DNA of 54,411 nt from NCBI GenBank assembly GCA_947588275.1, contig CANPYJ010000005.1:1-54411 (forward strand). Reading direction: 5' to 3'. Shown piece after piece: positions 1 through 54,411 of this stretch. Position 1 is the stretch's first letter. Each line of letters begins with the position of its first letter. The stretch comes from an uncultured Alphaproteobacteria bacterium. Its GTDB lineage: Bacteria; Pseudomonadota; Alphaproteobacteria; RF32; CAG-239. The notes beneath the pieces were generated by a model. That model did not search any database, was not told where the DNA came from, and saw only the letters and a program-made list of their open reading frames with translations. The translations under genes and the position numbers were made by a program.

Positions 1-141
1 CTAAACATCACGCCGGACACACCGGTAGATCTTTCGGAAGATGGTATTTTGATGGTCTTTATTAAGGCAATCATACGACATGAGAACGGCATACAACCAT
101 ACTCTAATGAAACTCTCTTGAAAGGAATACGAATGTCATGA
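1..141 (+). CDS. C-terminal part of a phage structural lysozyme / P5-like muramidase (truncated by window start)
   Basis: Frame 1 is open from base 1 to TGA 139-141: ...MVFIKAIIRHENGIQPYSNETLLKGIRMS*, resembling the C-terminus of P5-like phage lysozymes. It overlaps the next ATG (ATGA). Confidence 0.55.
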   Translation, partial: LNITPDTPVDLSEDGILMVFIKAIIRHENGIQPYSNETLLKGIRMS

Positions 142-356
142 AAAAGCGGCTTTGGATCCCGGTCCTCGGGTGGATTCTGTGTTACGGGTTCCTCCATAAC
201 TGTTTGATCGCACCTATAACGGGTCTTCCGGTAGTGGACTGGGAGTATTTATTAACGGCCATGGGCATTTTACTCGGTGTAAGTGGCGCACGAGATATTG
301 GATTAAAGGAAAGGCAAAAACAAGATGTTGAACAGAATAACAAAACTTTGGAATAA
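138..356 (+). CDS. phage holin-like protein (3TM family-like)
   Basis: 72 aa, hydrophobic segments, GWILCYGFLHNCLIAPITG motif typical of 3TM holins; directly after the lysozyme end. Confidence 0.6.
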   Translation: MKKRLWIPVLGWILCYGFLHNCLIAPITGLPVVDWEYLLTAMGILLGVSGARDIGLKERQKQDVEQNNKTLE

Positions 357-546
357 GGGTAAATACTGGATAATCGCCGGAGCGGTGGCCGTCTTATATA
401 TGCTCGGCTATCGGCACGGCAAGGAAAAAGAACAAGTTAAAGTAATGAAAGGAACGGTGGACAATGTTAAAACAGCTAAAAAAAGTCGGGACAGCCTGGC
501 TGATCCTGAGCGCGCTAAGCGGTTGCACAACAAATATAAACGGTGA
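325..546 (+). CDS. Rz-like i-spanin candidate
   Basis: Single N-terminal TM (YWIIAGAVAVLYMLGY) followed by a charged tail; overlaps the holin end and the next lipoprotein ORF, as in Rz/Rz1 pairs. Confidence 0.5.
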   Translation: MLNRITKLWNKGKYWIIAGAVAVLYMLGYRHGKEKEQVKVMKGTVDNVKTAKKSRDSLADPERAKRLHNKYKR

Positions 547-658
547 TTTTTGCCTTTTATACGAACCGGTGTATGCAGATTATGAGCACGACACCCCCGA
601 AACTGTCCGTCAAATTGATAGAAACAATGTGGTTTACGATGATTTATGTACAAGATGA
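464..658 (+). CDS. Rz1-like o-spanin lipoprotein candidate
   Basis: Lipobox-like LILSALSGC near the N-terminus; overlaps the i-spanin ORF in another frame; CLLYEPVYADYEHDTPETVRQIDRNN resembles small phage lipoproteins. Confidence 0.5.
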   Translation: MLKQLKKVGTAWLILSALSGCTTNINGDFCLLYEPVYADYEHDTPETVRQIDRNNVVYDDLCTR

Positions 659-666
659 AGCAGACT

Positions 667-698
667 CCGCAGGAACAAAAACCTGCGGGGCTCTTTTT
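667..698 (+). terminator. Rho-independent terminator after lysis cassette
   Basis: CCGCAGG-aacaaaaa-CCTGCGG followed by ggctcttttt. Confidence 0.75.
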
Positions 699-2433
699 AA
701 TCAAGTTCTTTTAAATAATCGTTTACCATATCTGTCAAAAGTTGACGCCGTTTTGCTATAAATTCAGGATATTTACTTATATTCCAAAGGCTTTGATCTG
801 TTGGAATACAATGCTTTTTGAAGTTTTCTTCGCCTTTTTTGACAAGAACTTCTGGCAGATATACAGCTGGATCATCATTTTTAATCAAAACATTCGTGCG
901 TTTTACAATAAAGGTTTGGTTAGCAATGTCATTTATTTGATCACGCTCGTATTTTCCTTTTAAGAAATCCTGAGGGAATATATGGTGAAATTCAATTTGA
1001 TTGCGGTTTGCAACGTTATTCATGCTTAAAACTTGAGGTGTATTCCAGTCCAATGCGCCATTATGTCTCATGACTGTAAACATAGTTTTGAAAATGCCAC
1101 TGGCTGTGTTTTTATTTTCAAAATCTGTTGTATGGAAATCAAGTCTGCCGAATTGCATTTTAAGGTTATCCAATAACCCCTGTAAGTTATTGTTTTTGAT
1201 AGCATACAGATCTTGATCCAAAATTGTTTCAGATGAACCTCTTGAATAACGACCTTTTGCATTTGCAATGAGGAACCACTTTTTGATTATTTTTGCCTCG
1301 TTATCCGTAAGAATATTGTTTTTCATGTGGTACAAGAATGAAAGCGATACGATAAAGTACGGTGACGACAATGTCGCATCAGTTTCAAGACCAAACGTAT
1401 TTTTTAGCTCATCCAATGTATGTTCAAGAGCTTTTGTTACTTTCGGCCAAGCGCCTTCCAAATCCTCTTTTGTTAATGACGGCACAATCTTAAATTTTGA
1501 TTGCGATGTCAATATAGCAACAAGTGTTCTGACGATGATGCCTGTGCTGATATCCCAACCATGTTTTTCACAGTTTTCGGCTTCTTTATTGAATTTTATT
1601 AAGGCACCTTCGTTAATTCCCTCCGCTGTTTCAATAGTTGGCCATTTGGCTGTAATTTGCGCTAAAGCCAAATCAGAACCTTTTAGTTTTGTGCCGGCAG
1701 AGTTTACGCGCACAAAAATTTCAGTGACTTCTTCATATGACATACCTGCAGGAAGAGTTTTTACTTGGAAGTCGTAATTTTCTATATTTTTGAGAGCTGT
1801 AAAACGATCCATATATTTCTTTAAACGTTGCTCTCCTTCAGGGGTTTTAATGTCGCCGGCTCTTTGCATAATGTCGGTAACCGATACTTTATTAGCAAAA
1901 ACACCTGCAACAGAAATCCAATTTTGTTGGCTTTTTACAAGCGGGTTTTCAACCACAAAAGCACGACGATTTAAATCATCAAGACGGCTTTTATTTTCTT
2001 CCTCATCTGAAGTAATCTTGATATCATCATCTTCTTCAAACTCTGTTTTATTATCATCATCAGTAGCAACTTTTGTATTTTCCAATTTATCTGGGTGATC
2101 AAGATTAAAATAGATATCAATGGCACGTTTTCTTCCACGTACATTGACAGGCTCGCCGCAAAGGATTGCTTTGAGAGAGGTCAAGCGTTGTTGGCCATCT
2201 AATAACAGATAGTAGGACTCATATTTCGTGTCATCCTGAGAAACCGCAAAATCACGTGTCGGAACCTTTTGTGTTGTTTCCCATCTTAAAATGGTACCAG
2301 TCGGATATTTTCTATACAGAGAATCAAGTAAATCTCTTACTTGTGTAGACTTCCAAACATATGCACGTTGCATTTCCGGAAGACGCATTCTGTTGGATTT
2401 AATTTCATCAATAAGAGTTCTAATTTCAGTCAT
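697..2433 (-). CDS. DUF262 domain protein with HNH-like C-terminus (GmrSD-like)
   Basis: 578 aa; N-terminal LPEMQRAYVWKSTQVRDLLDSLYRKYPTGTILRWE and LLLDGQQRLTSL (DUF262 ParB-like); C-terminal NQIEFHHIFPQDFL (HNH/DUF1524-like). Confidence 0.8.
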   Translation of the reverse strand: MTEIRTLIDEIKSNRMRLPEMQRAYVWKSTQVRDLLDSLYRKYPTGTILRWETTQKVPTRDFAVSQDDTKYESYYLLLDGQQRLTSLKAILCGEPVNVRGRKRAIDIYFNLDHPDKLENTKVATDDDNKTEFEEDDDIKITSDEEENKSRLDDLNRRAFVVENPLVKSQQNWISVAGVFANKVSVTDIMQRAGDIKTPEGEQRLKKYMDRFTALKNIENYDFQVKTLPAGMSYEEVTEIFVRVNSAGTKLKGSDLALAQITAKWPTIETAEGINEGALIKFNKEAENCEKHGWDISTGIIVRTLVAILTSQSKFKIVPSLTKEDLEGAWPKVTKALEHTLDELKNTFGLETDATLSSPYFIVSLSFLYHMKNNILTDNEAKIIKKWFLIANAKGRYSRGSSETILDQDLYAIKNNNLQGLLDNLKMQFGRLDFHTTDFENKNTASGIFKTMFTVMRHNGALDWNTPQVLSMNNVANRNQIEFHHIFPQDFLKGKYERDQINDIANQTFIVKRTNVLIKNDDPAVYLPEVLVKKGEENFKKHCIPTDQSLWNISKYPEFIAKRRQLLTDMVNDYLKELD

Positions 2434-2449
2434 TTTACATCCTTAAATA

Positions 2450-2950
2450 CTATTTTTTATTAGCATAATGCTTTTTAAAAAGTTCGACAGCTTGTTCTGT
2501 CATTTCTTTTACATCATAGCCTGAAGATATTATATTGCTTGAAATAATTCCTTCTTCGCTTGGGGCTGTCGCTATTTTTTGAAATCTCACGGTAATTTCT
2601 TCTAATACTTCTTTCTCAGCATCTGGTGCATAATTTACTAATAAGGATGCTTGACATACCTTGCTACCCTTAAAATCTTCGTATAATTTAACTTTCATTA
2701 ATTCTGGAATAGTGTTGTATTCCATCACGCCTTGAACATCAACTACTTTTACAGGATGTTGTTCAGCACGCTTGTCAGCTTTAATAAGGGCTTTGTTTAT
2801 CCAGTTAGTATAAGTATCTTTCAACGAATCTTGATTATATCCACAATGTATAACATCCTCATTTTGTTGGATATTACTTCTTTCTCCGAAGAAAAAACCT
2901 ACAAATAGAGACAATACTGCTAATGCAATTATACTCGCTGTATTTTTCAT
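2450..2950 (-). CDS. hypothetical membrane-anchored/secreted protein
   Basis: 166 aa with N-terminal hydrophobic segment IIALAVLSLFVGFFFG; 17 bp from the DUF262 gene, same strand. Confidence 0.6.
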   Translation of the reverse strand: MKNTASIIALAVLSLFVGFFFGERSNIQQNEDVIHCGYNQDSLKDTYTNWINKALIKADKRAEQHPVKVVDVQGVMEYNTIPELMKVKLYEDFKGSKVCQASLLVNYAPDAEKEVLEEITVRFQKIATAPSEEGIISSNIISSGYDVKEMTEQAVELFKKHYANKK

Positions 2951-3044
2951 TTAAAGCCCCTTTCGTTTATATAAATAAAATTTTTCACAGTATATCCGTT
3001 GATGATTTAAAATTCAATAACACAATTTTATATTTCATCATGAT

Positions 3045-3641
3045 TTAAATTTTTATCTGTTTTATAAACTCTCTTAATGTATCCCGGTCTACGTGCAATT
3101 GTTTCGCTATTTTGGTTTTACTAATGCCTTTATTCAATAAAGTTTTGATAACATTTTCTTTTCCAGTTAATTTTAGTTGCTTGTTTTTTGTACCTAAAGG
3201 TCTTCCCAAAGTTTTTCCTGCAGCACGACGTGCAGCTAGAGCTTCTTTTGTACGCTGAGAAATCATCTTACGTTCAATTTCTGCAGATAATCCGAATGCA
3301 AATGCTAATACTTTGCTTGAAATGTCATCTCCAAGTTTATAATTGTCTTTAATAGTCCACACGCGTGCATCAGTATCCAATAATTTATTCAGCATTCCCA
3401 TCACCTGTAACAAATTTCTACCTAATCTAGATAGCTCACTTGCAATTATAAGATCATCTTTTTTTATTTTTTTTATTAACTTTCCTAATTTTCGTTTATT
3501 TAAATCGGCGGTTGAACTTATTGTTTCCTCTATCCATTCATCGATATAAAGGTTATTTCTTTTACAAAATTCCTCTATTTCATAATGTTGATTTTCTGTA
3601 GTTTGCTTATCTGTTGAAACGCGAATATATCCGTATATCAT
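3045..3641 (-). CDS. serine site-specific recombinase (resolvase/invertase, Mpi/Hin-like)
   Basis: MIYGYIRVSTDKQ (catalytic Ser), ELSRLGRNLLQV, AEIERKMISQRTKEAL, C-terminal HTH ISKTKIAKQLHVDRDTL. Confidence 0.9.
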   Translation of the reverse strand: MIYGYIRVSTDKQTTENQHYEIEEFCKRNNLYIDEWIEETISSTADLNKRKLGKLIKKIKKDDLIIASELSRLGRNLLQVMGMLNKLLDTDARVWTIKDNYKLGDDISSKVLAFAFGLSAEIERKMISQRTKEALAARRAAGKTLGRPLGTKNKQLKLTGKENVIKTLLNKGISKTKIAKQLHVDRDTLREFIKQIKI

Positions 3642-3686
3642 TTTGTATTCCTTTCTTTAAACTGTATGATAAATCTGCGGTATAAT

Positions 3687-3763
3687 AACGGTCGTATAAA
3701 TTCCGCAGAAACACCGTTTAAAATTCCGGATACATGGATGTGGGTAAAATTAGGAGATATTGC
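3687..3763 (+). repeat. outer inverted repeat IR1, left copy (77 bp)
   Basis: Exact reverse complement of 6259-6335, aligned by eye base by base. Confidence 0.93.
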
Positions 3764-4163
3764 GGATCTATATACAGGTGATAGTATTCCTGAATTAGTA
3801 AAAACAACAAAATATACGAATATAGAAACTGGCTATGATTACATTGGAACTAAAGATGTTGGTTTTGACAATATGATAGCGTATAATAATGGTGTAAAAA
3901 TTCCTTATGATGAAAAAGGATTTAAATATGCTTATGACACATCAATTTTACTTTGTATTGAAGGTGGCAGTGCTGGTAGAAAAATTGGAAAATTAAAAAC
4001 AAAAGTTTGTTTCGGCAATAAATTGTGCGCGATAACACCTTTCGGCTTTGATAACTCTTATTTGTATTATTTTTTACAGTCAGATTTTTTCCGCTTCATG
4101 TTTAATGAGCAAAATAGCGGTATCATTGGTGGAGTAAGTATAAAAAAGATGTTTGAGCTTTCT

Positions 4164-4505
4164 ATTCCTTTACCACCGTTGGCAGAACAAAAACGGATAG
4201 TAGAGAAGATAGAGGAATTGGAACCACTGATTAATCGGTATGGAAAAGCGTCGGAAGAATTGGCTCGTATAAAATCCGCATTTCCGGAAGATTTAAGAAA
4301 TTCTATTTTACAACAGGCTGTTGAGGGAAAATTAGTGCCACAAAACCCTGCAGACGAGCCCGCTGGCGAACTATTGAAACGAATTAAACAAGAGCGCCAA
4401 CAGCAAATTAAAGAAGGAAAAATTAAGCCGTCTAAATTGCCGAAATCAAACGAGCCTTTAAATCCCGCAGATATGCCATTTAAAATACCTGATTCCTGGA
4501 TATGG
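4164..4505 (+). repeat. inner inverted repeat IR2, left copy (342 bp)
   Basis: Reverse complement of 5517-5858 with one mismatch seen (aagCcgtct vs aagCTgtct); encodes the central conserved region. Confidence 0.92.
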
Positions 4506-5003
4506 CAAAGATTAGACAATGTAGGAATATACAAGAAAGGACCTTTTGGAAGTTCGCTAACGAAGGGTATATTTGTTGAAAAATCTGATAATACAGTGAA
4601 AGTTTACGAACAGAAAAATGCAATATATAAAGATGAAAAGTTGGGTAATTACTATATTACAAATGATTATTTTGAACAAAAGATGAAAGGATTTGAAGTT
4701 TTTCCAGGTGATATTATTGTTAGTTGTGCAGGAACAATAGGAGAAACCTTTGTTCTGCCTGATAACATGGAAAAAGGCATTATAAACCAAGCTTTGATGA
4801 AAATAAAAATTAGCAACTATATATATGTTCCTTATTTTCTTGTATATTTTGATTTTATAATTAAAGAAACATCTTCCAATCAAAGTAAAGGTTCGGCTAT
4901 AAAAAATATTCCACCATTTGATATTTTTAAGCAACTGCCAATTCCCATACCACCATTGACGGAGCAAAAGCGGATAGTCAAAAAAATAAAGGACTTAGAC
5001 CTG

Positions 5004-6497
5004 TTAATTAATAATTTGTTCGAGCTTATTGCTTGAATCCATTAAATTTTCAACCTTTTTCACGATTTTTTTCTGTTCATTATATGGTGGCATAGGAAAG
5101 GGATATGTCGCAAAAATATCACTTGGAACACGCTGTTGTCCTGCCGTTCCGGTCATATTATTGCTTGCATATTTCATAAAAAAAGGACTTTTAAGATAAA
5201 TTAACACATAGTAAGGATTTATATTAATGCCTCTAAATACATGCAATTCCGTTGTTCCTGCTCCATAACCATTAAACAAATTATGTAAAACAGACGATTT
5301 TTTATTTTCAAAACAAGGTGTTATTTTTGCCATAATTACATCACCATCTTTTAGATGTGTGTAGCCAGATTTTACATCCTTCCATAATTTCTTTTCATCT
5401 ACATTTACAGAAACATTATATTTAGATGAAATTTTATCCATTGGAATAAAGGAAACTTCTAAATTATCTTCTATAACATTTCGTGGATTAATTAGACCGA
5501 TTTCTGACAGAGACGTCCATATCCAGGAATCAGGTATTTTAAATGGCATATCTGCGGGATTTAAAGGCTCGTTTGATTTCGGCAATTTAGACAGCTTAAT
5601 TTTTCCTTCTTTAATTTGCTGTTGGCGCTCTTGTTTAATTCGTTTCAATAGTTCGCCAGCGGGCTCGTCTGCAGGGTTTTGTGGCACTAATTTTCCCTCA
5701 ACAGCCTGTTGTAAAATAGAATTTCTTAAATCTTCCGGAAATGCGGATTTTATACGAGCCAATTCTTCCGACGCTTTTCCATACCGATTAATCAGTGGTT
5801 CCAATTCCTCTATCTTCTCTACTATCCGTTTTTGTTCTGCCAACGGTGGTAAAGGAATCATGAGATTATATAAACTAGATGAATTTAGCGTTTTTCCCTT
5901 AATCGCCTCTTTTGTATCCGTCGTCAATGTAGTTAAATAAGGCAGAACCTTATATAAATATTTAGTTGTATTTTTCTCTATATCTATAAAAGGGAAAATG
6001 GATACTATGGCCTCATTATGAAAAGCATCCATTCCTAATATCGAAACTTTACCTATAGTTAATTTAAAACTCATGAGCAAAGTACCTTGTCGCGAAATTC
6101 TATTCTTAAATACCTCTATATTGGCCTTTTCTGATACTCCTTCTTTTGTTGAATTAATTACTTCTCCATCTATCAAATCAGCAATAGATACCCAAGGATA
6201 ATTTTTTTCCCAATATTCAAAATCGTTGCGTGATGGTGTTTTTCCCATAGGAAAATCAGCAATATCTCCTAATTTTACCCACATCCATGTATCCGGAATT
6301 TTAAACGGTGTTTCTGCGGAATTTATACGACCGTTTTTTTTCTGCGATTTTATTTTTCCTTCTTTAATCAGCTTATTCTTTTCAGCTTGAATCCGCTCAT
6401 ACAGTAGGCTTGCCGGTTCGTCTGACGGATCTTGTGAAACGAGACGACCAGATATTGCGAGCTGCAGTATAGAATTTTTAAGATCAATTGCTTTCAT
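5004..6497 (-). CDS. hsdS: type I restriction-modification specificity subunit (expressed copy)
   Basis: 497 aa with full N-terminal region, two TRDs, and conserved PLPPLAEQKRIVEKIEEL / PPYNEQKKIVKKVENL; abuts hsdM. Confidence 0.93.
   Translation of the reverse strand: MKAIDLKNSILQLAISGRLVSQDPSDEPASLLYERIQAEKNKLIKEGKIKSQKKNGRINSAETPFKIPDTWMWVKLGDIADFPMGKTPSRNDFEYWEKNYPWVSIADLIDGEVINSTKEGVSEKANIEVFKNRISRQGTLLMSFKLTIGKVSILGMDAFHNEAIVSIFPFIDIEKNTTKYLYKVLPYLTTLTTDTKEAIKGKTLNSSSLYNLMIPLPPLAEQKRIVEKIEELEPLINRYGKASEELARIKSAFPEDLRNSILQQAVEGKLVPQNPADEPAGELLKRIKQERQQQIKEGKIKLSKLPKSNEPLNPADMPFKIPDSWIWTSLSEIGLINPRNVIEDNLEVSFIPMDKISSKYNVSVNVDEKKLWKDVKSGYTHLKDGDVIMAKITPCFENKKSSVLHNLFNGYGAGTTELHVFRGININPYYVLIYLKSPFFMKYASNNMTGTAGQQRVPSDIFATYPFPMPPYNEQKKIVKKVENLMDSSNKLEQIIN
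5517..5858 (-). repeat. inner inverted repeat IR2, right copy (342 bp)
   Basis: Reverse complement of 4164-4505; encodes PLPPLAEQKRIVEKIEELEPLINRYG...PFKIPDSWIW. Confidence 0.92.
6259..6335 (-). repeat. outer inverted repeat IR1, right copy (77 bp)
   Basis: Exact reverse complement of 3687-3763; lies at the start of TRD1 in hsdS. Confidence 0.93.
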
Positions 6498-7970
6498 TTA
6501 ATTTATTCCTAATATTTTTTTAATTTGAGTAATTACTTCCGACATTTCAGTTTCTAACGCGGCTTTTTGTTGTTCAAACTGTTCAAACAGCTCCTTTGGT
6601 TCCAGTATAACGTTTTCTATCGTTGGATAGCCGCAAAGATCTAAATTAAAATTCCTAGTTTTCAATTCTTCAAATGAATATTTTTTCGCTTTATCAAAGC
6701 CATCTTCTTGAATTTCTTGTCTATTATTCCACCATTCTCTAACAGGATCAAAGTGTTCTAGTTGCATCGGTTTTGTTTTATTAAAAGCTTTTATGCCCTC
6801 AGGCATGTCTAATCTATAGAACCATGTTTCTTTAGTTTGACCTTTTTTATCAAAGAACAGAAGGTTTGTATTAATGCTAGTGTATGGCGCAAAAACGCTT
6901 TTTGGTAATCTGATGACCGTATGTAAATTACATTTTGTGAGTAATTCTTCTTTAATGCGAGTTTTAGCACCACCTTCTCCGAATAGTGCGCCGTCAGGTA
7001 GAACCATAGCGCATCTTCCTGTATTTTTAAGCAGTTTAATAATAAGTACTAAAAACAGATCGGCTGTTTCTTTTGTCCTGACATGTGCCGGAAAATTAGA
7101 TTCTATTCCATCTTCTTCTTCGCCGCCAAATGGTGGATTAGTCAGAATTATATCTACCTTATCTTTTTCAGAATAATCACTTAATGGACGAGCCAAACTG
7201 CCGTTTATAAAGTGTTTAATATTTGGTGCGTCTATTCCGTGTAAAATCATATTTGTTGTACAAAGAATATATGGAAGCTGTTTCTTTTCCCAACCCATAA
7301 TACAGTCGTGTAGCGTATTAAAAGCTTGACCTGTTTTTAATTGAGGATTTAGATACTTAACGGCAGAAGCCAAAAATCCGCCAGTACCGCATGCTGGGTC
7401 TAAGATTTTCTCGCCTAATTTTGGAGCCGTCATTTCCACCATAAACTGAGTAACAGCACGTGGAGTATAGAACTCTCCAGAATGTTTATTATTTTGAAGG
7501 TCTTTTAATAATTGTTCATAAATATCCCCAAATAAATGTTTGTCGGTCCCTTTATTAAAATCAATTTCATCTATCTTATTGATAACCTGACGAAGTAATT
7601 GTCCAGATTTCATATAATTATGAGTATCTTCAAAAACAGATCGGACCATAGCAGCATTTGGATCAGAAATATCTAATTGTTTAAGTCCAGGGAACAGTTC
7701 TTTATTTACAAAATCTAGCAACTCTTCGCCAGTTATACCTTCATCATTCTCTGCCCATGAAGACCATTTTAATTTTTCGGGAATTGGAGATACGTAATCA
7801 TCGTTGATAAGAATATTTTCTTTTTCTCTATCGGAAAAGATTTTTAAAAATAGCATCCAAGTAAGTTGTCCCAGTCTTTGAGCATCGCCATCGACGCCAG
7901 GGTCTTTACGCATAATTTTTTGAATGGATTTTACAATTTGGCTTACATTTGACATTCTATTTGCCTCCAT
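6498..7970 (-). CDS. hsdM: type I restriction-modification methyltransferase subunit
   Basis: FYTPRAVTQFMVEMTAPKLGEKILDPACGTGGFL and NPPFGG (N6-adenine MTase motifs I and IV). Confidence 0.95.
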   Translation of the reverse strand: MEANRMSNVSQIVKSIQKIMRKDPGVDGDAQRLGQLTWMLFLKIFSDREKENILINDDYVSPIPEKLKWSSWAENDEGITGEELLDFVNKELFPGLKQLDISDPNAAMVRSVFEDTHNYMKSGQLLRQVINKIDEIDFNKGTDKHLFGDIYEQLLKDLQNNKHSGEFYTPRAVTQFMVEMTAPKLGEKILDPACGTGGFLASAVKYLNPQLKTGQAFNTLHDCIMGWEKKQLPYILCTTNMILHGIDAPNIKHFINGSLARPLSDYSEKDKVDIILTNPPFGGEEEDGIESNFPAHVRTKETADLFLVLIIKLLKNTGRCAMVLPDGALFGEGGAKTRIKEELLTKCNLHTVIRLPKSVFAPYTSINTNLLFFDKKGQTKETWFYRLDMPEGIKAFNKTKPMQLEHFDPVREWWNNRQEIQEDGFDKAKKYSFEELKTRNFNLDLCGYPTIENVILEPKELFEQFEQQKAALETEMSEVITQIKKILGIN

Positions 7971-10326
7971 ACATCAAACGTTCTAATTTTTCTATAGTAT
8001 TTAAATATTCTTCATTACCGCCGATTTTTCCAAATAATTCTACAGGCCTACCGAACTTTTTCTCAAAATCTGGGGTTTCTAAAGTTTTTCTATCTTCAAA
8101 CGCATAAATTCCGAATTCTACATACTTAGATAATACATCAATATAAAAATCTTTCTTTCCATCAGGTAGTTGTGCTAAAAATTCTTTACAAAAATCAGCA
8201 CGTTGAAAACGCGTTATAGGTTCAATATCGTAAGTATTTTTAAGAATTATATCAAAAATATCAATATCTGCTGGATATATAGCCTTTAATTCTTTTATAA
8301 TTAAACCCTCATCAATCAAATGTTTTATAAAAGCCGTCTTCTTACGAGCCCCCGTCCATGCAGACCGAAAAGAATCCTCCGTATCATATCGTTTCAATAT
8401 GAAATTTTTATAATAATCCTGTATATTCTCGCTTATAAGCTTTCCATTTTCATCTAACCACTGAACTCTTTTGTCTACAATAGATACAGGAACATCATCA
8501 ATTACATATTTATTATTTTGTGGTTCTTCATCAATAACTTCACCACCTTCCCATTCTCCTTCTGATATTTCTTCTGGATCTTCTTCTATAGTCCATTCAT
8601 CCGGTTCATCGTTTGGTTCTTCAACATCAGCACCAGCTACAACTTTTATTTCTGTCGGATAACCATCAAATTCTGGATCTGCGAATAATTTTGTCGCCTT
8701 ACGAAAATCCATGATAGTGAAGTAATATTTCTGATATTCTTCATTTACACGCGTTCCTCGGCCTATAATCTGTTTAAATTCTGTCATTGAGTTTACTGTT
8801 CTATCAAGGACAATCAACTTACAGAGCTTTGCATCTACACCAGTTGTCATAAGTCGAGACGTAACAGCAATAACCGGATATTTTTCATCCAACGCAATAA
8901 AATTATCTAACTCTTGTTTCCCTTCTAAATTGTCACCGGTAATCTGCATAACATACTTACTATTCTCTTTCATCAGATCATCGGCAACCTTTGCTATAGC
9001 ATTTCTCATTCGCATAGCATGATTAATATTTTCACAAAAGATAATTGTTTTTGCATATGGATCATTTTCACGCAGAAATTTTATAACACATTTTGCCACA
9101 CATTCTGTTCTAGCATTGAGTATTATATCTTTATCGTAATCTTTTTCCGTATATTCCTTATCAGGAATCTCATTACCATATTTATCCAATTTTCCAAATT
9201 CTGGTCTCCACCCCAAGTCCTTATCTAATATTACCCTCATTACTTTATAAGGAGCGAGAAAGCCATCAGCGATACCTTCTTTTAAGGAGTATGTATAAAT
9301 AGGTTTACCAAAATACTGACTTGTAGAAATATCTCTATCTTCTTTTGGTGTGGCGGTCATACCTATTTGAGTTGCTGAACTAAAATATTTTAGAATTTCA
9401 TGCCATGATGAATTTTCTTTGGCAGAGCCACGGTGACATTCATCAACAATTATTAAATCAAAGAAATCTTGAGAAAACTGCTTATATATATTTTTCTCTT
9501 CTTCTGTTCCCGTTACTGCTTGATACAGAGATAAATATATTTCATAAGCCTTATCAACGCTCCTATTTTCTATCTTTGTCATAGCATTACCAAATGGTGC
9601 AAAATCTTGGACTTTTGTCTGATCTATTAAAATATTCCTATCAGCCAAAAATAAAATACGTTTTTTTTGCTTAGATTTCCACAAACGCCAGATAATCTGA
9701 AATGCAGTATAGGTCTTTCCTGTTCCTGTAGCCATCACTAAAAGAATACGCTTTTCACCGCGAATCACCGCTTCTACAGTTTTGTTAATAGCATTTCTCT
9801 GGTAATATCTTGGTTCTTTACCAGAAGTATCTACATAATAATCTGATAAAATATTATTACCTTCTGTTTGGGAAATTTGTTTCGCTTGCTTATATCTTTC
9901 CCACAATTCTTCAGGTGTCGGGAACTCGTTAATTGCTAATTCTCGTTCTTTTCCTGTTAGAAAATCATGTTCATAAAAACCTTTACCATTTGAGCTATAT
10001 GCAAAAGGAACATTCAAACATTCTGCGTATGCCATACCTTGTTGTAATCCATCACTCACATCTTTATGAAATTTTTTTGCTTCTACAATTGCTATAGGAA
10101 AATTCGGCTTATAAAAAAGCAAATAATCAGCTTTTTTTCTTTTACCTTTGCGGATTTCTTTATCTTTTACCATTATTCTGCCATTAGTGAATAGGTACTC
10201 CATTCTTATTTGGGTTTCAGAATGCCATCCTTTATTAGTAATAGCAGGTGTAATCTCGATACGTTTTGTATCTTCCTCAGATAAATTTTTATATTTTACA
10301 TAAACATCATTCATAATGTTTTCCAC
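7957..10326 (-). CDS. hsdR: type I restriction endonuclease subunit
   Basis: Walker A VMATGTGKTYTA, DECH box IIVDECHRGS, TATPKEDRD, N-terminal nuclease-like region ADYLLFYKPNFPIAIVEAKK. Confidence 0.94.
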   Translation of the reverse strand: MENIMNDVYVKYKNLSEEDTKRIEITPAITNKGWHSETQIRMEYLFTNGRIMVKDKEIRKGKRKKADYLLFYKPNFPIAIVEAKKFHKDVSDGLQQGMAYAECLNVPFAYSSNGKGFYEHDFLTGKERELAINEFPTPEELWERYKQAKQISQTEGNNILSDYYVDTSGKEPRYYQRNAINKTVEAVIRGEKRILLVMATGTGKTYTAFQIIWRLWKSKQKKRILFLADRNILIDQTKVQDFAPFGNAMTKIENRSVDKAYEIYLSLYQAVTGTEEEKNIYKQFSQDFFDLIIVDECHRGSAKENSSWHEILKYFSSATQIGMTATPKEDRDISTSQYFGKPIYTYSLKEGIADGFLAPYKVMRVILDKDLGWRPEFGKLDKYGNEIPDKEYTEKDYDKDIILNARTECVAKCVIKFLRENDPYAKTIIFCENINHAMRMRNAIAKVADDLMKENSKYVMQITGDNLEGKQELDNFIALDEKYPVIAVTSRLMTTGVDAKLCKLIVLDRTVNSMTEFKQIIGRGTRVNEEYQKYYFTIMDFRKATKLFADPEFDGYPTEIKVVAGADVEEPNDEPDEWTIEEDPEEISEGEWEGGEVIDEEPQNNKYVIDDVPVSIVDKRVQWLDENGKLISENIQDYYKNFILKRYDTEDSFRSAWTGARKKTAFIKHLIDEGLIIKELKAIYPADIDIFDIILKNTYDIEPITRFQRADFCKEFLAQLPDGKKDFYIDVLSKYVEFGIYAFEDRKTLETPDFEKKFGRPVELFGKIGGNEEYLNTIEKLERLMYGGK

Positions 10327-11261
10327 ATCTTTCTTTCATCAAAATCTTCCGGTTGAATGACCTTTACATGTTTACCCCATGTGTAAAGATGCCAATCCAT
10401 TTCAAGTGCGCCACCGGCACGGAATTTTACGGTTAAGGTACCGTCCGGATTGCGGATTGCTTCTTGCCTCGGATGAAATGTATATTGAGCCGCGGAATCT
10501 GCAACTTCTGCATCAAACAGCCATTCAACATCAAATGGTTTTTCTTGGTAAACCCCAAAGGCTTGTTCGCTGAATTCCTTAAGCGAGAAATGAGGATCGC
10601 GCTTGAAGTATGTATTTAAGACTTCAATTTCCTTGATTTTATTCAGGTTAAAGTGACACATCTTGCGCTTTGTTGGATTCCAAGCAATAAGGTAGTGTTT
10701 ATTTCCATACAAAAAGCCATAAGGGTACAACTCGCGCCAGTCCTTGTTGTGCGCAGAATCATATTTTATTTTAATGCGGTTGCACGCAATAATTGCGTAC
10801 CTGAGTTGTTTTAAGTGCTCGGTGTTGATGATAATCTTTGGTCCGGGCCGGAAAGCGTAACCTTCAGCTTCCAAAAGTGCTTCGGCATCCGGTTCGATCC
10901 TGTTTGTGGCATCTTTACCGATGATGGCTTTTATTTTATGTAAAACAGTATCAACGTAGTGCGCATCTAGTATACTTTTTGTTGCCAAAAGTTTTGAAGC
11001 ATTTTGCAAGGCGTGGATCTCTTCCATAGAAAAATTGACCATTTCGCGGCCGGTCCCCTTAGGCAAATACCAACGTTTTGTATTATAACGACCGTTAATT
11101 TCTTTTAATTGAGGGTATTTATCGGCGATGGAATCTTTCATACGAACCGCTGTCCGGAGAGAGACATCATACTTTTCCATGATGTCTTTAAGAGAAACGC
11201 CGTCATCTGTGTCCTGCATCCACAAAATCAGGTCATTGAGCGTCTGCGTTTTTTTATACAT
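10311..11261 (-). CDS. WYL-domain HTH transcriptional regulator
   Basis: 316 aa; N-terminal HTH, central WYL-like REL YPYGFLYGNKHYLIAWNPTKRKMCHFNLNKI; overlaps the hsdR start by 16 bp. Confidence 0.85.
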   Translation of the reverse strand: MYKKTQTLNDLILWMQDTDDGVSLKDIMEKYDVSLRTAVRMKDSIADKYPQLKEINGRYNTKRWYLPKGTGREMVNFSMEEIHALQNASKLLATKSILDAHYVDTVLHKIKAIIGKDATNRIEPDAEALLEAEGYAFRPGPKIIINTEHLKQLRYAIIACNRIKIKYDSAHNKDWRELYPYGFLYGNKHYLIAWNPTKRKMCHFNLNKIKEIEVLNTYFKRDPHFSLKEFSEQAFGVYQEKPFDVEWLFDAEVADSAAQYTFHPRQEAIRNPDGTLTVKFRAGGALEMDWHLYTWGKHVKVIQPEDFDERKMWKTL

Positions 11262-11370
11262 GTTCCGGCTCCATTCTTACTTTAGCTGGCACATTATACT
11301 CGATTCTTTTTTCAAATGTCAATATGGACATGACAAAAATTGGCAGGAATTTTAAATTTCAAAAAAGCAA

Positions 11371-11583
11371 TTACTCATACAGCCCTTGTTCAATGCAAGG
11401 TTCTTTTACGAATGGGTTCGGGTTTCCTTGGATTTCCTCAATACGCTTGGCTCGGGTGCATTCCCATGGTGTGACCAGATATCCTAGCCACGATGGGCCA
11501 TCGTGACGGGCTATGCTATACCCGATGTTAACAACAAACGCAAGGGATTTGTGAATTTTTTCGACAACTCCTGCGCTGGACAT
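11371..11583 (-). pseudogene. C-terminal remnant of an endonuclease I (EndA-like) gene
   Basis: Translated TPWECTRAKRIEEIQGNPNPFVKEPC resembles the EndA C-terminal WECxRxxRIxxxQGNxNPxV signature; the ORF is only 70 aa and lacks the catalytic part. Confidence 0.55.
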
Positions 11584-11727
11584 CTACATTTTACTGGCAG
11601 ACATCCCCACCGGAATTAGAATTATACAAATAAAAAAAGGATTACAACCGCACCAAGGCAAACAGAAGTCAAAAAATGGCACAACGAGGCTGTATCATGT
11701 CAAAAATTGTCAGAGTTTAGATTTTTT

Positions 11728-11973
11728 CTACCAATCTCGTTCTTCATCTTCGCGTTCCCAACTCAGATTTCCATGTTCATTTATGGAATTGCGTTGGCCG
11801 TCATCGTAATTATCGCGCTCGATCTCTCCGGATCGGATATAATCTTCTGCGGTGGGTTCTTGATTAAATGGACTGCGCCTTCTTGGTTGTTCGTTTGATT
11901 GATTCATAATTCCAAAAAACAATTCACTAAAAAATCCCATAATAATGTTCCTTTCTTGGTTGTGCAGAGGCAT
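11728..11973 (-). CDS. hypothetical small protein
   Basis: ORF with likely start at the internal MGFFSELFFGIMNQ after an aggaac-type RBS. Confidence 0.4.
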   Translation of the reverse strand: MPLHNQERNIIMGFFSELFFGIMNQSNEQPRRRSPFNQEPTAEDYIRSGEIERDNYDDGQRNSINEHGNLSWEREDEERDW

Positions 11974-12087
11974 TATATCAGAAAAATTATCTCAAAGCAA
12001 AAAATAAAAAATATGTGATGACAGTTTATGGCATAACATTGTAATTTTATATTTGCATTTTTAAATTGAAACGGCTAAAATACAAAA

Positions 12088-12109
12088 CGCTCGTTATAAA
12101 GAACGAGCG
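12088..12109. promoter_or_regulatory. perfect 8-bp-stem inverted repeat upstream of druH-like gene
   Basis: CGCTCGTT-ataaag-AACGAGCG, ~15 bp before the ATG at 12125; no U-tract. Confidence 0.5.
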
Positions 12110-12124
12110 AATAAGGACTTTTTG

Positions 12125-15100
12125 ATGCTATTGGTTGAAAATGTTTTGCATGAATTTTTAAATGATTTCTTAAATAAAAGAAATCTTCCGTTCCCCGATG
12201 GACGGATGCTTTATGCATATCAGATGAATCAACGTGAATATCTTGAATTAAAAGAAAAACTTAATGAACTCTGTCAAAATGAAGAATTAGTTGATTTATT
12301 AAGGAATAAAGATTTCTCAAGATGTTTTGTTTTGTATGCTTCAGAGTGGTGGAAACGTGAATACAGCGGTGGCGTTTGGTCCTGGGAACCTATATTTAAA
12401 ACCATCTCTAATGATGAAATAAAAACCCATCAAGTTCAGGTTAGATCAAGAGCTATTACAGAAGCTCTAGAGTATTGGAAATACCGCAATTCACTGGCAA
12501 CAGGAAAAAAATTCTTAGGTGCTATTATTGCCAATGGTGGTCTTCCTTCAAAATTTATGCAATCTGACAAGTATTCATCTATTGTTAGAGTCTTGCGCGG
12601 AATTCTAAGGTTTGCCGGCGAAAATAATGCTAATGATAATGAATTATTTATGCGCACAAAAGAAGCAGTAAAAAAACTGCCGGAAGCAATTAGAAAAGAC
12701 GAAATATGTGAGTTAATAGCAAATTTAGTCAGTACAATTATTAAATTAAAAAGAGATTATGAACTTGAAAAAGAAACGCACCCAGTTCAAATCCTCAATC
12801 AACGTTGTCCTTCATGGAAAGAACAATTTCCTTTATTAATGGAAGATGCTTCTGTTGAAAAAATGCTCGTTGGGTTTGTTGAAGAAGCGAGTAGAATAAA
12901 CAGAAACAATGTAAGAGGTAAAATTCCATCCGTAGATCGAATTTTTGATTTTTCTGAATCTGATCAATTAAAATTTTTATTTACTTTTCCTGAATTTGAT
13001 GTCTCAGCCGCGTATTTTTCAAAATTTTTTGAAATTTCCAATGCCGAGGAATTGCCACAAACATTTTATATCAATAATTTAGACCTGAAAAATACTACAG
13101 TTGCCATTGTTACAATGCAATTAGGCTCTAGAAAAAAATACAAAATCAAAAAGTTTGATAATAGACTAGATAATGTCCTAAATTCAGTGACAATTTCTCT
13201 GTCATCAGCAGATAACAAAATACACTCGAAATTAGTTACAATATCAGAAAAACTTGATATCAATGCACCTTTCGTCTTTATAAAAAACGACGATGATACA
13301 TTAATTTTGAAAAGTAACGGAAGTACATATTTAAGAGAAAATGAATGTTATATTGCATATAAACCAGGCATTTTTGATCTATCTGAATTTGGAACGCTTG
13401 AGCGCACTGTGCATATTGGTAATAGCGAATTGCCTTTGATAAAATGTACTTCGGATATCGAAACGGAACAGTTCTTCGTAAAGCTGAATGCTTCTAATCC
13501 GTCAAATAATAAGTATTGTTTGGACGGTAATATTATATCTTACAAGGCTTATCCTCATGTTGCATATAAAGGTGTGCCTGAAGTGGTTTGTTATGATGAA
13601 GATGGCAAACGCGTTACAATTGCATCAAAGTATATTACCTATTACCACAAGGGGACTAATCTTCCTATCACTGATATTCAAAATTTTTCGGGAACTGTAG
13701 ATATTCATTGTAACCATGGGGATATAGAAAGAGTTTATACGGTCACTATATTCCCGGCGGATCTTGAAATAAAATTTGATGTAAGTGATGGGGAATACAT
13801 AAAATTCAGTGATATGAATTGTATAAAAATTTTGCCTGTCGTTGATAAAAATGTCCAGTTCACTGAAATAGCTAAAAATGAGTTCAAATTTCATTATTTA
13901 GGCCAAAAACCTGATAAAGTATGCTTTAAAATTTATTGGTACAGTGGTGGCACATCTTTCATTTACATTCCATATCCGTGTATGGGTGTTTCATTTTTTG
14001 ATGAAAACGGAAAGTGTATAGATCTTTTTAACATTTCTATACTGCATCTAATGGGTAAAAAAATCAAAATTTATAACAACCTAACGAAATCTGAAAAATA
14101 TAAATTAGTTTTTAAATTAGAAAGAGCAAATAAAAAAGGAAAACAAGTAGAAAACTCTCGCCCAATATTTACTTATGATTCATTAACAGAAATTAAATTA
14201 ATTGACTTTGAAGACAACATTAAGAATTTACTTGGGTATTCTGATGACGAAAATGATTTAATCAAAGTTTCCGTACAGCTTAACAATAAGGAAATGGGGT
14301 TCATTAGAATTTCTCGCTATGATACCTATTTCGTTTTAGAAAATAGCACCATTTCTATACCAAGTGATCAATTTAGAATTTATTCTAATGAAATGTTAAA
14401 GAATACAAATGTAGTAGCAATTAATTTGCTTGATCCAGAAGTTCCTGTAATCCCGCTAGCTCAAAATACTGACAGTGGTATATTTACTGGATATTGGAAC
14501 ATTGAAAATCTTGATTCGTCCGCAAATACTTACATGATAACATCTGATCAAAAATCAGATATATCTATTAAACCTTTTATTTTATGTAAAGATAAGGCTT
14601 TTGAAAGTTTATCTGATTTTCACAAAAAAATTATAATATCAGATATTGTATCGGTAAATAGCGGTTCGACAATTACTTGCTCCTCAGATGATTTGGAGAC
14701 GTATTTAATAAGCGGACTTCATTCTTATAAATCAGAATTGTGGAAAGATATTGGGGATTTGAAGCAAGTTTTTGCCACTCAGAATATTTCTTTAACCGCT
14801 CTTAAATTATGGCAGGTTCTATGTTCCAATGAATTCCTGTTGGCAAGACTATTATTGTTCTGTTCCTCGGAACGAATCATTATGCAGAAAATAAGAGATG
14901 AGCTTATCTCTGTCCCGGCCATCATCTCTTTTGCTACATGGGAAGCGGCTATAACTGAATATTTACAATATTTGCGTGAAGCTTTTGCAAAAATTCCAGG
15001 TATGGAATCGATGCTGAAAAGTATGATATCAGAACAATTTAAGGTTCTGACCGATACATTTCCCGAAATCGAGGTAACTGTTTACTATTTACTTTTCAAA

Positions 15101-15589
15101 ATAAGCTGTAATTTTACAGACATGATTGAATTTAATTGTATAATTCCTCATGTAGGAAAAGCAATTAATTTTACTGAGCAACAACTGAGTGATGAAATTT
15201 TTACAAAAAATAAGTATGATGAGAACGATGAAATTGAAGAATTGTGCTGGATGCAGACATTGCAGGCACAAAACTCATTAGAAGAGGATAATTGGATTCC
15301 TTTGCCTTTCCCTCAGCTATACCAAGAAATACAAAGCATGTATCCTCAAGAACTATCTAATCTTGCTTCATATTTATTTAAGCTCAATAAGTTTTCGTAT
15401 TTTATTGAATATGTTGTTAATTTTCCACAGCTTTGTGCTTTTTATGCTTTCTATAATGCAAAAAGTCGAGATGAAATTCGTAATTTAATGAAATTTTCTA
15501 TAAAAGATTTTATGAATTTTAACCAAAATTATTTTATAGAGGTTTATAAAATAGCAATATCAATTATGTTAAGAAATTCAACCAAATGA
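12125..15589 (+). CDS. druH: DruH-like protein (STY4851/ECs_5259-like), Druantia type III candidate
   Basis: ~1154 aa; YASEWWKREYSGGVWSWEPIFKTI motif near the N-terminus; directly precedes a ~2000-aa DUF1998-type helicase with an 8 bp gap. Confidence 0.7.
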   Translation: MLLVENVLHEFLNDFLNKRNLPFPDGRMLYAYQMNQREYLELKEKLNELCQNEELVDLLRNKDFSRCFVLYASEWWKREYSGGVWSWEPIFKTISNDEIKTHQVQVRSRAITEALEYWKYRNSLATGKKFLGAIIANGGLPSKFMQSDKYSSIVRVLRGILRFAGENNANDNELFMRTKEAVKKLPEAIRKDEICELIANLVSTIIKLKRDYELEKETHPVQILNQRCPSWKEQFPLLMEDASVEKMLVGFVEEASRINRNNVRGKIPSVDRIFDFSESDQLKFLFTFPEFDVSAAYFSKFFEISNAEELPQTFYINNLDLKNTTVAIVTMQLGSRKKYKIKKFDNRLDNVLNSVTISLSSADNKIHSKLVTISEKLDINAPFVFIKNDDDTLILKSNGSTYLRENECYIAYKPGIFDLSEFGTLERTVHIGNSELPLIKCTSDIETEQFFVKLNASNPSNNKYCLDGNIISYKAYPHVAYKGVPEVVCYDEDGKRVTIASKYITYYHKGTNLPITDIQNFSGTVDIHCNHGDIERVYTVTIFPADLEIKFDVSDGEYIKFSDMNCIKILPVVDKNVQFTEIAKNEFKFHYLGQKPDKVCFKIYWYSGGTSFIYIPYPCMGVSFFDENGKCIDLFNISILHLMGKKIKIYNNLTKSEKYKLVFKLERANKKGKQVENSRPIFTYDSLTEIKLIDFEDNIKNLLGYSDDENDLIKVSVQLNNKEMGFIRISRYDTYFVLENSTISIPSDQFRIYSNEMLKNTNVVAINLLDPEVPVIPLAQNTDSGIFTGYWNIENLDSSANTYMITSDQKSDISIKPFILCKDKAFESLSDFHKKIIISDIVSVNSGSTITCSSDDLETYLISGLHSYKSELWKDIGDLKQVFATQNISLTALKLWQVLCSNEFLLARLLLFCSSERIIMQKIRDELISVPAIISFATWEAAITEYLQYLREAFAKIPGMESMLKSMISEQFKVLTDTFPEIEVTVYYLLFKISCNFTDMIEFNCIIPHVGKAINFTEQQLSDEIFTKNKYDENDEIEELCWMQTLQAQNSLEEDNWIPLPFPQLYQEIQSMYPQELSNLASYLFKLNKFSYFIEYVVNFPQLCAFYAFYNAKSRDEIRNLMKFSIKDFMNFNQNYFIEVYKIAISIMLRNSTK

Positions 15590-15596
15590 GAAAAAC

Positions 15597-18500
15597 ATGA
15601 AGACAAACAGTTACAGCGAACTTCTTAAAATTTTACCTGTTCAATCAACAGAAGCAATAATGAGCACATTGTCAATTTTGCCTCTAGACTTACGTGAATT
15701 CTTGAGAAAGAAATTTTCGGAAGAAGGTGATAAGTTTGTCGCTGATCCTGTATTTGAGCCTATGTTCAGTTATAAACCAAGCCAACAAACTTTCGGTGAA
15801 TTAAGTGGAAAGTTGTTGCCTAGGTCATTTGTTAATGCATTACATGGGGCTAGTGAGTATAGATTTGATAAAAGCATGTACCCGTATCAACATCAATTAA
15901 CCTCATGGGAAACATTATTAAATACGAATAATTCATTGGTTGTATCAAGCGGGACAGGCTCAGGAAAGACGGAATGTTTTATGATTCCTATTATCTCTGA
16001 TTTAGTCCAACAGGTTGAAAAAACAAATTCTGTGCTTGAAGGTGTGCAGGCCTTGTTTATTTATCCATTGAATGCTTTAATTCAAAACCAAAGGGAGCGT
16101 TTTAGTGAATGGACTAAACCTTATAAGGGGAATATTCGGTATTGTTTATATAATGGTTTATTGCCACAACAAACGAGGGAATCGGAACAAAAGGAGACTG
16201 TGGAAGAAGTTGTTGATAGAGAGCAATTATGGAAATCTCCATCTCCATTGTTAATTACCAACACCACCATGTTGGAATATATGCTTATTCGCGCAAACGA
16301 CAAAAGAATAATTGATAAATCAAAAGGAAAATTAAAGTATATCGTTTTAGATGAAGCGCATACCTACATCGGTTCGCAAGCGGCAGAATTATCCCTTTTA
16401 TTAAAAAGGGTTATGGATGCTTTTGAAGTTAAGCCTGAACAGGTTAAATTTATAGCAACATCTGCAACCATAGGTGATAATGATGCAGGCACACAATTAA
16501 GACGTTTTCTTTCCAGTATTTCGGGTGTAAATGAAGAAAACGTTACTGTTGTGTTCGGTAAAAACGAAATAGAGCCATTAGCCTCATCAACAGCCGGCAA
16601 ATCAATTGATGAAATTGAAAAAATAGAAAACCCGGATGAAATTATAAAAGAATTACGAAATAATAAATTAGCTTGTTCTTTAAGATCATTTTTTATTTCT
16701 TCGAATAATGAACACGGGGTGGCGAGGACCTTAACCGAAATATGCAATAATTTTAATTTAACATCTGATCTTGCTTTAAGATGGTTGGATTTACTATCTG
16801 TAACACCTGTAAACGAAAAGAGTTTTTTGCCGCTCAGACTACATATTTTTCACAAAACATTTCCCGGATTATGGTCCTGCTGTAATCCAAATTGTACTTG
16901 CAAGGATAATATCCCGGGGTGGAAATTTGGAAAGATATATTTTAAGGAGCAATGTAAATGCGAATGCGGTGCTCCTGTTTTCCGCGTAAAAGCTTGCGCT
17001 AACTGTGGCGAACCATTTCTTGAAGCAAAAATTAACGATAGCGCAAAGGATGGGAAAAAATACCTGTATCCAACGATGCTTCAAGATATTGATGAGTTTT
17101 CTCTTGATGATGACGACAACTATATCAATGATGTTGAAGCACACACCGTTTGGGTCGAGAATTTCGAAAAAGATAATGACACGGCTTGTTATTTGAATAT
17201 AGAAGATAGCTCACTATCTTTGGCGAATAGTAATGGAATAAGATTAAACGTTTTTGAAGATTATGAGGACATTCATTGCTGTGATGCTCCGGAAGTTGAT
17301 CAGATAAAATCATTCATTCCTTTGCAAGGTGCTCCATTTGTTTTGAGCCATGTTTTGCCGACATTGTTAAATTATGCTGAGATAGCAAAAGATTCAGAGT
17401 CTAAACCACATGCTGGCCAAAAAATGATTTGTTTTACGGACAGCCGTCAAGGCACTGCTAGATTGGCTGTTCAGTTACAACAAAACTCTGAACGTAACTC
17501 CTTCAGAAGTATTTTGTTGCACGTGATTGCACATATAGAGGCTGAAAACAATAAAAACAATAATGCTGATCAGATTAATACATTAAAAGAAGCATATAAA
17601 AGTACAAAAATGCCTCAATTACTGGATATGATAAAGCAATTAGAAGGACAAAAAGGAAGTTCCTTTGCAAACGAAAACAACGTCATAAGCGATATCTTGA
17701 AAGAATTTGACGATAATGACCTCAAATGGATATACAACTATTACCGGGACAAAGATTCAATATTTGACACAAATAGAGGTCAAGGTAACCTGATTGAAAT
17801 ATTGTTTGCACGAGAATTAATCAGAAGGCCGAAAAAGGCAAATAACGTTGAAACATTAGGTTTACTAGCAACTGCTTATGATTTTAGCAAAATTACAAGT
17901 GTGCCTGCAAGTATTAGTAAGTATTTCACATGCGATGATTGGAAAAATTATCTTAAAATTGTGTTGGACTTTTTTGTGCGTGCCAATGGCTTTGTTGAAT
18001 ATCCGGAGAATTGGGACAAATGGGGGGCTATCAGCAAAAATAATGAACCATTGGATTTTGATCACTGGCCTAAAGCTGATAAGAAAAAGAAAAATAGAAA
18101 CATTGTTAAATTACTGTTTTATGCATTAGATATGGACCAAACTAATGACTACCATATTGATATAGTAAACGAAATAATGAAAGAAGCTTGGTTAGCTCTA
18201 ACTTCTGCAACAGGCATTCTGACCCCGTCAGCCAATCAGATCTACCGAATGAAAATGGATAAAATAGGATTAAGGCGATTACAAAAAATTTACGTCTGCC
18301 CGATAACCAATAAGGCTCTTGATGTAACATTTAAGGGGTATTCTCCTTATTTATCTAGAAAAAATAGAGGCGAATCTAAAGAAATAACTCTAGAGAAATG
18401 TAAAGAGTATTCGTTTCCAACCTACGATTACAGTAAAGAAAGTGGAAAATCGTACGATGAATGCGTTTTAATGAGGAGAGAATGGTTAGAAAATAATGAT

Positions 18501-21500
18501 GAAATAAGAGAGCTAAAAAAACTGGGTATTTGGAACAATATTACGAATTCAATTATTTTAGGTAACCGCTACTTCAGAACTGCAGAACATTCGGCTCAAC
18601 AAACGCACAGCATTTTGAAAAGGTATGAGGATGATTTCAAAACAGGGAAAATAAATGTTTTGAATTGTTCTACAACAATGGAAATGGGTGTCGATATTGG
18701 TGGTATCACTATATCATCTATGAATAACGTACCACCGCATCCGGCAAATTATTTGCAAAGAGCCGGACGTGCAGGACGTAGAAGTGAAACAAAAGCCATA
18801 AGTTTTACTTTGTGCAAAGATAACTCGCATGATCAATATGTTTTTGCGCATCCCAAATGGGCATTTAGCACAAAAATTGCCGCACCTTATGTAGATAAAT
18901 ACAGTTTTATTGTTTTACAACGGCATATAAACTCTCTCTTATTAGCATATTATTTTGACAGCATAAAAGGTCAGATAACTGATGCTACTAAGCTGAATAT
19001 GGAATGGTTTATGCTTCCGGCTGAAAACAGCAGGCTAATAAAATTCAAACAGTTCTGTAAGGATGCAATAAGGGTAAATGACCGTATTAGAAAAGCAATC
19101 TCTTCGATTATTGAAAATACACACTACGAAGATATCAACCTAGACGTTTTCGTAACACAATTGGATGAATTAATTGATAACCTGCAAAAGCGGTGGTACG
19201 CAGAGTATGATGCAATTCAAGAGCAGAAAGAAAGGGAAAAAGACCGCAAGATCAGTTTGGCCGCTATAAAAAAAACTGAAGAACGCTTACTTAAGGAATA
19301 CATTCTCAAAGAGTTAATTGAATACGGCTTATTACCAAGATACGGATTTCCAACTAACATCGTCACTTTTGACACGAATAATAGATTTAATTTAGATAAG
19401 AAAGTTTCGCAAACAAGAGAAGATAATCTATTTAAGCGAAGAGAACTTCCATCAAGAGATATTTGTACTGCACTAAGAGAGTATGCGCCTGGATGTGATG
19501 TTGTTATTGATGGTTTGGTTTATAAATCCGCCGGTATAACACTAAATTGGCACATTCCTGCCTCTGATTCAGAAGTAAAAGAAATCCAATCAATGCGCTA
19601 TATATGGAGATGCCACAAATGCGGTGCAAGTGGTACTTCAACAAGTCTTTGTGATGTAAAATGTGATGTTTGCGGATCTGAAATTGATACGAGAGATATG
19701 CAGAAGTATATTCAGCCGGCAGGATTTTCTGTTGATTTTAATGCGGCTGTAAATAACAACGTATCGGTTCAACGTTATATAAATATCTGTGAACCTTTAG
19801 TGACGGCTCATAATACTCTCAATTCCTATTTAGGATTACCTTACGTAAAATATAAAAATGATAAAGAAGGTAGTGTAATCCACTATTCAAACGGCGGCGG
19901 TGAAGGATATATTTTGTGCCTCGAATGCGGTAGAATGGTTGCAAACAACAAGAAAAACCGGGAAGAATTCAAAAAAAGACATTACCGTTTGCGTAGTGGC
20001 GTATACCCCAATAGTCAAACAGGAAATACTTATAAAGTTGAATGCCAACATTCGCCTTATTCAATTATAGAAAATATTAATCTCGGCGTAGAAATTAAAA
20101 CAGACCTTTTGGAGCTAATTCTATCTGATTTAGATGGCAACGTCATTGATGACAGGATATTGGCATATTCACTTGCGGTGGCCATACGTAGCGGTATTGC
20201 TAAATACATGAATGTTGAAACAGAAGAAATCGGATGTATCGCTAAACAAATCCGGGTTAATGGAACAAATAAAAAAGGGTTTGCGATAGAGTTATTTGAT
20301 AAAAATGCTTCCGGATATTGCTCTTCAAATGATATTATAAAAAATTTGAATATCATATTTAAGTATGCCCAAAATATTCTAAAATGTGATTGCGCACAAT
20401 CTTGCAATAAATGTATTTTACAGAATGACACAAAATACAACTACAGATATTTGGATAGAAAACTTGCGCTGGAGTTCTTAACAGATGAGTGGATTGCTAA
20501 AAATACTTTGCCGCAGGATATGAAAATCTTCGGAGATGGCACTCTTGTTGCATCTGCAAGTATTGAAAGTTTGATTGAGGATACTCCAAATTTACAAAAG
20601 TTATACTTAATTATCCCGGAAAATATGGAAAATGAAGATTTTTCAAACTCTCCAATTTACAAGCTTGTCAACAGATATAATGCATTAAACACTCAGATAA
20701 TACTTTGCGTGAATGAAAAAACACTGGGAGATGATGTAAAGAAAACCATTTCTTTGCTTTCCAATTTAAGCAATGTCTCTGTGAAAGCGATACCAGAAAA
20801 GCTAAATGATAAAATAATGGCAATTGTTTGGGATGGTTTCAAGTATTATTCATATGCATCCTTTGATGAAAATGTAAGACAATTAAACCAGTATTGGGGA
20901 AGTAATATAAACACATCAATATTATCAGGCTATATTGATATCAACGGCCTAAAATTTAATGATGTTAAATTAGAGACTGTTGAAAATATAAGTTACGATA
21001 AAATGTTCAATATTTCGTCAGAGGTTAACGGCCCAGGATATGGGTTCGGTAATAGATTGTTATCCATTTTGGCATCAAGTTTGGATAAAGGAATAAGTTC
21101 ACCAATAGTAAAAATTGAATATAAGGATAGATATCTAAAAAATCCTTTGGCCTCAGGTTTATTTTACAGTTTTATAAAAGAACTTAAAGTTAGGTACGAA
21201 AAATTATGGAATTGTGCATCTATAACTTTGGAAACAGCCGAAACTACAGAAACCAACAAACAATATCCAACAATGTTTTATCATGACTGGGATGATGTGG
21301 ATGCTAGAAATGAGGTATTAACTGCATTGTTTGATAAAATTGGATTGAAATTTCAATTAAAAGAGAAAAACAAAAAATATCTCGAGCATAACAGAATAAT
21401 GACAATTGAACTGGAAAATGGCGAAAAAATTAATTTAATACTAGATCAAGGCTTTTCTTACTGGAGATGTCTTGCATATTGTTACGCTGAAAACATCTTT

Positions 21501-21608
21501 CCGTTTGATGCAGACATTGATGAACAGGTGGCAAAAATCGGACAATGGTTACCGAATGTATCCGGTGATACTTATCCAACCAGAATATTTTACACTAAAT
21601 CGAAATAG
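15597..21608 (+). CDS. druE: DruE-like DEAD/DEAH SF2 helicase with C-terminal DUF1998-like Cys cluster
   Basis: 2003 aa; SSGTGSGKTECFMIP, VLDEAHTYIGSQAAELSLLLKR, QRAGRAGRR, CxxC clusters, CDCAQSCNKCILQ. Confidence 0.8.
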   Translation: MKTNSYSELLKILPVQSTEAIMSTLSILPLDLREFLRKKFSEEGDKFVADPVFEPMFSYKPSQQTFGELSGKLLPRSFVNALHGASEYRFDKSMYPYQHQLTSWETLLNTNNSLVVSSGTGSGKTECFMIPIISDLVQQVEKTNSVLEGVQALFIYPLNALIQNQRERFSEWTKPYKGNIRYCLYNGLLPQQTRESEQKETVEEVVDREQLWKSPSPLLITNTTMLEYMLIRANDKRIIDKSKGKLKYIVLDEAHTYIGSQAAELSLLLKRVMDAFEVKPEQVKFIATSATIGDNDAGTQLRRFLSSISGVNEENVTVVFGKNEIEPLASSTAGKSIDEIEKIENPDEIIKELRNNKLACSLRSFFISSNNEHGVARTLTEICNNFNLTSDLALRWLDLLSVTPVNEKSFLPLRLHIFHKTFPGLWSCCNPNCTCKDNIPGWKFGKIYFKEQCKCECGAPVFRVKACANCGEPFLEAKINDSAKDGKKYLYPTMLQDIDEFSLDDDDNYINDVEAHTVWVENFEKDNDTACYLNIEDSSLSLANSNGIRLNVFEDYEDIHCCDAPEVDQIKSFIPLQGAPFVLSHVLPTLLNYAEIAKDSESKPHAGQKMICFTDSRQGTARLAVQLQQNSERNSFRSILLHVIAHIEAENNKNNNADQINTLKEAYKSTKMPQLLDMIKQLEGQKGSSFANENNVISDILKEFDDNDLKWIYNYYRDKDSIFDTNRGQGNLIEILFARELIRRPKKANNVETLGLLATAYDFSKITSVPASISKYFTCDDWKNYLKIVLDFFVRANGFVEYPENWDKWGAISKNNEPLDFDHWPKADKKKKNRNIVKLLFYALDMDQTNDYHIDIVNEIMKEAWLALTSATGILTPSANQIYRMKMDKIGLRRLQKIYVCPITNKALDVTFKGYSPYLSRKNRGESKEITLEKCKEYSFPTYDYSKESGKSYDECVLMRREWLENNDEIRELKKLGIWNNITNSIILGNRYFRTAEHSAQQTHSILKRYEDDFKTGKINVLNCSTTMEMGVDIGGITISSMNNVPPHPANYLQRAGRAGRRSETKAISFTLCKDNSHDQYVFAHPKWAFSTKIAAPYVDKYSFIVLQRHINSLLLAYYFDSIKGQITDATKLNMEWFMLPAENSRLIKFKQFCKDAIRVNDRIRKAISSIIENTHYEDINLDVFVTQLDELIDNLQKRWYAEYDAIQEQKEREKDRKISLAAIKKTEERLLKEYILKELIEYGLLPRYGFPTNIVTFDTNNRFNLDKKVSQTREDNLFKRRELPSRDICTALREYAPGCDVVIDGLVYKSAGITLNWHIPASDSEVKEIQSMRYIWRCHKCGASGTSTSLCDVKCDVCGSEIDTRDMQKYIQPAGFSVDFNAAVNNNVSVQRYINICEPLVTAHNTLNSYLGLPYVKYKNDKEGSVIHYSNGGGEGYILCLECGRMVANNKKNREEFKKRHYRLRSGVYPNSQTGNTYKVECQHSPYSIIENINLGVEIKTDLLELILSDLDGNVIDDRILAYSLAVAIRSGIAKYMNVETEEIGCIAKQIRVNGTNKKGFAIELFDKNASGYCSSNDIIKNLNIIFKYAQNILKCDCAQSCNKCILQNDTKYNYRYLDRKLALEFLTDEWIAKNTLPQDMKIFGDGTLVASASIESLIEDTPNLQKLYLIIPENMENEDFSNSPIYKLVNRYNALNTQIILCVNEKTLGDDVKKTISLLSNLSNVSVKAIPEKLNDKIMAIVWDGFKYYSYASFDENVRQLNQYWGSNINTSILSGYIDINGLKFNDVKLETVENISYDKMFNISSEVNGPGYGFGNRLLSILASSLDKGISSPIVKIEYKDRYLKNPLASGLFYSFIKELKVRYEKLWNCASITLETAETTETNKQYPTMFYHDWDDVDARNEVLTALFDKIGLKFQLKEKNKKYLEHNRIMTIELENGEKINLILDQGFSYWRCLAYCYAENIFPFDADIDEQVAKIGQWLPNVSGDTYPTRIFYTKSK

Positions 21609-21770
21609 ATACTGTAAAAGTTATGGTATATCAGATAATTATATTAGAGGTTCGCGACAAAAGAGTGGGTGTCCACGCTGGGTGGAAAATTAGCCCACTA
21701 GGTAAAAATATGGTTTGTAAAAATTGAGAAAGCCCTAGTGTTTTCGGCGTTATATCGCTATAATTCATCT

Positions 21771-21860
21771 AAATGAAAACGAGGCTGTATCAAAGTAGGG
21801 ATTTTCCCTAGATGTCGCCGACCATAAAAACAAAAAATCCACCCTTGCGGTGGTTTTTTT
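21771..21860 (+). ncRNA. possible small RNA (TATAAT box, hairpin, intrinsic terminator)
   Basis: TATAAT at 21759-21764; tagggattttcccta hairpin; terminator ccacc-cttgc-ggtggttttttt. No ORF. Confidence 0.3.
21839..21860 (+). terminator. Rho-independent terminator
   Basis: CCACC-cttgc-GGTGG followed by TTTTTTT. Confidence 0.7.
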
Positions 21861-21961
21861 ATATTATCTCCGTCATAGCGAAAAGCAGGGAGCGTTTGTG
21901 TTTGTGCCTGACTTCGTCTGTCTTTTCAGGCGCGGGGATTTTTTGTAGGTGTTTGTAAAAC

Positions 21962-23473
21962 TTATTCCCTATACGGGCGGAGTTCTCTGATGCGTTCAAT
22001 GGTGAAGCTGCGTTGTTCCTGCCGCTCCAGACAAAAAGCCTGCAGAAGCCGGCCTTTGATGTGAAGGGGAATAATCACGCGGCGCGACAGGCTGCCGTCG
22101 GTTTTTTGGTAGACAATCTCCAGTTTGCGGCGGTTGGTGGCGGCTTCTTGCAGGCTGTTTTGAAGAATCTGAGGTGCGGGGTCGGCAAGCGGCGTTGTGC
22201 GGCGCATAAATCGGACGATGCGTGAATCGGTGAGAATATGCGCGGCGGTCAGCGGTCGGCACAAGGTGATGCCTGCGAGAGAGGTGCAGCGACTGAGCGC
22301 AACATAGAGTTGTCCGGCAGCAAAAGTGCCGCGGCCGATGTCAATTCGCACCTGATCAAAGGTCTGACCTTGGCTTTTGTGGATGGTGACGGCCCAGGCC
22401 AGCCGCACCGGAAACTGGGTGAACGAGCCGGCGACTTCGGAGATAATTTCGCTGCCGGCCAGAGTGTAGCGAAAAATCTCCCATGTATAGGGAAAGACAT
22501 CGACCAGTTTGGCATTGTTTTGCAGGCGGACAGTCAGATAGCGGATTTTTTGCGGGCCGGTTTTGATTTCTTCAATACGGCCGAGGCTGCCGTTTACCCA
22601 GCGGCCTTTGAGATCGTTGTTCAAAAACATGATTTGGGCGCCGGCGCGCAGTTCCAAGACTTCGGCGGCAGGAAAATACTCGGCCTGAAAATTGCCGTCT
22701 ATCACTGCCTGAGAGATACAGGTCGGCGCATTGAGGCGGTGCAGATGTTCGGCATTGAGTTCGGCGGCCATTTTGTTGGTGGTGGTGAGGGTGATATAAA
22801 CTCCGTTTGGCGCCGGCAGCACGCGCCGGTTGAGGGCGGCAAGATCGGCGGCGGTGGCGGAGTTGTCGCGGATGCGCGAAAGCAGGCTGATGAAGTCGGC
22901 GTCGGTTTGGCGATAGATTTTGTTGAGTTCGACGATTTCCATATCCATTCCGCGAAAAGCCTGCGCACCGAAGAAATACGGAGCGGCGTAGCGGGCGGCA
23001 AAATATTGGGTTTCCGGCGTGCTGACAACCGGCGGCAGCTGAAAGAGATCGCCCACCAAGACAATTTGCACGCCGCCGAAAGATTTTTGCGAATCCGGTC
23101 CATACAGGCGCAAAAAAATGTCAATGCAGTCAAAGATATCGGCGCGCAGCATGGAGGCTTCGTCAATGAAGAGGGTTTGCAGCCGTTGATAGATGCGTTT
23201 GGCGCGCGGCGTAAATTCATAAGACGAGATTTTTTCGGGAGTAATGTTGACGGGAAACCCGAAAAAACGGTGAATGGTCTGGCCGCCGACATTGAGCGCG
23301 GCCACACCGGTGGGAGCCACCACGGCGATATTCCGCCGGCAGTTTTTGACCGCATAAGCCAGCAAGGTGGATTTTCCGGCGCCGGCTTTGCCGGTGACAA
23401 ACAGGTGACGGCCGCGGTTGATAAGGTCAAGCGCCTGCTGAAACTCGGGGTTGATGTCAATTTGTCGGGGCAT
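21962..23473 (-). CDS. Pif1/RecD-like ATP-dependent DNA helicase
   Basis: FVTGKAGAGKSTLL, VVAPTGVAALNVGGQTIHRFFGFP, LFIDEASMLRAD, TIHKSQGQTFDQV; likely start MPRQID. Confidence 0.9.
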   Translation of the reverse strand: MPRQIDINPEFQQALDLINRGRHLFVTGKAGAGKSTLLAYAVKNCRRNIAVVAPTGVAALNVGGQTIHRFFGFPVNITPEKISSYEFTPRAKRIYQRLQTLFIDEASMLRADIFDCIDIFLRLYGPDSQKSFGGVQIVLVGDLFQLPPVVSTPETQYFAARYAAPYFFGAQAFRGMDMEIVELNKIYRQTDADFISLLSRIRDNSATAADLAALNRRVLPAPNGVYITLTTTNKMAAELNAEHLHRLNAPTCISQAVIDGNFQAEYFPAAEVLELRAGAQIMFLNNDLKGRWVNGSLGRIEEIKTGPQKIRYLTVRLQNNAKLVDVFPYTWEIFRYTLAGSEIISEVAGSFTQFPVRLAWAVTIHKSQGQTFDQVRIDIGRGTFAAGQLYVALSRCTSLAGITLCRPLTAAHILTDSRIVRFMRRTTPLADPAPQILQNSLQEAATNRRKLEIVYQKTDGSLSRRVIIPLHIKGRLLQAFCLERQEQRSFTIERIRELRPYRE

Positions 23474-23546
23474 AATTTTTCCGATTGTAAAATTTAAAAT
23501 TAATGATAGCATAATTTGCATGTGCGACAAGGAGAAAGTTTAAACT

Positions 23547-23753
23547 ATGCAGCAGGAAGACGACGAGCGTTTGACAGAGATTGAAACCGTGTTGGCCGAG
23601 CATGAAAAAATGCTGGACGAGCTTAACAGCGTGATTATTGAGCAAGGCAAAACCATAGAGCGGCTAAGGCGGCAGAATCAATATCTGCTGGACATGGCCC
23701 GCGCCGACGCGGTCAAACCGCAAAGCGAAGAAACGCCTCCGCCGCACTATTAA
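23547..23753 (+). CDS. slyX: SlyX family protein
   Basis: Short coiled coil ending in PPPHY, typical of SlyX. Confidence 0.8.
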
Positions 23754-23820
23754 TCGGCAGAAGAAAAAAGGTGTTGATTGGCGGATTGAAGAGATTATAT
23801 ATCCGGACAGGGGAAAGAAA

Positions 23821-24474
23821 ATGGATTTGGACGCGCTTTATAAACTGACGCACGGGTTGTATGTGCTGGGTGCCAAAGACGGCAGCCGCAACGTCGGCAG
23901 TTTGGTCGATGCGGTGATGCAGGTGGCCAACAAGCCGGTAGCGGTGGCGGTTTCGTGCGGCAACCACAGCTATACAAAGTCGTGCATTGAGAAGACGGGC
24001 GAGTTTTCGCTCTCGGTTTTGTGCAAAGACGTTGATCCGTTTGTGGTGGCCAACTTCGGGTTTCAGAGCAGCCGCACGGTTGACAAATGGGCGCATGCGG
24101 CGTATTTTGAGCAAGACGGATTGCCGTATCTCAAAGACAATTTGGCCACGTTTCACTGTCGCGTGATTCATACGTATGCTTTGGAAAGCAACACCATGTT
24201 TGTGGCCGAGGTGGTGTCGGCGGCGGGCAGCCGCGATGCCGAGCCGCTGACGTATTTGGACTATCGGTCGTATTTTAAGGCGGACGTCATGAAAAGTTTT
24301 GAACAGTATAACAACCAGCAGAAAGGAAAGACAATGTCTGACAATGGTGGAAAACAATGGGTTTGCACGGTGTGCGGTTATGTTTATGACGGTGAAGTTC
24401 CGTTTGAGGAGCTGCCGGAAGATTGGGTTTGTCCGTTGTGCGGCGTGGGCAAAGACATGTTTGAGCTGCGCTAG
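23821..24474 (+). CDS. flavin reductase-like domain fused to rubredoxin (high molecular weight rubredoxin)
   Basis: N-terminal flavin reductase-like region; C-terminal [13 protein letters not shown]...[14 protein letters not shown] rubredoxin. Confidence 0.88.
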
Positions 24475-24476
24475 GC

Positions 24477-25136
24477 TCAAATCAGAATAAAGCCGTCATA
24501 TTGCCAGCCGGCGGCGTCGTGGCGCAGGCTGAGGATTGAGCCGTTGGGGATGTTGGCACGGCTGACGCCAAAATAGAGCAAGGTTTGCGAAATGGTGATG
24601 CCGTGTCCGGATACGGCAATGTTTTGGTATGGCGTTTGCAGGGCATAGTGGTTGAGCGCGGCAAAAATGCGGCGGCGGACGGCGGCTTTGGTTTCGCCGT
24701 TTTCAAAACACACTTCGGCGTCCTGAGGGTTGTTGCTGCGCCAATGTTTGTAGAGGGCGGCAAATTTTTGTTCGGCCACGCTGATGTGCATGCCCTCGAT
24801 TATGCCCATATTGACTTCGATAAACCGGTTGTCTATGAGAATCGGCGCGGGAATAAAGTGACGGGCAAGCTGGGCAGTTTGGACGGCGCGGCGCATGGGC
24901 GAGCTGACAATGACGTCGATTTGTTTGTCTTGGAGGGCCAGCCCGACCATCAGCGCCTGACGTTTGCCGTGTTCAGTGAGGCTGCCGTTGAATCGCTGTC
25001 CCTGAATGTGTCCGCTGAGGTTAAACGGACATTCGCCGTGACGAAAAATATAAAAATGCTTGGCCGTCATTTTTTGTGCTCCGGTCATTTGATATAGCCG
25101 CTGATTGGCAATATGCAAGCCGGCAGTGCGGCGCAT
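24477..25136 (-). CDS. histidine phosphatase family (phosphoglycerate mutase-like)
   Basis: FYIFRHGECPFNLSGHIQG and VSGHGITISQ; start may be the internal MTAKHF. Confidence 0.8.
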   Translation of the reverse strand: MRRTAGLHIANQRLYQMTGAQKMTAKHFYIFRHGECPFNLSGHIQGQRFNGSLTEHGKRQALMVGLALQDKQIDVIVSSPMRRAVQTAQLARHFIPAPILIDNRFIEVNMGIIEGMHISVAEQKFAALYKHWRSNNPQDAEVCFENGETKAAVRRRIFAALNHYALQTPYQNIAVSGHGITISQTLLYFGVSRANIPNGSILSLRHDAAGWQYDGFILI

Positions 25137-25224
25137 CTTTTTGTCGATGTGTGGAAATGCCCTGTTTTTTAATTTGTAAAAAATAAGGGTTTACTTTTGT
25201 ATTTTTTTGTGTTTATACTTTTTG

Positions 25225-25510
25225 CAGACGAGATGAAAATCTTGTTCAGTGCCCTAGGGGCACGGAGCTTTCAACAGCTCTATACACTCGGCGTTAGGGT
25301 ATAACGTCGTCATATTGCCGGCTTGTTAACACAGCGGGCAATAGATATATCCCCGATTGTAGTGATATGGTCGGGGAGCTTTTAGCAGATGTCCAGAGGC
25401 TGTATCCTTATCCTTGAAAAAATACAGTCTTAAAAGCTAGAAGAGTCATGCAGTGTATATGATTGTTGAACTCTCCGGCCACCTTAAAAAAGGTGGTTTT
25501 TCTTTTAACT
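25225..25510 (+). ncRNA. structured leader RNA or independent ncRNA upstream of autotransporter
   Basis: TATACT box ~25213; series of hairpins (gtgccc/gggcac, ggagct/agctct, cggcgtta/taacgtcg, attgcc/ggcaat, ccccga/tcgggg, aggctgtat/atacagtct) and a terminator ccacctt-aaaa-aaggtggtttttctttt; no ORF. Confidence 0.6.
25478..25506 (+). terminator. intrinsic terminator/attenuator before autotransporter ORF
   Basis: CCACCTT-aaaa-AAGGTGG followed by TTTTTCTTTT, before an RBS. Confidence 0.75.
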
Positions 25511-25535
25511 ATAGGAAAAAGGAAAGTTAAATCAT

Positions 25536-28154
25536 ATGAAAACGAAACTTTTATTTACAACGGCTTTGGTTGCGGTTACATTTGCCGGTTCAAACGTATG
25601 CGCTGAGGACGTAGAGACGGAGTATTATAATTCAGAGAAGTCGATTGTCGACAATTACGACAAGCACGTTACAGGTAAGAAAAAAGACCGTATTTTTATC
25701 TCGGGCGAGACTGATATTGAGGGCAATGAAGCTACTTTGGGTTCCTTTGTGACTCTCGGCAAAGACGCCAAGATTAAAGGCGGTGAAGACGGAACAACCA
25801 AGAAATTGACGGTCAAAGGTTATCTGACGGTCGACAAAGACAGCTCAGGTTCCAACGCGGATATCAGCGGAGTTGACCTTTATATGGAAAAAGGTCATTT
25901 TGACCGTGAGGAAAACGCCTATGAGGGCGAACTGGTTCTGGGCGACGATTTAACCGTCGGCAATGTTTATATGGGCGAGGGTACCAATCTCTTTTTGAAC
26001 CAGACTCAAGATGGCAACGAAACCAAATATAAGCTTGAGATTGCCGACGACAAAGAATTTGTGTTTGAAGGCGACAACAAAATATATGGCGGTAAAGAAG
26101 ACGGCACCGGAAGTTTAGTCAAGTCGACCGAGTTGACCTTTGCCGGCAAAGATGAGAGCGAAGGAACAGGCGGTACGGTTGTGAATAAAGGCAAATTGAC
26201 CGCTGAGGGACTTACCATAAATGCCCAAACAGACATTGTCAACGAAAGTGCAGGTTCTATCAGTGCCGGAAGTATTAAAGTCGACAAGGCAACAGTTACA
26301 AACGACGGTGAAATCGAACTTGCCGGCGGATTGGAAACGACAGATGGAGCAACGGTTGTTAACAACAAGGAAATCACCGCCAAAGAGATTAACACCAAAG
26401 GAAAACTTGTCAACAACGGAACGATTACGGCCAATGGCGATAGCGACGGTGAAGGAACAGGAGAAATTCAAGGTTTCGGCACGGTCGTTATGGGCGAAGG
26501 CGCCAAGATTAACGGTAATGTTAATATGGACGACAACAGCAAAGGCAAAGGTACCTTGGAATTTGCCGGCGACAATAGTTTGTCCGCCATTTCCGGTACC
26601 ATAAAGGCACAAGACATCAAAGTTACCAAAGGCACGTTGACTTATGACAAAGAAGCAACCGGAAAGATTACGGTCGGTACAGAGGACACCGCCGCCGGAT
26701 TGGACATTGGTACTCAGGAAGTGAAGAATTATGTCGATTTGAAAAAGGGTTCCAGCCTTACCATTCATGTCGATAGTGGTGATGACGGCAGTGTCAAGAA
26801 CGGCAAGATTAACGGCGGTTCTGGTAAATTGACAGCTGAAGGTGAGAACAGCCTGAAGCTGTTTATTGACGAAGGCGTTGATGCCGGTACGCTGTCAGAA
26901 TTGAATTTGGGCGACAGTGTCGAAGAGGCCTTAAAATCGAGCAGTGACGGAAAGTTAACGCTCGATACCGAGAGCAATATGGTCTACAACATGGAAATTA
27001 CCGAAGACGGCAAAATCAAAGCGATCAAAAACTCAGCCTCGCAAGTGGCGGAGAAGGTTGCCGAGAAAGTCGGCTCGAGCAATGTCGGCGGCGTGGCCGG
27101 CGCGTTTGTCGCAGAGAGTGGGTTGACCGGTGTCGGTGCCGCCATTCACGAGGCTATGTATGAGGCGGCTCAAGACAGCAGCAAAATTGCCATCATCAAA
27201 GAACTGGCCGAAGACGCCGCTCCGTCGGCCGCGCCGGTGGTGCAAACGGTTGAAACCAATCAGCTCGCCCATGCGTATGACGCTGTAAGAGCGCAGTTGA
27301 ACGACAACGGCATCAATACGGCCGCCGTCGGCAAGTCTTCGGAGGGCGGCATAATCGATCGCGCCTCGGTCTGGGTGAAGACTTTGTTTAATAAGTCAAC
27401 CCTCGATGATACCTCCAAGGCCAAAGGTTTTGACGCCGAAACCAAAGGCGTGGCGTTTGGTGCGCAAAAAGAAGTCAGCGATGACGTAACCGCCGGTGTC
27501 GCTTATGCCTATGGCGAAACCGACGTCGACGGATATCGCCGCAGCGTCGATGTCGATTCGCACACCTTTATGCTTTATGGCAAATATCAGCCGAGCAATT
27601 GGTATGTCGACGGCATCGCTTCTTATGGCATGTCTGCTTATAAGGAACACAGAGCGACGAGAGTCGGCCGTGTCGACGGCAAATATGACGCCGATGTCTA
27701 CGGCTTGCAGGCGATGACCGGATATGAAACCGGCGTTGCCGATGTCAACGTTGCTCCGGAAGCCGGATTGCGCTATGCCCGTATCAATCAGGAAAGCTAC
27801 ACCGACGGCGCCGGACAGCATGTCAAAGCTAAAGATCAGGATATCCTGACCGCGGTTGCCGGTGTGAAGGCCGGTAAAGACGTGGCGCTCGACAATGGTA
27901 TGAAACTGCGCCCGGAAGCTCGTCTGGCCATGACTTATGATTTGGCTGACGGCGACAACAGCGCGGTTGTCAACCTCGGCAGCAGCTCTTATCGCATCGA
28001 GGGCGAGGAGCTGGAGCGCTTCGGCGTCGAGGCCGGTCTTGGTTTGACGGCTTCGATTAACGACAGCTGGGATATTACTGCTGGTTATGAAGGCAGATTC
28101 CGCAAAGACTTTGAAGATCATGCCGGCCTTATCTCGGCCAAGTATAAATTCTAG
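25536..28154 (+). CDS. autotransporter (type V secretion) with C-terminal beta-barrel
   Basis: Signal peptide MKTKLLFTTALVAVTFAGSNVCA; Gly/Asn/Asp-rich repetitive passenger; C-terminal barrel ending GLISAKYKF. Confidence 0.88.
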   Translation: MKTKLLFTTALVAVTFAGSNVCAEDVETEYYNSEKSIVDNYDKHVTGKKKDRIFISGETDIEGNEATLGSFVTLGKDAKIKGGEDGTTKKLTVKGYLTVDKDSSGSNADISGVDLYMEKGHFDREENAYEGELVLGDDLTVGNVYMGEGTNLFLNQTQDGNETKYKLEIADDKEFVFEGDNKIYGGKEDGTGSLVKSTELTFAGKDESEGTGGTVVNKGKLTAEGLTINAQTDIVNESAGSISAGSIKVDKATVTNDGEIELAGGLETTDGATVVNNKEITAKEINTKGKLVNNGTITANGDSDGEGTGEIQGFGTVVMGEGAKINGNVNMDDNSKGKGTLEFAGDNSLSAISGTIKAQDIKVTKGTLTYDKEATGKITVGTEDTAAGLDIGTQEVKNYVDLKKGSSLTIHVDSGDDGSVKNGKINGGSGKLTAEGENSLKLFIDEGVDAGTLSELNLGDSVEEALKSSSDGKLTLDTESNMVYNMEITEDGKIKAIKNSASQVAEKVAEKVGSSNVGGVAGAFVAESGLTGVGAAIHEAMYEAAQDSSKIAIIKELAEDAAPSAAPVVQTVETNQLAHAYDAVRAQLNDNGINTAAVGKSSEGGIIDRASVWVKTLFNKSTLDDTSKAKGFDAETKGVAFGAQKEVSDDVTAGVAYAYGETDVDGYRRSVDVDSHTFMLYGKYQPSNWYVDGIASYGMSAYKEHRATRVGRVDGKYDADVYGLQAMTGYETGVADVNVAPEAGLRYARINQESYTDGAGQHVKAKDQDILTAVAGVKAGKDVALDNGMKLRPEARLAMTYDLADGDNSAVVNLGSSSYRIEGEELERFGVEAGLGLTASINDSWDITAGYEGRFRKDFEDHAGLISAKYKF

Positions 28155-28181
28155 GTCTTTGTTAGTTCTCTCCTTAAAATG

Positions 28182-28212
28182 TTCGGCAGCGCAAGCTGCC
28201 GGACGTTTTTTG
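28182..28212 (+). terminator. Rho-independent terminator
   Basis: CGGCAGC-gcaa-GCTGCCG-gacgtttttt. Confidence 0.75.
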
Positions 28213-28284
28213 CCGATGCTTGAAAAGCCGCGGCGGCAGGTTATATTATGCCTGATCGGTTTATCTTTTGCGGGAGAATATCTT

Positions 28285-28983
28285 ATGACAAAGCAATCTG
28301 CAACCCTCACAACCACCATTCCGGTTTTGGGCGAAGACGCGCCGGCTTTTGTGGCTCAGACAACCGGCGGAACAATCAGGTTTCCGCAAGACTACAAGGG
28401 CAAATGGGTTATCTTGTTTTCGCATCCGGCCGATTTTACGCCGGTCTGCACCTCGGAAATCGCCGCCTTTGCCGCAATGCAGGACGAGTTTGCCGCTCTC
28501 GGCGCCGAGCTTATCGGCTTGTCGGTGGACAGCAGCAGCGCCCATGTGGCCTGGCTGAAGGAAATTGAGGACAAAATCCGCTTCGGCGCCTATAACGGCC
28601 AGCCTATACGGTTTCCGATTATTGCCGACGTCAAAATGGACGTGGCCAAACAATACGGTATGATCCAGCCCTCCATGAGCGATACCAAAACCGTGCGCGC
28701 CGTGTTTATTATCGATCCCAAGGCCAAAATCCGCACCATTTTGTATTATCCGCAAAGCACCGGTCGCAATTTTGCCGAAATCAAGCGTATCGTTCAGGCT
28801 CTGCAACTGACCGATGTCTATGGCGTCGCCACGCCCGCCGACTGGCAGCCCGGCGCCGACGTTTTGGTGGCCGCGCCGGCCGACATGCAAGAGCTTAAGC
28901 AGCGTATGGCCGACAAAGACAAACTCGATTGTCAGGATTGGTTCTTTTGCACGCGCCGCAGTCCGGAATATTTGAACAGCTGA
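28285..28983 (+). CDS. peroxiredoxin
   Basis: GKWVILFSHPADFTPVCTSE catalytic motif; Prx-like C-terminus. Confidence 0.92.
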   Translation: MTKQSATLTTTIPVLGEDAPAFVAQTTGGTIRFPQDYKGKWVILFSHPADFTPVCTSEIAAFAAMQDEFAALGAELIGLSVDSSSAHVAWLKEIEDKIRFGAYNGQPIRFPIIADVKMDVAKQYGMIQPSMSDTKTVRAVFIIDPKAKIRTILYYPQSTGRNFAEIKRIVQALQLTDVYGVATPADWQPGADVLVAAPADMQELKQRMADKDKLDCQDWFFCTRRSPEYLNS

Positions 28984-29054
28984 AAAATAAAAACTTTCAA
29001 ATTTGCACAAATGGTTTATAATGCAGGCAAACAATCATTCGGGAGTTTGTCAAA

Positions 29055-30065
29055 ATGCAAAATATCGTTCCGCCGTCGCTCAAAAACGGCGATATAATCA
29101 GAGTCGTCGCCCCCTCTACCGGACTTAAAATCATCGGCGCCGACTTGCGCGCACTGGCGCAGGAGCGCTTTGCTCAAATGGGGCTCAAAGTTACTTTCGG
29201 CGCCCATACCACCGACGAAAATTTTGATTTGTTCGGCTCGTCGCCGTGGCGGCAACGTGCCGATGACCTCAATGCCGCTTTTGCCGATCCGGAAGTCAAA
29301 GCGGTTTTTACCATTTTGGGCGGGTTTAACTCAAATCAACTTTTGCCTTTTTTGGATTATGATCTTATTCGGCGCAATCCCAAAATTATCTGCGGCTTTT
29401 CAGACATCACCGCGCTTCTCAACGGCATCTATGCCAAAACCGGACTGGTTACCTTTTTGGGGCCTCACTACAGCTCGTTTGGCATGAAATACGGGTTTGA
29501 ATATACCTGGGAATCCATGCGCCAAATGTTGCTCGGCAGCGGGCAGGCCACCCTCAGGCCGGCGCCGGAGTGGAGCGACGATTTGTGGTTTGTCAATCAA
29601 GAGGCTCGCCAGTTTATCAAAAACGAAGGCTGGTGGATTTTGGCCGCCGGCAATGCCTCCGGCCGTCTGGTCGGCGGCAATCTCGGCACGCTCATGCTGC
29701 TTAGCGGAACTCCTTATTGGCCGGGGTTTGCCAAAGATACCATCCTGTTGGCGGAAGATTGCGATCCTACCGGCGACGCCAAAATGTTTTTGCGCAATCT
29801 TCAGTCTGTCGCGCAGCAGCCTGACTTCGGCAATGTCAAAGCTTTGCTCATCGGTCGTTTTCAAAAAGCCTTGTCAGTGTCAAGAGAACAACTCGAATAC
29901 ATCATATCCGGCATCCCTCAGCTGGCGCGCATACCGGTTGTCGCCAATCTTGATTTCGGTCACACAACACCGATGTTGACACTGCCTATCGGCGGTTGCG
30001 CCAAAATCGCGTCCGACGGACGGCTGATACGGGTTTCGCGGGATGAAAGTGCCCTCACGGACTAA
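29055..30065 (+). CDS. S66 family peptidase (LD-carboxypeptidase / MccF-like)
   Basis: KAVFTILGGFNSNQLLPFLDYDLIRRNPKIICGFSDITALL typical of S66 peptidases. Confidence 0.88.
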   Translation: MQNIVPPSLKNGDIIRVVAPSTGLKIIGADLRALAQERFAQMGLKVTFGAHTTDENFDLFGSSPWRQRADDLNAAFADPEVKAVFTILGGFNSNQLLPFLDYDLIRRNPKIICGFSDITALLNGIYAKTGLVTFLGPHYSSFGMKYGFEYTWESMRQMLLGSGQATLRPAPEWSDDLWFVNQEARQFIKNEGWWILAAGNASGRLVGGNLGTLMLLSGTPYWPGFAKDTILLAEDCDPTGDAKMFLRNLQSVAQQPDFGNVKALLIGRFQKALSVSREQLEYIISGIPQLARIPVVANLDFGHTTPMLTLPIGGCAKIASDGRLIRVSRDESALTD

Positions 30066-30111
30066 ATGTGCGCAAATTTTTTTATTTGACGCTGGTTTTA
30101 TAAAAGAAAAA

Positions 30112-30744
30112 ATGCCGAATTTTGACTTTGAACAACAATATGACGGGCCGGTGGTCGGCATAGATGAAGCCGGCCGCGGGCCATGGGCGGGACCGGTGGT
30201 GGCCGGCGCGGTCATCGTGTCGGATAAAAATCTCGGCGATTTTTTGCTGAACGGGCTTGATGATTCCAAAAAGCTCACGCCCAAAAAGCGCGAAACTTTG
30301 TACGAGGCGTTGTTTGAGGCCGAAAAGGCCGGCAAGCTCTGCATCGGAATCGGGCAGGCCAGCGCCGCCGAAATCGACCGCCGCAATATTTTGCAGGCCA
30401 CCTTTTTGGCTATGAACCGTGCCGTCGCCGCACTCAAAATTCGGCCGGCGCAGGCGCTGGTGGACGGCAACCGGATCCCCGTCGGGATTGCTTGCCCGTG
30501 TCAGACCATTGTCAAGGGCGACGCGCGCAGTTATTCGATTGCCGCCGCCTCGATTGTCGCCAAAGTTTATCGTGACCGCCTGATGACCGATTTGGCGCGC
30601 CGGTATCCGTATTATGGTTTTGAAAAAAACGCCGGATACGGCACCGCGGCGCATGTCGCCGGCCTTAAGGCTTATGGCATCATCGAAGGCCAACATCGCA
30701 AATCTTACAAACCCATACGCGAGATTTTGGAGAAGGCCGGATAA
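30112..30744 (+). CDS. rnhB: ribonuclease HII
   Basis: VVGIDEAGRGPWAGPVVAGAVI, DDSKKLTPKKRE, SIAAASIVAKVYRDRLM. Confidence 0.94.
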   Translation: MPNFDFEQQYDGPVVGIDEAGRGPWAGPVVAGAVIVSDKNLGDFLLNGLDDSKKLTPKKRETLYEALFEAEKAGKLCIGIGQASAAEIDRRNILQATFLAMNRAVAALKIRPAQALVDGNRIPVGIACPCQTIVKGDARSYSIAAASIVAKVYRDRLMTDLARRYPYYGFEKNAGYGTAAHVAGLKAYGIIEGQHRKSYKPIREILEKAG

Positions 30745-30769
30745 TTTAAATTTTTGCTCATGTTAATAA

Positions 30770-31924
<1,155 letters not shown>

Positions 31925-31978
31925 CCGACAGGGCAATCGTTTTTATTTTTGAGTCGGCGGGTTTCCGGTCAAAAACTT

Positions 31979-33952
31979 TTATCTTTGATTGCGGCTTTGG
32001 TTTCGCACAAGTTTGGTTTTTAGGCGCGCAACAGTGTTTGAAGCCATAATTTGCCACATTTTGGCGCCGTTTTCTCTTAATTGTTCAAAGCATCTTTGCG
32101 CGGTTTTGTTGGGGCCGCATACAAGCTCTTTCGTCGAAGGCAGAGGGGTGTCGGAATCGTGGATTGAATGTTTTACTCCGTTGACAATGGCGTTGCCGAT
32201 AAATATCGTAAGAGCTTGTCCTTCGGTGCTCAAACCTTGTTGATTATAGTCATATCCGATGAAATTGTGCTGATCTACCCCGTCACCCATGGACGGCACC
32301 AAAAGTAATTCGCCTCGTTTGCCCGGAAAATAACCAAACAAAACATTGCTGTTTATGCTCATCCGGCGGATTTCCGTTTCAAAATTATTGTAATGTGATA
32401 CTTCGTCATCTTTGACCGATGCAAAAGAAATCATGGTCGATTTTGAGACGCCGAGCGGAGCATAGGGAGACTGGGCAATGCATAGCAGCTGCCGCTGAAT
32501 TTTGGCGCGGTCTTGCGCTGAGTAGCCGAGTTCGGCCATTTTTTGCTGCATTTTTTCTTCTAGTTTTAAGAATGTATAAGCCCCGTGACAGTGTGCCACG
32601 ATGTTGAGTTTGCGTATATTGCGGCAGGCTTTGTCGGTTGAAAGCTTTTGGCCGTTTTGGTCGCTTATTCTGGGCAGAAAGGCTTGCTTAAACAATTGAT
32701 CTATATAACGCGGGTGCAACGTATCTTCATTCAGCGTTTGGGAGATTTTTATGTTGCGATGATAGTCTTGCATTAATTTGGTGCGGGCCAAATTTCCGTT
32801 GAATACCAAAAATCTGTCGTCCCATGCGCCAAAATTGTAAACGGGAGCATAAAGAGAAACTTTGGAAAGATCTTCCGGTGACAGATTGTTTTCCAAAAGT
32901 TTTTGCGTGCTTGAAAGGTAGCCGTTGGCTTGCTTGTCGGTTTGAGTGCCATCTCCGCCCAAATATAAAATGCATATTTCTTCCGGCTGTATGGAGTCGA
33001 TTTTTTTGAATCCAAAAGGATTGTTTTCTGTTTTGCCGACACGCTGACCGAGCGATATGCTCGATTTTAATTCTTCGATTTTACCCTGCATGCGATATGC
33101 CGTTTTTTTTGAGGAGTCATTATTTTGTATGTTTTGTAATCCTCGTTCAAACAGTTTATTTATCTCTTCCCAACGATTTTGAGAAATTTTGCTGATTTGG
33201 CCTAAGGCTTCGTAAGCTTTTGTCAAATCTGAGGCGTCTTGCCGAACGTCTGTTATTTTGGCGCCGATAATTTGCAAAATTTGGGGAATTTTGCTTTCAT
33301 CGGCGGTTGCGACTGCAGTCAAATTGGCGTATAAAGAGCCATAGTTCGCATCTTGACATATCGTATCCCATAACTTTTCTCTGACTGCGGGTTTTTGGGC
33401 ATACAATTGACCATATTTGGCAATAATTTTTTCCCAAAAAGACGGGTACGATTTTTGGGCGTTTACTTGATCAATCATTTTCGGAAGTTCGTCGTCGGTC
33501 GCGAAAGAGAGATAACCTGTCACGGCAGATGAAAGCTTCCAAAAATCATTGTCGTCCGCTGTCGACACTTGGGACAGTAAGCAGTTAAAACAAATTTCGA
33601 CAGCTGCCGGAGCTTGGGAGGCAATGTTACAATCTTTCAGAATATTGTCCAAATTTTTATTGTTCAAAGTATCAACAATCTTTTTAATTTGGCTTTTTGA
33701 TGATTTTTTGAATATGGCAGCAAAAACTTTGGTATTGAAAGGTCTTAAATCGGAAATTTTTGTGGTCATTTCCGCCAAACGATAAGCCTCAGGCAATAAT
33801 GGTGCCGAATTGGTCGAATTTTCAACTTTTTCCAACAGTTTTGTGAACTGCTCGGCCATGGCGTCAAACGATTGAGCCGAGAGATCTTCCGGCATAAGAG
33901 GGGTTTTATCTTGAATTTTAGAAAATTTGTTCATTGTTTTCTGCTTTGTCAT
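31979..33952 (-). CDS. hypothetical protein with possible alpha/beta-hydrolase-like segment
   Basis: 657 aa; C-terminal LNIVAHCHGAYTFLKLEE and ILYLGGDGTQTD; no family recognised. Confidence 0.6.
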   Translation of the reverse strand: MTKQKTMNKFSKIQDKTPLMPEDLSAQSFDAMAEQFTKLLEKVENSTNSAPLLPEAYRLAEMTTKISDLRPFNTKVFAAIFKKSSKSQIKKIVDTLNNKNLDNILKDCNIASQAPAAVEICFNCLLSQVSTADDNDFWKLSSAVTGYLSFATDDELPKMIDQVNAQKSYPSFWEKIIAKYGQLYAQKPAVREKLWDTICQDANYGSLYANLTAVATADESKIPQILQIIGAKITDVRQDASDLTKAYEALGQISKISQNRWEEINKLFERGLQNIQNNDSSKKTAYRMQGKIEELKSSISLGQRVGKTENNPFGFKKIDSIQPEEICILYLGGDGTQTDKQANGYLSSTQKLLENNLSPEDLSKVSLYAPVYNFGAWDDRFLVFNGNLARTKLMQDYHRNIKISQTLNEDTLHPRYIDQLFKQAFLPRISDQNGQKLSTDKACRNIRKLNIVAHCHGAYTFLKLEEKMQQKMAELGYSAQDRAKIQRQLLCIAQSPYAPLGVSKSTMISFASVKDDEVSHYNNFETEIRRMSINSNVLFGYFPGKRGELLLVPSMGDGVDQHNFIGYDYNQQGLSTEGQALTIFIGNAIVNGVKHSIHDSDTPLPSTKELVCGPNKTAQRCFEQLRENGAKMWQIMASNTVARLKTKLVRNQSRNQR

Positions 33953-34074
33953 TCAATCTATATTTTCTACCAGTATTTCATATTATGGACAAAAAAGCAA
34001 GTTTTTTCGCCGATTTTTTGCAATGACAATTTTTATTCTGTATCAAGGCGTCCCTTTTTTGTCATTGTGTGCCC

Positions 34075-34161
34075 TTTTTTGTCATTGCGAGCGGAGCGAA
34101 GCAATCTATCTTAAGGAATCGGGCAACATAGACAGAGGCCGGAATTACAGTCTGAATAAAA
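34075..34161 (+). repeat. direct repeat copy 1 of an 87 bp REP-like element
   Basis: ttttttgtcattgcgagcggagcgaagcaatc...gaataaaa, two mismatches to 34225-34311. Confidence 0.9.
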
Positions 34162-34224
34162 ATGGATTGCTTCGGACGCAATCATCCTCGCAATGACGTG
34201 GGGTTGAGGGATGTCATTACGAGC

Positions 34225-34311
34225 TTTTTTGTCATTGCGAGCGTAGCGAAGCAATCTATCTTAAGGAATCGGGCAACATAGACAGAGGCCGGAATTATAG
34301 TCTGAATAAAA
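34225..34311 (+). repeat. direct repeat copy 2 of an 87 bp REP-like element
   Basis: ttttttgtcattgcgagcgtagcgaagcaatc...gaataaaa. Confidence 0.9.
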
Positions 34312-34318
34312 TCTGATA

Positions 34319-35200
34319 TCAAAAATAGTTACTAACTGTCTGGTCTTCTTTGCAGGTCGCCTTGCCTCTCTCATAACATGTAATTTTGGGCTCACCTTTA
34401 CATTGGGAACCTGTGCATGTGCCGGTTACCGATTGTCCCCAATAGCGGACATTGGCATTAATGGCTTCCATATTGACATTGCAATACACATTGCTCGACG
34501 AGGAACTATGTATTTGTTCACACGTGAAGAAAATGTCATTGTTTGTTATTTTTTCTTCATCACCTTGAAAATGTATCGACAAAGTGTTTGAGGGAGTATG
34601 GTCAACTTTAATATGCGTGTTGCCCCGAAACATTGCCGACCAACCACCGCTACTTGCAGCCTCTTCTATTGATACGTCGCAGTTGAAAGTGTTGCTGCCG
34701 CCTTTCATTATGACACTTCCCTTGACCACCAGCTTGGCGCGGCCTTTCATCTCGGACTCACATTTGGGGAACTGTTTGCCGGCATCATAAAATATGGTAT
34801 TGTTCAAGGTTAATGAACCCGTGGATTTGGTAACTGTGCCGAACAGACAAATCTTCTGGTTTGATAAATCACCGGAAATTGAGGCGCCGTTATTGTAACG
34901 TTTGCAGTTTGCTGTTCTTAAGAGGTCATCGCAGGTTTCAGATGCGGCTTCATCTCCGCTGACACGGTATTTTTCCACACAAGTTTTGCCGGCTGGACAG
35001 GAATCCAAGAGCTTTGGCGCAACATGAGCGCAGATTTTATAATTGATGTCAAAGGGGCAGTAAATATAGTTTTCGCAATCCGGAACATCGGCCGTGCTGT
35101 AACCCAGATTTGCGCAGTCGCCGCTGATGCAATTGGCCCAAGCCGACGCCGTGAACATTGTTCCGATACCCAACGCCGCCGCAAACGATAACTTTTTCAT
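34319..35200 (-). CDS. secreted Cys-rich hypothetical protein
   Basis: Signal peptide MKKLSFAAALGIGTMFTASAWA; many Cys residues; likely start is the internal MKKLSF. Confidence 0.6.
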   Translation of the reverse strand: MKKLSFAAALGIGTMFTASAWANCISGDCANLGYSTADVPDCENYIYCPFDINYKICAHVAPKLLDSCPAGKTCVEKYRVSGDEAASETCDDLLRTANCKRYNNGASISGDLSNQKICLFGTVTKSTGSLTLNNTIFYDAGKQFPKCESEMKGRAKLVVKGSVIMKGGSNTFNCDVSIEEAASSGGWSAMFRGNTHIKVDHTPSNTLSIHFQGDEEKITNNDIFFTCEQIHSSSSSNVYCNVNMEAINANVRYWGQSVTGTCTGSQCKGEPKITCYERGKATCKEDQTVSNYF

Positions 35201-35314
35201 TCCTGCCTCCGTAAAAGACTTTTCTTTTATTTTAGCAGGATACCATGCATATGTCAATTATTTATTTTACGTGACAGACAAAAAACGTTCCTCCGGATTA
35301 TTCCGTGGATCGAA

Positions 35315-35647
35315 TCAGTCGGTATATCGGTATTGTTCACCGGCGTTTTTGCGATAGATATACGATATGATTTCTGCCACCGCGGCAAACGCCTCAATCG
35401 GGATTTCCTCGTTAATGTCTACCGCTTTCAAAATTTGCAGCAAGTCGGCATCCTGACGAATCTCAATGTCATTTTCCTGCGCTATCTCAATGATTTTGGC
35501 GGCAATTTCCCCTTGTCCTTTGGCGGTGACAATCGGCGCGTTGTTTTTTTCCATGTCATATTGCAGCGCTACCGCATAATCGGTTGTGGAAAAATCAGGG
35601 TCCGCATTGTTTTTTGGCGTATTTCTGCTATCATTACTATCAGGCAT
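35315..35647 (-). CDS. FlhB C-terminal-domain-like protein
   Basis: YAVALQYDMEKNNAPIVTAKGQGEIAAKIIEIAQENDIEI... matches the FlhB cytoplasmic domain; 110 aa from MPDSND. Confidence 0.8.
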   Translation of the reverse strand: MPDSNDSRNTPKNNADPDFSTTDYAVALQYDMEKNNAPIVTAKGQGEIAAKIIEIAQENDIEIRQDADLLQILKAVDINEEIPIEAFAAVAEIISYIYRKNAGEQYRYTD

Positions 35648-35776
35648 TTGCCGCTTGCTCCGTGAAAACCTGTTTATTAATCTAATGCGGTTGCACGCAA
35701 AAGGCAAGCGCTTTTTGGCACGCGGTTTGCATCTTGTTGCGCAAGGGGATGCGCAACCTTTGATTGGGGAAGTTTG

Positions 35777-36181
35777 ATGGATCTGAAGAATTTGACTGTT
35801 TTTAATATGATTGACCGCAATATCGAGTATTTGGCGGCCAAACAGCAGGTTATTGCCGGCAATATCGCCAATGCCACTACTCCGGGGTATCTGCCTAAAG
35901 AAATCGAAAAGCCTGCGTTTGAGCAAGAAGTCGGCATCGCCGGTATGACGCTTGCGCGCACCAATGCCAAACATCTGTCCGGTGTCGCCAAAGACAAAAA
36001 CGCTTATCACGTCTATACGCCCAAGCCAACGCAAGCCCTGACAATTGACGGCAACGGCGTTATCTTGGAGCAGCAGATGAACGAGGCCAGCAAAACCAGC
36101 AGCGAATATCGCCGAATGATTAGTATCTATAACAAATATAAGTCGCTGCTCAGGACAGCCACAACCAAAATCAACAGTTAA
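35777..36181 (+). CDS. flgB: flagellar basal-body rod protein FlgB
   Basis: KQQVIAGNIANATTPGYLPKEI; followed by flgC and fliE. Confidence 0.9.
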   Translation: MDLKNLTVFNMIDRNIEYLAAKQQVIAGNIANATTPGYLPKEIEKPAFEQEVGIAGMTLARTNAKHLSGVAKDKNAYHVYTPKPTQALTIDGNGVILEQQMNEASKTSSEYRRMISIYNKYKSLLRTATTKINS

Positions 36182-36194
36182 ACGGGGAAAATGA

Positions 36195-36608
36195 ATGGCA
36201 GGAAATTTGACAGTCAGTGCTGATGTGGCCGCCGCCGGTATGCAGGTTCAGGCGCAACGGCTCAAGGTGATTGCGCAAAATATGGCTAATGCCGATTCCG
36301 TTTCAACAGAGCCGGGCGGCGAGCCTTATCGCCGGCAGGTGGTGAGTTTTGAAAATTATGTTGACAAAGAAACCGGCGCCGAGACCGTGCGCGTGGATAA
36401 AATTGTGCGAGACAATTCGCCGTTTGAAAAAAAATATGCTCCCAATCATCCCGGCGCCGACGCACAGGGCTATGTGTTGATGCCTAACGTGAATCCGCTG
36501 GTCGAAATGATGGACATGAAAGAGGCTCAGCGCGCGTATGACGCCAATTTGAGCATGCTCCGCACGGCGCGTGAAATGAATAATAATCTGCTTGACGTTT
36601 TGGAATAG
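36195..36608 (+). CDS. flgC: flagellar basal-body rod protein FlgC
   Basis: GMQVQAQRLKVIAQNMANADS ... MKEAQRAYDANLSMLRTAREM. Confidence 0.93.
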   Translation: MAGNLTVSADVAAAGMQVQAQRLKVIAQNMANADSVSTEPGGEPYRRQVVSFENYVDKETGAETVRVDKIVRDNSPFEKKYAPNHPGADAQGYVLMPNVNPLVEMMDMKEAQRAYDANLSMLRTAREMNNNLLDVLE

Positions 36609-36623
36609 AAAGGAAGTTAACCG

Positions 36624-36944
36624 ATGAACAGTATCTCTAACGCCCTAAATGCTTATCAGCAGGCGCTGACCAGAATTCAGGCGCAGGAACATAAGATTAG
36701 CGCCGAGGCCGCCGCGGTCGAGCCCAAGGCCGATTTTGGCGAAATGGTGCGTGGCGCCGTCGGGGAAGCGGCCGATTTGAACAAACAGGCCGAAAATGCG
36801 GTGATAAACGGTATTCAGGGCAAGGCCGACATTCAGGACGTGGTGCTGGCCGTCTCTAACGCCGAGATGGCATTGGAAACGGTGGTCGCCGTGCGCGATA
36901 CGGCCATCCGCGCTTACAACACCATTATGCAAATGCCGATTTAG
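36624..36944 (+). CDS. fliE: flagellar hook-basal body protein FliE
   Basis: C-terminal DIQDVVLAVSNAEMALETVVAVRDTAIRAYNTIMQMPI. Confidence 0.9.
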   Translation: MNSISNALNAYQQALTRIQAQEHKISAEAAAVEPKADFGEMVRGAVGEAADLNKQAENAVINGIQGKADIQDVVLAVSNAEMALETVVAVRDTAIRAYNTIMQMPI

Positions 36945-36965
36945 CCTGATTTAAACCCATGAATC

Positions 36966-37000
36966 CCAAAGCCCTCCTGCAACGGATGGCTTTGGTTGTT
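36966..37000 (+). terminator. possible intrinsic terminator after fliE
   Basis: CCAAAGCC ... GGCTTTGG followed by ttgtt. Confidence 0.5.
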
Positions 37001-38213
37001 ATGAGAATTTTTCTAAAACGGCAATAAAGAATCCGTCGGTATCAGAGACAAGCGGCGATAAACGCAGCATTTGCGGATCGGCGCAGGGGTAAGGAGCGGC
37101 AATTTTTTGCGTCCACAGTTCCCGCAAATCGAGCAGCCGAAAGTTCGGCGCGCGTCTCAAAAAAGCATTGATGTTGTCTTCATTTTCACATTTGAGAATC
37201 GAGCAGGTAATGTAGACAATGCGGCCTCCGGTTTTGGTTTTGGCCGCGGCTGTGTCCAAAAGAGCACTTTGCGTGCGCACAAGGTTGTCAAGACGTTGCG
37301 GAGTGAGGCGAAACTTGGCATCGGGAGCACGGCGCCAGGTGCCGGTGCCGGAGCAGGGAGCGTCTAAGATAAATCGATCAAAGCCGGTGTCGCTGTCGGC
37401 CACAATGTCCGTCAGCTCAATGTTTTTGACTCCAAGACGGGCCATCCGCGGTTTGATGGCTTCCAGACGGCGGAAATTGACATCGTGCGCCAAAATGTGT
37501 CCCTGATTGTGCAAAATGTCAGACAGGGCCAGACTCTTGCCGCCGGCGCCGCAGCAATAATCGATAATCTTGTGGTTCGGGCGCACGTCGGCCAAAACAG
37601 CCGCCAGCTGAGAGGCTTCGTCCTGAACTTCAAACCAGCCCTCGCGATAGGCAGCGCAATTGCCGAGTACAAGACGGGAAGGACAACGAAAACCGCAAGG
37701 CGCATACGGCGTCGGGGCGGCGTCAATCCCTTCGGCAGACAATCTTTGAATCACCTCTTCACGAGCATGTCCGTGGGCGCGGAAATCTGCCTCGGCCGGA
37801 CGATTGAGCGCCTTGCAAAATTCCATGTCGTTGATTTGCGCATAAATCCACTCCGGACATTCCGCTTCTGCCCATTGAGGATACGGTTCATCTTTGTCTT
37901 TCCTCAGGGCGGCTTGTTCTTCCGCGGTGAGCGGCGCCAAAGTATAAGGCGAACCGTCAAAGACTTCGTCCAGACGCTCTCTTAAATACCACAAAAGCAG
38001 ACGGCGCGGGTTTTTGCTGCCGGCATCAAATTCCAACTTGAGGCGATTGCGTATTATCTGCCACGTGAGATCAGTGATAAACCGGCGGTCTTTGGCGCCG
38101 ATGTATTTGCGGTTGCGCAGATAAGCGCCGATGATGCCGTCGGCCGGAATTTCGTCTTTGAAGATTTCTTCCAGCAGCTCCAATACTGCCGAAAAACGCG
38201 CGCCGCTCTGCAT
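36999..38213 (-). CDS. RsmB/NOP2-type rRNA cytosine-C5 methyltransferase
   Basis: VQDEASQLAA, DYCCGAGGKSLALSD, DAPCSGTGTWRRAPDAKF. Confidence 0.9.
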   Translation of the reverse strand: MQSGARFSAVLELLEEIFKDEIPADGIIGAYLRNRKYIGAKDRRFITDLTWQIIRNRLKLEFDAGSKNPRRLLLWYLRERLDEVFDGSPYTLAPLTAEEQAALRKDKDEPYPQWAEAECPEWIYAQINDMEFCKALNRPAEADFRAHGHAREEVIQRLSAEGIDAAPTPYAPCGFRCPSRLVLGNCAAYREGWFEVQDEASQLAAVLADVRPNHKIIDYCCGAGGKSLALSDILHNQGHILAHDVNFRRLEAIKPRMARLGVKNIELTDIVADSDTGFDRFILDAPCSGTGTWRRAPDAKFRLTPQRLDNLVRTQSALLDTAAAKTKTGGRIVYITCSILKCENEDNINAFLRRAPNFRLLDLRELWTQKIAAPYPCADPQMLRLSPLVSDTDGFFIAVLEKFS

Positions 38214-38911
38214 TATCCGAGTTCCTTTTTGAAACCGCGGCAAACCAGATAAATCTCCGGTGACGAGGTGCGGCTGGAATCGGGTTTGAAATGTTCTACC
38301 TGTTTGAAATTGCGTTTGGCATCCGCCAGCAGACTGCTCTCGGCACCGCCTTGAAAAACTTTGGCAATAAAAATGCCGTCGGGGGCCAAGACTTCTTTGG
38401 CAAAGTCATAGGCCGCCTCGACTAACCCGATGGTGCGCAGGTGGTCTGTCTGCCGGTGGCCGGTGGTGTTGGCGGCCATATCGCTCATGACGATGTCAGC
38501 TTCGCCGCTCAAAAGCCGCTTTAGGGTTTCCGGCGCTTCGGGCAGGGTGAAATCCTGACAAATCAGGATGGCGCCTTCAATCGGTTTGGTCTCTAAAATG
38601 TCAATGCCAATCACGCGGCCGCTGCCTTTGTTGCGGCAGACGGCAATCTGCGTCCAGCCGCCGGGGGCACAGCCAAGGTCAACAATGGTTTTGCCTTTGC
38701 CCAAGAATTTGTATTTTTCATCCAGTTGAATCAGCTTGAAAGCGGCACGTGAACGATAGCCCAGCCGTTTGGCTTCGGCTACGTAGGGGTCATTGAGTTG
38801 TCGCTCCAGCCATTGGTTGGACGATTTTTTGCGGTATTTTGAAGTTTTGACGCGCACCGTCAGTTGGTGGCGGCCGGTAATGCTTCGGGCAGATTGAGTC
38901 AGTTTTTTCAT
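38213..38911 (-). CDS. rlmE: 23S rRNA (uridine-2'-O-) methyltransferase RlmE/FtsJ
   Basis: RSRAAFKLIQLDEKYKFLGKGKTIVDLGCAPGGWTQIA; SDMAANTTGHRQTDH. Confidence 0.95.
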   Translation of the reverse strand: MKKLTQSARSITGRHQLTVRVKTSKYRKKSSNQWLERQLNDPYVAEAKRLGYRSRAAFKLIQLDEKYKFLGKGKTIVDLGCAPGGWTQIAVCRNKGSGRVIGIDILETKPIEGAILICQDFTLPEAPETLKRLLSGEADIVMSDMAANTTGHRQTDHLRTIGLVEAAYDFAKEVLAPDGIFIAKVFQGGAESSLLADAKRNFKQVEHFKPDSSRTSSPEIYLVCRGFKKELG

Positions 38912-39852
38912 GCCGCTTTGTCTTTTTCTATCAGTTCGGCGACAATGCCGTCTTTGGCACTTTTAAGAGAGGCCAGTATTTTGTCGGCGCCCAAGCGTTC
39001 ATAAATTGTCTGAAAAATAACGCAGGCGGCAATAAATATATAGGAGCGCTTATCGCCGATATATGAGTTGTCGGCCATTTCGGCGCGCGTGGAGTGAAAA
39101 ATTGAATCAATGGCTGCATCCATCTCGGCTTTGGTCATAGTCATTCCGTCAGCACGGTCGCGATCGTAGGTCTCAAAATTGTTGATTATGGAAACCAAAC
39201 GCAGCGGAGTGCTGGAAGTGGCAACAAAACAAACGTCATCGCGGTAGGTGTCAAGATAAGACTTCTTGACAAAGCTTTCGGTGCGGGCTCCGATATCCTG
39301 CCGCAAACGAGCGGCATTATCCGCATTATACTCCACCAAATTGAAAGCTTCCGAGGCATTGCGCGCTCCCCAAGGGATGGATATGGTGTGCAAAATGTGC
39401 GGATTGGCGGTGTTGGTGGCCAGAGTTATTTCAGTGGAGCCGCCGCCCAAGTCATAAACCACCACATACTTGGTTTGGCCGCAGACATGAGACAAAGCGC
39501 CTTTGAGATTGAGACGGGCTTCTTCAAAGCCGTCAATAACTTCTATTTTGATGCGGGATTCATTCCAGACTCTTTTTATGAACTCCTCGCTGTTGCCGGC
39601 CATTCGGCAGGCCGCGGTGGCTATGGCACGGGTTTTGACCACATTGTATTTGTCAATCAGCTGCCGAAAATTGAAAAAGCATTCGATGCCGCGTTCCATG
39701 GCCTGTGGCGTGAACAATCCGGACTTGTACAATTCTTCGCCCAAACGGGTAGAAACGGTTTCTTTGCACAGTTCCTTGCCGGTCGCGTCACATATCAGCA
39801 AACGGCATGAATTTGTTCCGAGGTCGATGGCGGCATAGCATTTTTCAGTCAT
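38908..39852 (-). CDS. Ppx/GppA family phosphatase (copy 1)
   Basis: CYAAIDLGTNSCRLLICD, VVVYDLGGGSTEITLA; start MTEKCYAA. Confidence 0.9.
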   Translation of the reverse strand: MTEKCYAAIDLGTNSCRLLICDATGKELCKETVSTRLGEELYKSGLFTPQAMERGIECFFNFRQLIDKYNVVKTRAIATAACRMAGNSEEFIKRVWNESRIKIEVIDGFEEARLNLKGALSHVCGQTKYVVVYDLGGGSTEITLATNTANPHILHTISIPWGARNASEAFNLVEYNADNAARLRQDIGARTESFVKKSYLDTYRDDVCFVATSSTPLRLVSIINNFETYDRDRADGMTMTKAEMDAAIDSIFHSTRAEMADNSYIGDKRSYIFIAACVIFQTIYERLGADKILASLKSAKDGIVAELIEKDKAA

Positions 39853-40978
39853 TGGCGGCTCCCGATAAAGATTGGTTGGAATTACTGCCACGATTGCGGG
39901 CATAGAAATAATGCGGACGGCGGCGCTTGCGGCCGTGACTGCGAAAATGTTTGGCAGAATGCATCATGTCCAACAAAATGCCTTCGCGAATACCACGGTC
40001 GGCAACCGTAATTTCGCTAATCGGCCAAAATGACGCCAAAGCCTCTATAATGGCACAGCCGGCCATGGTCAAATCGGCCTTGGAAGCGCCGATGCAGGGG
40101 TGCTTTTTGCGCCCTTCGTCACCAATGCGCTTAATTTTGCTGATTGTGCGCTCCAAATCCTGCTTGCTCATAGCCAGACCGTCTACGGCCGAGCGGTTGT
40201 ATCGCGGCAGATTGAGGTGTATGGCGCCGAGTACGGTGACGGTTCCGGACGTTCCGATAATCTGAATTTCCTGTTTGGCGATGGCTTCGCGGATATGATG
40301 CTTTTCTTCAAATTCAGCCAATATTTTGTGCGTACGTTCAATAATGGTGTCATAAGCCAAATCAGTCATCTCGCGCGAGGGAAAGGCTTCGGAAATCGTA
40401 ACTACGCCATAAGGCAGCGAAACATAGCCTTCAATAAACGTGTTGCCGCGGTTGGTGGTGCGCGCCAAAGAAATTTCGGTGGAGCCACCGCCGATGTCAA
40501 AGATGAGGGCCCGACGGATATTGCGTGCCAAAAGCGGAATGCAGCCGACTACCGCCAGACGGGATTCTTCTTGCGAAGAAATGGTTTCAATCGACAGCCC
40601 TGTTTCTTTTTTTACCTGTTCCAAAAACTGCCGGCAGTTTACGGCGCGACGGCAGGCGGCCGTAGCCACAAAGCGCGAACGGTATATTGGCGCATATTCG
40701 GCCAAGATGCCGGAACAAACTTTGAGCGCCGCTATGGTGCGCTTGATGGCGGGTTTGGTGAGTTCGTTATTGTTGATGATGCCCTCGCCAAGGCGGGTGA
40801 TTTTGGAAAAGGTCTCGACAATCCGAAACGATGACGGCGTCGGCGTGGCGATGACCAGACGGCAAGAGTTGGTTCCCAGGTCTATAGCCGCATAATTAGC
40901 TCGCGCAGTATCATCTTCTGCGTGTTTAAACGGCAGTTTAACCGGCATTTTTTGCGGCCACTTTGACATTCTCAGCAA
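39845..40978 (-). CDS. Ppx/GppA family phosphatase (copy 2)
   Basis: NYAAIDLGTNSCRLVIATP, ALIFDIGGGSTEISLA, VADRGIREGILLDMM. Confidence 0.92.
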   Translation of the reverse strand: MLRMSKWPQKMPVKLPFKHAEDDTARANYAAIDLGTNSCRLVIATPTPSSFRIVETFSKITRLGEGIINNNELTKPAIKRTIAALKVCSGILAEYAPIYRSRFVATAACRRAVNCRQFLEQVKKETGLSIETISSQEESRLAVVGCIPLLARNIRRALIFDIGGGSTEISLARTTNRGNTFIEGYVSLPYGVVTISEAFPSREMTDLAYDTIIERTHKILAEFEEKHHIREAIAKQEIQIIGTSGTVTVLGAIHLNLPRYNRSAVDGLAMSKQDLERTISKIKRIGDEGRKKHPCIGASKADLTMAGCAIIEALASFWPISEITVADRGIREGILLDMMHSAKHFRSHGRKRRRPHYFYARNRGSNSNQSLSGAAND

Positions 40979-41065
40979 TTCAATTCTTCAGTAATTTTCT
41001 TAAACTTATACATTATATAACTCAGATTTGCATTCGGTACAATCTTTTTTTGCATCGGACAAAGA

Positions 41066-41092
41066 AAAAACCGGAAATCGCTTTCCGGTTTT
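41066..41092 (-). terminator. Rho-independent terminator downstream of ackA
   Basis: CCGGAAA-tcgc-TTTCCGG with a T-run on the minus strand. Confidence 0.75.
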
Positions 41093-41111
41093 AGGTTCTT
41101 TAAAGCAAAAA

Positions 41112-42290
41112 TTACTTGCTTAAACGCACGGTGTCTTGCGCGATGACCAACTCTTCGTCGGTCGGAATCACGAAAGCGCGGACTTTGGAACCGAGTTTGG
41201 TGATTTCAACCGCGGCACCGCGTTTGGCATTGGCCTCTTCGTCAAGTTCCAGACCGAGCCAACGCAGGCGATCCAATACCATTTTGCGGATAATCGGTGA
41301 GTTTTCGCCGATGCCGGCCGTGAAGACAATGGCATCAACGCCACCCAGCACCGCAATATAGCTGCCGATAAACTTGACCAAAGTGTACGCATATGTTTGC
41401 AAAGCTTCAATCGCGCGTTGGTCGCCGGCCAAATATTGTGCCTCGACGTCACGCATGTCGCTGTAGCCCGAAAGCCCGAGCATGCCGCTTTGCTTGTTGA
41501 GCAGAGTGTTGACCTCGTCAACCGTTTTGTTCTGATATTTCATGATGTGTAGCGGAATATAGGGGTCAATGTCGCCGCAACGGGTTCCCATGATGACGCC
41601 GGCCAAAGGCGTGAAGCCCATGGAGGTATCTTTGCATTGGCCGTTTTCGACGGCTGAAATAGAAGCCCCGTTGCCTAAGTGACAGGTAATAATTTTGCCT
41701 TGTTTGCCGATGAGCTTGGCGCATTCTTTGGCAACATACCAGTGTGAGGTGCCGTGCATGCCGTAGCGGCGGATTTGGTGCTTGGTATATTGTTCAAGCG
41801 GCAGGCCGTAGAGAAAAGCTTCTTTGGGCATGGTTTGATGAAAAGCCGTGTCGAAGGCCGCCACCTGCGGAACGTTCGGCAAAGCCTTTTGTACTGCGCG
41901 CAGACCCAAAACGGCTGCCGGATTGTGCAAAGGCGCCAGCTGTGACATCTCGTCAATTTCTTCAATGACTTTTTCGCTTACCAATACCGATGACTTGAAC
42001 TTTTCTCCGCCGTGGACGACACGATGTCCTACCGCCGAAATTTCGTCAAGACTTTTGATGGCGCCGGCCAAAAGCAAGTTGAAGACTTCGCGCAAAGCCT
42101 CGTTGTGTGAGGGCAGGTCAATGTTGACGCTTTTTTTGTCGCCGTTCTGGTATTTGATGCTGACGACAGAGCCGCTGATGCCGATGCGTTCGGCCAGTCC
42201 TTTGGCCACAACTTTATAAGTTTCTCCCATAACGTCAAAAAGCTGATATTTGAGGGAAGACGAACCAGAGTTCAGTACAAGAATTTTCAT
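41112..42290 (-). CDS. ackA: acetate kinase
   Basis: MKILVLNSGSSSLKYQLFD, GHRVVHGGEKF, RRYGMHGTSHWYV. Confidence 0.97.
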   Translation of the reverse strand: MKILVLNSGSSSLKYQLFDVMGETYKVVAKGLAERIGISGSVVSIKYQNGDKKSVNIDLPSHNEALREVFNLLLAGAIKSLDEISAVGHRVVHGGEKFKSSVLVSEKVIEEIDEMSQLAPLHNPAAVLGLRAVQKALPNVPQVAAFDTAFHQTMPKEAFLYGLPLEQYTKHQIRRYGMHGTSHWYVAKECAKLIGKQGKIITCHLGNGASISAVENGQCKDTSMGFTPLAGVIMGTRCGDIDPYIPLHIMKYQNKTVDEVNTLLNKQSGMLGLSGYSDMRDVEAQYLAGDQRAIEALQTYAYTLVKFIGSYIAVLGGVDAIVFTAGIGENSPIIRKMVLDRLRWLGLELDEEANAKRGAAVEITKLGSKVRAFVIPTDEELVIAQDTVRLSK

Positions 42291-42303
42291 GATTTAGCTG
42301 TCC

Positions 42304-43311
42304 TTAATTTTGAGTTTGTAAAACCGTAATGGCAATCAGTCCGACAATGTCTTCCGCCGAGCAGCCGCGCGAAAGGTCGTTGATCGGAGCGTTCAGACCT
42401 TGCAGCATGGGCCCGTACATCTCGGCGCCGCCCAATCGCTGCAGGAGCTTATAGCCGATGTTGCCGGCTTCAATGTTGGGAAAGACAAGAGTATTGGCCG
42501 AACCGGCAACCTTGGACGCCGGCGCTTTTTTGCGCGCCACCACCGAATCCAACGCGGCGTCGGCTTGCAGCTCGCCGTCAAGAGCAATCGGCAGATTAGC
42601 GTATTCTGGTGTTTTCAGGATTTCTTTGGCCAGACGAGTGGCTTCGCAGACTTTGTCCACGGCTTCGCCTTTGCCGGAGCCGTATGTCGAATAAGACAGC
42701 ATGGCAATTCTCGGTTTGTCGCCAAACTGGATGACGCTTTCGGCGCTGCTGACGGCAATGTCGGCCAGTTCTTTGGCCGAAGGGGCAATATTGATGGCGC
42801 AATCAGCCAGATAATAGGTTTGTCCGGCCATGGAACGCATGATGAACATTGACGAAACGACTCGTTCAGGATGCTTTGATTTGATAATTTGCAGAGCCGG
42901 ACGAACCGTGTCGGCAGTGGAGTGGTTGGCGCCCGAAACCATGCCGTCGGCATCGCCGGACTTTATCATCAGGGTGCCGAAATAGTTGGCATTGAGGGCG
43001 GTTTTGGCCGCTTCTTCTTCGGTCATGCCTTTTGCTTTGCGCAGGTTGTACAAAAGGTCGGTATAAGCCGAAAGCTTGGGCGATTTGGCAGGGTTAATCA
43101 AAACAATGCCGTCCATGCCCCAATTGTGAGAAGCAAAAGAGCTGCGAATTGAATTCTCATCGCCCAAAATGATGATTTTGGCGATATGCTGTTCTGCCGC
43201 AATGTGGGCGGCCTCAAGCACGCGCTCGTCTTCGCCTTCGGGCAAAACAATGGTTTTGCCGAGCTTTTGCGCTTTGGCAATAAGTTCTTGAATATACGGA
43301 CTGATTTTCAT
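42304..43311 (-). CDS. pta: phosphate acetyltransferase
   Basis: IVLPEGEDERVLEAAHIA, DGMVSGANHSTADTVRPALQIIK; start MKISPYIQ. Confidence 0.95.
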   Translation of the reverse strand: MKISPYIQELIAKAQKLGKTIVLPEGEDERVLEAAHIAAEQHIAKIIILGDENSIRSSFASHNWGMDGIVLINPAKSPKLSAYTDLLYNLRKAKGMTEEEAAKTALNANYFGTLMIKSGDADGMVSGANHSTADTVRPALQIIKSKHPERVVSSMFIMRSMAGQTYYLADCAINIAPSAKELADIAVSSAESVIQFGDKPRIAMLSYSTYGSGKGEAVDKVCEATRLAKEILKTPEYANLPIALDGELQADAALDSVVARKKAPASKVAGSANTLVFPNIEAGNIGYKLLQRLGGAEMYGPMLQGLNAPINDLSRGCSAEDIVGLIAITVLQTQN

Positions 43312-43448
43312 AACTTTCCTTTCAAATGATTGGTTTTGATTAATCTTTATACCCTTTATATTCAAAAGTCAAAATATCTTTTGATTATTTGCAGAAAGTA
43401 TTATATGTTGAATGTTATCCGTTAACCCTTATCCGAAGGAGGCCTGAA

Positions 43449-43865
43449 ATGGAGCGCACTTTGTCGATTATCAAACCGGATGCCGTCAATCGGCAGATTA
43501 CCGGAAAAATCAACGCAATGATTGAAGACGCGGGGTTGAAAATCGTGGCGCAAAAACTGATCAGGCTGACATCGGCGCAGGCAGAAGAGTTTTATGCCGA
43601 GCATAAAGACAAGCCCTTTTTCTCCGGATTGGTCGAGTTTATGTGTTCGGCACCGGTAGTCGTGCAGGTGCTGCAGGGCGAAAACGCGGTGGCGCGTTAT
43701 CACAAAATTATGGGCGCAATCAATCCGGATGTGGCTGAGGAAGGAACTATCCGCAAGACGTATGCGCTTTCCATCAATTGCAATTCCGTGCACGGATCTG
43801 ATTCGGTCGAAAGCGCCGCAAAGGAAATAAATTTCTTTTTCAGTAAATTGGATATCTGTGAGTAG
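43449..43865 (+). CDS. ndk: nucleoside diphosphate kinase
   Basis: [15 protein letters not shown] ... [22 protein letters not shown]. Confidence 0.96.
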
Positions 43866-44924
43866 GTGTGGAAAGTGCTAAAAAATTTCTGTGTTGTCTT
43901 ATTGTTGTTGCTTGTTTCAAGCAGTTGGGCGCAAGCGGCCGACGAACGCTTTGCGGTGGAAATCAACGTTGATGTGACCGATGCCAATGCCGCGGCGGCG
44001 CGTCAGCGGGCTATGAACGAGGCTAACCGTGCGGCCGTGGCGGCGGTGGCGCGGCGAATCACCACGCAGGCCGGCGCCGAAAAACTGGCGGCCATGACTG
44101 ACGAACAACTGGTTAACTTTATCAAAGAAGTTTCCGTGATTGATGAAAAACGTTCGTCGGTTCGCTATATGGCCAGTTTGCGCGTGGTCTTAAATGAGGA
44201 CATTTTGGTCGAATACATGAAAGAGCGCAATATACCGGTGATGGCGCAGTCGGGCGGCCAAATACTGGTGGTGCCGATATTCCGCGAGTTTAGTTCGGAT
44301 GCGCCGCTGTTGTGGGAGAGCGCCAATATGTGGAAACAGGCCTGGGATCAGGCGCCTCAGACCGGTTCGGTCAGACTGGTGTCGCTGCCGGCCACCGGTG
44401 ACAACTATGCGGCGATGGACGCTCATAAGGCCATGACCATGGACAGCGCGGCGCTTGACAGGCTTATGCGTCTGAACAACGCCGAAGATGTCTATGTGCT
44501 GGATGCGGTATATGACGGTATAGACGGTTTGCTGGTGCATGCGGTGTCTTCCAGCGGCGACAATCGTACGATTAAGGTGGCCGGAGCCCGAAGTTCGGGG
44601 ATGGAACTGTTTGCCAAAGCGGTGGAGGAAGTGCGCGCTGAACTCGAAAACCGGATTATGCAGCAAAACATTACCGAATCCGCACAGGAAGACGCGATCG
44701 TGTCTATTTATGAATTTGCGCGGCTTCAGGATTGGGTGGCCGTTGAAAAAGCCATAAAAACGCTGCCGAATGTCAAACATCTTGACGTTCAGGCGCTGGG
44801 AGCCGGACAAGTGCAGTTTAAGCTTTTTTACGGCGGATCGTTTGATAAATTGCAGCAGGCTTTGCACGGACGGTCATTGCGGTTGGTTGAACAAGACAAC
44901 TTTTATACTCTGGAAAAATACTAG
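43866..44924 (+). CDS. DUF2066-like secreted/lipoprotein
   Basis: Signal peptide; GTG start; FAVEINVDVTDANAAAARQRAMNEANRAAVAAVARRIT. Confidence 0.7.
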   Translation: MWKVLKNFCVVLLLLLVSSSWAQAADERFAVEINVDVTDANAAAARQRAMNEANRAAVAAVARRITTQAGAEKLAAMTDEQLVNFIKEVSVIDEKRSSVRYMASLRVVLNEDILVEYMKERNIPVMAQSGGQILVVPIFREFSSDAPLLWESANMWKQAWDQAPQTGSVRLVSLPATGDNYAAMDAHKAMTMDSAALDRLMRLNNAEDVYVLDAVYDGIDGLLVHAVSSSGDNRTIKVAGARSSGMELFAKAVEEVRAELENRIMQQNITESAQEDAIVSIYEFARLQDWVAVEKAIKTLPNVKHLDVQALGAGQVQFKLFYGGSFDKLQQALHGRSLRLVEQDNFYTLEKY

Positions 44925-44934
44925 GAGACACTCT

Positions 44935-45996
44935 ATGACTGCAGCCCTCAAGACAAACCGCAACTGGACGATTTGGTTGGGTCTGTTTGTGCTTTTTGCC
45001 GCGGCGATATATGTGCTGCGCTCGGTTCTGATGCCTTTTGCGGCCGGCATTATTATCGGTTATCTGCTCGATCCGTGGGCTTCAAAGTTTGAAAAATGGG
45101 GACTGAATCGAACTTGGGCCACGATTTTGACCATGTTTTTGCTGGTGATGGTGTTGGTTCCGGCGCTGATGGCGCTGGTCGGCATCATCGACAGTCAGCT
45201 GGGACATTTTTTAAATGTGCTGCCGCAGTATCTGGCTTCGTTTGCCAAAAAAATCGAGCCGGTTTTGGCCGGCGCACAGGAGCGGTTTCCGATGTTGGAA
45301 GCCGATAAAATCCGCGAAGCTCTGCGAGCCAATGCCGGCAATACGTTGCGAGTGGCCGGAAAACTGTTGCGGCGTTTGGTCAGCGGCGGGTTTGCGGTGG
45401 TCAACGTCGTCTCGCTGCTGATGATTACGCCGGTGGTTGCTTTTTATATGTTGCGCGATTGGGATAAATTTGTACATAAAGTTGATGGGTTGCTGCCGAA
45501 ATCGTCTAAAAAGTCAATCGAAAAACAGGCCAAAGAAATTGACCGTATTTTGTCATCGTTTATTCGCGGGCAGCTTTCAGTCTGCGTGCTGTTGGGTTCA
45601 TTTTATGCTCTGGGTCTTTATTTTGTCGGGCTGGATTTGGGAATCTTGGTCGGATTTATGGCCGGCATTATTTCGTTTATTCCGTATGTCGGAACGATTT
45701 TCGGTTTTATCGTCAGTATGGCGATTGCGTTTGCACAGTTTGATACTCTGGGACCGGTGCTGCAGGTGGTCGGCGTGTTTTTGGTCGGACAGTTTATCGA
45801 AGGCAATTTCCTGACGCCGAATTTGGTCGGCGATTCGGTCGGGCTGCATCCGGTCTGGATTATGTTTGCTCTGCTGGCCGGCGGCGTTTTGCTCGGCTTT
45901 TTGGGGCTGATGATTGCAGTTCCGGTGGCCGCCATCATCGGTGTGCTGGTTCGCCACGCAATAGAAAATTATAAAGCCAGTTCTTTGTATGAGTAG
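44935..45996 (+). CDS. AI-2E (PerM-like) family transporter
   Basis: Multiple TM segments; FIPYVGTIFGFIVSMAIAF and EGNFLTPNLVGDSVGLHPVWIMFALLAGG. Confidence 0.9.
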   Translation: MTAALKTNRNWTIWLGLFVLFAAAIYVLRSVLMPFAAGIIIGYLLDPWASKFEKWGLNRTWATILTMFLLVMVLVPALMALVGIIDSQLGHFLNVLPQYLASFAKKIEPVLAGAQERFPMLEADKIREALRANAGNTLRVAGKLLRRLVSGGFAVVNVVSLLMITPVVAFYMLRDWDKFVHKVDGLLPKSSKKSIEKQAKEIDRILSSFIRGQLSVCVLLGSFYALGLYFVGLDLGILVGFMAGIISFIPYVGTIFGFIVSMAIAFAQFDTLGPVLQVVGVFLVGQFIEGNFLTPNLVGDSVGLHPVWIMFALLAGGVLLGFLGLMIAVPVAAIIGVLVRHAIENYKASSLYE

Positions 45997-46100
45997 GTTT
46001 TGGGTTTTGAAAAACATTGGAAAAAAAGCCGCCGTTCTTAAGACTTAATTAAATTTGCACTGTTATAGTCAAAACAACTATAACCTTTTGAGAGCGGAAA

Positions 46101-47177
46101 ATGCTGCATTGTCTTTTTGAATTTTGGCCGCAGGCCGGTGTCATTGACACGGTTTATGCACGCTGTTTTATGGCTTTTTTTACGGCGTTGGTTTTGGCAC
46201 TTTGTCTGGGCGGACGCTTGATTGAATGTTTGCATCGTCATCAAAAAAAGGGACAGCCCATCCGCGAAAACGGGCCACAAACTCATCTGCTGACCAAAAA
46301 AGGCACACCGACCATGGGCGGAATTTTAATTTTGGGCAGTGCGCTGGCAGCCATTTTGTTGTGTGCCGATTTGGCTAATCCTTTGGTCTGGGTGGCGGTT
46401 GCCGTGCTGGCGGTCTATGGTTTTGTGGGAGCGGTTGACGATTATACCAAAGTCACCAAACAAACGGCCAATGCCATGACGGCCAAAATGAAACTGCTGC
46501 TGCAGTTTGTTACGGCGTTAGCGGCGGTTTTGGTCATTTCGTATGAAATGCCGGCAGAAACCCGATTTGTTTTAACATTTCCGTATTTTGCCGATTTGTC
46601 TTTGGATTTGCTGTGGTTCTATGTGCCATTTGCCATGGTGGTGATTGCCGGCGCTTCAAATGCGGTCAATTTGAGTGACGGGCTTGACGGGCTGGCGTCC
46701 GGCCTGATGATTATCGCCCTGCCGGTGTTTATGCTGATTGCGTGCATCTGCGGCACGGATTGGGCGGCGGATTTTTATGTGATGCCGGTTCCTCGTGCTG
46801 CCGAAGTGGCTGTTACCTGCGCCGCGGTCATCGGCGGATGTTTGGGCTTTTTGTGGTTTAATGCCGCGCCGGCCAAAGTGTTTATGGGGGATACGGGCTC
46901 GCTGGCCTTGGGAGCTTATCTCGGCACGGTGGCCGTGATGCTAAAACATGAGATTTTGCTTGCGATTGTCGGGTTTGTTTTTGTGGCTGAAGCGTTGTCG
47001 GTGATGATACAGGTTTATTGGTTTCGGCATACCGGCGGACGGCGTTTTTTCAAAATGGCACCGCTGCATCATCATTTTGAACAATGCGGCTGGCCGGAAA
47101 CGCGCGTGGTTATACGGTTTTGGATTGTCGGAATAATTTTGGCGGTCATCGGCTTGCTGGCCATTCGTGGCAGATAA
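46101..47177 (+). CDS. mraY: phospho-N-acetylmuramoyl-pentapeptide transferase
   Basis: TMGGILIL, FVGAVDDYTK, NAVNLSDGLDGLASG, FMGDTGSLALGAYLG, MAPLHHHFEQCGWPE. Confidence 0.97.
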   Translation: MLHCLFEFWPQAGVIDTVYARCFMAFFTALVLALCLGGRLIECLHRHQKKGQPIRENGPQTHLLTKKGTPTMGGILILGSALAAILLCADLANPLVWVAVAVLAVYGFVGAVDDYTKVTKQTANAMTAKMKLLLQFVTALAAVLVISYEMPAETRFVLTFPYFADLSLDLLWFYVPFAMVVIAGASNAVNLSDGLDGLASGLMIIALPVFMLIACICGTDWAADFYVMPVPRAAEVAVTCAAVIGGCLGFLWFNAAPAKVFMGDTGSLALGAYLGTVAVMLKHEILLAIVGFVFVAEALSVMIQVYWFRHTGGRRFFKMAPLHHHFEQCGWPETRVVIRFWIVGIILAVIGLLAIRGR

Positions 47178-47189
47178 AGGGGAGGTAAA

Positions 47190-48320
47190 GTGATTGCTTT
47201 TTCGCGCAACAGCCGCAGCATGCTGGCTAATTGGTGGTGGACGGTAGACAAATATTTACTGTTTTCCGTTTGCGCGATTATGATTATCGGTGCGTTTTTG
47301 AATTTTTCGGCCTCGCCGGCGGTGGCCAATCGCATTTCGGTCAGCAGTTTTCATTTTATCAAGCGGCAGTTTGTGTTTTTGCCGATGGCCGGGGCGGTGA
47401 TGTTGCTGCTTTCCATGCAGGGGCTGAAGTTTATTCGGCGCACGGCGGTGGTCGGTTATATTGTGACGGTGGGGTTGATGGCAGCCACTTTGTTTTGGGG
47501 CAACGAGGTCAAAGGCGCCAGTCGGTGGATTGACATCGGACCGTTTTCGCTGCAGCCGTCCGAGTTTGTAAAACCGACGTTTATCGTGGTGGCGGCCTGG
47601 TTGTTTGAGGGACAAAAGCGATATACCGATTTTCCGGGCAATGCCTTGTCGGTCGGGTTATTTGCGTTTACGCTGTTTTTGTTGTTGCTGCAGCCCGATG
47701 TCGGAATGTCAATCGTGGTGACGTTGATTTGGGCATTTCAGTTCTTTTTGGCCGGATTGCCGCTGTGGATCGTGTTTGCCTTGGGCGGCGCAGGTGTGGC
47801 GGCTTTGGGCGGCGCTTATTTGATTTATCCGCATGTGCAGGCACGATTTCAGCAGTTTTTGGCTTCGGAAAACAATCTGAGCTATCAGGTCAAAAAAGCT
47901 ATGGAAGCATTTGAAAACGGAGGTTTTTGGGGCGTCGGTCCGGGGGAGGGCGTGGTCAAAATGCATATTCCCGATGCTCATACGGATTTTATTTTTGCGG
48001 TGGCGGCGGAAGAATACGGAATGTTTTTGTGCTTGGTGATTGTGGCTTTGTATGCGGCGATAGTGGTGCGAACGTTGCTGATTTCATGCAAAGATCATAA
48101 TCTATTTATTATTTTGGCGGCATCGGGCTTGGCCGCAAGTTTCGGGTTGCAGGGGATTGTCAATATGGCTTCGGCTCTGCATCTGATTCCCACCAAGGGT
48201 ATGACGCTGCCGCTGATTTCTTATGGCGGTTCGTCGTTGCTGGCCGTTGCTTTAGGGTTGGGAATGCTGCTGGCCATTACGCGCAAAAATGTACATGCGG
48301 AGGAACGTGATGAAGGCTGA
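47190..48320 (+). CDS. ftsW: cell division protein FtsW (SEDS)
   Basis: RWIDIGPFSLQPSEFVKPTFI, LLLQPDVGMSIV, TKGMTLPLISYGGSS. Confidence 0.95.
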   Translation: MIAFSRNSRSMLANWWWTVDKYLLFSVCAIMIIGAFLNFSASPAVANRISVSSFHFIKRQFVFLPMAGAVMLLLSMQGLKFIRRTAVVGYIVTVGLMAATLFWGNEVKGASRWIDIGPFSLQPSEFVKPTFIVVAAWLFEGQKRYTDFPGNALSVGLFAFTLFLLLLQPDVGMSIVVTLIWAFQFFLAGLPLWIVFALGGAGVAALGGAYLIYPHVQARFQQFLASENNLSYQVKKAMEAFENGGFWGVGPGEGVVKMHIPDAHTDFIFAVAAEEYGMFLCLVIVALYAAIVVRTLLISCKDHNLFIILAASGLAASFGLQGIVNMASALHLIPTKGMTLPLISYGGSSLLAVALGLGMLLAITRKNVHAEERDEG

Positions 48321-49431
48321 AAACACTAAACCTTTAATTATTTTGACGGCCGGCGGTACCGGCGGCCACGTCTATCCGGCTGAAGCTTTGGCGGAAGAAA
48401 TGGAAAAACGCGGTTATCGTTTGATGTTGGTGACGGACAAGCGCGGTAAAGACAATTATAAGGGACGTTTGGGCCAGATGCCCAATCGCGCGGTTTGTTC
48501 CGGCGGGGTGATGGGAAAGTCCGTTTGGTATAAAGGATTAAGTCTGTTTAAAATCGGGTTCGGTGTGCTTCAGGCTATTGAGATTTTGATTCACGAAAAA
48601 CCACAGTGCGTCGTCGGATTTGGCGGTTATGCCTCGTTTCCGGCCTGCATGGGAGCAATTTTGACCGGCGTGCCGCTGGTGATTCACGAGCAAAATTCGG
48701 TTATGAGTCGAACCAATCGGTTTTTGAGTAAATATGCAGCGCTCACGGCACAGAGTTTTCGACGGGTGAAATATGCCGTGTCCGAAGTTAAAAATGTGGT
48801 GTGCGGAATGCCGGTGCGGGCGGCAATCGTGGATGCGGCGACCAAGCCTTATCCTAAATTGGAAGATGGCGGAAAAATGCAAATTTTGGTCTTGGGCGGC
48901 AGTCAGGGAGCCAGAGTTTTTGCGCAGACCGTGCCGGAGGCGGTTAAGCTGTTGCCGGGTGAACTGCGGCAGCGACTGCGGATTTATCAGCAATGTCGTG
49001 CTGACGAAGAAGATGAAATTATGAGAGCGTATGTCGGCACGGGAGTGGAACTGACGGTGCGGCATTTCTTTGACAATATGGCGGAGCTTTATGCTAATTC
49101 GCATATTGTTATCTCGCGTTCCGGCGCTTCGTCGGTGTCGGAGATTGCGGTGGTCGGCGTTCCATCAATTTTGGTGCCGCTGCCGACGGCGGCCGATGAC
49201 CACCAGACCACCAATGCCGCGGAGATAGCGGCGGCCGGTGCCGGTGTGGTGGTGGCGCAAAGAGATTTTGTGCCGGCTAAATTAGAGCAGATTTTGGAAG
49301 ATTGGAGCAAGGATTATCCGCGTTTGCAAAAAATGTCCAAGGCTGCTCAAAATGCGGCTTTTCCTGATGCTGCCAAGCGTTTGGCCGACGCAGTGGAAGA
49401 ACAAATAAAACAAGCTGAACAAAGGAGGTAA
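48310..49431 (+). CDS. murG: UDP-N-acetylglucosamine transferase MurG
   Basis: ILTAGGTGGHVYPAEALAEEM, VIHEQNSVMSRTNRFLSK, ISRSGASSVSEIAVVGVPSILVPLPTAADDHQTTNA. Confidence 0.97.
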   Translation: MKAENTKPLIILTAGGTGGHVYPAEALAEEMEKRGYRLMLVTDKRGKDNYKGRLGQMPNRAVCSGGVMGKSVWYKGLSLFKIGFGVLQAIEILIHEKPQCVVGFGGYASFPACMGAILTGVPLVIHEQNSVMSRTNRFLSKYAALTAQSFRRVKYAVSEVKNVVCGMPVRAAIVDAATKPYPKLEDGGKMQILVLGGSQGARVFAQTVPEAVKLLPGELRQRLRIYQQCRADEEDEIMRAYVGTGVELTVRHFFDNMAELYANSHIVISRSGASSVSEIAVVGVPSILVPLPTAADDHQTTNAAEIAAAGAGVVVAQRDFVPAKLEQILEDWSKDYPRLQKMSKAAQNAAFPDAAKRLADAVEEQIKQAEQRR

Positions 49432-49432
49432 A

Positions 49433-50359
49433 ATGCTCGGGTTTGGCAAAAAGAAAAACGCTTTGATGCGGTTGCTGCCGGATGTGCGGGGCAAATATCT
49501 GGCAGACGTGTTGATGGCAAGACATACTTGGTTTGCCGTGGGCGGTCCGGCCGAAGTGATGTATCTGCCCGCCGATGAAGACGATTTGAGTTGGTTTTTG
49601 AAAGCCAAGCCTTATAATCTGCCGGTTGCGGTGGTCGGCGGCGGGTCTAATTTGCTGGTGCGCGACGGCGGTATTCCGGGGGTGGTCATTAAGTTGGACA
49701 ATCCGCATTTTAAACAGTGGCGGCTGGACGAAGGCGGGGAAATTACCTGCGGTGCCGGAATGCGCAATGCCGACCTTAAGAAAATTATGTTGGACAACAA
49801 GTTCGGCGGGTTGGAATTTTTGGTTTCCATTCCCGGGCATTTGGGCGGCGCCGTCAAAACAAACGCCGGATGTTTCGGCAAGGAGCTCAAAGATGTGTTG
49901 AAGCGCGCCACAATCATCAACGGCGAAGGCGAAGTGCGCGAAGTTCCGGCAGCCGATTTGTCGCTTTCATACCGAGCCAGCGTGTTTCCCGAAGACTGGA
50001 TCGTGACGGCGTTGACGTTCAACATTGTGCCTCAGGCGCCGGAGGAAACTCTCAAAATCATTAATGAGCAAAAGGAATATCGTCTTAAAAGTCAACCGCA
50101 CAATGTGCGCACCGCCGGTTCAACATTCAAAAATCCGGAAGGGCTGCGTGCATGGGAGCTCATCAAAAAATCCGGCTGCGCCGATTTGCGCGTCAATGGA
50201 GCTGCGGTTTCGGACAAACATTGCAATTTTTTGGTCAATACCGGAAACGCCACGGCGCATGATATTGAAACATTGGGCGAAATGATTATTCAAAAAGTTA
50301 AGGAGGAAACTTCCATAACGCTTGAATGGGAAATTAAACGCATGGGAATTCACAAATAA
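49433..50359 (+). CDS. murB: UDP-N-acetylenolpyruvoylglucosamine reductase
   Basis: HTWFAVGGPAEVMYLP, VVGGGSNLLVRDGGIPGVVI, AGSTFKNPEGLRAWELI. Confidence 0.96.
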   Translation: MLGFGKKKNALMRLLPDVRGKYLADVLMARHTWFAVGGPAEVMYLPADEDDLSWFLKAKPYNLPVAVVGGGSNLLVRDGGIPGVVIKLDNPHFKQWRLDEGGEITCGAGMRNADLKKIMLDNKFGGLEFLVSIPGHLGGAVKTNAGCFGKELKDVLKRATIINGEGEVREVPAADLSLSYRASVFPEDWIVTALTFNIVPQAPEETLKIINEQKEYRLKSQPHNVRTAGSTFKNPEGLRAWELIKKSGCADLRVNGAAVSDKHCNFLVNTGNATAHDIETLGEMIIQKVKEETSITLEWEIKRMGIHK

Positions 50360-50361
50360 CA

Positions 50362-51240
50362 ATGGCAGGCGAGGCAAACAAAGATTCATCCGCCCAGTCG
50401 GCCGCCGACAACGGCGTTCTGCGGCCCAAAAAAGAGTGGCCGCGCCGTTTGGCCGGAACCGTTGCAGTGTTGGCGCTGATTTGGTTGTTGGCAGGGCTGA
50501 TTTTGACGCTCAAGAACGATTGGGTCAATAAGCAACTTATCGAATGGCGCGATCAGTTTTATGATTGGTGCGGTGATCAGGGAATGGTGTTGCAGGATAT
50601 CATCATCAGCGGCCGCGAACGTACGACCAAACAAGAAATTATGCAGGCGCTGGGTTTGGATCGCGGTGCCAATATGCTCAAAATAGACGTCTATCGGCTT
50701 AAAGAGCAGTTGGAAAGTCTGCCTTGGGTTAAAGAAGCATCGGTCAGACGCGGCTTCTTGCCGAATGTTTTGATGATTTCGGTGGAGGAGAAGCAAGTCA
50801 AGGCCATCTGGCAACTTAACGAAAAATTTTATCCGCTGGATGCCGAGGGCAAGGTAGTCGATGCCGATTTTCGCGTCAGCGAGCCTATTTTGCTGATTGT
50901 CGGCGCCGGCGCACCGGAAAATTTTGCGGCATTGTTTGCTGCTTTGAAAGAAGGCGGAGAAAATTATCTGCCGCGAATTAAGGTGGCCAATTTTATATCC
51001 GGCCGGCGGTGGAATCTTATTCTTGATGACATCCGCGGCGGGGTGACGGTCAAACTGCCAGAAGAAAATATCGGTGAGGCGTGGAAAAAATTGGTGAAAT
51101 TGGATGAAACTAAAGGAATTTTTAAACGTAAATTAACCATCATCGATTTAAGATTACCTGATAAGATTGTGGTTAAACTGCGTCGCGAGGGCAAAGGAAA
51201 ACCACCTAAACTTACGCCTGTTGTCGAACATAAACTTTAG
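50362..51240 (+). CDS. ftsQ: cell division protein FtsQ
   Basis: Single TM then POTRA-like ISGRERTTKQEIMQALGLDRGANML; position between murB and ftsA. Confidence 0.88.
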   Translation: MAGEANKDSSAQSAADNGVLRPKKEWPRRLAGTVAVLALIWLLAGLILTLKNDWVNKQLIEWRDQFYDWCGDQGMVLQDIIISGRERTTKQEIMQALGLDRGANMLKIDVYRLKEQLESLPWVKEASVRRGFLPNVLMISVEEKQVKAIWQLNEKFYPLDAEGKVVDADFRVSEPILLIVGAGAPENFAALFAALKEGGENYLPRIKVANFISGRRWNLILDDIRGGVTVKLPEENIGEAWKKLVKLDETKGIFKRKLTIIDLRLPDKIVVKLRREGKGKPPKLTPVVEHKL

Positions 51241-51250
51241 GACAGATGTT

Positions 51251-52510
51251 ATGGCCGTGCGCTCGTTTAATAAAACTATGACAATAGCCGCTTTGGATAT
51301 CGGTTCGTCCAAGGTCTGCTGCGTGATTGCCAGAGTGTCGCGAGATGAGCGGATAAATGTCATCGGCTATGGCTACAATGCTTCCAAAGGCATCAAAAAC
51401 GGCATTGTTTCGGATATTAATCAGGCCACGCTTTCGGTCGGCAATGCGGTTGATGCGGCGGAGCAAATGGCCAACGCCCATATTGATCGGGTGATTGTGA
51501 ATATCTCCGGCGACAAGATTAAGAGCGTTATCAAAGATTCGACCATACAACTTAACAAAAACCGTCCGGTCAACGAAAGCGATTTGATTAAGGTGATTGA
51601 CAAAGGAATTCACAAAATCAATGTCGAGGGCTGTGAACTGATACACTGTCTGCCGACCAACTATCGTTTGGATGGCGGCGAGGCAATTAAGGATCCTCGC
51701 AATATCTTTGGCGAAACACTGTCGGTCAACATCTTGCTTGGGCTGGTTCCGGACATTATGTATCGTAACGTGGTTTCGGTGATCGAAAACGCCAGGCTCG
51801 GCATCGAGGGTAAAACATTTTCACCTTATGCCTCGGGACTGGCTTGTTTGGTTGATGATGAACGCGAGCTGGGAGCAACCATTATTGACATGGGCGGCGG
51901 AACGACTTCGATCGCCAGTTTCAGGCACGGCTATCCGGTGTACTTTGCCTCGTTGCCGGTCGGCGGCAACAACGTAACCAATGATATTGCCTATGGGCTG
52001 ACAACCTCGTTTTCGCACGCTGAACGGCTCAAAACATTGCATGGTTGCGCGTTTTTGAGCACGCAGGATCAGGAAGAAACAATCAATGTCTATCCGGTGG
52101 GCGAAGAAGACGACAGCAGTATCAAACAAATTCCGCGGGCCGAGCTTATTCGCATTATTACGCCGCGGATTGAAGAAACTTTTGAAATGGTCAATGCCAA
52201 ATTGGCCGAGGCCGGTCTGAAAAACATATCGAGTCATCGAGTGGTGTTGACGGGCGGCGCCTCGCAGTTGGCCGGCGTGCAAGAGATTGCCGGTATGGTT
52301 TTGGACAAGCAGGTGCGGCTGGGACGACCGAAAAATATTTTGAATTTGCCCGATATTTTATATGGGCCGGCATTTTCAAGTTGTGTTGGCATGTTGTTGT
52401 TTGCTCATGTCGCGGCTGAAAAACGTCCCGGAAAAATTGTCAACAAACCGACATACGGCGGCGACGGCGCTTTTGCAAAAGTCGTTTCATGGTTCAAACA
52501 AAATTTTTAG
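51251..52510 (+). CDS. ftsA: cell division protein FtsA
   Basis: TIAALDIGSSKVCCVIARV, IIDMGGGTTSIASFRHG, VVLTGGASQLAGVQEIA. Confidence 0.96.
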   Translation: MAVRSFNKTMTIAALDIGSSKVCCVIARVSRDERINVIGYGYNASKGIKNGIVSDINQATLSVGNAVDAAEQMANAHIDRVIVNISGDKIKSVIKDSTIQLNKNRPVNESDLIKVIDKGIHKINVEGCELIHCLPTNYRLDGGEAIKDPRNIFGETLSVNILLGLVPDIMYRNVVSVIENARLGIEGKTFSPYASGLACLVDDERELGATIIDMGGGTTSIASFRHGYPVYFASLPVGGNNVTNDIAYGLTTSFSHAERLKTLHGCAFLSTQDQEETINVYPVGEEDDSSIKQIPRAELIRIITPRIEETFEMVNAKLAEAGLKNISSHRVVLTGGASQLAGVQEIAGMVLDKQVRLGRPKNILNLPDILYGPAFSSCVGMLLFAHVAAEKRPGKIVNKPTYGGDGAFAKVVSWFKQNF

Positions 52511-52535
52511 TCGCCGTTTCAAAAAAATTATCAGC

Positions 52536-52579
52536 TTGGTAACCAAACCTTAAGGTATTGGATATTATCCTATATCCAA
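52536..52579. promoter_or_regulatory. three adjacent palindromes in the ftsA-ftsZ intergenic region
   Basis: ttggtaaccaa (52536-52546), accttaaggt (52547-52556), ttggatat-tatcct-atatccaa (52558-52579). Confidence 0.45.
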
Positions 52580-52611
52580 ATGAAATTTTGGATTTGGGAG
52601 TAAGAATTACA

Positions 52612-54282
52612 ATGGCCATCAAGTTAGCAGTTCCGGAAAAAAATGTGATGCAGCTTAAACCGCGCATTTCGGTTATCGGCGTCGGCGGAGGCGGCGGCAA
52701 CGCGGTTAATAATATGATTTCCCAAAATTTGGAAGGCATTGACTTTATTGTGGCCAACACCGACGCGCAAGCGCTGGAGAATTCTAAGGCCAGCCGCAAA
52801 ATCCAACTGGGAATGGAAACCACTCGCGGGCTTGGCGCCGGCGCCAGACCGGAAGTCGGACGCATGGCGGCCGAAGAAGCTAAAGCCGAAATTGAACGCG
52901 AACTTGAAGGCGCCAATATGGTGTTTATTACCGCCGGTATGGGCGGCGGCACCGGTTCCGGGGCGGCGCCGGTGGTGGCCAAAATTGCCAAAGACAAAGG
53001 AATCCTGACTGTCGGCGTGGTAACCAAGCCGTTCCAGTTTGAAGGCAAAAAACGTTACGAAACGGCTGAAAAAGCGTTGATTGATTTTACCAAGGAAGTT
53101 GACAGCATTATCGTGATTCCTAATCAGAATCTGTTTAGAATCGCCGACAAAAAAACAACGCTGGTCGACGCTTTTGTGATGGCCGACAATGTGTTGTATG
53201 CCGGCGTGCGCTCAATTACCGATTTGATGATGATGCCGGGACTGATTAATTTGGACTTCGCCGACATTAAGTCGATTATGGAAGACAAAGGCAAGGCCAT
53301 TATGGGTACCGGTGAGGCCGAGGGCGAAGATCGTGCGGTCAAAGCGGCCGAACAAGCGCTTGCCAATCCGCTGCTTGACGATTGCTCCATGCACGGCGCT
53401 AAAGGGGTGCTGATTAACATCACCGGTGGTTCGGACATCACCTTGTTTGAGGTCGACGAAGCGGCCAGCCGCATCAAAGAAGAAGTCGATGACGATGCCA
53501 ATATTATTTTTGGCTCCAGCTTTGATGACAGTTTGGACGGCAAAATCAGAGTTTCTATCGTGGCAACGGGCATTGAAGGCGAGGGCATAAAACGCGCGCC
53601 GCAGCCGACGGTCGGCGCTCGTCCGGCCGCTGTTGCCGTGCCGACGGAAGATTCTGCCGACGGATTGAAGGTTGCGGCTCCGGCGGCCGCTGAGGTGTCG
53701 GAAACGGCAAATCCGCAACCTGACGAAGTCGAAGAGATTATTGAGACGGCGACGGTTACCTCGTTTAATGAGGCAGAGGCCGGTGAAAACGCGTCTATTG
53801 TTCTTAATAACGAAAAACCGGCAGTCAAGTTTGACGATTTTGATTCGCTGGATAAGTCGAGCGTTTTGGAAGACATGCCGAACGCAACCTCGTTGTTTAA
53901 GGCCATTATTAACAAAGCTGACGACATGAGCGAAGATTCTCAGGTGGAGAATGCTTTGTCTTCAAATTCAGATGTTTTTAGAGCTAAGGTTTCTCTGAAA
54001 GCGGTTGAGGAGGAACCGGAATTATTTCCTGAACATAATCCGGCTGTGGTTCTGCCCAAAAAGCAGGAAGAAACAGAGGAACTTATTGTAAATGCCGACG
54101 AAGAAGAACATATTCCGACTTTTATTGAGCGGGTTACCGGTTTTTCTATCGCTAAGAGGAATCGCAAGAAAAAAGAAACCGAGCGGGCGCAAGAGCCTGT
54201 GTCGCCGTCATTTTCCGACAGCGGATACGGCACCGAAGACCGCTTGAATCTTGAGATACCGTCTTTTCTGCGCAGAAGGTAA
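52612..54282 (+). CDS. ftsZ: cell division protein FtsZ
   Basis: [40 protein letters not shown], long acidic linker and C-terminal [10 protein letters not shown]. Confidence 0.98.
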
Positions 54283-54295
54283 TTTTTAGGTTCAG

Positions 54296-54326
54296 AAAAA
54301 CCGGCTCGTAAGAGCCGGTTTTGTTG
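54296..54326 (+). terminator. Rho-independent terminator after ftsZ
   Basis: CCGGCTC-gtaa-GAGCCGG followed by TTTTGTTGTT. Confidence 0.85.
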
Positions 54327-54411
54327 TTAAACCAAAAATTAAGCATTTTGTCGATATAGTGTGATGTATGAAATATTTCTTGCGGAAAGAGGTATTTTGT
54401 GATAAAATAAA

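What the first reader, a model, noticed from the sequence alone, without database searches (positions are those of the whole stretch)
3666..6497. Invertible type I R-M specificity locus: two hsdS cassettes tail-to-tail with two nested inverted-repeat pairs
Full-length hsdS (6497-5004, minus) faces a 5'-truncated hsdS cassette (3666-5036, plus). IR1 (3687-3763 / 6259-6335) is 77 bp and exact. IR2 (4164-4505 / 5517-5858) is 342 bp with one mismatch seen. IR1 ends where TRD1 begins and IR2 ends where TRD2 begins, while the TRDs themselves differ. Inversion at IR1 swaps TRD1+TRD2; inversion at IR2 swaps only TRD2. This predicts four HsdS proteins (2 x TRD1, 2 x TRD2), i.e. an epigenetic phase-variation switch. 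Multi-inversion hsdS loci are known in other bacteria (streptococci, Mycoplasma, Bacteroides); this locus in this lineage may be undescribed.
Basis: partly seen in the sequence, partly recalled or inferred. Interest (0 to 1): 0.92.

Follow-up and report, generated by a model that had tools for sequence, protein, structure and literature searches.

The report
Invertible DNA-methylation specificity switch with invertase
A gut-type alphaproteobacterium carries a DNA-flipping switch that can reshuffle which sequences its type I restriction-modification enzyme recognises; a second genome of the same species carries the flipped form, and the gene next door encodes a serine-type "Mpi" flipping enzyme, unlike the tyrosine-type enzymes in the other switches of this kind that I found described.

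Summary
In detail: hsdS (5004-6497, minus) faces a 5'-truncated hsdS (3666-5036, plus), with an exact 77-bp IR1 and a 342-bp IR2 (one mismatch, 4429). All four predicted HsdS forms are open (497/503/503/497 aa). Inversion is supported directly. Contig CALXUD010000048.1, from another MAG of the same species, carries exactly the IR1-inverted product: 0 mismatches over window 3600-4240, against 277/477 for the window's own form. The gene 24 bp from the silent cassette (3045-3641) is an Mpi-family serine invertase (NF009949). The motif ACGNNCGTATAAATYC occurs twice in the own genome, once in each IR1 arm. In two other genera a relative of the same Mpi clade is linked to the same motif at hsdS genes of a different type I family (one locus complete, one inferred from two contig ends). 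Both IRs share CGTATAAAWTCCGC, found nowhere else in the 1.39-Mb genome, with different predicted central dinucleotides (GT, CT). Known hsdS invertons in the papers I read, and three others in this family, use tyrosine recombinases. Verdict: a real phase-variable type I system of known architecture with an unusual recombinase. IR2 inversion, methylation changes and recombinase activity are untested.

The parts
3045..3641 (-). mpi: master DNA invertase Mpi family serine recombinase, 198 aa; predicted invertase of the locus
   Evidence: NF009949 303.6 bits vs cut-off 272; Pfam Resolvase 111 bits; YxRVST...SRLGR catalytic motifs conserved in an 8-row alignment
3666..5036 (+). 5'-truncated hsdS cassette (TRD1-B + TRD2-D), lacks the first ~47 aa; presumed silent
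5004..6497 (-). full-length hsdS (TRD1-A + TRD2-C), presumed expressed, directly downstream of hsdM
   Evidence: Methylase_S; PADLOC Specificity_I 380 bits
3687..3763 (+). IR1, silent arm (77 bp exact)
6259..6335 (-). IR1, active arm
4164..4505 (+). IR2, silent arm (342 bp, 1 mismatch)
5517..5858 (-). IR2, active arm
3688..3706 (+). predicted Mpi crossover site in IR1 (ACG-GT-CGTATAAATTCCGC)
   Evidence: ACGNNCGTATAAATYC occurs only in the two IR1 arms in this genome and beside hsdS/mpi in G095 and G028
6316..6334 (-). predicted Mpi crossover site in IR1, active arm
4261..4279 (+). candidate second crossover site in IR2 (TGG-CT-CGTATAAAATCCGC), different predicted central dinucleotide
   Evidence: CGTATAAAWTCCGC occurs 4 times in the genome, exactly the 4 IR arms; the left half is degenerate
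5743..5761 (-). candidate second crossover site in IR2, active arm
5859..6258 (-). TRD1-A (between IR1 and IR2, active gene)
   Evidence: sequence; found in the silent position in L106
3764..4163 (+). TRD1-B (silent)
   Evidence: sequence
5004..5516 (-). TRD2-C plus C-terminus (active)
   Evidence: sequence
4506..5036 (+). TRD2-D plus C-terminus (silent)
   Evidence: sequence
6498..7970 (-). hsdM
   Evidence: N6_Mtase, HsdM_N
7957..10326 (-). hsdR, EcoAI/FtnUII family
   Evidence: NF046051 1046 bits vs cut-off 550
10311..11261 (-). WYL-domain regulator directly upstream of hsdR (likely operon regulator, inferred)
   Evidence: PF13280

Best explanation
A phase-variable (inverting) type I restriction-modification locus. 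The Mpi-family serine invertase encoded at 3045-3641 recombines short sites inside the IRs. Inversion at IR1 exchanges TRD1 and TRD2 of the expressed hsdS with those of the silent cassette; inversion at IR2 exchanges TRD2 only. The hsdRMS operon can thus express four HsdS specificities in turn, changing restriction and methylation targets within a clone. Shown here: the IR anatomy, four open hybrid reading frames, and the IR1-inverted configuration in an independent genome of the species. Inferred: that Mpi catalyses IR1 inversion (site motif plus linkage in further genera), that IR2 inverts (by Mpi or by homologous recombination), that the silent cassette is not expressed, and that methylation changes.
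For: Anatomy. CALXUD010000048.1 (L106) joins the mpi-side flank to TRD1-A exactly at IR1, with 0 mismatches to the predicted inverted form. It ends 77 bp into IR2, as a short-read assembly would at a repeat with two contexts. Mpi family membership with catalytic motifs intact. ACGNNCGTATAAATYC has 8 hits in 157 family genomes; 2 are the IR1 arms, 2 are the arms of a second hsdS/mpi inverton (G095, L043), 2 are the ends of two contigs of G028 that carry hsdS TRD1 and mpi. The three linked Mpi fall in one clade of four, support 100/99, in a tree of 64 proteins. CGTATAAAWTCCGC is unique to the four IR arms in 1.39 Mb, about 0.02 expected, reversed control 0.
Against: Only one alternate form was seen, in one short-read MAG contig; a misjoin at a 77-bp repeat cannot be wholly excluded, although the join is exactly the predicted one. 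IR2 inversion was not seen. The left half of the IR2 candidate site is poor, and 342 bp is ample for RecA. Recombinase activity, expression and methylation could not be tested. No structure model could be obtained.
Confidence: 0.84

Rival explanations
1. The same switch, but Mpi is a bystander: inversion at both IRs is by homologous recombination (RecA or RecA-independent) between 77- and 342-bp repeats.
For: IR2 is long; in pneumococcus the 298-bp IR2 and 85-bp IR3 invert without PsrA or any other recombinase tested (PMC4948785). Most Mpi relatives in this bacterial family are not beside hsdS.
Against: An Mpi-type site motif lies in both IR1 arms and nowhere else in the genome; the same motif and Mpi clade flank hsdS in other genera, with only a 16-bp exact repeat in G095.
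Confidence: 0.15
2. IR1 inversion by Mpi, IR2 inversion by homologous recombination (mixed mechanism; a sub-case of the best explanation).
For: Parallels the pneumococcal locus, where only the 15-bp IR1 needs its recombinase; the left half-site in IR2 is degenerate.
Against: IR2 carries the same 14-bp half-site as IR1, found nowhere else in the genome.
Confidence: 0.4
3. A degenerate duplicate: the inverted hsdS copy is a relic, identity is kept by gene conversion only, and no switching occurs.
For: Only one orientation is seen in the window's own assembly.
Against: The inverted form is present in a second MAG of the species; all four reading frames are intact and the invertase gene is intact.
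Confidence: 0.04
4. Assembly artefact: collapsed or misjoined strain variants produce a false inverted duplicate.
For: The window is a MAG contig, and repeats are where misjoins occur.
Against: Both cassettes have distinct TRDs and intact frames, the contig spans both IR pairs, and a second MAG shows the same IR1 and an IR2 entry point at the same base.
Confidence: 0.03

Closest known systems
Streptococcus suis and similar four-allele inverting type I systems (Atack et al. 2020, PMC7394358)
   Same: Two hsdS genes in opposite orientation, IRs before TRD1 and between TRD1 and TRD2, four predicted alleles, recombinase gene in some loci
   Different: Here the adjacent recombinase is an Mpi-family serine invertase. 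The host is an uncultured alphaproteobacterium; the survey was of REBASE genomes, and the passages I read name no alphaproteobacterial case
Pneumococcal Spn556II/SpnD39III cod locus with PsrA (PMC4948785)
   Same: Short and long IRs (15, 298 and 85 bp) mediate hsdS inversions; recombinase encoded at the locus
   Different: PsrA is a tyrosine recombinase acting on a 15-bp IR; three hsdS genes
Bacteroides fragilis hsdS shufflons (PMC3090145)
   Same: Invertible hsdS TRDs in a gut bacterium
   Different: Four IR sets, eight products, tyrosine integrases adjacent
Bacteroides fragilis Mpi (Coyne 2003, as summarised in PMC4747536)
   Same: Recombinase family; serine invertase acting on short inverted sites
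   Different: [quoted passage not shown] here the site motif is confined to one locus and lies inside coding sequence
   Same: hsdS with facing truncated cassette (complete in G095), divergent mpi next to it, ACGACCGTATAAATCC sites
   Different: Different HsdR/HsdS family; the site lies between TRD1 and TRD2 (KRPYKS codons), so only TRD2 would swap

Membership tests
Inverting (phase-variable) type I R-M system | hsdR and hsdM with duplicated, distinct hsdS genes | tested here: met
Inverting (phase-variable) type I R-M system | Inverted repeats upstream of TRD1 and between TRDs | tested here: met
Inverting (phase-variable) type I R-M system | Alternate configuration observed | tested here: met
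   IR1 form in CALXUD010000048.1, one contig; IR2 form not observed
Inverting (phase-variable) type I R-M system | Changed methylation specificity and phasevarion | not testable with these tools
   needs a methylome
Mpi family serine invertase (NF009949) | Score above the curated cut-off | tested here: met
   303.6 vs 272 bits
Mpi family serine invertase (NF009949) | Serine recombinase catalytic motifs | tested here: met
   R7, S9, S71-R72, G74-R75 invariant in the aligned relatives
Mpi family serine invertase (NF009949) | Acts on short sites with a 2-bp centre | tested here: inconclusive
   Motif shared with other Mpi loci; no cleavage assay
Mpi as 'master' (multi-locus) invertase | Sites at many loci in the genome | tested here: not met
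   ACGNNCGTATAAATYC occurs only in the IR1 arms of the own genome, so this looks like a dedicated enzyme; looser sites not excluded
Tyrosine-recombinase hsdS inverton (PsrA/CreX/HvsR type) | Tyrosine recombinase at the locus | tested here: not met
   No tyrosine recombinase seen among the listed ORFs of 1-16000; the adjacent gene is a serine recombinase

The most novel reading that the evidence does not exclude
One dedicated Mpi-family serine invertase runs both nested switches, with different central dinucleotides (GT in IR1, CT in IR2) insulating them from each other. The same enzyme clade has been joined to unrelated HsdS families in different genera, each time using a site embedded in the HsdS coding sequence: a serine-recombinase class of type I specificity switch parallel to the tyrosine-recombinase class.
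Probability: 0.4. Interest if true: 0.65.

Novelty: new variant of a known kind. Interest (0 to 1): 0.5.

Why it matters
Phase-variable type I systems change defence and gene regulation across a clone. Finding one run by a serine invertase in a little-studied gut lineage would extend this enzyme family from promoter switching to protein-domain switching. It also gives a compact testable model in which central dinucleotides keep two nested inversions apart.

Tried and rejected
My first scan of 60 Mpi loci with the window's own HsdS as query found no second case; it missed divergent HsdS, and a motif and profile search then found G095 and G028. Mpi next to a type I locus in G113 (L122) and in G109 (L123) was looked at and set aside: no inverted repeats in the first, and its own tyrosine recombinase in the second. 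Viral contig searches for the hsdS cassette and for IR sequences found nothing. The other half of the locus was not found in the CALXUD MAG. Rfam: no hit in the window. The two remaining motif hits (G114, G117) lie in unrelated genes. One pattern choice, the W in CGTATAAAWTCCGC, was made after seeing both sites, so its p-value is optimistic.

Full report
1. Observation. hsdS 5004-6497 (-) and a truncated hsdS 3666-5036 (+) overlap tail-to-tail. IR1 is 77 bp exact and IR2 342 bp with one mismatch at 4429. The proteins are identical over the IR-encoded segments except the residue at that mismatch, and unlike in the TRDs. Flipping the sequence in silico at IR1 (3687-6335), at IR2 (4164-5858) or at both gives open HsdS proteins of 503, 503 and 497 aa carrying B-D, A-D and B-C, against A-C (497 aa) in the window.

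2. The system. hsdM 6498-7970 and hsdR 7957-10326 lie upstream on the same strand. HsdR belongs to the EcoAI/FtnUII family (1046 bits, cut-off 550). A WYL-domain protein precedes hsdR. HsdS matches solved S subunits (best 1yf2, E 9e-27).

3. The alternate form exists. A scan of 85,462 species genomes with the HsdS protein returned one contig, CALXUD010000048.1 (L106; uncultured Alphaproteobacteria, isolate BRZ_CV__bin99). It is 99% identical to the window over 3.7 kb including mpi. After IR1, where the window has TRD1-B, it has TRD1-A. Against the in-silico IR1-inverted form it has 0 mismatches over window 3600-4240; against the window's own form it has 277 of 477 after IR1. It ends 77 bp into IR2, which is what a k=77 assembly graph would do on entering a repeat from two contexts (inference; the contig name has SPAdes format). 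The flank 2-3686 differs at 38 of 3685 positions, so this is a different strain. The remainder of the locus was not found in that MAG. One contig from short reads is not proof of switching within a clone, but it is exactly the predicted product.

4. The likely enzyme. The gene at 3045-3641, divergent from the silent cassette and 24 bp from it, is an Mpi-family serine recombinase (NF009949, 303.6 vs 272 bits; PDB matches are DNA invertases and resolvases). Serine recombinase motifs are intact. Mpi genes are common in this bacterial family: 122 of 157 genomes, five copies in this one.

5. The site. Several Mpi loci in the family have 14-17-bp inverted repeats about 100 bp apart with half-sites like CGTTTAT around a 2-bp centre, for example ATAAATG-TC-CGTTTAT in this genome's C13 paralogue. 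IR1 begins ACG-GT-CGTATAAATTCCGC. With no mismatch, ACGNNCGTATAAAT occurs in the window only in the two IR1 arms. In 157 genomes ACGNNCGTATAAATYC has 8 hits (13 for the reversed control, so the total is not an excess); six lie at three hsdS/mpi loci. In G095 the two hits lie in a 421-aa hsdS and in a facing 220-aa truncated hsdS beside mpi. In G028 one hit ends a contig carrying hsdR, hsdM and the TRD1 half of hsdS, and the other ends a contig carrying mpi; the two ends share TGACGAAAATAAACGACCGTATAAATCC. That G028 is one locus split by its repeat is inferred. The other two hits are in unrelated genes. The three linked Mpi and one orphan (G119) form a clade with support 100/99 among 64.

6. 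IR2. CGTATAAAWTCCGC occurs four times in the 1.39-Mb genome, once per IR arm (about 0.02 expected). In IR2 the sequence is TGG-CT-CGTATAAAATCCGC, with a poor left half. If it is a site, its centre differs from IR1's (CT vs GT), and in serine invertases mismatched centres block productive exchange (established knowledge of Hin/Gin), which would keep the two switches apart. Homologous recombination over 342 bp is an equally good account.

7. Comparison. The two-IR, four-allele layout is that of Atack et al. 2020 (PMC7394358). Recombinases named in the papers read are tyrosine type: PsrA and HvsR (PMC4948785) and B. fragilis integrases (PMC3090145). B. fragilis Mpi is known as a promoter invertase (PMC4747536). 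Searches of the open-access library for serine recombinase with hsdS or type I specificity found no description of this pairing; subscription papers are not covered. [quoted passage not shown]

8. Verdict. A real, very probably active specificity switch of a known kind with an unusual recombinase class: new variant of a known kind.

Noticed in passing
12122-21608: Druantia type III genes DruH (1155 aa) and DruE (2003 aa, PADLOC 1945 bits) beside the type I locus; with a GmrSD/HEC-05-like gene at 697-2433 this is a defence island.
   Followed up: partly
L106:1-2590: The contig of the second MAG continues left of the window into phage tail and lysozyme-like genes, so the island abuts a prophage or prophage relic.
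   Followed up: no
L167:819-5624 (Lactococcus cremoris pJM1F): An Mpi-family invertase lies divergent from an inverted TaqI-like specificity cassette facing an N6 methylase, with 20-23-bp inverted repeats: the same geometry in a different R-M type.
   Followed up: partly
L170:5001-10582 (Prevotella nigrescens plasmid): Mpi gene followed by Eco57I-type methylase fragments facing an N6 methylase; possible further Mpi-linked R-M switch.
   Followed up: no
[quoted passage not shown]
   Followed up: partly
L052:678-708, 2124-2154, 4227-4254: Three copies of a 28-31-bp repeat (two inverted relative to the first) next to an Mpi gene in G111; a possible multi-site inverton.
   Followed up: no
G000:C13, C12, C3, C1: Four further Mpi paralogues in this genome; the C13 one has a 16-bp inverted repeat pair 111 bp apart beside the gene, like a promoter inverton.
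   Followed up: partly
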